Assembly: GCA_018645325.1 (NCBI GenBank)
Contig: JABGOU010000040.1
Span: 1-34,752, forward strand
Source of the DNA: Desulfobacula sp.
GTDB taxonomy: Bacteria > Desulfobacterota > Desulfobacteria > Desulfobacterales > Desulfobacteraceae
Direction: 5' to 3'
DNA length: 34,752 nt
Position 1 is the stretch's first letter, and each line of letters begins with the position of its first letter. Below are positions 1-34,752 of this stretch, piece after piece. Below the pieces are notes generated by a model. That model was given only the letters and a program-made list of their open reading frames with translations, was not told the DNA's origin and did not search any database. A program made the translations under genes and the position numbers.

Positions 1-232
1 GATCAATCCCCAATATATTTATTTTGGGTCGGAAAATACCAAAAAATAATCGCGAAGGGAGCTTGAAAATTTTAGGGACAAAAGTAAAATTACGAGCATT
101 ACAGTCCGTACTTGTTACAGTTGTCGCATGTATTTTTATCAGAACCTCATTGTCCCTGGGAACTGGTTTGTCTATCTCCTTTACCTGAAGTTCATCCGGT
201 GGTCCAAATTTTGAATGTAAAATTGCTTTCAT
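1..232 (-). CDS. MDR-family (zinc-type) alcohol dehydrogenase / quinone oxidoreductase, N-terminal part
   Basis: The minus strand from 232 to the window edge reads 77 codons without a stop and begins MKAILHSKFGPPDEL, the usual opening of medium-chain dehydrogenase/reductase proteins. A typical N-terminal GroES-like fold follows, with the pattern KPVPRDNEVLIKIHATTVTS. The catalytic NAD(P)-binding domain lies outside the window, so substrate and zinc dependence cannot be judged. A second in-frame ATG six bases upstream (at 238) could be the true start; neither has a good ribosome site. The gene reads the same way as the yej operon but lies about 220 bases beyond its stop. That gap is AT-rich and shows no clear terminator, so cotranscription is possible but not shown. 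The family call is good; the specific function is unknown. Confidence 0.75.
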   Translation of the reverse strand, partial: MKAILHSKFGPPDELQVKEIDKPVPRDNEVLIKIHATTVTSTDCNARNFTFVPKIFKLPSRLFFGIFRPKINILGID

Positions 233-450
233 AAACATTTTTCCAAGATTATTGTGACCCTGTAATTTTATTAAAGTATTTGAGCTGGTATTTAAATTTA
301 ACATGGGGTATTAATATCAAACTCTTATAAAATAATCACTACTATTTATATAAAGGATATCTATAAACCAATCAGGGGAAATCCATAATTTTAAAAAATA
401 TTGCTTTGGTTTTATCTGAAACTTTAATTGTTTTTCCAGTAAGCCATTTG

Positions 451-2058
451 TTATGGTAAATTTTGTCCTTGAAATGCTGTTGCGATCAGTTGTCTGGTAT
501 ACTCTTGTTCCGGATGTGAAAAGATTTTGTTTGAATCACCTGCCTCTACAATAACGCCATCTTTCATGACCACAATGTCATGGCAGAGAGATTTGACGAC
601 CTTTAAGTCATGGCTGATAAAAATATAGGTCAAATGAAATTCTTTTTGAAGATTTTTGAGCAATTCTAAGACCTGGAACTGCACAGAGCGGTCAAGAGAG
701 GATGTGGGTTCATCCAGAACCATGAATTCGGGTTTTAAAATCAAGGCCCTTGCAATGGCTATTCTCTGGTGCTGCCCCCCTGAAAATTCATTGGGATATC
801 TTTGCCGGGTTTCAGGGTCAAGTCCGACTTTTTCCATTACTGCGATGATCTCGTTTTCTTCCTGGTCCGGTGTCATACCCGGGTGATGAACGCTTAATCC
901 CTCGCCGATGATCTGGGAAACAGACATTCTCGGGTTCAGGCTGCCAAAGGGATCCTGGAAAATGATCTGCATTCTTTTTCTCAATTGCCTGATGGCAAGT
1001 TTATCCATATCATTGAGGCTGTTTTCTCCTAAGGTGATTTTCCCCTGGCTGTTGTTGAGTTTTAAAATGGCAAAGCCTGTGGTGGATTTGCCTGATCCGC
1101 TTTCGCCCACAATGCCGAGAGTGTGGCCTTTTTTAATGGTAAAGGATATGTCATCCACGGCTTTTACATGATCCACGATTCTTCTAAGTATACCCTTTTG
1201 AATCGGAAACCAGACCTTTAAATGCTCCACTTTAATCAGGATTGCATCATCATCACTGGCCGGGTCGGGCCGGCCTTTTGGTTCTGAATTGATCAAATGC
1301 CGTGTATAGGGGTGTGCCGGTTTAGTAAATATGGTTTCAGGAAGATCGGTTTCCACAATCTGTCCATCTTTCATGACGGCCACCCGATCTGCTATTTTCC
1401 GGACAATGGTCAGATCATGGGTGATAAACAGTATGGCCATGCCCATTTCGTCCTGAAGATCGCGGATAAGGTTGAGGATCTGGGCCTGGACTGTTACATC
1501 AAGGGCAGTGGTGGGTTCGTCGGCAATTAAGATATCAGGCTCGTTTATCAATGCCATGGCAATCATAACCCTTTGTCTTTCTCCTCCGGAAAGCTGGTGG
1601 GGAAATGAGGCAAGCTTGTTGGATGGCTTTTTAAGCCCTACTCGTTCAAGCCATAAAAGTGCTTTTTCATCAGCTTCGCTGTTTAAGATATGCTGGTGGA
1701 GAAATATGGATTCCTTGAGCTGTTTTCCGATCCTGTGAAGGGGGTTTAAAGATGTCATGGGCTGCTGGAAGATGACCCCGACTTTATTGCCCCGGATTTT
1801 TCGGATTTCTTCATCTGAAATGATCAGACAGTCTTTTTTATCAAGCTCAATGGTACCGGAAGGGTATGTGGCGGATTCCGGGAGCAGCTTTAAGATGGAC
1901 ATGGCTGTTACGGTCTTGCCTGATCCGCTTTCACCCACAAGAGCAAGTGTTTCCCCTTTTTTTAGAACAAGGTCTACATTCTCAACGGCTTTGGTGATCC
2001 TTGTTCCCATTTTAAAGGATACACTTAAGTTGTTTATGGTCAATATGGTTTCATTCAT
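451..2058 (-). CDS. yejF: ABC transporter ATPase YejF, two fused nucleotide-binding domains
   Basis: Energises the YejABEF importer of oligopeptides or microcin C-like peptides from the cytoplasmic face of the inner membrane. The 535-residue protein holds two complete ABC domains. Each has a Walker A (GESGSGKT near residue 42; GESGSGKS in the second half) and a signature (LSGGERQR; FSGGQHQR), followed by Walker B stretches ILIADEPT and FMVLDEPT. Each half ends in the oligopeptide/dipeptide-type C-terminal region (KPAHPYTRHLI and HPEQEYTRQLI). Length matches E. coli YejF. It is the last gene of the minus-strand run yejA-yejB-yejE-yejF and starts three bases after the yejE stop, so translation is probably coupled. 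A fused double ATPase rather than separate DppD/DppF-type subunits separates Yej from most peptide transporters. Confidence 0.93.
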   Translation of the reverse strand: MNETILTINNLSVSFKMGTRITKAVENVDLVLKKGETLALVGESGSGKTVTAMSILKLLPESATYPSGTIELDKKDCLIISDEEIRKIRGNKVGVIFQQPMTSLNPLHRIGKQLKESIFLHQHILNSEADEKALLWLERVGLKKPSNKLASFPHQLSGGERQRVMIAMALINEPDILIADEPTTALDVTVQAQILNLIRDLQDEMGMAILFITHDLTIVRKIADRVAVMKDGQIVETDLPETIFTKPAHPYTRHLINSEPKGRPDPASDDDAILIKVEHLKVWFPIQKGILRRIVDHVKAVDDISFTIKKGHTLGIVGESGSGKSTTGFAILKLNNSQGKITLGENSLNDMDKLAIRQLRKRMQIIFQDPFGSLNPRMSVSQIIGEGLSVHHPGMTPDQEENEIIAVMEKVGLDPETRQRYPNEFSGGQHQRIAIARALILKPEFMVLDEPTSSLDRSVQFQVLELLKNLQKEFHLTYIFISHDLKVVKSLCHDIVVMKDGVIVEAGDSNKIFSHPEQEYTRQLIATAFQGQNLP

Positions 2059-2061
2059 ATT

Positions 2062-3093
2062 TTAATACACCTTGCGCGGATCAAAGGCATCCCTGACCCC
2101 TTCACCGATAAAGACCAGCAGGCTGAACATGAGAGACAAAAGAATAAAGGCGGATAATCCAAGCCAGGGTGCCTGCATATTGGCTTTTCCCTGGGCTAAA
2201 AGTTCTCCTAAGGAAGGCGAACCCACGGGCAGGCCAAATCCTAAAAAATCAAGGGAGGTGAGAGTGGTGATGGAACCACCCAGGATAAAGGGCATAAAGG
2301 TAATGGAGGCCACCATGGCATTGGGAAGAACATGTCTGAAAATAATCTTGGTGTCGCTTAACCCCAAAGCCTTTGCCGCCGTCACATATTCGAAATTTCG
2401 GCCTCTTAAAAATTCAGCCCTGACAACTCCCACAAGGGACATCCATCCAAACATAAGGGTGATGCCTAAAAGCCACCAGAAATTTGGCTGGACCACGCTG
2501 GAAAGGATGATGAGAAGAAACAGCGTGGGAAGGCTTGACCAGATCTCGATAAATCTCTGGCCGAAAATATCAACAGTTCCTCCATAGTAGCCTTGTAATG
2601 CGCCTGCAACAATCCCGATGGCAGAAGAGCAGATGGTTAATGTCAGGCCGAAAAACACTGAAATCCTGAACCCGTATAAAAGGCGGGCGACAACATCTCT
2701 TCCCCTGTCATCCGTCCCAAGCCAGTTGGCCCTTGACGGCGGAGATGGGGCAGGACCTTTAAGGTTGTAGTTGATGGTGTTATAGGAAAAAGGGATAACA
2801 GGAGTGATCATCCATCCTTTTTTATTTATCAATTCAATTACATAGGGGTCCCTGTAATCGGCAGCAGCTTCAAATTCTCCACCAAACTGTGTTTCTGCAT
2901 ATTCTTTTACAAGGGGGCAGTAAAAACTTGAATCATAATAGATCAAAAGGGGTTTGTCATTGGAGATGAGTTCTGAAAAAAGAGTGAGGACAAATAAAAT
3001 TGAAAAAAGATACAGGCTTAAGTATCCGCGTTTGTTGGCACGAAACCTGTTCCATCTTTCCTGATTTATTTTTGTAAGCTTGATTTTAGTCAT
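2062..3093 (-). CDS. yejE: ABC transporter permease YejE
   Basis: Inner-membrane permease of the YejABEF peptide importer, pairing with YejB. The protein has an N-terminal membrane helix (about residues 25-43), then a roughly 90-residue extracytoplasmic stretch with the YejE pattern PFSYNTINYNLKGPAPSPPS followed by NWLGTDDRGRDV. Five further helices carry the EAA loop (AAKALGLSDTKIIFRHVLPNA), where the ATPase docks. An upstream GTG at 3102 overlaps the yejB stop as GTGA. I prefer the ATG at 3093 (343 residues) because an AAGGTG ribosome site sits seven bases before it. With the GTG start the protein gains three residues. The tight overlap with yejB and the three-base gap to yejF mark one transcription unit. 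Confidence 0.92.
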   Translation of the reverse strand: MTKIKLTKINQERWNRFRANKRGYLSLYLFSILFVLTLFSELISNDKPLLIYYDSSFYCPLVKEYAETQFGGEFEAAADYRDPYVIELINKKGWMITPVIPFSYNTINYNLKGPAPSPPSRANWLGTDDRGRDVVARLLYGFRISVFFGLTLTICSSAIGIVAGALQGYYGGTVDIFGQRFIEIWSSLPTLFLLIILSSVVQPNFWWLLGITLMFGWMSLVGVVRAEFLRGRNFEYVTAAKALGLSDTKIIFRHVLPNAMVASITFMPFILGGSITTLTSLDFLGFGLPVGSPSLGELLAQGKANMQAPWLGLSAFILLSLMFSLLVFIGEGVRDAFDPRKVY

Positions 3094-3098
3094 CTGTA

Positions 3099-4184
3099 TC
3101 ACCTTTTTTCAAAATCAATTCTGGGGTCTACAATGGTATAGGTGATATCACTGATAATTGATAATATAAGGCCCATCAGGGTAAAAATGTAAAGGGTTGC
3201 AAACATGAGGGGAAAATCCCTCTGGAGAGTGGCCTGGAAACCTAAAAGCCCCATGCCGTCCAAAGAAAAAATAACCTCAATGAGCATGGAGCCGGTAAAA
3301 AAAAGGCCGATAAATGCAGATGGGAAACTTGCAATGACAAGGATCATGGCATTCCTGAAAACATGACCGTAAAGAATCTTATTTTCTGTGAGTCCCTTAG
3401 CCCTTGCTGTGACCACATACTGCTTGCCAATTTCATCTAAAAATGAGTTTTTGGTTAAAAATGTCAGGGTGGCAAATCCACCGATCACGAGAGCAAGAGT
3501 GGGAAGCGCCATATGCCAGAAATAATCAATGATTTTCCCCACAAGGGACAGCTGATCAAAATTAACTGAAACAAGTCCCCGCAAAGGGAACCAGTTAAAA
3601 TAGGTGCCCCCGGCAAAAAGGATGATCAAAAGAATGGCAAATAAAAACACAGGGATGGCATTGCACACGATGATCACCGAGCTTGTCCAGATATCAAATC
3701 GTGAAGAATGTTTTAAGGCTTTTTTAATGCCAAGGGGGATGCACACAAGATGAATGATGATGGTGCTCCATAGCCCCAGGGAAACGGAAACGGGAATTCT
3801 TTCAACAATGAGCTCCACAACTGATCTGCCCCGAAAAAGGCTGTCACCAAAATCAAAGAAGAAAAAATCCTTGAGCATTTTAAAATATCTTACATGGATG
3901 GGCTTATCAAATCCGAAACGTTTCTCGATTTCGGCAATCACTTCCGGGTCAAGGCCCTGGGCTCCCCTGTAGGTGTTTGTTTCTTTTAGATCTGTTTGTT
4001 TGAGCTCGGTTTTACCAGAGCCTGCCACTTGCTCCATAATACCGGAATCAAGGCCCTGCATTTTTGCAATAAATTGATCAACAGGTCCTCCCGGAGCAAT
4101 CTGGATGATAAAAAAATTGATGGTGACAATGGCAATCAGGGTCGGGATGACTAAGAGCAGTCTGCGAATGATGTATGAGCCCAT
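3099..4184 (-). CDS. yejB: ABC transporter permease YejB
   Basis: Second inner-membrane permease of the YejABEF importer. The protein opens with [24 protein letters not shown], a first helix typical of DppB/OppB-type permeases. It then has the long extracytoplasmic insertion seen in YejB (through [19 protein letters not shown]) and about five more helices. The EAA coupling loop reads [23 protein letters not shown]. The length of 361 residues fits YejB and is longer than DppB. Its stop overlaps the possible GTG start of yejE. No strong ribosome site precedes the ATG at 4184. The 77-base gap after yejA contains no obvious terminator. The family is clear; the transported peptide cannot be read from sequence. 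Confidence 0.93.
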
Positions 4185-4261
4185 GATATTTTTTTACTGA
4201 TTATCCTTTATTTTTTAATAGATTGGTATTTTTTAATATTCCGGTATGGTTTAACATTGAG

Positions 4262-6082
4262 CTATTGTCTGATATTCCGGTTAGGCAAAGATGCCTGTTT
4301 TTTTTTGTCAATCCACCAGGTATCAATGAATCCGATGGAATACTTTGGTCTTATGGCAGGTCTTGCAAATTTGTTCCAATAGGCGACTCGAAATTTACTT
4401 AAGTGCCATTCCGGTATGACAAAGAAATTGTATTGGAGTACCCGGTCAAGCGCCCTTCCATAATACAAAAGAGCTTGTTTGTTGGTCTGGTTTTGGGCTA
4501 TTTTTTCCGTGAGAAAATCAATGGCAGGATCTTTTACCCCGGCTGTGTTATAGGTGGAGTCGAGAAATCCTGAATGCCATACTATTTTCAAGTTGGTAGA
4601 AGGAAAGGTGTTTGCTGAATACCCACCGGAAATCATGTCAAAGTCCCGTGCCCGGCTTCGATTGATAAACTGGGTGGTATCCACACGTCTGATATTCATG
4701 GCAATCCCGAGCTTTTTCAGGTTGTCCTGGATGGGGATGGCAATACGTTCCATGGTGGGGCTGTACAATAAAAGTTCAAAAGCCATTACTTTGCCGGTTT
4801 GTTTATTGGTCATTTTCCGATTGACAATTTCCCAGCCTGCTTTGTTCAAAATGGAAAGTGCGATTCTCATCTGGGGGCGGATATTACCGCTGCCGTCCGT
4901 TACAGGGGGATGATATTCTTTTGTATACACCCGGGGCGGAATTTTGTTTTTGACTGGTTCAAGACAGACAGTCTCCTGCTTTGATGGCAGACCCTTTGCC
5001 TCATACTCCGTATTCTGGAAATAGCTGCGTGTTCTTGTATACTGGTTATAAAAAAGATGCTTGTTCATCCATTCAAAATCCATGGCATAGCTCAAAGCTT
5101 CCCTGACCCTTATATCCTTGAACACTTCTTTTTGTGTGTTAAAGATAAGCGCCTGCATAGCCTGGGGAATTTCATGGGGGATTTCTTGTTTTATGATATT
5201 TTTTTTATCAAAATTTTCCCCTTTATACAGGGTGGCCCATTGTTTTGCCACGTTCTCCATCCGGAAATCAAACTCTCCTGCTTTAAAGGCTTCCAGGGTC
5301 ACAATCTCGTCCTTGTAATAGTCATACCGTATAAAATCAAAATTATGCCGGCCCTTGTTAACCGCAAGGTCCTTTGCCCAATAATCCTTTAATCTTTTTA
5401 CCACCACATACTGCCCCATTTTAAAGGAATCAATGGTAAAGCCGGAACTTCCCAGGGGAATTTGGGTGGTGGGCTCGGAAAAATCTCTTGTTTCCCAATA
5501 ATGCTTTGGCAAAACGGCAAGGCTTGCAAGGGAGTGCAAAAGATCTAACTGGCTTTTTTTAAGGGTGAATTTTACTTTGTGGGAATCTAAAGCCTCAACA
5601 TGGGCAACATTTTTATAATAGCTTTTAAACTGGGGAACCCCTTGTGTCATAAACGTGTTAAAGGTAAAAACCACGTCCTGGGCCGTAATGTTTTTTCCAT
5701 CCTGGAATTTTGCCTTTTTATTGATATAAAAAATAATCCATGTATAGTCTTTTGAATATTCGATTTGTTCGGCAATTAAAGGGTAGAGTACATCTATCTC
5801 ATCATCGGAAGACGTCATCAGTGTGTCATAGAGTTGCTCACTTCCCTGGGCTGCGTCCCCTCTCTGGGCATATCTATTGAAACTGTCAAAGGTGCCCGTG
5901 GTGGAAAGCGTTACAGATCCGCCCTTGGGAGCATTTGGGTTTACATAGTCAAAATGGGTAAATCCTTTGCCATACTTAGGTGTGTCCCTTAAAGAGAAAT
6001 TACTGGATATAATTGAATTTTCATTAGCCTGGCAGAATCCGGCCATTGCAAGAATGATAGTTATAATGATTGTTTTTTTCAC
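4262..6082 (-). CDS. yejA: periplasmic peptide-binding protein YejA
   Basis: Solute-binding component of the YejABEF importer, capturing peptides in the periplasm (family 5 extracellular solute-binding protein). The start is GTG at 6082, supported by AAGGGG six bases upstream. An N-terminal signal peptide (KKTIIITIILAMAGFCQA) precedes the mature protein. A Cys lies near the cleavage region but the lipobox is poor, so a soluble protein is more likely. The mature region has the SBP_bac_5 hallmarks: YDTLMTSSDDE near the N-terminus, then FQDGKNITAQDVVFTF and VREALSYAMDFEW. At 606 residues it matches YejA and exceeds DppA/OppA. It is the first gene of the operon; the promoter should lie in 6083-6200, but I see no convincing -35/-10 pair there. 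Confidence 0.92.
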   Translation of the reverse strand: MKKTIIITIILAMAGFCQANENSIISSNFSLRDTPKYGKGFTHFDYVNPNAPKGGSVTLSTTGTFDSFNRYAQRGDAAQGSEQLYDTLMTSSDDEIDVLYPLIAEQIEYSKDYTWIIFYINKKAKFQDGKNITAQDVVFTFNTFMTQGVPQFKSYYKNVAHVEALDSHKVKFTLKKSQLDLLHSLASLAVLPKHYWETRDFSEPTTQIPLGSSGFTIDSFKMGQYVVVKRLKDYWAKDLAVNKGRHNFDFIRYDYYKDEIVTLEAFKAGEFDFRMENVAKQWATLYKGENFDKKNIIKQEIPHEIPQAMQALIFNTQKEVFKDIRVREALSYAMDFEWMNKHLFYNQYTRTRSYFQNTEYEAKGLPSKQETVCLEPVKNKIPPRVYTKEYHPPVTDGSGNIRPQMRIALSILNKAGWEIVNRKMTNKQTGKVMAFELLLYSPTMERIAIPIQDNLKKLGIAMNIRRVDTTQFINRSRARDFDMISGGYSANTFPSTNLKIVWHSGFLDSTYNTAGVKDPAIDFLTEKIAQNQTNKQALLYYGRALDRVLQYNFFVIPEWHLSKFRVAYWNKFARPAIRPKYSIGFIDTWWIDKKKQASLPNRNIRQ

Positions 6083-6437
6083 AATTGACCCCTTAAGTTT
6101 GTTGCTGTGACCCTTAATGAGTGCTTACTAATTTTTATTTTAGACTGTTTTGCAATTATGGACAAGGAGGAAAAGGTTTATTTTTTACATGTAACCAATT
6201 AATTAATTTAAAATCGCCGGGAATTTTGATATGAATATCAGGGTCAGAGCCTGTAACAATTCGTTCAGAAAATGCTCTGTAAGGGCAAACCGCCCGGAAA
6301 TAGTCATCTTGCAGGAGACTACCATCATAAGAACTGTTTACATTGCAAGGCAAGCATACTCAAAACAGTGTAATCTTTTGATATGAATATTTTCTTGAGT
6401 TGTAATTCAATGGAGAATACCCTATTTTAAAATACTA
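6083..6437. other. 355-base gap with a doubtful 66-codon minus-strand frame
   Basis: This spacer separates the divergent yejA and methyltransferase genes. On the minus strand a frame of about 66 codons runs from a TTG at 6353 to 6156. Its product has a CxxC pair before the TTG-encoded residue region (VCLPCN) and a soluble, protein-like stretch (RIVTGSDPDIHIKIPGDFKLIN). It has no ribosome site and is blocked upstream by a TGA, so it may be the tail of a degraded gene or chance. I could not assign a family. The remaining bases should hold the yejA and methyltransferase promoters, but no clear consensus was found. Confidence 0.3.
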
Positions 6438-7091
6438 ATGACCACAAATCAGCAAACATACTGGGATAAGGCAGCATCCAAAAAAGAATTTACCACCCCT
6501 TTCAGGATGGACCGGTTTAAATCCCATGTATCAAAAAAATCCAGCATCCTGGATGTGGGCTGCGGATATGGGCGTACCTTAAATGAGCTTTATCAGGAGG
6601 GTTTTAAAAAAATTTGCGGAATTGATTTTTCACAAAAAATGATTGAAAGAGGAAAATACCTTTATCCTCATCTTGATTTAAAAAAATGTACAGACACATT
6701 TGCTTTTAAAGACAATACTTTTGATGCAGTGGTGTTGATTGCAGTTTTAACATGTATAGTAAAAGATAAAGACCAGGTAAGGCTTTTGGAGGAAATAGAG
6801 AGGGTATTAAAACCCCATGGAATTTTATATATAAATGATTTTTTGATAAATCAGGACCAGCGCAATATCGACCGATATAATTTTTATCAAAAATCTCAGG
6901 AAACCTATGGGGTATTTGAGCTTGATGAAGGAGCAATCCTTCGCCATCACACAATAGATCACTTGTTCCGGTTGACGGCAAATTTTGAGAAAACACAATT
7001 TGAGAAACTGGTTTATACCACCATGAACAAACATAGATCTAATGGATTCTATTATTTGGGAAAGTTAAGGATGGGAGATGAAATTACTTAA
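6438..7091 (+). CDS. class I SAM-dependent methyltransferase
   Basis: Predicted cytoplasmic methyltransferase of 217 residues. Motif I (ILDVGCGYGR, residues 37-46) is the glycine-rich SAM-binding loop; an acidic residue follows in GIDFSQKM, the ribose-binding strand. The post-motif region FKDNTFDAVVLIAVL and the helix LLEEIERVLKPHGILYI are typical of Methyltransf_11/25 proteins. The C-terminal part carries no recognised substrate domain, so the acceptor (lipid, small molecule or protein) cannot be told. No strong ribosome site precedes the ATG; the sequence upstream is AT-rich. It is followed after 45 bases by an ElaA-type acetyltransferase on the same strand, possibly cotranscribed. Confidence 0.85.
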   Translation: MTTNQQTYWDKAASKKEFTTPFRMDRFKSHVSKKSSILDVGCGYGRTLNELYQEGFKKICGIDFSQKMIERGKYLYPHLDLKKCTDTFAFKDNTFDAVVLIAVLTCIVKDKDQVRLLEEIERVLKPHGILYINDFLINQDQRNIDRYNFYQKSQETYGVFELDEGAILRHHTIDHLFRLTANFEKTQFEKLVYTTMNKHRSNGFYYLGKLRMGDEIT

Positions 7092-7136
7092 ACACAATTT
7101 TAATTTATAAAATTTGTATCCTGAAAAGTAAAAGAA

Positions 7137-7601
7137 ATGATTCAAATTGAATGGGAAGTAAAATTATTTAAAACGCTTAGTATATATGAGCTGTATGAGC
7201 TTTTAAAACTCAGAGTTGATGTGTTTGTTGTGGAACAGACCTGCCCATACCCTGAGATTGATGGAAAAGACACGCATCCTGAAACCCTGCATCTTGTGGG
7301 CAGAAATATTGATAAAAAAATTGTGGCCTATTCAAGAATCCTGCCTCCGGGCTTAAGTTTTAACCAAGCCAGTATGGGCCGGGTGGTCGTGGAAAAAAAC
7401 AGCCGGGGACAGGGGATTTTTGATGCCATGCTTAAAAAGTCCCTTGATCAAATCAGACTCACCTGGCCCGGTGAGAACATCCGCATCAGTGCCCAGTTGT
7501 ATTTAATGGCCTTTTATCAATCCTACGGATTTGAACCCGTATCCGAAAGTTATCTTGAAGACGGGATACTGCATATTGATATGGTCAAAAACAGCAGGTG
7601 A
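7137..7601 (+). CDS. elaA: GNAT acetyltransferase, ElaA family
   Basis: A 154-residue GNAT-fold protein. It matches ElaA in layout: an N-terminal WEVKLFKTLSIYELYELLKLR segment, then VDVFVVEQTCPYPEIDGKD, where the VEQ..PY..-D pattern is the ElaA signature. The acetyl-CoA loop is GRVVVEKNSRGQGIFDAML (RGQG around residues 97-100). The C-terminal LMAFYQSYGFEPVSESYLEDGI is the usual strand-helix ending. The physiological substrate of ElaA is not well established. It follows the methyltransferase on the same strand and converges with the stress-protein gene three bases beyond its stop. The start codon lacks a good ribosome site. Confidence 0.85.
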   Translation: MIQIEWEVKLFKTLSIYELYELLKLRVDVFVVEQTCPYPEIDGKDTHPETLHLVGRNIDKKIVAYSRILPPGLSFNQASMGRVVVEKNSRGQGIFDAMLKKSLDQIRLTWPGENIRISAQLYLMAFYQSYGFEPVSESYLEDGILHIDMVKNSR

Positions 7602-7604
7602 GGA

Positions 7605-8096
7605 TCAGTTTTTTGGAAGTCTTACAACCAGTACTGGTGTCGAGCTTTTCTTGACGACTTTTCTTGCTGTGCCGCCAATGAATGCATCTTTCAGTATATT
7701 GTGTCCGTAACTGCCCATAACAATCATATCTGCATTGATATCTTTTGAAACGGTAAGGATTTCTTCCGGTGGATTCCCACGAATAACAAGAACATCTTCA
7801 ACCAGAAGACGGCAGGAATCAATTTCGGAATTCATTTCCTGGCAAAAATCTTCCAGCCTTGATTTTATCTTTTTGGTCACATAATTCAGCCTTTCTGATT
7901 TAAGTTTGTCCCATTCTTTTTGTCCCACCATCTCTTTAACTTCGGTTTCCACAATATGGCTCATATTTTCCATGACATATAGAATGGTAATCATGGCACC
8001 ATAGCGCTGTGCAAGGTCAGCTGCATATCCAAAAGCATTCCTGGCACTATCTGAAAGGTCTGTTGCATAGAGTATTTTTTTTATTTTAGGAACCAT
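7605..8096 (-). CDS. universal stress protein (UspA family)
   Basis: A 163-residue single-domain universal stress protein. The N-terminal KKILYATDLSDSARNAFGYA carries the Asp that contacts adenine in this fold. The C-terminal GSYGHNILKDAFIGGTARKVVKKSSTPVLVV contains the ATP-binding pattern G-x2-G-x9-G-[ST], so this is likely an ATP-binding member. These proteins are induced by starvation and stress; a precise role cannot be read. The start is well supported by AAGGAGG seven bases before the ATG. It converges with the ElaA gene with only three bases between stops, leaving no room for a separate terminator. Confidence 0.92.
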   Translation of the reverse strand: MVPKIKKILYATDLSDSARNAFGYAADLAQRYGAMITILYVMENMSHIVETEVKEMVGQKEWDKLKSERLNYVTKKIKSRLEDFCQEMNSEIDSCRLLVEDVLVIRGNPPEEILTVSKDINADMIVMGSYGHNILKDAFIGGTARKVVKKSSTPVLVVRLPKN

Positions 8097-8246
8097 CTTG
8101 TCCTCCTTTTTAGTTTATGAATAAAATGTCTGGTACATGGATTAGAAAAGATCGTGTTATCTTATAAATTAGCATCTCTTAATATTTTTTCAAGGCGCCA
8201 CCCGCAATACCGCCTAAATTTTCACACATGGGATACTTTTTTGGGT

Positions 8247-8615
8247 TTATCGTATTGGAACAATTTCCAGCCAGTAACCATCCGGATCATTGATAAAATA
8301 AATTCCCATATCCTTGTTTTCATAACAGATGCAGTCCATCTCCTTATGAAGCTTATATGCAGCATCAAAATCCGATGTTTTAAATGCGATATGAAACTCT
8401 TCATCTCCTAAATCATAGGGCCGGTCCATTTCTTTCAGCCAGGTTAGTTCAATTTTGTTCCGGGTTGTGCCATCACCTAAAAAAATAATAATATAGCTTC
8501 CGTCTTCCGCTTCTTTTCTTCTAATTTCTTCTAATCCAAGCGCTTTATTATAAAATGCCAGACTCTTGTCAAGATCCAGTACATTAATATTGAAATGGTC
8601 GATGGTGAATTTCAT
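8247..8615 (-). CDS. gloA: glyoxalase I / VOC-family lactoylglutathione lyase
   Basis: A 122-residue vicinal-oxygen-chelate protein. All four metal-ligand positions of bacterial glyoxalase I can be placed: His7 (TIDHFNINV), Glu56 (NKIELTWL), His75 (EEFHIAF) and Glu117 (YWLEIVP). These positions match the E. coli enzyme's spacing closely. The expected reaction is isomerisation of the methylglyoxal-thiol hemithioacetal in the cytoplasm. Sulfate reducers may use thiols other than glutathione, so the cosubstrate is open. The ribosome site AAAGGA lies well placed before the ATG. The gene appears monocistronic; about 150 bases separate it from the stress-protein gene. A related VOC enzyme such as methylmalonyl-CoA epimerase is less likely given the length and ligands. 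Confidence 0.85.
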   Translation of the reverse strand: MKFTIDHFNINVLDLDKSLAFYNKALGLEEIRRKEAEDGSYIIIFLGDGTTRNKIELTWLKEMDRPYDLGDEEFHIAFKTSDFDAAYKLHKEMDCICYENKDMGIYFINDPDGYWLEIVPIR

Positions 8616-8645
8616 GGTTATTCCTTTTCTTTAAAGGTTATTTGA

Positions 8646-8668
8646 GTGGGGCCCAAGCCTGACCCCAC
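8646..8668. repeat. REP-like palindrome in the gloA-VWA gap
   Basis: GTGGGG (8646-8651) pairs with CCCCAC (8663-8668) around a short loop. On the minus strand it reads GTGGGGTCAGGCTTGG. Such GGGGTCAGG-type palindromes resemble the REP elements mobilised by RAYT-type transposases; this is inference from the pattern. No T-run follows, so it is a poor terminator. The same 12 bases TTTGAGTGGGGC recur near 28813. The rest of the 8616-8903 gap holds a TATAAT at 8772-8777 without a good -35, possibly the promoter of the VWA gene. Confidence 0.4.
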
Positions 8669-8903
8669 CTATTAATCCCAAACAATAGATGGCGGGTCAA
8701 GAAAAAAGCATTTTTACAAGTTTTTTACAACATCTTTACGCCTTGATGACACTTTTTCAAATTAGGCTCAGTATAATTAAACCCAGTGAAAGATAGATCT
8801 TTATATTGCGGTTTAACCAAAAATTTATTAACTCAACTGGGAAGAATCGGAAATGAAATTTTTATTTAGTGTATTTAATTTTCGATCCTAAAGGAGAAAA
8901 ACC

Positions 8904-10265
8904 ATGACACACTTAAGATTTTATCAAAATCCGATAATTGTTTCATTTTTTACAGCATTGATTATTTTTACCATAATGCCACAAGGTGTCTGGGCAGAAA
9001 ATGCCTCTTCCAAACTTATTTGCAGGGTGGAAACAGACAGGACAGTCCTGCCCTCTGGAGATTCTCAAAATGTAGTGTTAAAAATCACCCTTGATGCGCC
9101 TTTATCCCCGGCCCATGTTAAAAGACCCCTTGTTAATCTTGCCCTGGTCCTGGATCAGTCAGGTTCCATGAACGGTGCCAAGATTGAACAGGCAAAGGCG
9201 GCTGCCATTGAAGCTTTAACAAGGCTTGGGTTACAGGATGTTTTTTCCGTTGTGGTTTATGATACCAATGTCCATACCATTGTCCCGGCTCAAAACGCCA
9301 GAAATATCCAGGGGATTATTCATACCATTCAACAGATTCGTGCCGGCGGAAGTACTGCACTTTTCGGTGGTGTAAGCCAGGGGGCTGCCGAGATCAGAAA
9401 AAATATTGAAAATGATTATGTTCACCGCATTGTTCTTTTGTCTGACGGACTGGCCAATGTGGGACCCAGAATGCCGGCAGATCTTGGACGGCTCGGGGCA
9501 GCTTTGATTAAAGAAAATATTTCAGTCACAACCGTGGGCGTAGGTACGGACTATAATGAAGATTTAATGGCACAGCTTGCTCAAAAAAGTGATGGTAATA
9601 CCTATTTTGTTGAGTCGGGATTTGATCTTCCCAGGATTTTTTCAGCAGAACTGGGAGATGTATTAAATGTAGTGGCAAAAAAAGTAACTGTAACCATTAC
9701 CCTGCCATATAATGTACAGCCCGTGAGTATTATAGGAAGGGAAGGCAGAATAAAGGGAAATAAGATAGAACTTTATATGAACCAACTTTATGGGGGGCAG
9801 GAGAAATATGCCCTTGTTGAAGTCAATATTCCAAAATCAACTCCTGGATAAAGACTTATGGTTGCAAGGGCTGATGTTACATATGAAAATCCCTTTAACC
9901 GAAAATTAGAAACATCAAGCGGAACTTCATATGCCAGGTTCAGCAATGATCCCAAAAAAGTTGCCAAATCTACCAATCTTGATGTGGTCAGGGAATATCA
10001 ATTAAATCTTAATGCCCTGGCCCAGGAAAAAGCAATTCGATTATCTGATAAAGGCAAGAAAAAAGAGGCAGTAAAAGAGCTTAAACAGTCTGTTGCCAGG
10101 TTGAAACAAGCAGGTTCCCGGTATAAGGATGAAGAATTGTTAAAACAAGCAAATGAACTGGAAGTCCAGGCTGATATGATTGAAGATCAGGGTATGAGCA
10201 AAAAAAGTCGTAAATTGTTGAGAACTGAATCTTACCAGAAGAAAAATCAACAGCTTTCACAATAG
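8904..10265 (+). pseudogene. secreted von Willebrand factor A domain protein, interrupted by an in-frame TAA
   Basis: One reading frame runs from 8904 to 10265 (454 codons) but is broken by TAA at 9849-9851. Before the stop are a signal peptide (residues 1-31, ending PQGVWA), an N-terminal beta region and a VWA domain with an intact metal site: Asp84-x-Ser86-x-Ser88, Thr151 and Asp181. After the stop the same frame continues RLMVARADVTYENPF and ends in a Lys/Glu-rich helical segment (AVKELKQSVARLKQ). A single G-to-T change turning GAA into TAA would explain it. The ribosome site AAAGGAGAAA before 8904 is strong. An ATG at 9858 could restart translation, but it has no good ribosome site. It precedes a histidine kinase and response regulator on the same strand, so it may have fed that sensor. 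A truncated 315-residue protein could still fold as a VWA module. Confidence 0.85.
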
Positions 10266-10290
10266 GTAAAAAACTGGTATGGCTTAAGGT

Positions 10291-12027
10291 ATGACAAGCA
10301 AAAAATCCATCATTATATTCTGGGCACTATTTTTAGTGCCCACCCTTGTTATAGCAAGTATTGCATTTAAACTTTTGTCCCACGAGCAGGAACGAATAAG
10401 TAAGTCAGCTCTTGATGCTTTGAGTGAAAGGGCAACCATTATTTCTGAAACTATTCATCTTACCATACAAGCTGTACAGGATAATCTTACCCAGTCTTTA
10501 CTTGTTCTTGATCAAGGCAAACTCAAAAAAAAACTGATTGAATGGGAAGAGACAAATCCTTTAGTCCGCAATGTGTTTGTTTATAAAAAAGATAAGAATC
10601 TTGAATATCCTTTAAGGGGGCTTGAATCCACCCTTGAACAAAGACTTTTTATTGCAAGATATGAGGCGTTGTTTTCCGGGAGGACAAAATTTGATTTTAA
10701 TGAAAATCCTCTAAGGGATGAACCAAAGATCAGGGGTGTGGCAGATTCTTATTCAAGCTCAGGCAAAAATGATTCCCTTACAAAACAACAGACACTATCA
10801 TCCCGCCAAAAGCTTGTTGCACTGTCAAGGGTGAAACAAAAAGCACCTGATTTAGACGGGCAGACCATTTTTTCTGAGGCAAAAGAGAAACAATATATAA
10901 AACGATCAGGATGGATTCAATGGTTCAGTGAGAACAACTTGTATATTTTGGGCTGGGTACAAAAATTTAAGAATGGACCTGTATACGGGGTTGAACTTGA
11001 ATTAATGACTTTGCTGTCAAGGCTTGTGGTTGATTTTCCAAAATTATCGGAAAAAGGGGCAGCCCTGGTGCTTATGGATGGAAACGGCAATTTCATGCAT
11101 CAGTCTGGAAAATGGGCAGCAGACCCTGAAGACAGACCTGTGGATGCAATTTCCATATCAAGTCTGCTTCCCCATTGGCAGATTGCTGTTTTTGTTGAGG
11201 ATAAAGGGTTTGGGACAACCAGGGGATTTTTATATGTCACGGCAATTCTGTTAGGCGTTTTTATTGTTGCGATTATTTCAGGCGGGCTCCTTTTGACCCG
11301 TCTGACCCTTCAAAACATGAAAGATGCAAGACAGAAAACCTCATTTGTTTCATCTGTATCCCATGAACTGAAAACACCCCTGACCAGCATTCGGATGTAT
11401 GCAGAACTTTTATTGTCTAAAAGAATAAAGGATGAAAATAAAATACAAACCTATCTTTCGGTAATTGTCAATGAAAGCGGTCGCCTGACAAGGCTTATCA
11501 ATAATGTGCTTGATTTTGGCAAGCTTGAACAGGGTAAAAAAACATATCAGATGTCTAATTTTGAACTGGATCAATTTTTGTTAGAGATTATTAAAGCCCA
11601 CAGCATAAGAATTGAGAATCAGGATCTTGAAATTATCACTCAGATCGAACAGGGTGAACAGGGAAAGTATCTTGTAAGAACAGACAAAGATGCCATAGAA
11701 CAGGTGGTATTGAACCTGCTGGACAATGCATTAAAATATGCGGGGAAAGGAAAATTCATCAAGTTTGTTTTAAAAAAAGAGCATTATACTATTCTTTTAA
11801 AAATTTGTGATGATGGGCCGGGTATTCCAAACACACAGCAAGAGTTGATTTTTGAAAAATTTCACAGGGTGGATCATTCTTTAACATCTAAACAACCGGG
11901 GTCAGGGTTAGGATTGAGTATTGCCAGACAGATTTTAAGGGATCTTAAAGGCGATCTTTTTTTTGAACATAGGCCTGGAAACGGCAGTTGCTTTACTGCA
12001 AGGATAAAACATGATGACTCAGATTAA
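10291..12027 (+). CDS. membrane sensor histidine kinase
   Basis: A 578-residue kinase. An N-terminal membrane helix (about 7-28) is followed by a large extracytoplasmic sensor region (about 30-310) of no recognised family. A second helix follows (about 312-335, YVTAILLGVFIVAIISGGLLL). No clear HAMP domain is visible between it and the HisKA helix, where the phosphoacceptor is His358 in SSVSHELKTPLTS. The ATPase has the N box (NLLDNALKYAG), G1 (DDGPGIP) and G2 (GSGLGLSIARQI). It overlaps the downstream response regulator by 17 bases, as expected for cognate partners. It starts 25 bases after the VWA frame. The TTAAGG ribosome-site candidate is unusually close to the ATG, so the exact start is less certain. 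The signal sensed is unknown. Confidence 0.9.
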   Translation: MTSKKSIIIFWALFLVPTLVIASIAFKLLSHEQERISKSALDALSERATIISETIHLTIQAVQDNLTQSLLVLDQGKLKKKLIEWEETNPLVRNVFVYKKDKNLEYPLRGLESTLEQRLFIARYEALFSGRTKFDFNENPLRDEPKIRGVADSYSSSGKNDSLTKQQTLSSRQKLVALSRVKQKAPDLDGQTIFSEAKEKQYIKRSGWIQWFSENNLYILGWVQKFKNGPVYGVELELMTLLSRLVVDFPKLSEKGAALVLMDGNGNFMHQSGKWAADPEDRPVDAISISSLLPHWQIAVFVEDKGFGTTRGFLYVTAILLGVFIVAIISGGLLLTRLTLQNMKDARQKTSFVSSVSHELKTPLTSIRMYAELLLSKRIKDENKIQTYLSVIVNESGRLTRLINNVLDFGKLEQGKKTYQMSNFELDQFLLEIIKAHSIRIENQDLEIITQIEQGEQGKYLVRTDKDAIEQVVLNLLDNALKYAGKGKFIKFVLKKEHYTILLKICDDGPGIPNTQQELIFEKFHRVDHSLTSKQPGSGLGLSIARQILRDLKGDLFFEHRPGNGSCFTARIKHDDSD

Positions 12028-12715
12028 AGTTCTTGTTGCAGAAGATGATACGAATATTCGGATGGGACTTGTGGACACCCTTGAAAGCGAAGGCTATGGG
12101 GTAAGCCAGGCCAAAGATGGTAAAATGGCCATGCAATTGTTTGACAAAGATTGTTTTGATCTGGTTCTTTTGGATGTCATGATGCCTGAAAAAAGCGGAT
12201 ATGATGTGTGCAGGGATATCCGGGCAACCAATGAAGATATTCCCATCATTATGCTGACGGCTAAAGTTGAGGAAATCGACAAGGTTGTGGGGCTCAAACT
12301 CGGTGCAGACGATTATATGACTAAACCCTTTGGTATCCATGAGCTTTTGGCAAGGATAAGTGCTGTGCTTCGCAGATCAAAAAGGGAAAAAAATAAAGAT
12401 AAAGCAATAGTTGACCAACCTTTCATGTTTGGTGAATTTGAGGTTAATCCTAAAACCTATAAAATAAACAAAGAAAAAGCTAGTATTGATATTTCAGAAA
12501 GAGAACTCAAATTGATCTGCCATTTTCACGTCCATCCCGGTGAAGTTTTGAGCCGGGATAATATTTTGAACGCCATATGGGGGATAGATTATCTTGGCAC
12601 AACAAGAACCCTTGACCAGCATATTGCCCAGCTTCGAAAAAAAATAGAGATGGATCCTTCCAACCCCATGCTTATCACCACCATTCACGGAGTGGGATAC
12701 AGATACGAAGCCTGA
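12011..12715 (+). CDS. OmpR/PhoB-family response regulator
   Basis: A 234-residue transcription factor and partner of the kinase just upstream. The receiver domain (1-120) has the acidic pair in VAEDDTN, the phosphoacceptor Asp55 (LLDVMMPEKSG) and the conserved Thr and Lys (MLTAK; YMTKPFG). The C-terminal winged helix (about 135-234) shows the ISERELKLICHFHVHPGEVLSR and TTIHGVGYRYEA signatures of Trans_reg_C. The start overlaps the kinase end, and the second ATG three bases later is equally possible. Targets are unknown; autoregulation of the VWA-kinase-regulator unit is a reasonable guess. A weak hairpin with a T-run follows at 12731. Confidence 0.92.
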   Translation: MMTQIKVLVAEDDTNIRMGLVDTLESEGYGVSQAKDGKMAMQLFDKDCFDLVLLDVMMPEKSGYDVCRDIRATNEDIPIIMLTAKVEEIDKVVGLKLGADDYMTKPFGIHELLARISAVLRRSKREKNKDKAIVDQPFMFGEFEVNPKTYKINKEKASIDISERELKLICHFHVHPGEVLSRDNILNAIWGIDYLGTTRTLDQHIAQLRKKIEMDPSNPMLITTIHGVGYRYEA

Positions 12716-12730
12716 CCTGATTCTTTAAAT

Positions 12731-12766
12731 AGACCGACAATTTTCCTTTTGGGTCTGTTCTTTTTT
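12731..12766 (+). terminator. possible terminator after the response regulator
   Basis: AGACC (12731-12735) can pair with GGTCT (12752-12756), with extra A-T pairs on the inside, and a T-run follows at 12761-12766. The stem is short and has mismatches, so termination would be modest. Confidence 0.45.
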
Positions 12767-12835
12767 AAAACAAGCCTTATCTTCTTGTTTAAATGAAAGT
12801 TTGCCTGATATTTATAATAAAAAGGAGAAATTTCC

Positions 12836-13021
12836 ATGAAACAAAATATCCATAACATTGAAAGAATTGTTAGAATAATTATAGGTCTTGTAATCCTTTC
12901 TCTTGTTTTTATCGGTCCTAAAAGTCTATGGGGACTGATAGGGATTATGCCTATTTTTACAGGTGTGACAGGCTGGTGTCCTCCATATCAGGTGCTGGGG
13001 ATCTCAACATGCAAAAAATGA
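12836..13021 (+). CDS. small DUF2892 (YgaP-type) membrane protein
   Basis: A 61-residue protein with the DUF2892 layout: the opening NIHNIERIVRIIIGLVILSLV gives a first membrane helix after a conserved ER-R motif. A short loop follows, then a second hydrophobic stretch (LWGLIGIMPIFTGVTGWCPPYQVLGIST). The WCP.Y..LGI.T ending is characteristic. Relatives occur alone or fused to rhodanese domains and are common in sulfur- and metal-stress loci; no biochemical function is settled. The ribosome site AAAAGGAGAAA is strong. It stands alone, convergent with the sigma-54 activator, whose stop is ten bases away. Confidence 0.85.
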   Translation: MKQNIHNIERIVRIIIGLVILSLVFIGPKSLWGLIGIMPIFTGVTGWCPPYQVLGISTCKK

Positions 13022-13030
13022 GGGTTTTAT

Positions 13031-14422
13031 TCAGCGCCTGAATTGAGACATATCAAAATCCAGGCGTTTGATGATTTTTTGAATGGAAGCCCGTTCAAGC
13101 CCACTTATTCTTGAGGTTTTTGAAATGTTCCCCCTGGTGTGTTCAAAAAGATGGGTAAGATAATTTTTTGAAAAAATATCCAATACTTCCTTTTTTGCGT
13201 CTTTGTAAAGGGAAAGTCCTTTAGGGAGAGGCGTTTTATCAAGTTTGCCTTCCACAAGATTGATCAGGGCCGGATCAATCTTTTTTCCGTTTGAGAAAAC
13301 TGCCAGACGACGAACATAATTTAATAATTCCCGTACATTTCCCGGCCAGGTCTGTCTTGTAAGATATGCCAGGGCAAAGGGATCTATCTCCATCGGTTCC
13401 ATGCCCATTTCTCCACAGGTTTTCAAAATAAACTCCTGAACCAGCATGGGGATGTCATCTTTTCTTTCCCGTAAAGGGGGAACTGTTATGGAGAGCACAT
13501 TGAGGCGGTAATAAAGGTCCTTTCGAAAGCTGCCGTCAAGTATTTTTTTCTCAAGTTCCTGGTTGGTCAGGGCAATGATCCTGACATCTGTTTTTTTTGA
13601 AATACTGGATCCTACAGGCTTGACCTCTTTGTCCTGAAGGAATTTTAAAAGTTTGGCCTGGATAGACGGGCTGATATCACCGATTTCATCCAGGATCAGG
13701 GTCCCTTTATCTGCTGTCATGAAAAAACCTTCTCTACTCCTTTCAGCACCTGTAAAAGCGCCTTTGACATGGCCAAAGAGCTCACTTTCCAGAAGCTGAT
13801 CAGGTATGGCCGGGCAGTTTAATGCGTGGCAGGATTCTTTTTCTCTTTTTGAAAGCTTGTGAATGGCCTGGGCAATATATTCTTTCCCGCTACCGGATTC
13901 TCCTGTGATCAATACGGTATAGTCAGTGACAGCGATTGCTGATATTTTTTCCTTGAGCTGTTTCATGATTTTGCTTTCCCAGTTAAGACCCTGGTCAGGG
14001 CTTAATGAGTTAATAATTTTCTGGAGCCGCTGGTTTTCGCTTGCAAGGGTATAATGTTCAATAGCCTTTTCCACGGTATGGTAGAGAGAATCTCTTTCCA
14101 CAGGTTTGGTAATAAAGTCCCATGCCCCCATTTTCAGGGCCTTGACAGCGTTTTCAATCGTGGCATGTCCTGTAATCATGATCACGCAGAGGTAGGGATT
14201 AATTTTTATCCCTTTTAAAAGTAGCTCATGTCCGGACATGCCCGGCATGCGAAGATCGGAAAGCATTACGCCGATTTTATTTTGTTCCAATATTTTAACA
14301 GCACTTTGACCGGATAATTCACCTATGATGTCCATGCTTGTGAATTTTTTTTTAAGATTCCTGATGATGCCTTTGAGAAAATCCTCATCATCATCAACAA
14401 CCAATATGGAAAAGTCTTTCAT
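13031..14422 (-). CDS. NtrC-family sigma-54-dependent response regulator
   Basis: A 463-residue enhancer-binding activator. The receiver (1-120) has the acidic DDDED cluster and phosphoacceptor Asp56 ([11 protein letters not shown]). The AAA+ domain has Walker A GESGSGKE (174-181) and the sigma-54 contact loop GAFTGA (221-226), followed by the Walker B segment [10 protein letters not shown]. The C-terminal Fis-type helix-turn-helix is [20 protein letters not shown]. It sits 14 bases downstream of the haem-motif kinase on the same strand, so the pair is almost certainly cognate. The nearest sigma-54 promoter, at 17036 before the YeiH-like operon, is the obvious target. Both GAFTGA and the receiver Asp are intact, so it should be an active, phosphorylation-controlled activator. 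Confidence 0.94.
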
Positions 14423-14436
14423 TTTACGTCCTTGTT

Positions 14437-16857
14437 TTAGCTGTCTTCCGGTTTAACCACAGGAAAGAAAATGTTGAAAACAGTGGTTTCATCACTTTCA
14501 ACCTCGATACGCCCGCCAATTTCATTGATAAACCCATATACAACGGAAAGCCCTAAACCGGTTCCTTTTCCCACCTCTTTTGTGGTGTAAAAAGGATCAA
14601 ATATCTGTGAAATGATGTGGTCGGAAATGCCCGGGCCATTGTCTTCAATGCAGAGCAGAACCTGATCTTTTTTTGCAAATTGTGTGGAAATATTTATGGT
14701 TCCGCCGGAATCCTGGATGGCGTCAAATGCATTGAGCCAAAGATTGGTCAGGATCTGTTCTAAAATGGCTGCATCACATTTGATATCGGGAAGGTTATCT
14801 TTTAGATAAGAATTCACTGATATCCTTTTTGATGCAGACTGAGTCTTAAAGACCTCAATTGCGTTAAGGATAACTTTGTTGATACTGCATTTGCCTGAGA
14901 TTACCTGTTTGGGTCTTGAAAGACTTAAAAGGTCCCGGACAATAGTCTGTACGTTGCGGGTATGTTTTAAAATAATATCGATGTCACTTAAGGTTTCAGG
15001 ATCTTTCACCGTGTCTTTAACAAGATCCGTATAACACTGAATCACACCCAAAGGATTGTTGATCTCATGGGCAATCCCGGCAGCCATTTTCCCAATGGAA
15101 CTTAAGCGTTCTGTCTGCTGCATACGTTCCATCATTTGCTTTTCCATGGTGATGTCGCGGGCAGAAAGAATAATTCTAAGGTCTGCCTGATCCCTTTTGG
15201 GAAGGGGATACAGATCAATCCTGAAATATCTTTCATCAGGCGTTTTTATTTCCTGGCTCATGGGTTTTTCTTTATCAATAACCTGGTTCAGGATATTAAA
15301 GGAGTTGTTTGAAGTATTCTCCAGACAAAGGAATTTTTTCAATTCCTTTTCCTGGTTTGCCCGTTTCTTTTTTGAAAGAATACTTTTGCTTGCTTTGTTT
15401 GCGATGATGATATGGCCGTTGGAATCAATCAAAAGCAATGGGTCTGAAATCCCTTCAAAAATTGACTGGAGCATATCGTTTTGAAACCGGATATTTGAAA
15501 ATGCCTGAATATTTTCAATAAGAATTCCGATCTGCTGACCCAGAGCCAATAGAATGGCTGGGTCCAGATCATCCAGTAAAGGTATTTTCGACCAGAAGAT
15601 ACACAGAATTCCCCAATGGCTCTCCGAGGATTTTATGGGAATATATAATTGATTATCCCGGATGAGGATTTCGTCCAACCATAAAAGTTCCTTGATATCA
15701 GCAGCCAGTTTTGAGATATCCTTGTCCGGCTTCCATGAATAGGCATTTTCGGAAATAACCGTACAATGATAAATCACCTGGTCTGCATCAAAGCGCTTTC
15801 CTACGCTTTCAAGGACACCTGATATCAGATGTTTGGTGTCAATGGAGCCTGTGAATCCGGAGAGCAGCTTTACAAAAAGCCGGACGTCTCCCAGGTGTTT
15901 TTTTGCCTTTAATTTGAGTTCCTTTGTCCGATCTTCCACTTTTAATTCAAGATTCTGGGCATAATCCTCAAGCTCATTTCGGGCATCGGAAAGACAAATT
16001 GCCAGTTCGTCTACTCCTTCAATAAGACCTTCAATTTCATCCTTTTGCCCCAGCCTGTCGATAATGCCCTGTTCCTGTCGGCCTGAAAACCGGGTTTTAA
16101 AAATTAAGGTGAGGGTGTGAAGATTTTTCATGACCAGTCGATCAAAAAAAAGGCTTATAAGGATTGCAAAAAACATGATACCCAAAAAATACAGGCTCAG
16201 ATACTGAAGGGTGACTTCTTTTACAGGTTGCTGAATCAAATCCAGGGGAAATCCTGCAACCACAATACCGCCAACATCACCCACAGTGTAGTTAAATCCG
16301 TTTTTATCCCCGTATATCTCTTTGAGTTCTTTGGGCGCATCTTTGGGATCTCCATGGCATTGCATACAGGATTCACTGAATGTTACGGGTCTTGCCACCA
16401 GGTGATATTCCTTATCGCCAACCATGGTGTTGTCTTCCCATGTGTCCAGGGTCTTGTCCTTGTTGAAAATTAGAATAAGGCTTTTTTCAAATGCATTGGG
16501 AGTTGACTCAGAATTCCTGGGTTTAATGGAAACCCTTCTATAGTGAAACTCAGAGGTTTCATTCTCGTCCAGAAGAGTCATCACCTGTCTGGAGATATAT
16601 GAAGAAGACATGGCCTTTAGCACAAACCGGTCTTTGGGAAGTATTTTGAACATTTCAGGTCTCAATACAGTCCTGACATAGTCTTGTACGGCACTGGACT
16701 GGGACAACAGCATTCTTGAACGGTCACTGATTTCCGACTTCATGATATGGTTTAAGTGAAAGTATATGATAATGCTGATACAGATACCCAGGGCCACTGC
16801 AAACAATAAAAGTCCTGTGATGAATTTAAATCTTAAACTGATTATGGGTAAAGTCAT
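14437..16857 (-). CDS. sensor histidine kinase with DUF3365 haem-binding sensor, GAF and PAS domains
   Basis: An 806-residue membrane kinase. A first helix (about 10-33) leads into a periplasmic DUF3365 (Tll0287-like) domain (about 55-210) with Cys164-x2-Cys167-His168 (SCMQCHGD), a c-type haem attachment motif. A second helix follows (about 219-239), then a HAMP-like linker and coiled coil (to about 325), a GAF-like domain (about 330-460) and a PAS domain (about 465-580, GISDPLLLIDSNGHIII). The kinase core has phosphoacceptor His597 (AAGIAHEINNPLG) and an ATPase with CIEDNGPGIS and GKGTGLGLSVVYGF. Signal input is probably redox state or a haem ligand, inferred from the family. It is divergent from the YeiH-like operon and cotranscribed with the NtrC-type regulator. 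No sigma-54 site is seen for its own promoter. Confidence 0.9.
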   Translation of the reverse strand: MTLPIISLRFKFITGLLLFAVALGICISIIIYFHLNHIMKSEISDRSRMLLSQSSAVQDYVRTVLRPEMFKILPKDRFVLKAMSSSYISRQVMTLLDENETSEFHYRRVSIKPRNSESTPNAFEKSLILIFNKDKTLDTWEDNTMVGDKEYHLVARPVTFSESCMQCHGDPKDAPKELKEIYGDKNGFNYTVGDVGGIVVAGFPLDLIQQPVKEVTLQYLSLYFLGIMFFAILISLFFDRLVMKNLHTLTLIFKTRFSGRQEQGIIDRLGQKDEIEGLIEGVDELAICLSDARNELEDYAQNLELKVEDRTKELKLKAKKHLGDVRLFVKLLSGFTGSIDTKHLISGVLESVGKRFDADQVIYHCTVISENAYSWKPDKDISKLAADIKELLWLDEILIRDNQLYIPIKSSESHWGILCIFWSKIPLLDDLDPAILLALGQQIGILIENIQAFSNIRFQNDMLQSIFEGISDPLLLIDSNGHIIIANKASKSILSKKKRANQEKELKKFLCLENTSNNSFNILNQVIDKEKPMSQEIKTPDERYFRIDLYPLPKRDQADLRIILSARDITMEKQMMERMQQTERLSSIGKMAAGIAHEINNPLGVIQCYTDLVKDTVKDPETLSDIDIILKHTRNVQTIVRDLLSLSRPKQVISGKCSINKVILNAIEVFKTQSASKRISVNSYLKDNLPDIKCDAAILEQILTNLWLNAFDAIQDSGGTINISTQFAKKDQVLLCIEDNGPGISDHIISQIFDPFYTTKEVGKGTGLGLSVVYGFINEIGGRIEVESDETTVFNIFFPVVKPEDS

Positions 16858-16952
16858 TTCTTATTCTCCATTTAACATCTTGAATATTAAAATAAAGAAT
16901 CCACAGATTAATTGCAAGGAATCTTGTTGAAACCGGATACTTTAGCATACAC

Positions 16953-16976
16953 AACTGGAAACTCAAGTTTACAGTT
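16953..16976. promoter_or_regulatory. nested dyad, likely upstream activator site for the NtrC-type regulator
   Basis: The half-sites AACTG-n-AAACT and AGTTT-n-CAGTT form a 24-base dyad in which 20 of 24 positions are symmetric. Its centre is about 72 bases upstream of the -24 element at 17036, a typical distance for a sigma-54 enhancer. A further inverted pair, GTTGAA (16926-16931) and TTCAAC (16975-16980), overlaps it. It lies between the divergent kinase and transporter genes and could serve both. Confidence 0.65.
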
Positions 16977-17035
16977 CAACTGTTTGTTATTTTATAAAAG
17001 CCTTTGATATCAATGGTTTTAAAAATATAAGCGCC

Positions 17036-17051
17036 TGGCACAGGGTTTGCT
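17036..17051 (+). promoter_or_regulatory. sigma-54 (-24/-12) promoter of the YeiH-like operon
   Basis: TGGCAC (17036-17041), five bases, then TTGCT (17047-17051) matches the sigma-54 consensus exactly at the -24 GG and -12 GC, with the correct spacing. Transcription should start near 17062, leaving a leader of about 60 bases before the ATG at 17123. An NtrC-type activator gene is encoded about 2.6 kb away on the other strand. Confidence 0.85.
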
Positions 17052-17122
17052 ATAACCTTTGAAGTTAACTGAATATTTTTATAACGTATTTTTTAATAAA
17101 CCATAAAAAAGAGAGGAAGATT

Positions 17123-18880
17123 ATGGCTGAAGGTAATGGAATTGTAGTTGACCAGGGTAAGTGGGAATGGTCTGAAATGTGGAAAAAAGAAGACTGGTGG
17201 GCGATCTGGATTGGTTTTTTTCTCCTTGTTGCAGCCATGTTTGTTTATTTTCCCCATTCAGGAGAAATGAAGGAAATTATTAATAAGGCTGAAGCTAAAT
17301 ATGGCGAGGCGGCAAACCGGACCTCTGCCATAAAAACAATCGCATGGCACAAATTGTCAGATGCCAAGAAAAAAGCTGAGGCAAGAAAGGTTTCAACGGG
17401 TAAGTGGCTGTCAAGTTTTGCGGCTAAACCGCACAAATGGACCGACAACCCCATGGATGCTTTTTTTATGAGTAAGGAAAAAGCCGCTGCCAAGGCTGAC
17501 AAAGCCAAGGCAAAGTATGCAAAGAAAAAAGCTGTTGAGGATGCTGCTTTTGCTGTGGCCCTTGCTTCAGAGAAGCTTGCAGAGGCAGCAGGGTTTAAGG
17601 ATGAGACTTTAAATGCTTCAGCATCAGCTGCCATTGACAAATGGCGTGATGCAAAGCTTGCAGCTTCTTCGGCTAAAAAGAAAACCAAGGTTAAAGCCTA
17701 TAACCAGATTGGTAAACTCATCGGGCTGGGTGTGTTTTTCTGTCTTCTTTTTGGTATCCCCATGAGTATAATGGGAGTTCCGTTTAAGAAATTTGCTCTG
17801 GGCTTTGTTTTTGTCTATGCAGTGGTTGTCCTTGCATGGTTCTTCAGTTATCAGTCTACCATGAAACATTATGGTATTGGATATGCGGCCTGGGCAATTT
17901 TTCTTGGCATGCTGATCAGTAATACCGTTGGAACCCCTAAATGGGCCATGCCTGCAGTCCAGACCGAATATTATATTAAAACGGGTCTGGTGCTTTTAGG
18001 AGCGAAAATCCTGTTTGAAAAAATTATTACCATTGGTACGGCTGGTATTTTTGTGGCCTGGGTTGTGACCCCGACAGTTTGGCTGATTACCTATTGGTTT
18101 GGCCAGAAAATAATCAACATGCCTTCCAAACGTCTGAATGCGGTTATCTGTTCTGACATGTCGGTTTGCGGTGTGTCTGCTGCCATTGCAGCAGCTTCTG
18201 CCTGCCGGGCCAAAAAAGAGGAATTGACCCTTGCTGTTGGTCTTTCCCTCGTTTTTACAGCCATCATGATGATTGTGATGCCTGCAGTAATCAAAGGAAC
18301 TTTCCCAGTTGATAAGCAGATGATCCTGGGTGGTGCATGGATGGGTGGAACCATTGATGCCTCAGGAGCTGTTGCTGCTGCCGGTGCATTTTTAGGTGAA
18401 AAAGCCCTTTATGTGGCAGCCACCATTAAAATGATCCAGAATGTTCTCATTGGTGTGATTGCCTTTTTTGTTGCCCTTTATTTTACAACAAAAGTGGAAA
18501 CAGAAGAAACCGGTGCAAAGGTAGGTCTGACTGAAATCTGGTTCAGGTTCCCCAAATTTGTCCTGGGGTTTATGGCGGCATCCATTATATTTTCCCTGAT
18601 CTATTCAGGATTTAATTCAGAGTTGGACGGACTTGGACGGGCCATGATTGACAAGGGTACCATCAAGGGTGGGTCCGACCTTTTCAGGGGATGGTTTTTT
18701 TCCCTGTCCTTTGTCAGCATCGGGCTTGCAACCAATTTTCGTGAACTAAAACATCATTTCAAAGGTGGCAAACCTTTGATCCTCTATGTGTTTGGTCAGT
18801 CCTTAAATCTGGTTCTGACACTGGTTATGGCATATATCATGTTTTACGTGGTATTCCCTGATCTTACAGCAACCATTTAA
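17123..18880 (+). CDS. YeiH-family putative anion/sulfite exporter with a long Ala/Lys-rich N-terminal insert
   Basis: A 585-residue inner-membrane protein. The C-terminal two-thirds (about 196-585) is the PF03601 (YeiH/TauZ) transporter core with about ten helices. Its family motifs include WAIFLGMLISNT, TGLVLLGAKILFEKI, SDMSVCGVSAAIAAASA and GGAWMGGTIDASGAVAAAGA. YeiH has been linked to sulfite tolerance in enterobacteria, and relatives sit in sulfonate pathways, so export of sulfite or a related anion is a reasonable guess. Unusually, a first helix (about 25-44) is followed by about 150 soluble residues rich in Ala and Lys (45-195), predicted helical or coiled-coil, before the core. The ribosome site GAGAGGAAG is good. 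It is the first gene behind the sigma-54 promoter at 17036, with two small membrane-protein genes after it. Confidence 0.85.
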   Translation: MAEGNGIVVDQGKWEWSEMWKKEDWWAIWIGFFLLVAAMFVYFPHSGEMKEIINKAEAKYGEAANRTSAIKTIAWHKLSDAKKKAEARKVSTGKWLSSFAAKPHKWTDNPMDAFFMSKEKAAAKADKAKAKYAKKKAVEDAAFAVALASEKLAEAAGFKDETLNASASAAIDKWRDAKLAASSAKKKTKVKAYNQIGKLIGLGVFFCLLFGIPMSIMGVPFKKFALGFVFVYAVVVLAWFFSYQSTMKHYGIGYAAWAIFLGMLISNTVGTPKWAMPAVQTEYYIKTGLVLLGAKILFEKIITIGTAGIFVAWVVTPTVWLITYWFGQKIINMPSKRLNAVICSDMSVCGVSAAIAAASACRAKKEELTLAVGLSLVFTAIMMIVMPAVIKGTFPVDKQMILGGAWMGGTIDASGAVAAAGAFLGEKALYVAATIKMIQNVLIGVIAFFVALYFTTKVETEETGAKVGLTEIWFRFPKFVLGFMAASIIFSLIYSGFNSELDGLGRAMIDKGTIKGGSDLFRGWFFSLSFVSIGLATNFRELKHHFKGGKPLILYVFGQSLNLVLTLVMAYIMFYVVFPDLTATI

Positions 18881-18934
18881 TTGGTTTAGACCAATCCTGT
18901 ACCCGGTCCATGTTTGTCTTGTTCCGGGTGCAGG
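18880..18934 (+). promoter_or_regulatory. two tandem hairpins between transporter and next gene
   Basis: The first hairpin is ATTGGT/ACCAAT with a four-base loop (18880-18895), directly after the transporter stop. The second pairs CCTGTACCCGG (18896-18906) with CCGGGTGCAGG (18924-18934), eleven pairs including one G-U, around a 17-base loop. No T-run follows. Likely roles are mRNA 3'-end protection or partial attenuation, giving more transporter than downstream products. Confidence 0.55.
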
Positions 18935-18968
18935 AACCTGTTAGAATAATCCACAAGGGAGCGTTAAA

Positions 18969-19310
18969 ATGTCCAGTGAAGCAGTAACAAATGACTCAAG
19001 ACCAAAAGCATGGGGAAAACTCATATTTTTTTCTTTTCTCATCTGGGTCTTTGGATGGATAGTGGGACCTTATATAGAAAACAATATTTCCACCTATAAA
19101 CAGATTGCCCAGGTTGTGGAAGAACGAGATATTGATTCGGCAGCTTATATGTATATGGATTCTGTGGGATCTTATGATGGCGAATACTATCTTAGTGATT
19201 CGTTTAAGCATTCCAAACGCAATGATTATGGAATGACCAAAGCATTTTTTGCCGGTATTCTTTCCTGTTTTATGATCCTATGGTTTGGCTGGCGATTTAT
19301 GATGAACTAA
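18969..19310 (+). CDS. small two-helix membrane protein, unknown function
   Basis: A 113-residue protein not recognised as any family. It has an N-terminal helix (about 17-37, LIFFSFLIWVFGWIVGPYI) and a C-terminal helix (about 91-111, AFFAGILSCFMILWFGWRF). Between them is an acidic, Tyr-rich soluble loop (EERDIDSAAYMYMDSVGSYDGEYYLSDSF). With both ends cytoplasmic, the loop would face the periplasm. The ribosome site AAGGGAG is strong. It lies 88 bases after the YeiH-like transporter, downstream of the double hairpin, and before another membrane-associated gene, so it is probably an accessory subunit or a folding partner of the transporter. No enzymatic motif is visible. Confidence 0.7.
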   Translation: MSSEAVTNDSRPKAWGKLIFFSFLIWVFGWIVGPYIENNISTYKQIAQVVEERDIDSAAYMYMDSVGSYDGEYYLSDSFKHSKRNDYGMTKAFFAGILSCFMILWFGWRFMMN

Positions 19311-19332
19311 GACAGGTTAACCCTTTTAAAAA

Positions 19333-19371
19333 AAAGTACCCTTAGTAAAGAAAGTACCATTGGTAAAGAAA
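19333..19371 (+). repeat. tandem 18-base repeat at a gene start
   Basis: Two copies of an 18-base unit (19333-19350 and 19351-19368), each beginning AAAGTACC and ending GTAAAG with three internal mismatches. A partial third copy, AAAGTGC, runs into the ATG at 19377. It occupies the place where a ribosome site would be expected. Copy-number change here could tune translation of the next gene. Confidence 0.6.
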
Positions 19372-19376
19372 GTGCA

Positions 19377-19964
19377 ATGAATATGGATAACAAAGAATTA
19401 ATAATCGATCACGAAAAAAAATTTGCATCAAAACTTGCGGGCCATGTTATTGTTAAACCCAAACTGAGTGCATGGATGATTTTTATTCCGTTTATTTTTA
19501 TCTTTTATTTTCAAGATTTTTCAAAATATAAAAAACAGCGGAAAGAATTTTTGGGAAATTGGTTCCTCTCCAGGAAAAAGGCTATGAATGAGGCTGAAGA
19601 AGCCATTGACGAGGGCAGAAAACCAAACACGCAGGATATCGCAGATCAGGCGAATCTTAAAGCCAAGGTGACGGGCAAATATGAAAGATTTTTGAAAGTG
19701 ATGGCAACGCATTATACCCTTTTGCTGAATGCCAAAGGGGAGTCTTACCAAGCTCTTGTCAGGTCTGCCTATAGAGGCCGCCAGGGAGAGTTTCTGTTTT
19801 TTATCAACCAGCTGGCCGAAGCTGAAAACCAATTGAATAAGGCTCTTGCTCCACAACTTAAAAAAGAAGCGGATGGTGTGTCGGCAACCATTAAAAAAAT
19901 TGAAAAGGGATCTGCAAAGCTTCGTCAGGAAGAATTAAAAGAAATTTTTTCATCAATTATTTAA
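19377..19964 (+). CDS. membrane-anchored helical protein, unknown function
   Basis: A 195-residue protein with one hydrophobic stretch (about 30-47, LSAWMIFIPFIFIFYFQDF) flanked by Lys-rich sequence. The rest is a long, charged, mostly helical domain (about 50-195) with coiled-coil character (AEAENQLNKALAPQLKKEADGVSATIKKIEKG). I do not recognise the family. It is the third gene downstream of the sigma-54 promoter at 17036, after the YeiH-like transporter and a two-helix protein. Its helical domain recalls the Ala/Lys-rich insert of the transporter, so a physical partnership is conceivable but unproven. The ATG at 19377 has no good ribosome site; a second ATG lies six bases on. No strong terminator follows its stop. 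Confidence 0.7.
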   Translation: MNMDNKELIIDHEKKFASKLAGHVIVKPKLSAWMIFIPFIFIFYFQDFSKYKKQRKEFLGNWFLSRKKAMNEAEEAIDEGRKPNTQDIADQANLKAKVTGKYERFLKVMATHYTLLLNAKGESYQALVRSAYRGRQGEFLFFINQLAEAENQLNKALAPQLKKEADGVSATIKKIEKGSAKLRQEELKEIFSSII

Positions 19965-20070
19965 CCTTTTTCTAAATTTAACCTTATCCTTCCAAAATCT
20001 TCAAATTTTCGTTTCAGCAGTATTTATAAATTTTCCCACACGAATTATGGGAAAGAATTTTATTCATAAT

Positions 20071-20092
20071 AATAGTTGATTAGTCAACTATT
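20071..20092. promoter_or_regulatory. perfect inverted repeat upstream of the oxidoreductase operon
   Basis: AATAGTTGA (20071-20079) and TCAACTATT (20084-20092) form a perfect nine-base inverted repeat with a four-base spacer. It lies about 90 bases upstream of the candidate -35 and 200 bases before the first gene. It could be an operator for a dimeric regulator; with few GC pairs and no strong T-run it is a poor terminator. The surrounding 19965-20290 spacer holds no other gene. Confidence 0.6.
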
Positions 20093-20182
20093 TGTAAGAT
20101 TTAGAAACCCGCATAAATCCTATAAGTATCGCTTCTTACTATCCAATCGTCACGTTTTTTCAATTAATTTTTCATTTTTTAC

Positions 20183-20234
20183 TTGACAATGCAATTAGGG
20201 TATCGCTAAATAGTAGCTATGAAATAGATATAAT
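20183..20234 (+). promoter_or_regulatory. candidate promoter elements of the phenylglyoxylate/PadBCD operon
   Basis: A perfect TTGACA lies at 20183-20188 with only a weak -10 (CTAAAT at 20206) at 17-base spacing. A perfect TATAAT is at 20229-20234 but lacks a good -35. Either may be used; the imperfect pairing suggests activator control. The first gene has an AAGGAGG ribosome site at 20274-20280. Confidence 0.4.
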
Positions 20235-20290
20235 TATAGAGATATTTCTAATAAAGGCTTGTCTTATTTTCTTAAGGAGGAGAGGGTTGT

Positions 20291-20578
20291 ATGTCTTCAA
20301 ATAAATTCTTAAAGCACGAAGGGCCATGGTCAGATGCGAACGATCCTCTGATGTGTTCTGATACAGGTAGTTGGCGAACTAAAAGGCCGGTTGTTGACAA
20401 AGAAAAATGTATTTTTTGCGGATTTTGCGCACTTTATTGTCCCATCCAGGTGATGGAGATGGTTGAAACTTCGCATTTTTTGCCGGATCTGGGATTTTGT
20501 AAGGGGTGCGGGATCTGCGCCAAAGAATGTCCCAAAGATGCAATTTCCATGAAGCCGGAGGGGGATTTTCAAAAATGA
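20291..20578 (+). CDS. 2-oxoacid:ferredoxin oxidoreductase delta subunit (PadF-like, two 4Fe-4S clusters)
   Basis: A 95-residue ferredoxin-type subunit with two complete CxxCxxCxxxCP sites, CIFCGFCALYCP and CKGCGICAKECP. This is the layout of the delta (PorD/KorD) subunit of 2-oxoacid oxidoreductases. It passes electrons from the thiamine centre of the beta subunit to an external ferredoxin. It is the first gene of a tightly packed run: its TGA overlaps the ATG of the alpha subunit. The ribosome site AAGGAGG is strong. Context with a PadBCD-like enzyme suggests phenylglyoxylate as substrate (PadF equivalent). On its own sequence it could equally be a 2-oxoglutarate or pyruvate oxidoreductase subunit. 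Confidence 0.88.
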   Translation: MSSNKFLKHEGPWSDANDPLMCSDTGSWRTKRPVVDKEKCIFCGFCALYCPIQVMEMVETSHFLPDLGFCKGCGICAKECPKDAISMKPEGDFQK

Positions 20579-21837
20579 ATACAAAAGCAAAAGCTAAAAC
20601 AGGTTCACAGATTAAGGTTATAACAGGGAATGCTGCAGCAGCCATTGGCGCAAAACTTGCCCGCCCGGATGTGGTGGCAGCCTATCCCATTACTCCCCAG
20701 ACAGAAATAATTGAGCAGATTTCCAAATTTCATGCAAACGGTGAAATGGATTGCGAGCTGATTACAGTTGAGGGTGAAAACTCTGCAATGAATGCTGTTA
20801 TGGCCGCTTCTCTTGCCGGAGGCAGAGTCTTTACCGCCTCTTCCTCCTGGGGTCTTGTTTTTATGTATGATGCGATTCTTGCAACGGCCGGTGCCAGAGC
20901 ACCCGTGGTCATGGTGAATGTCAATCGTGAAACGCCGGGAATCATCGCCGTATCCTGCGGGCAGCAGGACATGATCTCCACAAGGGATGCCGGTTGGATT
21001 TTTCTTATTGCCGAAACCTGCCAGGAAGTGCTTGATATAGTTGTCCAGGCTTATCGCCTGGCGGAAGATTATGATATCCAGGTACCGGTTATGGTTCATT
21101 ATGACGGGTTCTATCTTTCTTATCTTTCTGAGGTTGTAGATGTTCCTTTACAAGAAGATGTAGACAAATTTTTATCTGTTTTAAAGGATCAGCCTGAAAG
21201 AACGAAACTTGTACCCGGTGGAAGACTGGGATGTGGTACCCATGGAATTCTTGGAGGGTATCTTGAACTTCGTCATAAACATATGTCTGCCATGGAAAGA
21301 TCTAAAGCCAAGTTTGAAGAGATCGATAAAGAATTTGAAGCGATTTTTGGCCGCAGCCATGGCGGTCAGATTGAAAAATATAGAATGGATGATGCAGATG
21401 TGGTTCTTGTGGGTTCCGGGTCCATGTGCGGCACCATTAAGGCTGTTATTGATGAGAAAAGAGATTCAGGTGTCAAAGTGGGCCTTTTAAAGATAAGAAT
21501 GTACAGACCCTTTCCAAGTGAAGTAATGGTTGAGGTGCTTAAGGGCAAAAAAGCCATTGGTGTGGTGGACAGGAGTCTGTGTTTTGGATTTAAGGGTGGT
21601 CCTATGTATACTGAGTTAAAAGCCTTTGAAACACAACTTGGCGGTTCAAAAATGATAAGTTTCATTGATGGCATTGCAAATACAGATATCACACAAGCCA
21701 ATGTAGAGCAGATGATTGATACAACCTGTGATCTTGCTGCAGGCAAAGACGTTCGCGAAGTCACATGGGTTTCATATCCTGAAGCCAATGAACCTGATTC
21801 TGAAAAACCTGATTCTGAAAAACGGGGAGGGCTTTAA
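20575..21837 (+). CDS. 2-oxoacid:ferredoxin oxidoreductase alpha subunit, probable phenylglyoxylate type (PadG-like)
   Basis: A 420-residue alpha subunit combining the pyrimidine-binding (POR_N) and transketolase C-like domains. The opening GNAAAAIGAKLARPDVVAAYPITPQTEIIEQIS has the YPITPQTE motif, and LITVEGENSAMNAVMAA carries the catalytic-site Glu. The C-terminal part contains VVLVGSGSMCGTIKAVID and VGLLKIRMYRPFP. The start at 20575 is set by the ATGA overlap with the delta subunit and a GGAGGGG ribosome site. The expected reaction is CoA-dependent oxidative decarboxylation of a 2-oxoacid, here probably phenylglyoxylate to benzoyl-CoA plus CO2, inferred from the PadBCD-like neighbours. A 15-base tandem repeat (21793-21822) adds a second PDSEK near the C-terminus. 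Confidence 0.88.
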   Translation: MNTKAKAKTGSQIKVITGNAAAAIGAKLARPDVVAAYPITPQTEIIEQISKFHANGEMDCELITVEGENSAMNAVMAASLAGGRVFTASSSWGLVFMYDAILATAGARAPVVMVNVNRETPGIIAVSCGQQDMISTRDAGWIFLIAETCQEVLDIVVQAYRLAEDYDIQVPVMVHYDGFYLSYLSEVVDVPLQEDVDKFLSVLKDQPERTKLVPGGRLGCGTHGILGGYLELRHKHMSAMERSKAKFEEIDKEFEAIFGRSHGGQIEKYRMDDADVVLVGSGSMCGTIKAVIDEKRDSGVKVGLLKIRMYRPFPSEVMVEVLKGKKAIGVVDRSLCFGFKGGPMYTELKAFETQLGGSKMISFIDGIANTDITQANVEQMIDTTCDLAAGKDVREVTWVSYPEANEPDSEKPDSEKRGGL

Positions 21838-21838
21838 A

Positions 21839-22798
21839 ATGACAGAAAAAAAGCAAGGCAAACTGACAAAAGTACTGGATTATCTTAAACATGAAGACCC
21901 TTTTTCAAAAGGCGTGGCATTCTGTCCGGGTTGCGGTCTTGAGCTTTTATTGAGATTTATCCCACAGGTTTTGGGTAATGATATCGTAATTACGGGTACC
22001 CCGTCCTGTTCAGCTCCTGTACTCCTTGGACAGAACAATCAATCCTGGCATACCCTTTCATATTTTGGAACGCTTATGACCGGGGCTGCTGCAAATGCCA
22101 CAGGTCTTGCCAGATATTACAGGAAAGCCGGTATCAAGAATACAGTGGTTTGTTTCAACGGAGATGGTACTGCTGCTGATATCGGATTTGGTAATCTGTC
22201 CGGTGCTGCCGAAAGAAATGAACCCTTTATTTATATTTGTTATGACAATGAAGGATACATGAATACGGGTATCCAGAAAAGCGGAACCACACCATATGGT
22301 GCAAGTACGACCACAACTCCTTTAGGATCTGCTTCCAAAGGAAAAAACTTGAGAAGGATGAACCTGGCTCTGAAAATGGCCATGCACAAGATTCCCTATG
22401 CAGCCACTGCAACCCTGAGCGACATGGGGGACCTTGCTAAAAAATTATTAAAAGCAAAGGAAGCCAAAGAAAGAGGGTTTGCCTTTCTTCATGTTTTTGC
22501 TCCCTGTACCACGGGATGGGGCTATGCCCCGGAAAATACCATTGAAGTGTGCCGAAGGGCTGTAAAAACAAACTACTTCCCGCTTTGGGAAGCTGTGAAC
22601 GGCAAAATCAGGATGACCAAAACCGTTAAAAAACCCAAACCTGTATCAACCTATACAAAGTTAATAAAAAAATTCGCCCATTTGAATGAAGCAGATCTTC
22701 AGATTCTTCAGGATGATATTGATTACGAATACTGCATGTTGGGCGGGTTGAGCGCACTGGAAGGTGAATGTCAGCTTCCCGTGTCTTCAGAAGATTAA
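21839..22798 (+). CDS. 2-oxoacid:ferredoxin oxidoreductase beta subunit, thiamine-binding (PadI-like)
   Basis: A 319-residue beta subunit. The thiamine diphosphate motif is GDG at 108-110 extending to the Asn of DNEGYMNTG (about 136-143). Cluster-ligand cysteines are Cys29 and Cys32 (FCPGCG), Cys57 and probably Cys223, matching the single 4Fe-4S cluster of POR beta subunits. The start at 21839 follows the alpha stop by one base, with GGGGAGG as ribosome site. A longer upstream frame overlapping alpha is not needed. Substrate assignment to phenylglyoxylate rests on the downstream molybdoenzyme. No NADH-linking flavoprotein subunit (PadH of denitrifiers) is present, so ferredoxin is the likely acceptor. 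Confidence 0.88.
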   Translation: MTEKKQGKLTKVLDYLKHEDPFSKGVAFCPGCGLELLLRFIPQVLGNDIVITGTPSCSAPVLLGQNNQSWHTLSYFGTLMTGAAANATGLARYYRKAGIKNTVVCFNGDGTAADIGFGNLSGAAERNEPFIYICYDNEGYMNTGIQKSGTTPYGASTTTTPLGSASKGKNLRRMNLALKMAMHKIPYAATATLSDMGDLAKKLLKAKEAKERGFAFLHVFAPCTTGWGYAPENTIEVCRRAVKTNYFPLWEAVNGKIRMTKTVKKPKPVSTYTKLIKKFAHLNEADLQILQDDIDYEYCMLGGLSALEGECQLPVSSED

Positions 22799-22812
22799 AG
22801 GAGGAAGCGATA

Positions 22813-23361
22813 ATGAGTGAAGTCAGATTCCATGGCAGAGGGGGGCAGGGTGTTGTTACGACATCTAAAATTCTTGCCAATGCTTTTGCCAGAACCGGAC
22901 GATTCGGCGCCAGTTTTCCCATGTTTGGTTTTGAAAGAAGGGGCGCGCCTGTCACAGCCTTTGGTAGATTTTCGGATAAGCCGGTTAGAGAGAAAACACA
23001 GATCTATAATCCAGATATTATCGTGGTTCTTGATCCCACTCAGAGAAATTCAGAAGCTGTGTTTCAAGGATTGCTCCCAGATGGTATGATGCTGTTGAAT
23101 GATTCGGATATTACTATAAATGTCTCCCATGAGAATCTTAAAAAGTTGGGGATTATTAACGCCAATAAAATTGCCATGGAAGAAATTGGTCTTTCCATAC
23201 CCAATACGGTTATTGTTGGTGCATTTGCAAAAATGTCGGGATTGTTGGAAATTGAACCCTGTTGCGACGCGTTGCAGGATTATTTTTCAGGAAAAAAGCT
23301 TGATGCCAATATTGTGTGCGCAAAAAGAGGGTTTGAAGAGATTAAATTGTTTGATTTATAA
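22813..23361 (+). CDS. 2-oxoacid:ferredoxin oxidoreductase gamma subunit (PadE-like)
   Basis: A 182-residue gamma (catalytic domain III) subunit. It starts with VRFHGRGGQGVVTTSKILA, the signature of POR gamma subunits, and continues SFPMFGFERRGAPVTAFGR, which contributes to CoA and interface contacts. The start at 22813 is fixed by AAGGAGG ending nine bases before it; the 14-base gap from the beta stop fits the operon. With delta, alpha and beta it completes a four-subunit enzyme. A 99-base gap with a seven-pair hairpin separates it from the PadC-like gene, dividing the operon into two halves. Confidence 0.9.
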   Translation: MSEVRFHGRGGQGVVTTSKILANAFARTGRFGASFPMFGFERRGAPVTAFGRFSDKPVREKTQIYNPDIIVVLDPTQRNSEAVFQGLLPDGMMLLNDSDITINVSHENLKKLGIINANKIAMEEIGLSIPNTVIVGAFAKMSGLLEIEPCCDALQDYFSGKKLDANIVCAKRGFEEIKLFDL

Positions 23362-23378
23362 TTATATGTGAGATGTGA

Positions 23379-23397
23379 AAACCAGAACCGCTGGTTT
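23379..23397 (+). promoter_or_regulatory. hairpin between the two halves of the operon
   Basis: AAACCAG (23379-23385) pairs with CTGGTTT (23391-23397) around a five-base loop. No T-run follows, so a processing or attenuation element is more likely than a full terminator. An AAAGGAG ribosome site for the next gene follows at about 23449. Confidence 0.4.
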
Positions 23398-23460
23398 GTC
23401 TCTTACCGATAAAAGCTCATATCTCAATAGTTTTATAAAATTATTAATAAAGGAGCTGTT

Positions 23461-24117
23461 ATGCCAAGATGGGGAATGGTAATCGACGTAAAAAGGTGTA
23501 TCGCTTGCTGGGGCTGCGCCATAGCATGTAAAGAGGAACATTTTCTTCCTCCGGGGGTATTCTTTAACAGGGTGCTTATTGGAGAGACGGGAAAATTTCC
23601 CACATCCAGCAAGATAATTTATCCTATCCTTTGCAATCATTGTTCTGATGCTGCCTGCGTGGAAGCATGTCCCACAGGAGCAACCTATGTCAGGGAAGAT
23701 GGTATTGTGGCAGTTGACGATGAAAAATGTGTCGGCTGCAGAGCCTGTCTTGTGAGTTGCCCATATCAGCAGAGAACATATTATGACCAAAAAGTAAAAG
23801 ACAGGGAATATTTCCCGGGTCAAGGTAAAACCGAGATGGAACTGATAGGTGAAAAATTATATCCATTCAAAGTGGGTACTGTGATTAAATGCAATTTTTG
23901 CAGTGAAAGACTTGAAGATGGTATGAAAAAGGGTCTAACACCGGGTAAAGACGAGGATGCTTCTCCTGCATGTGTTAATATTTGTCCGGTCAATGCAAGA
24001 ATCTTTGGTGATCTTGATGACCCAGACAGTGAAATTAATCGTCTGATCATGGAGAAAAAAGGTAAACAGCTTAGGAAAGAATTTGGTACTGAACCGGCAG
24101 TCTATTATATTGATTAA
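23461..24117 (+). CDS. padC: Fe-S electron-transfer subunit of the PadBCD-like molybdoenzyme
   Basis: A 218-residue DmsB/NrfC-type subunit with sixteen cysteines in four cluster sets: CIACWGCAIAC, CNHCSDAACVEACP, CVGCRACLVSCP and a split set CNFC...CVNICP. No signal peptide is present, so it should lie on the cytoplasmic side. It passes electrons between the molybdenum subunit and the membrane subunit. The calculated size, about 24 kDa, is near the 27 kDa reported for the Fe-S subunit of phenylacetyl-CoA:acceptor oxidoreductase of Thauera aromatica. It starts the second half of the operon and is followed after 15 bases by the catalytic gene. By sequence alone it could belong to a polysulfide or thiosulfate reductase-type complex. 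Confidence 0.8.
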   Translation: MPRWGMVIDVKRCIACWGCAIACKEEHFLPPGVFFNRVLIGETGKFPTSSKIIYPILCNHCSDAACVEACPTGATYVREDGIVAVDDEKCVGCRACLVSCPYQQRTYYDQKVKDREYFPGQGKTEMELIGEKLYPFKVGTVIKCNFCSERLEDGMKKGLTPGKDEDASPACVNICPVNARIFGDLDDPDSEINRLIMEKKGKQLRKEFGTEPAVYYID

Positions 24118-24132
24118 TAAACAGGGGGAGAT

Positions 24133-26739
24133 ATGACCTATAAAACAGATGAAATTTGGGAAGACAAATGGGTAAATACCACCTGTGGAGTATGCTATTG
24201 CGGTTGTGCTGCAAAAGTCCGGGTGGTGAACGGTGTTCCCGTAAAAGTTGAAGGAATAAAAGACAGCACCATGGGTGGTGACGGGTCCGGTCTTTGCGGC
24301 AAAGGTACTGCAGGTCTGATGTACTATCATGATCCAAACCGGATTAAAAAACCGCTGTTGAGAACCAATCCTGAAAAAGGTATTGGTGTGGATCCCAAAT
24401 GGAAAGAAATAGAATGGGATGAAGCACTTGAGATCATTGCAACCAAAATGAAGAAAATCATGGAAGATGATCCCAATAAGATCCTTTTTACCAACCAGAC
24501 CATGAGAGCTTCAGACGGTCCTCATAACCATCCCTATTTTTATGCCCAGGCCTTTGGAGTAAAAAATAATGGTAACTTTATTATCGGTGGCGGAAGTCTT
24601 CATTGTGGCAATGCCTGCCATATGCTGGGTGGTCTGATTCATGGGGCATGGTCCATCGCACCAGACTGGCGATACACCAAATATGTATTGAAATGGGGTT
24701 CCAGTAAAGGCACTGGCTCCGGACATTCAGCCATGACCAATGCAAGGCTTCGAGCGGATGCGATCCGGCGGGGTATCAAGGAAGTTGTTTTTGATCCCAT
24801 GGGTAACTTTGCCGGTGGCAAGGCAACCGAATGGGTTGCCATCCTGCCGGGTACGGATACGGCCGTTGGTTTGGCCATTGCCAATTATATAGCGAACATT
24901 CGCGGTGAAATGGACATTCTTTATCTAAAAGCCAAAACTAATTTTCCCTATCTGATTAAAGATGACGGCACCTACATACGCCATGAAGAAAGCGACAAAC
25001 CGCTAATATTTGATAGCAGAGAAGCCAAGATCAAGGAATATGACGACCCGACGCTTGCATGGGAAGATTGCGCTCTTGATGGTGAATATGAATATAATGG
25101 TGAACGAGTAAGACCTTGTTTTGTTCCTTTTAAAGAACATTTAAAACAGTATACAATTGAATGGGCCTCTGAAATATCAACCGTTCCTGTGGCTACGATT
25201 CTCAAAGTGTGCAAAGAATGGGTAGACAATGCCCAGATTGGTTCCACCATTACCCTTGAAGGAAAGACCTATCCGTACAGACCGGTTTCCTCCGTGACTT
25301 TCCGTGGTTCCCAGGGACATTCCAACGGTATTCACCAGGTGGCTGCCATTGACTTGATGAGCCAGTTGGTGGGCGCGGAAGACGTCCCCGGCGGTACTCT
25401 TGGCTGGCCCGCTATCAGAAGGGCGTATCCGGGTGGCAATTATGAGCAGACGTGTAAAGCCGGTAAGGACGGGGTTATTGTTCCTTCTGTTTTCTATTCC
25501 CATGATCCCTGGCCCGTTCATGCACCCAGCCTTCCCGCGACCAACATGGGGTGTGTTGATATATGGACCCATTGTACCCTTTCCCATATTCCCTATGTGG
25601 ATGAAATTGACTACATCCATGAAAAATTTGGCATGAAATCCAAACCGGAAATGATTTTCGGAATAGCAGCCAATTTTGTTATCAGTAATTCTGACTGGGA
25701 TACAGCCATTAAAAATTTCAAGGACTGTTTTGTCGTTCAGATGGATCTGTGGGTCAATGAAACGGATCAGGCCATTGGTGATATTATTTTGCCCGACGTA
25801 TCTTATCTGGAAAAAGATTGCTGGTCTTCAGAAATTGATGCTTTCTTCTTTTCCGGCAGTCCGTCCCATGAAGACTGGTATGTGCACATGCAGCAGCCCG
25901 TGGCCAAGCCAATAGGTGAATCGCGTTTCTTTATGGATGTATATATTGACGTTGCCAATCGTTGCGGTGTTTTAGACAAGTTTAATGCAAAACTCAACGA
26001 TTACTATGGTGTGACTGATCCGGAACTTACGATCAAACCCGGAGAGGTCTTAACCTGGAAAGAGATTGGAGAAAGATTCTTAAAATGGGTCTATGGCAAA
26101 GATACGGAAAAAATTAAAGAACAGGGATATGCGACCTGGAATAAACCCATTGAGGATGTCTATTGGCGATGGGATATTGATACCCGGTGCCCGGTTTATA
26201 TGGAATATCTGCTTCATGACAGAAAACGCATGGAAGAGATATTTGAACAAACCGGTTTTGATCTGGAATTTGATATGGACCAGTATTCAGCACTTCCGTC
26301 ATGGTTCTGGCCGGAATCCCACAAAGATCTGGATAGTGAATTTGACTTGATTGCATTTTCATACAGGGATATCCTGCACACCAATAACACTACATTCCAG
26401 AATCCGTATATTGATGAAGTTTCCAAAATGTGCCCCTATACATTTACCATTACCCTGAATTCATCTCTTGCAAAAGAAAAGGGCATGAAGGATGGAGATG
26501 TCATCTGGATTGAAACCAAAGCCGGTGTCAAGGAAAACGGGATTGTGAAAACAATGGAGGCGCAGAGTCCTAAAGTTATAGGCATTGCCGGTCAGGGAGG
26601 CCTTTGGGCTGATGGACGACCCATTGCTAAAGGCAAAGGTTCCAACTTCTGTAAATTGCTGCCATCTAAACTGAAATATTTTGACCCCGTTGCCGGTAAC
26701 ATGGAAACTGCTGTTGCCGTGAAAATTTATAAAGACTAA
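24133..26739 (+). CDS. padB: molybdopterin catalytic subunit, probable phenylacetyl-CoA:acceptor oxidoreductase PadB
   Basis: An 868-residue DMSO reductase-family protein (about 98 kDa). The N-terminal 4Fe-4S site is Cys18-x2-Cys21-x3-Cys25-x29-Cys55. The pterin-binding middle region includes HCGNACHMLGGL, where Cys158 or Cys162 is a candidate molybdenum ligand. The C-terminal molybdopterin-binding domain (about 745-868) ends FDPVAGNMETAVAVKIYKD. No twin-arginine signal is present, so the active site should face the cytoplasm, as needed for a CoA-ester substrate. Genes for an Fe-S subunit and an NrfD-like anchor flank it, and a 2-oxoacid oxidoreductase precedes. That set fits oxidation of phenylacetyl-CoA to phenylglyoxylate. 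Alternatives are a thiosulfate/polysulfide reductase-like enzyme, less likely because those are exported. Confidence 0.75.
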   Translation: MTYKTDEIWEDKWVNTTCGVCYCGCAAKVRVVNGVPVKVEGIKDSTMGGDGSGLCGKGTAGLMYYHDPNRIKKPLLRTNPEKGIGVDPKWKEIEWDEALEIIATKMKKIMEDDPNKILFTNQTMRASDGPHNHPYFYAQAFGVKNNGNFIIGGGSLHCGNACHMLGGLIHGAWSIAPDWRYTKYVLKWGSSKGTGSGHSAMTNARLRADAIRRGIKEVVFDPMGNFAGGKATEWVAILPGTDTAVGLAIANYIANIRGEMDILYLKAKTNFPYLIKDDGTYIRHEESDKPLIFDSREAKIKEYDDPTLAWEDCALDGEYEYNGERVRPCFVPFKEHLKQYTIEWASEISTVPVATILKVCKEWVDNAQIGSTITLEGKTYPYRPVSSVTFRGSQGHSNGIHQVAAIDLMSQLVGAEDVPGGTLGWPAIRRAYPGGNYEQTCKAGKDGVIVPSVFYSHDPWPVHAPSLPATNMGCVDIWTHCTLSHIPYVDEIDYIHEKFGMKSKPEMIFGIAANFVISNSDWDTAIKNFKDCFVVQMDLWVNETDQAIGDIILPDVSYLEKDCWSSEIDAFFFSGSPSHEDWYVHMQQPVAKPIGESRFFMDVYIDVANRCGVLDKFNAKLNDYYGVTDPELTIKPGEVLTWKEIGERFLKWVYGKDTEKIKEQGYATWNKPIEDVYWRWDIDTRCPVYMEYLLHDRKRMEEIFEQTGFDLEFDMDQYSALPSWFWPESHKDLDSEFDLIAFSYRDILHTNNTTFQNPYIDEVSKMCPYTFTITLNSSLAKEKGMKDGDVIWIETKAGVKENGIVKTMEAQSPKVIGIAGQGGLWADGRPIAKGKGSNFCKLLPSKLKYFDPVAGNMETAVAVKIYKD

Positions 26740-26753
26740 AGGAGGGATGCAAA

Positions 26754-27659
26754 ATGAGTAATAAAATTCATGAACTTGAACAAATAATGTTTCCTCCTGA
26801 TGGCAGTGGATTAAAACCCTATGAATGGATGGTAAATCCAACCCGTCAGAGGCAGTGGATTGATGATAAAGGACTATTTCTATGGCTGGCCTTTTTTTTC
26901 TCGGAAATCGGAGCAGGGCTTTATTTTGTATCACTTTTTTATGCATATAAGCTTGGATTGATCCTGGGCTGGCTGATTACACTGGTCCTGGGAGGTGTTA
27001 TTCATGTGCTGTATCTGGGCAATCCTTTGAGAGCCTGGAGAATGATTATGAAACCCAATACCTCTGAATTGTCCAGAGGGATATGGATAATTGGGGTCTT
27101 TGCAGCTTTAGGGCTTTTGCAGATTGTAACCAGCGGCGGATTTAATATGGTCTTCAGCACCATTATGGGGATTTTATGCCTTTTAATTATTTCCCATGGA
27201 TTTGCAACTATGAATGTTATCCGTGCCCTTCCTGCCTGGAGTTCAACAATGGTTCTGCCATTGTCCCTTATTTCAGGCGTATGGATAGGTCATCAGATTC
27301 TACAGTTCATGGTTTCTGTTTCAGGATCTGCAGCACTTGCCTCTGGAATGGAAGTCTGGGCAGAGGTATTTTTCTTTGCATACTTTTTGTGCATTGTGCT
27401 CTATGTCTGGGGAACCTGGCATAGTAATGAGATTGGAAAAGAATCCATTAAAATGCAGTTACGTGGAGACCTTTTAAAAATTTCTTTTATTGGCATTGGC
27501 TTACTTGCCATCACTGTACCGTTGATTCTCGCTCTGATCATGTGGGGTGGAGATACCAACAGCTTCTTGATCTTTTTAAGATTGGCCTGTGTGATTGCAG
27601 GAGACCTTGCACTTCGTTACGTTATCATGAAAAGTGCAGTGTATAAGCCGTTGATTTAG
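26754..27659 (+). CDS. padD: NrfD/DmsC-like membrane anchor of the PadBCD-like enzyme
   Basis: A 301-residue integral membrane protein with about eight helices. The first (about 41-60, FLWLAFFFSEIGAGLYFVS) carries the NrfD-type acidic pattern, and LGNPLRAWRMIMKPNTSELSRGIW is the loop typical of this family. It should anchor the Mo/Fe-S subunits and pass electrons to the quinone pool. The N-terminal 40 residues are soluble. It starts 14 bases after padB with AAAGGAGG as ribosome site and is the last gene before the strong terminator at 27763. At about 33 kDa it is somewhat larger than the 26 kDa subunit reported in Thauera. Its presence supports menaquinone as acceptor for the first oxidation step. 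Confidence 0.78.
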   Translation: MSNKIHELEQIMFPPDGSGLKPYEWMVNPTRQRQWIDDKGLFLWLAFFFSEIGAGLYFVSLFYAYKLGLILGWLITLVLGGVIHVLYLGNPLRAWRMIMKPNTSELSRGIWIIGVFAALGLLQIVTSGGFNMVFSTIMGILCLLIISHGFATMNVIRALPAWSSTMVLPLSLISGVWIGHQILQFMVSVSGSAALASGMEVWAEVFFFAYFLCIVLYVWGTWHSNEIGKESIKMQLRGDLLKISFIGIGLLAITVPLILALIMWGGDTNSFLIFLRLACVIAGDLALRYVIMKSAVYKPLI

Positions 27660-27762
27660 AAACTACTCAGGATGAAAACCGCCAATTTCCCCGATAAATA
27701 TGCCGGGTTCAAATGGTAGAGTTTTTTGTCCAGGACATAAGTCAGCAGATTTAAAATAATAA

Positions 27763-27800
27763 GGCTGGTGAGAAATTTATTTCTTGCCAGCCCTTTTTTT
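27763..27800 (+). terminator. strong intrinsic terminator of the Pad-like operon
   Basis: GGCTGGTGAGAAA (27763-27775) pairs with TTTCTTGCCAGCC (27780-27792), thirteen pairs with two G-U, around a TTTA loop, followed by a seven-T run. It lies about 100 bases after the anchor-subunit stop. Confidence 0.9.
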
Positions 27801-27834
27801 ATTTTAAGATGTTATAAAAAAAACGATTTTGGTG

Positions 27835-27861
27835 TTGAAAATATTAATAGAAGGATATAAT
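27835..27861 (+). promoter_or_regulatory. candidate sigma-70-type promoter of the DUF2080-GNAT unit
   Basis: TTGAAA (27835-27840) and a perfect TATAAT (27856-27861) are 15 bases apart, slightly short. The pair lies just after the terminator and about 55 bases before the first small gene. Confidence 0.5.
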
Positions 27862-27917
27862 GTGGCTATAAAACAGATAGAAAAAAGCTATGCCCTAATA
27901 AAAACAGGAAGACGTGA

Positions 27918-28133
27918 TTGGATAAGTTAGAAACCCGGATAAAGGGGTGGAAAAAAAGAGGGATTTATGATGATCCCAAGTTGACCCAGATTGTAAAAAT
28001 GTACGAAGAAATAGGTTTTTCAGTAAAGATAGAACCGTTCAAACCAGATATGGAAACTGGATGTACCGAATGTATAAAAGAAAAACCAGATAAATATAAA
28101 GTGCTTTATACAAAAAAAAATGAACCGGAGTGA
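27918..28133 (+). CDS. small hypothetical protein (71 residues)
   Basis: Starts with TTG at 27918, preceded by AGGAAG six bases upstream; a nearby GTG frame closes at once. The product is soluble and highly charged: a Lys-rich helix (DKLETRIKGWKKRGIYDD), a second helix with IVKMYEEIGFSVKIEPF, then a CxxC pair (GCTECIKEKP) that could bind a metal or form a disulfide. I do not recognise a family. It is the first gene of a compact unit; 44 bases separate it from a DUF2080-type gene that abuts a GNAT acetyltransferase. Together they may form a small regulatory or toxin-antitoxin-like module, which is inference. Confidence 0.65.
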   Translation: MDKLETRIKGWKKRGIYDDPKLTQIVKMYEEIGFSVKIEPFKPDMETGCTECIKEKPDKYKVLYTKKNEPE

Positions 28134-28177
28134 AAAGATAGATATTAAACATTTTTTTTATCAAAATAGGATGTTAT

Positions 28178-28354
28178 ATGGCGGATAAAGAAAAAGGGGT
28201 AGACAAGCAATCCATATCCCAGACCAAGGTAAAATTTGAAGTCTATGGTGAGGAAATGATTGAAAAAGAAGTTAAATCCAGTGGTAACAGTGGCAGAATT
28301 TATCTACCACCGAACTGGGTCGGCCATATTGTGAAGATCATAAAAGTAGAATAA
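28178..28354 (+). CDS. DUF2080-type small protein, AbrB-like
   Basis: A 58-residue protein, ATG at 28178 with AGGA seven bases upstream. The core VKFEVYGEEMIEKEVKSSG then NSGRIYLPPNWVGHIVKIIKVE matches small proteins usually labelled DUF2080 transposase-associated. No transposase lies near. The GNSGRIYLPPNW stretch resembles the swapped-hairpin motif of MazE/AbrB DNA-binding proteins (GNS..i.IP..), suggesting a DNA-binding or antitoxin role. It ends two bases before the ATG of a GNAT acetyltransferase, so the two are surely translated together. Easily missed because of its size. Confidence 0.75.
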   Translation: MADKEKGVDKQSISQTKVKFEVYGEEMIEKEVKSSGNSGRIYLPPNWVGHIVKIIKVE

Positions 28355-28356
28355 TA

Positions 28357-28809
28357 ATGGAGGATCTTGTGGAAGACACAGTCAATGTAAGAGCAATTAC
28401 TCTGAATGATGCTGCACAAATTCAAAATATCAGACAGGCCATCTCAGAAGATGATGGTGAAGTAGATTTTAAAAAAATTATAGAGCAGCAGGTATTTGCG
28501 GGCGCAGGGGAATCCAGTCTTGTAGCGGAAGTTAACGGAACTGTTATTGGATATATGATCAGCACGCGTCTATATGCCGGGTTTGGGATTAAAAAAAGTG
28601 CCTGGATTATGGCCATTGGCGTTCATCCGGATTATATGGGTCAGGGTGTTGGATTAAAACTTGCCGGAAAAATATGTGAAGTTTATAAAGAAAAAGGGAT
28701 TAAACACATATATACGTCTGTTCTCTGGGATTCTACAGATGTCCTTTCCTTTTTTAAAAAACTGGGATTTGAGAGAAGCGATTTTATCAATCTTAAAAAG
28801 AAGTTGTAA
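28357..28809 (+). CDS. GNAT-family N-acetyltransferase
   Basis: A 150-residue GNAT protein. The N-terminal strand VRAITLNDAAQIQNIRQAI and the central AEVNGTVIGYMIS are typical. The acetyl-CoA loop is AIGVHPDYMGQGVGLKLAGKI (Q-x2-G-x-G/A pattern near residues 93-99), followed by KHIYTSVLWDSTDVLSFFKKLGFERSD, the conserved C-terminal beta-bulge region. Substrate unknown. It directly follows a DUF2080-type gene (two-base gap). GNAT toxins paired with small DNA-binding antitoxins are known (TacT type), but those toxins usually pair with DUF1778 proteins, and this one may instead be a RimI-like or small-molecule enzyme. Confidence 0.85.
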   Translation: MEDLVEDTVNVRAITLNDAAQIQNIRQAISEDDGEVDFKKIIEQQVFAGAGESSLVAEVNGTVIGYMISTRLYAGFGIKKSAWIMAIGVHPDYMGQGVGLKLAGKICEVYKEKGIKHIYTSVLWDSTDVLSFFKKLGFERSDFINLKKKL

Positions 28810-28896
28810 CCTTTGAGTGGGGCATTGCGCCACCCGTAACAATACCTATTTTGTCGGTGTGATCATCAATGTTTGTATGATTCCATTTTGTTTATT

Positions 28897-29255
28897 TTAT
28901 TTGTTTATCTCCAGGATATTTTGTGTGATTTTTTGATGGGCTGAATAGTTTTTCCACCAGTGTGATCCCAATCCATTTATTCCATATTGACCATCAATAC
29001 TATATTGATCCTCTTTATTATATTCACCCTCTTTGCGATATTGAATGGTCTGCCCGCAAATGGGAGTTGCAACGGGAATATTATATAAATTGGCTGCTTT
29101 GATTAATCTTTGCATAGGGTCATTCCAGGGATGTAAGGCCAGATTAAATGTTCCCCAGTGAATGGGGTGTAAAATGTTTCCGTGGCAAATGAATTGGTAA
29201 ACGTCATGGTAAAAGCTCCTGTAAACAGCAGTGTAAATATTAGAATTTTATTCAT
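28897..29255 (-). pseudogene. remnant of an exported MBL-fold hydrolase (internal deletion plus frame shift)
   Basis: From ATG 29255 the minus strand encodes a signal peptide (MNKILIFTLLFTGAFTMTF then TNSFATE) and soon ends in a stop near 29113. In another frame, from about 29180 to 28897, lies the C-terminus of an UlaG/RomA/NAPE-PLD-like metallo-beta-lactamase protein: NILHPIHWGTFNLALHPW, with the metal-site His and HWGTF pattern. The long central domain with the HxHxDH motif is missing. An internal deletion has therefore joined the two ends out of frame. The intact ancestor would be roughly 300-350 residues and exported. It lies downstream of the TetR gene, whose second operator overlaps the expected promoter. 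Confidence 0.75.
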
Positions 29256-29282
29256 AATTTCCACTAAATCTGAATACTTTTA

Positions 29283-29301
29283 AAGTGAATGTTCATTTAT
29301 T
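29283..29301 (+). promoter_or_regulatory. TetR operator copy 2, before the MBL remnant
   Basis: The 19 bases starting AAGTGAATGTTCATTT match 18 of 19 positions of a site at the start of the TetR gene (29901-29919, minus strand). The core TGAA-TG-TTCA is palindromic. It sits 28 bases upstream of the remnant's ATG, where it would control the lost hydrolase. Confidence 0.7.
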
Positions 29302-29319
29302 AATCCAATAATTTTTTTT

Positions 29320-29892
29320 TTATAGTTTTATAGCATCCCATGCAAGGGTAAACGCAGTCTCAATATTCTCATCATTCAATTCAAATTCCTGGCACACCCT
29401 GGCATTTGACAGGGCTATGATGGGGTAAAATATAAATGCTGTTAAGATATCAAAGGCCACGTTTTTAATAATTTTTTGTTCAATCCCCTTTAAAAGAACA
29501 TTTATTATAGGATCAAAATAAGCTTCAATATCCTGTTTATCCACAAGTGATTGATAAGGGGAGTTGGAAAATTGTTCGGTATATTGAAAATAATCAGGAT
29601 GTTTGTCAATATGGGCAAAGGTTTTAAACCATACGTTTTTTAATATATCCCGGATGGGAAGACTGCCATCAAAATCTTTATGGATAGCCCTGGCAATATT
29701 TTTTTTGATTTGAATATAGGTTGTTACCAGAAGGTCTTCTTTGTTTTTATGATAGACATAAATTGTTGCAGGAGAAACGCAGGCTTGCTTTGCGATTTTG
29801 GAAACAGAGCTGGATGCAAATCCAATTTCATTTACAAGCTTTACCGTTGCTTCAAATAAAGCCTCTTGTTTTATGTCGTCTTTTATCCTCAT
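29320..29892 (-). CDS. TetR/AcrR-family transcriptional regulator
   Basis: A repressor of about 190 residues. The N-terminal helix-turn-helix is VSKIAKQACVSPATIYVYHKNKEDLL, canonical for TetR; the C-terminal part is an all-helical ligand-binding domain with no assignable inducer. I take the ATG at 29892 (MRIKDDIKQEALFEA) as start. An upstream in-frame ATG at 29913 lies inside the operator-like repeat; neither has a good ribosome site. The gene is followed by an MBL hydrolase remnant, and matching operators lie before both, so it probably repressed itself and the hydrolase. With its likely target destroyed it may now be only self-regulating. Confidence 0.88.
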   Translation of the reverse strand: MRIKDDIKQEALFEATVKLVNEIGFASSSVSKIAKQACVSPATIYVYHKNKEDLLVTTYIQIKKNIARAIHKDFDGSLPIRDILKNVWFKTFAHIDKHPDYFQYTEQFSNSPYQSLVDKQDIEAYFDPIINVLLKGIEQKIIKNVAFDILTAFIFYPIIALSNARVCQEFELNDENIETAFTLAWDAIKL

Positions 29893-29900
29893 GAATGTAA

Positions 29901-29919
29901 AATAAACGAACATTCACTT
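29901..29919 (-). promoter_or_regulatory. TetR operator copy 1, at the TetR gene start
   Basis: On the minus strand this reads AAGTGAATGTTCGTTTATT, differing at one base from the copy at 29283-29301. It lies nine bases before the chosen ATG, a position for autorepression. The TGAA/TTCA halves are palindromic. Confidence 0.7.
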
Positions 29920-30116
29920 AATGTCAAGGCGCTTTTTAAAAATTTCAATGATTTATATTGGTACCTTTTAACATAATTGATGGTGTGAATTTGTGAGAGG
30001 ATTTTAAGCCGTCAACTATATTTTCTGACAAGCTGAATGAAAACCATCCTTCTTAATTCAATTTGCTATTATATACATTTCATTTTTTCACATTCAAGGA
30101 AAATAATTTTCAGGGT

Positions 30117-30950
30117 ATGGACAGCAATCTCCTCTATCTCCAGTTGTGTTGCGTCTTTTTTTTGTTGCCAGTTTTACCCCGCCTGATCCCACAGACCTCG
30201 CCCCATTAAAAAATAATACCCCACACTACTTCTTTCAGTCCTGCCTATTTTGAGATTACAGCCGCTCACTCTTTATACCATAAAGAAACACTGACATTTC
30301 AGCTCCCGATAGTTCTCCCTCTTTTGGGTTTCCAGCTATGTATGATTTATATTGCGGCTTTCTGGTTAACCGGAATCCTCAAAATTGGTTTTGTCATTTT
30401 ATGGGGGCGCATCAGTCTGCAAACTGCCCTACAATCTGAGGATGCATTCGACAACCTCGAATGCGATCCAATAGATGCTGATTGTATCCCGTGATCTTTA
30501 AAACAACTATTAGCAGATACATGGTTCACCCGGAAAAAGATGTATATTCGAATGTTGACAATGCTTGCGATGATAACATTTTTGATTCAACTGCTTATGA
30601 ACTCAGGCGTGCTGGGTTGGTTTGAGACAGCTATTGTCCCTATAACATCTATATTTGACCTTCCTGCAGCAGTGATCGGTCCGATAAGTGCTTACATATT
30701 CAGCCCAACTGTGGGAATCACCTATATGTCGAATCTGATAGATCAACACATGGTGAACGATTATCAGGCGATTGTTTCTTTACTGGCCGGAGGGATGTTG
30801 ATGATACCGGTGACCCGACTCAGACGCACCCTGCCCAGATATACGGCTATCTATGGTCTTAAACATGGGTCGATCATCTGCGCCCCGACCACTGGTTTAA
30901 GTATGCTGGCAAGAATATGTATTTTGATCTGGGTTCTAATCTTTTTTTAG
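30117..30950 (+). pseudogene. nucleoside-recognition (Gate) type membrane protein with two in-frame stops
   Basis: A single frame from ATG 30117 to 30950 (278 codons) is interrupted by TAA at 30207-30209 and TGA at 30492-30494. The segments read MDSNLLYLQLCCVFFLLPVL; then SPAYFEITAAHSLYHKETL continuing to IYIAAFWLTGILKIGFVILWGR; then a 151-residue part with FLIQLLMNSGVLGWFETAIVP, AVIGPISAYIFSPTVGI and GLKHGSIICAPTTG. The last part resembles the Gate/nucleoside recognition domain of SpmA/SpmB-like membrane proteins; this is a moderate call. Hydropathy is continuous across both stops. The third segment has an ATG at 30540 but no good ribosome site. It converges with a DUF1722 remnant two bases beyond its stop. 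Confidence 0.7.
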
Positions 30951-30952
30951 GT

Positions 30953-31410
30953 TTAATAATAATTTCTTAATTTTAATTCAAACGGATGTGGATTCAGATA
31001 CGTCTGTATTTTCAACCAGGGTTGATCATATTTTCTTACATAATGATTTATCAGCGTTATTGGAACAATAAGGGGCACATACCCCGATCGATATTGGTCG
31101 AAAACAGTCAACAACTCCTGCTTTTCATCAGAGCTCAGGTCCTTTTTAAAGTATCCCATAATATGCTGCAGAACATTGATATTTTTTTTTAAAGTCGGTG
31201 CCAGGCGCAAGGCCTTTAACAGATGCGATTCATAAGTGTCAATCAAATGAGAAAATTCATCATTTTTCCCCTGTGCAACAAGTTTGCCCATTTTCCTGCA
31301 AATAGTCCAAGGGTTTGTGTGAGAAACCGATCATGACTGTGTCCGCCGTCATAACGGACCTTGTTTCCCAGCAGACACGAACTGACGCCAATTTTAATGG
31401 GTGTAAGCAT
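30953..31410 (-). pseudogene. YbgA-like DUF523-DUF1722 protein with the centre deleted
   Basis: ATG 31410, with AGGAG seven bases upstream, begins TPIKIGVSSCLLGNKVRYDGG, the N-terminus of DUF523. After about 38 codons this frame runs into other sequence and stops. From about 31291 to 30953 a different frame encodes an almost complete DUF1722 domain: GKLVAQGKNDEFSHLIDTY, NVLQHIMGYFKKDLS and NPHPFELKLRNYY. Normal YbgA-like proteins are about 320 residues, so roughly 150 codons of DUF523 are gone and the frame is broken. The 112-residue DUF1722 part could be made alone. YbgA genes commonly sit beside photolyase genes, fitting the UvsE group next door. Confidence 0.8.
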
Positions 31411-31475
31411 TTGATTCTCCTGTACAAGTAAGATGGAACGGGCTTTGATTTTCAGTGTCCTTATAAACTATCGCA

Positions 31476-31508
31476 TTGACAGTATGGTTTTTAGTATATA
31501 GTTTTTAG
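31476..31508 (+). promoter_or_regulatory. candidate promoter with a direct repeat, before the SDR-DUF2867 gene
   Basis: A perfect TTGACA (31476-31481) is followed by TATAGT (31497-31502) at 15-base spacing. The octamer GTTTTTAG occurs twice (31487-31494 and 31501-31508), bracketing the -10. The repeat may be an operator. The gene starts 112 bases further on. Confidence 0.45.
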
Positions 31509-31619
31509 ATATTATTGGCACTCCTTTTTTGAATACACCATTTCGTATTTGTCAATATGATTCAGGCGATTTCATTTGGTAACTTGATTTTGCTGATGTC
31601 CGGTTTAAAAGGAACCTAA

Positions 31620-33128
31620 ATGAATACTAAAAATTATAAACCTGTATTGGTAACCGGAGCAACGGGATATGTTGCCGGCCGTCTGATTCCACTTTTATTG
31701 AAATCAGGTTACAATATAAGGGCCATGGGGCGTTCCATCGCAAAAATGGCGGACCGTCCCTGGGGACAGGACCCTAATGTCCAATTGGTAAAGGGTGATA
31801 TCCTGGATGTAGACTCACTTCGAAAGGCTGTAGATGGGTGTGGGACAATTTATTATCTTGTCCATTCAATGATTTCTCAAAAAGGAAAATACCGGCATGC
31901 GGATCGAATCGGAGCGGAAAACATGGTTCAGGCATCTGCTGATGAACATGCAGAGCACCTGATCTATTTGGGCGGACTTGGTGACATTCATCATAAAAAT
32001 ATAAGCAAACACCTTATTTCAAGAAATGAAGTTGGACAGGTCCTTTTGAGCGGTCCGGTACCGGCAACTGTTCTAAGAGCCGCCATGATACTTGGATCAG
32101 GCAGTGCCAGTTTTGAAATTTTAAGATATCTGGCGGAACGCCTGCCAGTCATGGTCACGCCCAAATGGGTCAGTATGCCGACTCAACCCATTTCCATAAC
32201 AAATATACTGGGATATCTTAAAGGCTGCATGGAAAACCCTGAGACACGGGGAAAAACGTTTGATATCGGTGGTCCGGATGTTGTCGCATATCGTGATTTG
32301 TTCCATGTTTTTACAAAAGAAGCCGGTTTGCCTTCGCCTCTTATGATTCCGGTTCCGGTCTTGACACCGAGATTATCATCCTTGTGGATCCACTTGGTAA
32401 CTCCGGTTCCTTCAGCAATTGCACAACCCTTGACAGAAGGCTTGAGTCTTCCGACCACGTGTACAGAAAACAAAATTATCCAGATTATTCCACAAGAATT
32501 GATCAGCTGCAAAGAAGCTATTCGGAGAGCCCTTGAACGAATTCAACAGGAACAGGTTGATACGTGCTGGACAGATGCGGGAGAAATCAAATATCCAGAA
32601 TGGGCCTATTCCGGTGATTCAACTTATTCCGGCGGAACTATCCTCAAATGCGCCTACAGGTCGGTTGTCAAAGGAACTGCTCAAAATCTGTGGACAGCTG
32701 TTGTGCAGCTTGGGGGGGAAACCGGTTATTATGGTGCCGATCTTTTGTGGAAGATTCGCGGGTTTATAGATGTGTTGTCCGGTGGGGTCGGCTTGTCCCG
32801 TGGCAGGCGCTCAAAAAAAAGACTTCAAGTCGGGGATGCCCTTGATTTCTGGAGGGTTTTGAACCTGAAAAAACCTTCAAAGCTATTATTGATAGCAGAG
32901 ATGAAAACACCAGGCGAAGCACTGCTGGAGATCAATATTGATGATGTGGGGAACAACCAATGCCAAATTATGCTGATATCCCGATTTTTGCCCAAAGGGG
33001 TAATGGGTATCCTCTATTGGTATGTGCTCTATCCGTTTCATTTATATGTCTTTAACCGTATGCTTAAAGGTATTGTAAATGCATCGAATTTGAAATTTGT
33101 AACTCCTCCTGAAAGATTCACACCCTAA
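31620..33128 (+). CDS. NmrA-like SDR oxidoreductase with C-terminal DUF2867 domain
   Basis: A 502-residue two-domain protein. The N-terminal Rossmann domain (about 8-300) has TGATGYVAG (12-20), the nucleotide-binding loop of atypical short-chain dehydrogenases; YYLVHSM and HLIYLGGLGD follow. The C-terminal domain (about 340-495) is DUF2867 (GTAQNLWTAVVQLGGETGYYGADLLWKIRG). This fusion is common beside photolyase or YbgA genes, although its reaction is not known. The start at ATG 31620 is supported by AAAGGAA nine bases upstream. It leads the trio with PPOX and UvsE genes; 65 bases separate it from the former. Confidence 0.88.
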   Translation: MNTKNYKPVLVTGATGYVAGRLIPLLLKSGYNIRAMGRSIAKMADRPWGQDPNVQLVKGDILDVDSLRKAVDGCGTIYYLVHSMISQKGKYRHADRIGAENMVQASADEHAEHLIYLGGLGDIHHKNISKHLISRNEVGQVLLSGPVPATVLRAAMILGSGSASFEILRYLAERLPVMVTPKWVSMPTQPISITNILGYLKGCMENPETRGKTFDIGGPDVVAYRDLFHVFTKEAGLPSPLMIPVPVLTPRLSSLWIHLVTPVPSAIAQPLTEGLSLPTTCTENKIIQIIPQELISCKEAIRRALERIQQEQVDTCWTDAGEIKYPEWAYSGDSTYSGGTILKCAYRSVVKGTAQNLWTAVVQLGGETGYYGADLLWKIRGFIDVLSGGVGLSRGRRSKKRLQVGDALDFWRVLNLKKPSKLLLIAEMKTPGEALLEINIDDVGNNQCQIMLISRFLPKGVMGILYWYVLYPFHLYVFNRMLKGIVNASNLKFVTPPERFTP

Positions 33129-33193
33129 AAAAGAAAACAAGACCCTTGCCGGGTTAATTTCCAGACAAATGATTTGATGACCAAGGATGAAAT

Positions 33194-33649
33194 ATGAATG
33201 ATAAACAAAAACAGGTACTGACTCAGATCAGAACGATATTTGATTCTCAGGCGTTCGCGGTGTTGTCTACCCAGCGAGATGATCAACCGTATGCCAGCCT
33301 TGTTGCCTTTGCTGCAACCCATACGCTTGATCAGATAGTGTTTTTAACACCCCGGACCACACGAAAATATGATAATTTAACGCGTAATCCAAAAGTAGCT
33401 GTTCTGATCAGCAATCACCAAAATAATCCAGAGGATACCCACAAGGCGGTTTGTGTTACTGCCACTGGCACAGCTGTTACCGTTGAAAATCAGCAAAAAG
33501 GTGAACTGTTACATCTGATTACAGACAGTCATCCCCACCTCAAATCCTTTTCAACTGACCCGGCAACAGCACTGGTCTGTGTTCGTGTGGATACATTCTT
33601 TGTGGTCAGTCAATTCCAGGATGTAATAAAAATCAAGGTCTCCCCATGA
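33194..33649 (+). CDS. pyridoxamine 5'-phosphate oxidase-family flavin-binding protein
   Basis: A 151-residue single-domain split-barrel protein. AFAVLSTQRDDQPYASLVAFAAT is the typical N-terminal strand pair, and IVFLTPRTTRKYDNLTRNPKVAVLI is the FMN-contacting segment. It is shorter than PdxH, so it is one of the general FMN- or F420-type reductase/binding proteins, not the vitamin B6 enzyme. The ribosome site AAGGA lies before the ATG. Its stop overlaps the start of UvsE (ATGA), so the two are translationally coupled. A role in UV or oxidative stress is suggested by context only. Confidence 0.85.
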   Translation: MNDKQKQVLTQIRTIFDSQAFAVLSTQRDDQPYASLVAFAATHTLDQIVFLTPRTTRKYDNLTRNPKVAVLISNHQNNPEDTHKAVCVTATGTAVTVENQQKGELLHLITDSHPHLKSFSTDPATALVCVRVDTFFVVSQFQDVIKIKVSP

Positions 33650-34560
33650 CTAAAGGCGCCATTCGATTCGGGTTGTGCTGCATATTTAAAGAACAACCGA
33701 TAAAATTCAGACGGACAACAGCAAAGCACTTATCACAGTTCTCAGCTGAGGAACAAAAAAAACGTTTGTCAGATATTTGTTTGTCTAATGCCGGGAGTTT
33801 GTTGAGGGCCCTGACCTTCTGCCATCAAAACAACATTGGCGGCTTCAGGATCAACAGCCAAATTCTACCATTAAAGACGCATCCTCAACTGGGATATAAT
33901 GTTTCGGATTTACCAGAGGCAGATCAGATTATTAAAAAATTCATGGCCTGCGGTGAGTTCAGCAGGGAACATGACATTCGGACCACTTTTCATCCGGATC
34001 AATTTATTGTCCTGTCATCTATAAATCCAGATGTTGTGAAACGGTCCACAGCTGATCTGGAATACCAGGCCCAAGTTTCACAATGGGTAAATGCCGATGT
34101 CATCAATATCCACGCCGGTGGCGTCTATAATGATAAACAATCCGCTTTGAAACGGCTGCGCAAAGTGATTGACAGTCTACCTGATACTGTCAGAAAACGG
34201 CTGACCCTGGAAAATGATGATAAAAGTTATTCTCCACAAGACCTTTTGCCGGTCTGCAGGGACATGGACATCCCCTTGGTTTATGACGTCCACCACCACC
34301 GGTGTTTAAAAGATACTCTGTCTATCAGTGATGCCACTTGTTTATCTGCTGATACCTGGAATCGTGAACCGCTGTTTCATATATCCTCCCCGATTAATGG
34401 ATGGCAGTCTGCCGATATGAGAAAGCATCATGATTTTATAGATACGAATGATTTTCCCCGAATCTGGTTGTCAATGAAAATCACAATTGAGGTGGAAGCA
34501 AAAGCAAAGGAGCGAGCTGTTTTAAAATTAATGAAAGAATTATCCTGCAGGCAAAAATGA
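33646..34560 (+). CDS. uvsE: UV damage endonuclease UvsE
   Basis: A 304-residue TIM-barrel endonuclease that nicks DNA 5' of UV photoproducts (UVDE pathway). Metal-binding residues of the family can be placed: His116 (TTFHPDQF), His156 (NIHAGGVYND), Glu189 (TLENDD), Asp214 and His216/217 (YDVHHHR), and His245 (LFHISSP). The N-terminal RFGLCC and GFRINSQILPL are also typical. Length is as in Bacillus and Thermus proteins. It overlaps the PPOX gene by four bases and ends at a perfect hairpin terminator that begins within its stop codon. It gives this organism a light-independent repair route for photolesions, alongside other UV-linked genes here. Confidence 0.93.
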   Translation: MTKGAIRFGLCCIFKEQPIKFRRTTAKHLSQFSAEEQKKRLSDICLSNAGSLLRALTFCHQNNIGGFRINSQILPLKTHPQLGYNVSDLPEADQIIKKFMACGEFSREHDIRTTFHPDQFIVLSSINPDVVKRSTADLEYQAQVSQWVNADVINIHAGGVYNDKQSALKRLRKVIDSLPDTVRKRLTLENDDKSYSPQDLLPVCRDMDIPLVYDVHHHRCLKDTLSISDATCLSADTWNREPLFHISSPINGWQSADMRKHHDFIDTNDFPRIWLSMKITIEVEAKAKERAVLKLMKELSCRQK

Positions 34561-34590
34561 GTCAGAGCCTCAAGGAGGCTCTGACTTTTA
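34560..34590. terminator. perfect intrinsic terminator after uvsE
   Basis: AGTCAGAGCCTC (34560-34571) pairs perfectly with GAGGCTCTGACT (34575-34586) around a three-base loop, followed by T residues. The stem begins with the last base of the uvsE stop codon. The convergent gene at 34599 may use the same hairpin in the other direction. Confidence 0.92.
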
Positions 34591-34598
34591 TGATTAAC

Positions 34599-34752
34599 TT
34601 ATCCGGCTACGTCGATTCCAGGATCACATCCAAGGTGTTCATCAGGGTTTTCACATTCGAAATTGTTATGTCTTGTATCCCTATGTGTCAGGGTAGTTGT
34701 CGCCTCAATTGAACAAAAAAGTTTACAATTTGATAGGGCGATAGAGAGGTTA
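34599..34752 (-). CDS. C-terminal end of an unknown protein
   Basis: An open frame enters from the right edge on the minus strand and ends at TAA 34599-34601, giving about 50 residues. The tail contains FECENPDEHLGCDPG and two further cysteines (NCKLFC), a spacing that could bind a metal. No start lies inside the window and no family is recognised. The nearby terminator supports a real gene end, but the fragment is short and could be chance. Confidence 0.45.
   Translation of the reverse strand, partial: NLSIALSNCKLFCSIEATTTLTHRDTRHNNFECENPDEHLGCDPGIDVAG

Follow-up and report, generated by a model that had tools for sequence, protein, structure and literature searches.

A candidate haem-sensor switch placed with a sigma-54 operon for a PSE-family transporter in Desulfobacula sp.

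Genes and signals of the locus

The window, meaning the whole stretch of 34,752 nucleotides from Desulfobacula sp. that was analysed, contains a sensor kinase gene and a regulator gene which are divergent from a three-gene operon. All the elements named in a previous reading of this DNA, made from the letters alone (the sequence-only reading), were found in their described places. The parts of the locus are listed here.

13031..14422, minus strand: NtrC-type response regulator (PF00072, 1.4e-22; PF00158, 3e-65; GAFTGA in the translation)
14437..16857, minus strand: membrane sensor histidine kinase (PF11845 periplasmic c-haem Cache, PAS, HisKA and HATPase domains)
16354..16368, minus strand: CMQCH haem-attachment motif, kinase residues 164-168
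16609..16611, minus strand: Met83, candidate distal haem ligand
16953..16976, no strand: dyad, presumed regulator binding site (UAS), with the core palindrome TGNNAACTNNAGTTNNCA at 16956-16973
17036..17051, plus strand: sigma-54 -24/-12 promoter TGGCACAGGGTTTGCT
17123..18880, plus strand: PF03601 (PSE family) transporter
18969..19310, plus strand: small membrane protein
19377..19964, plus strand: NF038143 (HYxxLL) protein

The activator with an intact GAFTGA motif was confirmed, its gene falling just outside the interval 14437..19964 in which it had been placed. Its receiver (PF00072) and AAA+ (PF00158) domains both scored above cut-off, and its Fis-like helix-turn-helix gave a weak HTH_8 match (E 0.0046, 17.1 bits, below the cut-off of 22). 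By its domain content, this protein is a sigma-54 enhancer-binding response regulator of the NtrC type.

The transporter is a member of the PSE family (PF03601, 143.1 bits, cut-off 24.5), whereas its score against TIGR00698, the YeiH family, was 64.1 bits, below the cut-off of 232.6, which corrects the designation "YeiH-type". The protein possesses about 220 extra N-terminal residues, made up of a hydrophobic helix, a long helical region and a second helix. Extra N-terminal helices also characterise the PSE_2 topology class of PF03601, but this class, in the available part of its description, has two added helices (11 in total), whereas about 150 residues of helical region separate the two extra hydrophobic segments of the window protein (PMC8396727). 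In a fold search with the transporter model, citrate and Na/H carriers came nearest, though weakly (TM about 0.2, best E 0.028), and the search was rejected as a guide to function since it gave only weak carrier matches.

The small membrane protein has two hydrophobic segments with a conserved Asp-Ile-Asp...Tyr motif between them, and no match was found for it in Pfam or NCBIfam. The third gene product had likewise been described as an unknown membrane protein; it falls in fact in a named but functionally uncharacterised NCBIfam family, NF038143 (E 2.2e-59, 200.8 bits, cut-off 50), and the HYxxLL motif is present as HYTLLL at residues 112-117. This protein is helical with a single hydrophobic segment near residues 24-48, and its model (pLDDT 88.5) matched no PDB fold with an E value below 1 (best E 1.0). 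The 2-oxoacid:ferredoxin oxidoreductase genes found downstream were rejected as members of the unit: they adjoin the operon only in the window and in two other loci (L044 and L072), and lie 10 kb away in a further one (L067).

The candidate haem sensor

Upon profile search, the kinase matched PF11845 with an E value of 1.2e-36 (126.8 bits, cut-off 24.1). The sensor domain is flanked by two hydrophobic segments (residues 3-39 and 215-244), and in a PDB profile search it was placed on no entry but Tll0287 (residues 97-199, E 3.1e-11). The CxxCH motif was kept in all 46 related sensors. Together with the PF11845 match, this conservation makes the prediction of a covalent c-type haem on the periplasmic domain of the kinase well supported, the sequence-only reading having proposed a periplasmic haem.

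A methionine occupies the position of Met83 in 45 of the 46 sensors. Met83 lies 81 residues before the first cysteine of CMQCH; compared by spacing rather than by alignment, this is close to GSU0935, whose haem is Met-ligated and whose Met60 and Cys140 are 80 residues apart according to the accessible text of PMC8396549. In the aligned periplasmic region, the window sensor contains no cysteine besides those of CxxCH, and an extra periplasmic cysteine was seen in only 2/46 related sensors. Judged from these residues, the window sensor is of the PF11845 signalling type without axial cysteine. It resembles the sCache_heme (DUF3365/Tll0287) sensors, such as the P. azotoformans protein, GSU0582 and GSU0935, in having PF11845 between two membrane segments, a CxxCH motif and no distal cysteine; unlike these examples, it is joined to a PAS/HisKA kinase that has a sigma-54 target dedicated to it.

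In the portions available of two reports, the Cys-lacking signalling type binds NO (PMC12889525), and NO, CO or the redox potential are the signals to which tested members of the family respond (PMC12889525; PMC8396549). By analogy, redox or NO may be the input of the circuit, to which we give an even chance. Alternatively, sulfite or sulfide could be direct ligands of the haem, and the circuit would then sense its own substrate. Small sulfur ligands could be accommodated by a His/Met c-haem whose sixth ligand is labile, and Salmonella yeiH is under sulfite-inducible control in the available part of PMC12880088; however, a sulfur ligand goes unreported in those same portions of the two family reports, and we consider such direct sensing rather unlikely.

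The palindrome, the promoter and their linkage to the transporter

The TGGCACAGGGTTTGCT element proposed as a consensus site matches the scan pattern exactly and is the only exact match in the whole window. When up to two mismatches were allowed, 17 matches were obtained versus a chance mean of 15.95, a level equal to chance at which the window-only scan was rejected as proof. The dyad pattern matched once in the window and not at all in shuffles, and its centre is some 72 bp upstream of the -24 element, in accordance with the earlier description. Scans for sigma-70 promoters and terminators gave counts equal to those of shuffles and were set aside. Relatives carry the palindrome TGNNAACTNNAGTTNNCA upstream of their transporter as well; in 15 of 17 loci its distance to the following -24 element is 61-64 bp. 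The recurrence of dyad and promoter at a fixed spacing across genomes sets them above chance, and the conserved palindrome is presumed to be the binding site of the regulator. The 19 upstream regions of loci with an orthologous kinase were hand-picked and include two from the same contig (L134 and L075); one locus with an orthologous kinase (L126, in G244) had no palindrome within three mismatches.

When 291 genomes of the class were searched blindly for the palindrome together with the promoter, 16 matches were returned, 13 of them before a PF03601 operon and all 13 in genomes holding a close kinase, while the reversed control pattern returned 2. These data bear on the possibility that the regulator serves a wide network in which the transporter is one of many targets, as could be expected from D. 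vulgaris DVU0539, which binds to a number of operons, lactate genes among them (PMC3333781, in its available part). Against this, the blind search showed no other recurring target. This locus holds the sole exact palindrome of the window genome, which fits the "self-contained" circuit of the sequence-only reading, and one-mismatch places elsewhere numbered 10 versus 21 for the control. Furthermore, among the 19 exact palindromes of the 26 genomes with a kinase, 12 precede PF03601 operons and 7 lie elsewhere, versus a control count of 8. A wide network is thus judged improbable.

The linkage of kinase and regulator with the operon in related genomes, which the earlier reading expected, was looked for and found. 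With three candidates scored per genome, the kinase (E<=1e-80) was detected in 26 of the 291 class genomes, the transporter (E<=1e-60) in 82 and both in 17. In 15 of these 17, the two genes are side by side on one contig; in G231 they are split at contig ends, and in G240 the kinase lies elsewhere, although the transporter retains palindrome and promoter with the kinase in trans. The remaining nine kinase genomes hold another PF03601 gene in seven cases, beside the kinase in four. In G217, which encodes an 86% identical transporter, the close kinase, the palindrome and the promoter are all missing together. In a sample of the phylum, 49 genomes hold both PF03601 and PF11845 genes; the two lie within 8 kb of each other in at least 19 of them, from 14 families. 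In plasmid records, only distant PF03601 relatives were seen, none covering 80% of the query.

Same-contig duplicates were dropped by name before loci were counted; some of the loci are near-copies of each other. Neighbour clustering returned the transporter, the NF038143 protein, the small protein, the regulator and the kinase as recurring families, one 11-locus mixed cluster aside. Relatives of the small protein were present at 30 of 68 loci by this method, and a strict motif search, whose pattern was too narrow, found them at 26/69, below expectation. One regulator type accompanies several transporter lineages. Neither such a kinase nor such a regulator is nearby at 36 of 75 transporter loci, so the transporter works there without the circuit.

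Of the 29 transporter loci that have kinase and regulator close by, 28 carried a sigma-54 site, versus 6 of the 26 that lack them (Fisher p 1.3e-8; median p 0.008 for independent pairs; shuffle rate 24/3300). This count used 55 of 64 tree rows, leaving aside L116, rows with the kinase alone or the regulator alone nearby and rows without the full upstream stretch; of the six unlinked loci with sites, three belong to one genus. A palindrome score of p<=0.01 was reached by 9 of 19 distant linked loci versus 2 of 27 unlinked ones, the 19 including L032 (kinase, no regulator nearby) and L092 (regulator, no kinase nearby).

Chance neighbourhood, or common ancestry of a few strains, would account for the near-copies. 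However, the linkage was seen in divergent, upstream and downstream layouts, requires no fewer than 11 changes along branches of the transporter tree that are well supported, and spans the 14 families mentioned above; this explanation has a negligible probability. The comparisons support kinase, regulator, dyad and sigma-54 promoter as a conserved unit with the transporter operon. It is very probable from these sequences that the wiring runs from kinase to regulator, palindrome, sigma-54 promoter and operon.

Known circuits and the possible role of the transporter

Sigma-54 two-component control of PSE transporters is already known in D. vulgaris (PMC3333781, PMC4641369, PMC10102598, each in its available part), and the haem sensor variant is broadly conserved and, as far as our literature search goes, new. 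Compared by published layout and parts, not by motif or sequence, the window is similar to DVU0540:DVU0539 with the divergent DVU0542-DVU0545, and to DVU0943-DVU0946 (regulator DVU0946): a two-component pair whose regulator carries GAFTGA, promoters of the sigma-54 type, a binding motif (in D. vulgaris a shared one, tested by EMSA) and a divergent or operonic arrangement. A PSE transporter (DVU0543) is followed there too by a small protein, DVU0544, with one helix. Unlike the window, the D. vulgaris cluster has two universal-stress proteins and a regulon including lactate genes; as far as these texts go, the NF038143 protein is unmentioned and the kinases are not described as haem proteins. 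The statement that the full set was undescribed is partly wrong, since circuits of like plan are described there, although a haem sensor goes unmentioned in these texts; our literature search found no paper joining a c-haem sensor to a PSE transporter.

In the mechanism that we propose, the covalent c-type haem of the kinase would probably have Met83 as sixth ligand. Following the biochemistry of the family, this methionine would be displaced when the haem is oxidised or binds a gas, for instance NO, and the kinase output would change. The phosphorylated regulator would then bind to TGNNAACTNNAGTTNNCA, which lies some 62 bp before the -24 element, and would drive sigma-54 RNA polymerase into the operon of PSE transporter, small membrane protein and NF038143 protein. 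The transporter would most likely carry a sulfur oxyanion, with sulfite as the first candidate, out of the cytoplasm when NO or oxidants impair sulfite reduction. Taken as a whole, this haem-sensor switch with sulfur oxyanion efflux is about as probable as not.

Efflux of sulfite or another oxyanion, taken alone, is a tentative output that we place below even. It rests by analogy on Salmonella YeiH, which is needed for growth under sulfite stress in the available part of PMC12880088. The YeiE-YeiH pair is also a regulated PF03601-superfamily transporter system, but YeiE is a one-component LysR regulator binding sulfite and, unlike YeiH, the window protein is extended at its N-terminus, comes with two partner genes and lies outside the YeiH subfamily by the NCBI cut-off; the sulfite link of the earlier reading was thus carried over from a protein of another subfamily. 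The sulfur stress signal and the anion exporter complex of that reading are conjectural. No dsrA gene was found in the window genome, whose assembly is 90% complete; since 253 of the 291 class genomes carry this gene, its co-occurrence does not discriminate and was rejected as evidence on a role in sulfite handling. Our literature search found no paper tying nitrite or NO, sulfite accumulation and Desulfovibrio together.

With the same wiring, the transporter could instead import sulfate or a molybdate-like oxyanion, or carry an organic anion, the haem sensor matching uptake to redox state; this we hold to be a possibility of similar, less than even, weight. In the accessible part of PMC10102598, D. 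vulgaris under molybdate gained from the disruption of a PSE transporter next to a kinase/regulator pair, DVU0543 and its neighbours being detrimental as expected if the carrier admits the oxyanion, which does not favour the anion export put forward by the sequence-only reading. Two PSE transporters are placed with lactate metabolism genes in what is available of PMC4641369, and the weak resemblance of the predicted fold to citrate and Na/H carriers points the same way. On the other hand, the need of Salmonella for YeiH under sulfite stress speaks against import, and the D. vulgaris kinase is needed under molybdate while the carrier is harmful, so that the direction is not settled by these data.

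A broader version of the efflux reading, which we consider speculative and unlikely, would see a modular escape valve across Desulfobacterota: a c-haem sensor, an NtrC regulator and a fixed enhancer would respond to an NO or oxidant threat to siroheme sulfite reduction, and the PSE complex would dump sulfite. The regulator would be loyal to the function and not to any one gene, being retained while the transporter was swapped for at least three other PF03601 lineages.

In the texts consulted, no physiological role is settled either for the PSE transporters of sulfate reducers or for the many PF11845 haem kinases. As the same parts precede these poorly understood transporter genes in many sulfate-reducing bacteria, and as the regulator is tied to one type of target by a recognisable enhancer, each part can help to explain the other and offers a handle on the transporter's role: identification of the haem ligand would narrow the transporter's duty, and identification of the substrate would narrow the signal. 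Palindrome plus promoter constitute a ready genome-wide marker for the circuit, of which the D. vulgaris cluster is a tractable laboratory version. Among cultivated relatives, Desulfospira joergensenii DSM 10085 has the locus (L077). In two Desulfovibrionaceae loci (L095 and L106), the order observed was transporter, small gene, haem kinase and regulator.

Gene order at the window locus

All the elements of the sequence-only reading, in which a kinase and a regulator diverge from a three-gene operon across a gap holding a dyad and a -24/-12 site, were located at the following coordinates.

13031-14422, minus strand: NtrC-type response regulator
14437-16857, minus strand: membrane histidine kinase with a PF11845 (Tll0287-like, DUF3365) periplasmic domain
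16953-16976, in the 265-base kinase-transporter gap: 24-base dyad
17036-17051, in the same gap: -24/-12 element TGGCACAGGGTTTGCT
17123-18880, plus strand: PF03601 transporter, 585 residues
18969-19310, plus strand: membrane protein, 113 residues
19377-19964, plus strand: NF038143 protein, 195 residues

In the kinase, the PF11845 domain carries a CMQCH motif and is followed by PAS, HisKA and ATPase domains. A short second palindrome, ACAGTTCAACTGT (16971-16983), overlaps the dyad's 3' end. Just past the regulator gene lies a further two-component pair (10291-12715; kinase and OmpR-type regulator), and downstream of the operon (20291-27659) are two gene sets, one for a 2-oxoacid:ferredoxin oxidoreductase and one for a 4Fe-4S protein, a molybdopterin oxidoreductase and a membrane protein; similar genes likewise trail the operon at two other loci, L044 and L072. 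The nearest named loci belong to Desulfobacula and other Desulfobacteraceae. The window's assembly (G000) has 4.39 Mb in 157 contigs and is 90.32% complete; dsrA (E≤1e-60), present in 253 of 291 genomes of the class, was not found in this 90% complete assembly.

Haem sensor, transporter and known counterparts

CxxCH, Arg90, Arg108 and Glu124 were conserved in all 46 sensor domains from the compared loci, Met83 was Met in 45, and two had extra cysteines. Signalling-type PF11845 members are described as lacking an axial Cys, and one of them as binding NO tightly and O2 not at all (PMC12889525, 2026 preprint). In GSU0935, the sixth haem ligand is reported to be Met60, which is displaced by NO, CO or oxidation (review PMC8396549); by our own argument, the Met83-Cys164 spacing of the window sensor (81 residues) resembles Met60-Cys140 of GSU0935 (80). 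That haem oxidation or NO is the input has, in our estimation, about an even chance.

The designation of the transporter as YeiH-type stood as regards PF03601 membership and failed at the cut-off of the YeiH model (TIGR00698), below which the window protein falls; all 32 aligned transporters match this model, and nothing else noteworthy matched. Its structure model (pLDDT 85) has a long helical region separating two extra N-terminal hydrophobic segments, and a Foldseek search returned weak carrier matches and no others. In Salmonella, YeiH is reported to make cells resistant to sulfite by a mechanism yet to be identified (PMC12880088). Efflux of sulfite or another oxyanion is a tentative and somewhat doubtful output.

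A sigma-54 two-component circuit controlling a PSE (PF03601) transporter is already known. The D. vulgaris PSE transporters are reported as sigma-54 dependent, with substrate unknown (PMC4641369); the paralogous regulators DVU0539 and DVU0946 have one tested motif in common and are conserved in further sulfate reducers (PMC3333781). Under molybdate, the kinase of the divergent cluster DVU0539-DVU0545 was needed and the PSE gene detrimental (PMC10102598), and the DVU0539 signal is given as unknown (PMC6456213). In searches of open-licence full text, no paper was found linking a PF11845 kinase with a PSE transporter or placing NF038143 in such a role. Within this literature, the sequence-only reading's remark that no description of the full set was known stood for the haem sensor-PSE link and not for the kind of circuit. 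To that kind, the present analysis adds a haem sensor, partner proteins, an enhancer shared across the class and the apparent loyalty to exchanged transporters.

Linkage of kinase, promoter and palindrome

The proposed co-occurrence search found the transporter (E≤1e-60) in 82 of the 291 class genomes, the kinase (E≤1e-80) in 26 and both in 17, and in 15 of these 17 they adjoin on a single contig. Of the other two, G231 has its operon divided between the ends of contigs, and G240 has its kinase away from the transporter, which retains palindrome and promoter with the kinase in trans. NF038143 occurs in 51 class genomes. In a phylum-wide sample of 197 genomes, PF03601 was present in 77, PF11845 in at least 108 and both in at least 49, the two lying ≤8 kb apart in at least 19, from at least 14 families. 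Layouts differ: the kinase pair may diverge from the transporter, precede it in the same orientation or lie downstream of it. When 761 ORFs around 68 loci were clustered, the transporter family was recovered at 63 loci, NF038143 at 36, the small protein at 30, the regulator at 25, two kinase clusters at 14 and 11, and a mixed cluster at 11; all others reached at most four.

A sigma-54 site (score ≥10 of 11, ≤350 bp upstream of the transporter) was present at 28 of 29 loci with kinase and regulator both nearby vs 6 of 26 with neither (Fisher p 1.3e-8; 24 of 3300 shuffles scored); an earlier count at equal threshold gave 24/25 vs 6/28. On a tree of 64 transporters, all 10 phylogenetically independent pairs agreed with this association (median p 0.008, range 0.004-0.06), and the well-supported branches carry a minimum of 11 changes in linkage. 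G217, with an 86% identical transporter, is without close kinase, palindrome and promoter.

Among 19 hand-picked upstream regions, all from genomes that encode an orthologous kinase, the palindromic dyad core TGNNAACTNNAGTTNNCA was exact in 12, had one mismatch in one and two mismatches in five (two on the same contig), and was missing from one (L126). It lies 61-64 bp from the -24 element at 15 of 17 measured loci, and 51 and 76 bp at the other two. A gene-blind search of the 291 genomes for AACTNNAGTT followed 52-80 bp on by a -24/-12 site gave 16 matches in 16 genomes; the reversed control pattern gave two. Thirteen matches directly precede a PF03601 operon, all in genomes with the kinase. 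The other three (G097, G270, G077), in genomes without a close kinase at E≤1e-80, precede genes unrelated to PF03601; in G097, a distant haem kinase adjoins its own transporter on a different contig. The exact palindrome occurs in the window genome solely at this locus, and with one mismatch at ten further places vs 21 for the control. Across the 26 kinase genomes there are 19 exact copies, 12 at PF03601 operons and seven elsewhere (control, eight).

Kinase, regulator, palindrome, sigma-54 promoter and transporter operon very probably form one circuit. Wiring, input and output together, as a haem-sensor sigma-54 switch for a PSE transporter, we regard as evenly poised.

Exchanged transporter partners

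Kinases 60-74% identical to the window's adjoin transporters from other tree branches (G122, 54% identity; G244, 59%; G256, 60%; G198, 27%). Seven of the nine kinase genomes without the window-type transporter have another PF03601 gene, which adjoins the kinase in G198, G031, G092 and G268 and lies 13.5 kb from it in G214; the remaining two, G114 and G287, yielded none. G198, G031 and G092 have a third transporter type, with an exact palindrome in the first, one mismatch in each of the others, and sigma-54 sites oriented towards the operon; that of G198 also includes genes for a DUF5395 protein and a membrane protein of 62 residues. In G268, the palindrome has one mismatch and the promoter is weak, scoring 8 of 11. 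In G214 and G009, a sigma-54 site precedes the operon with no palindrome at ≤1 mismatch; in G271, neither was found within the stretch examined. Since palindromes and sigma-54 sites are kept at several exchanged transporters, the regulator appears, from these sequence comparisons, loyal to transporter function and not to one gene.

The third type stands beside the haem kinase at L116 (4050-6199), L120 (4587-6820) and L122 (4501-6771), where its operon also encodes two small proteins, one soluble (DUF5395 at L116) and one of 62-78 residues with a single helix. At L046, L058 and L064 (G025, G028 and G024; one genus), a sigma-54 site precedes the transporter with neither palindrome nor nearby kinase, hinting that this genus may use a different regulator. 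At L131 (G064:C1:4569000-4585000), an in-frame stop falls within the transporter gene and the kinase gene too is disrupted, so that both partners look broken in the same genome; palindrome and promoter are still there. At L067/L080 (G217) and L088, a second PF03601 gene, ~27-30% identical, lies within ~5 kb of the first.
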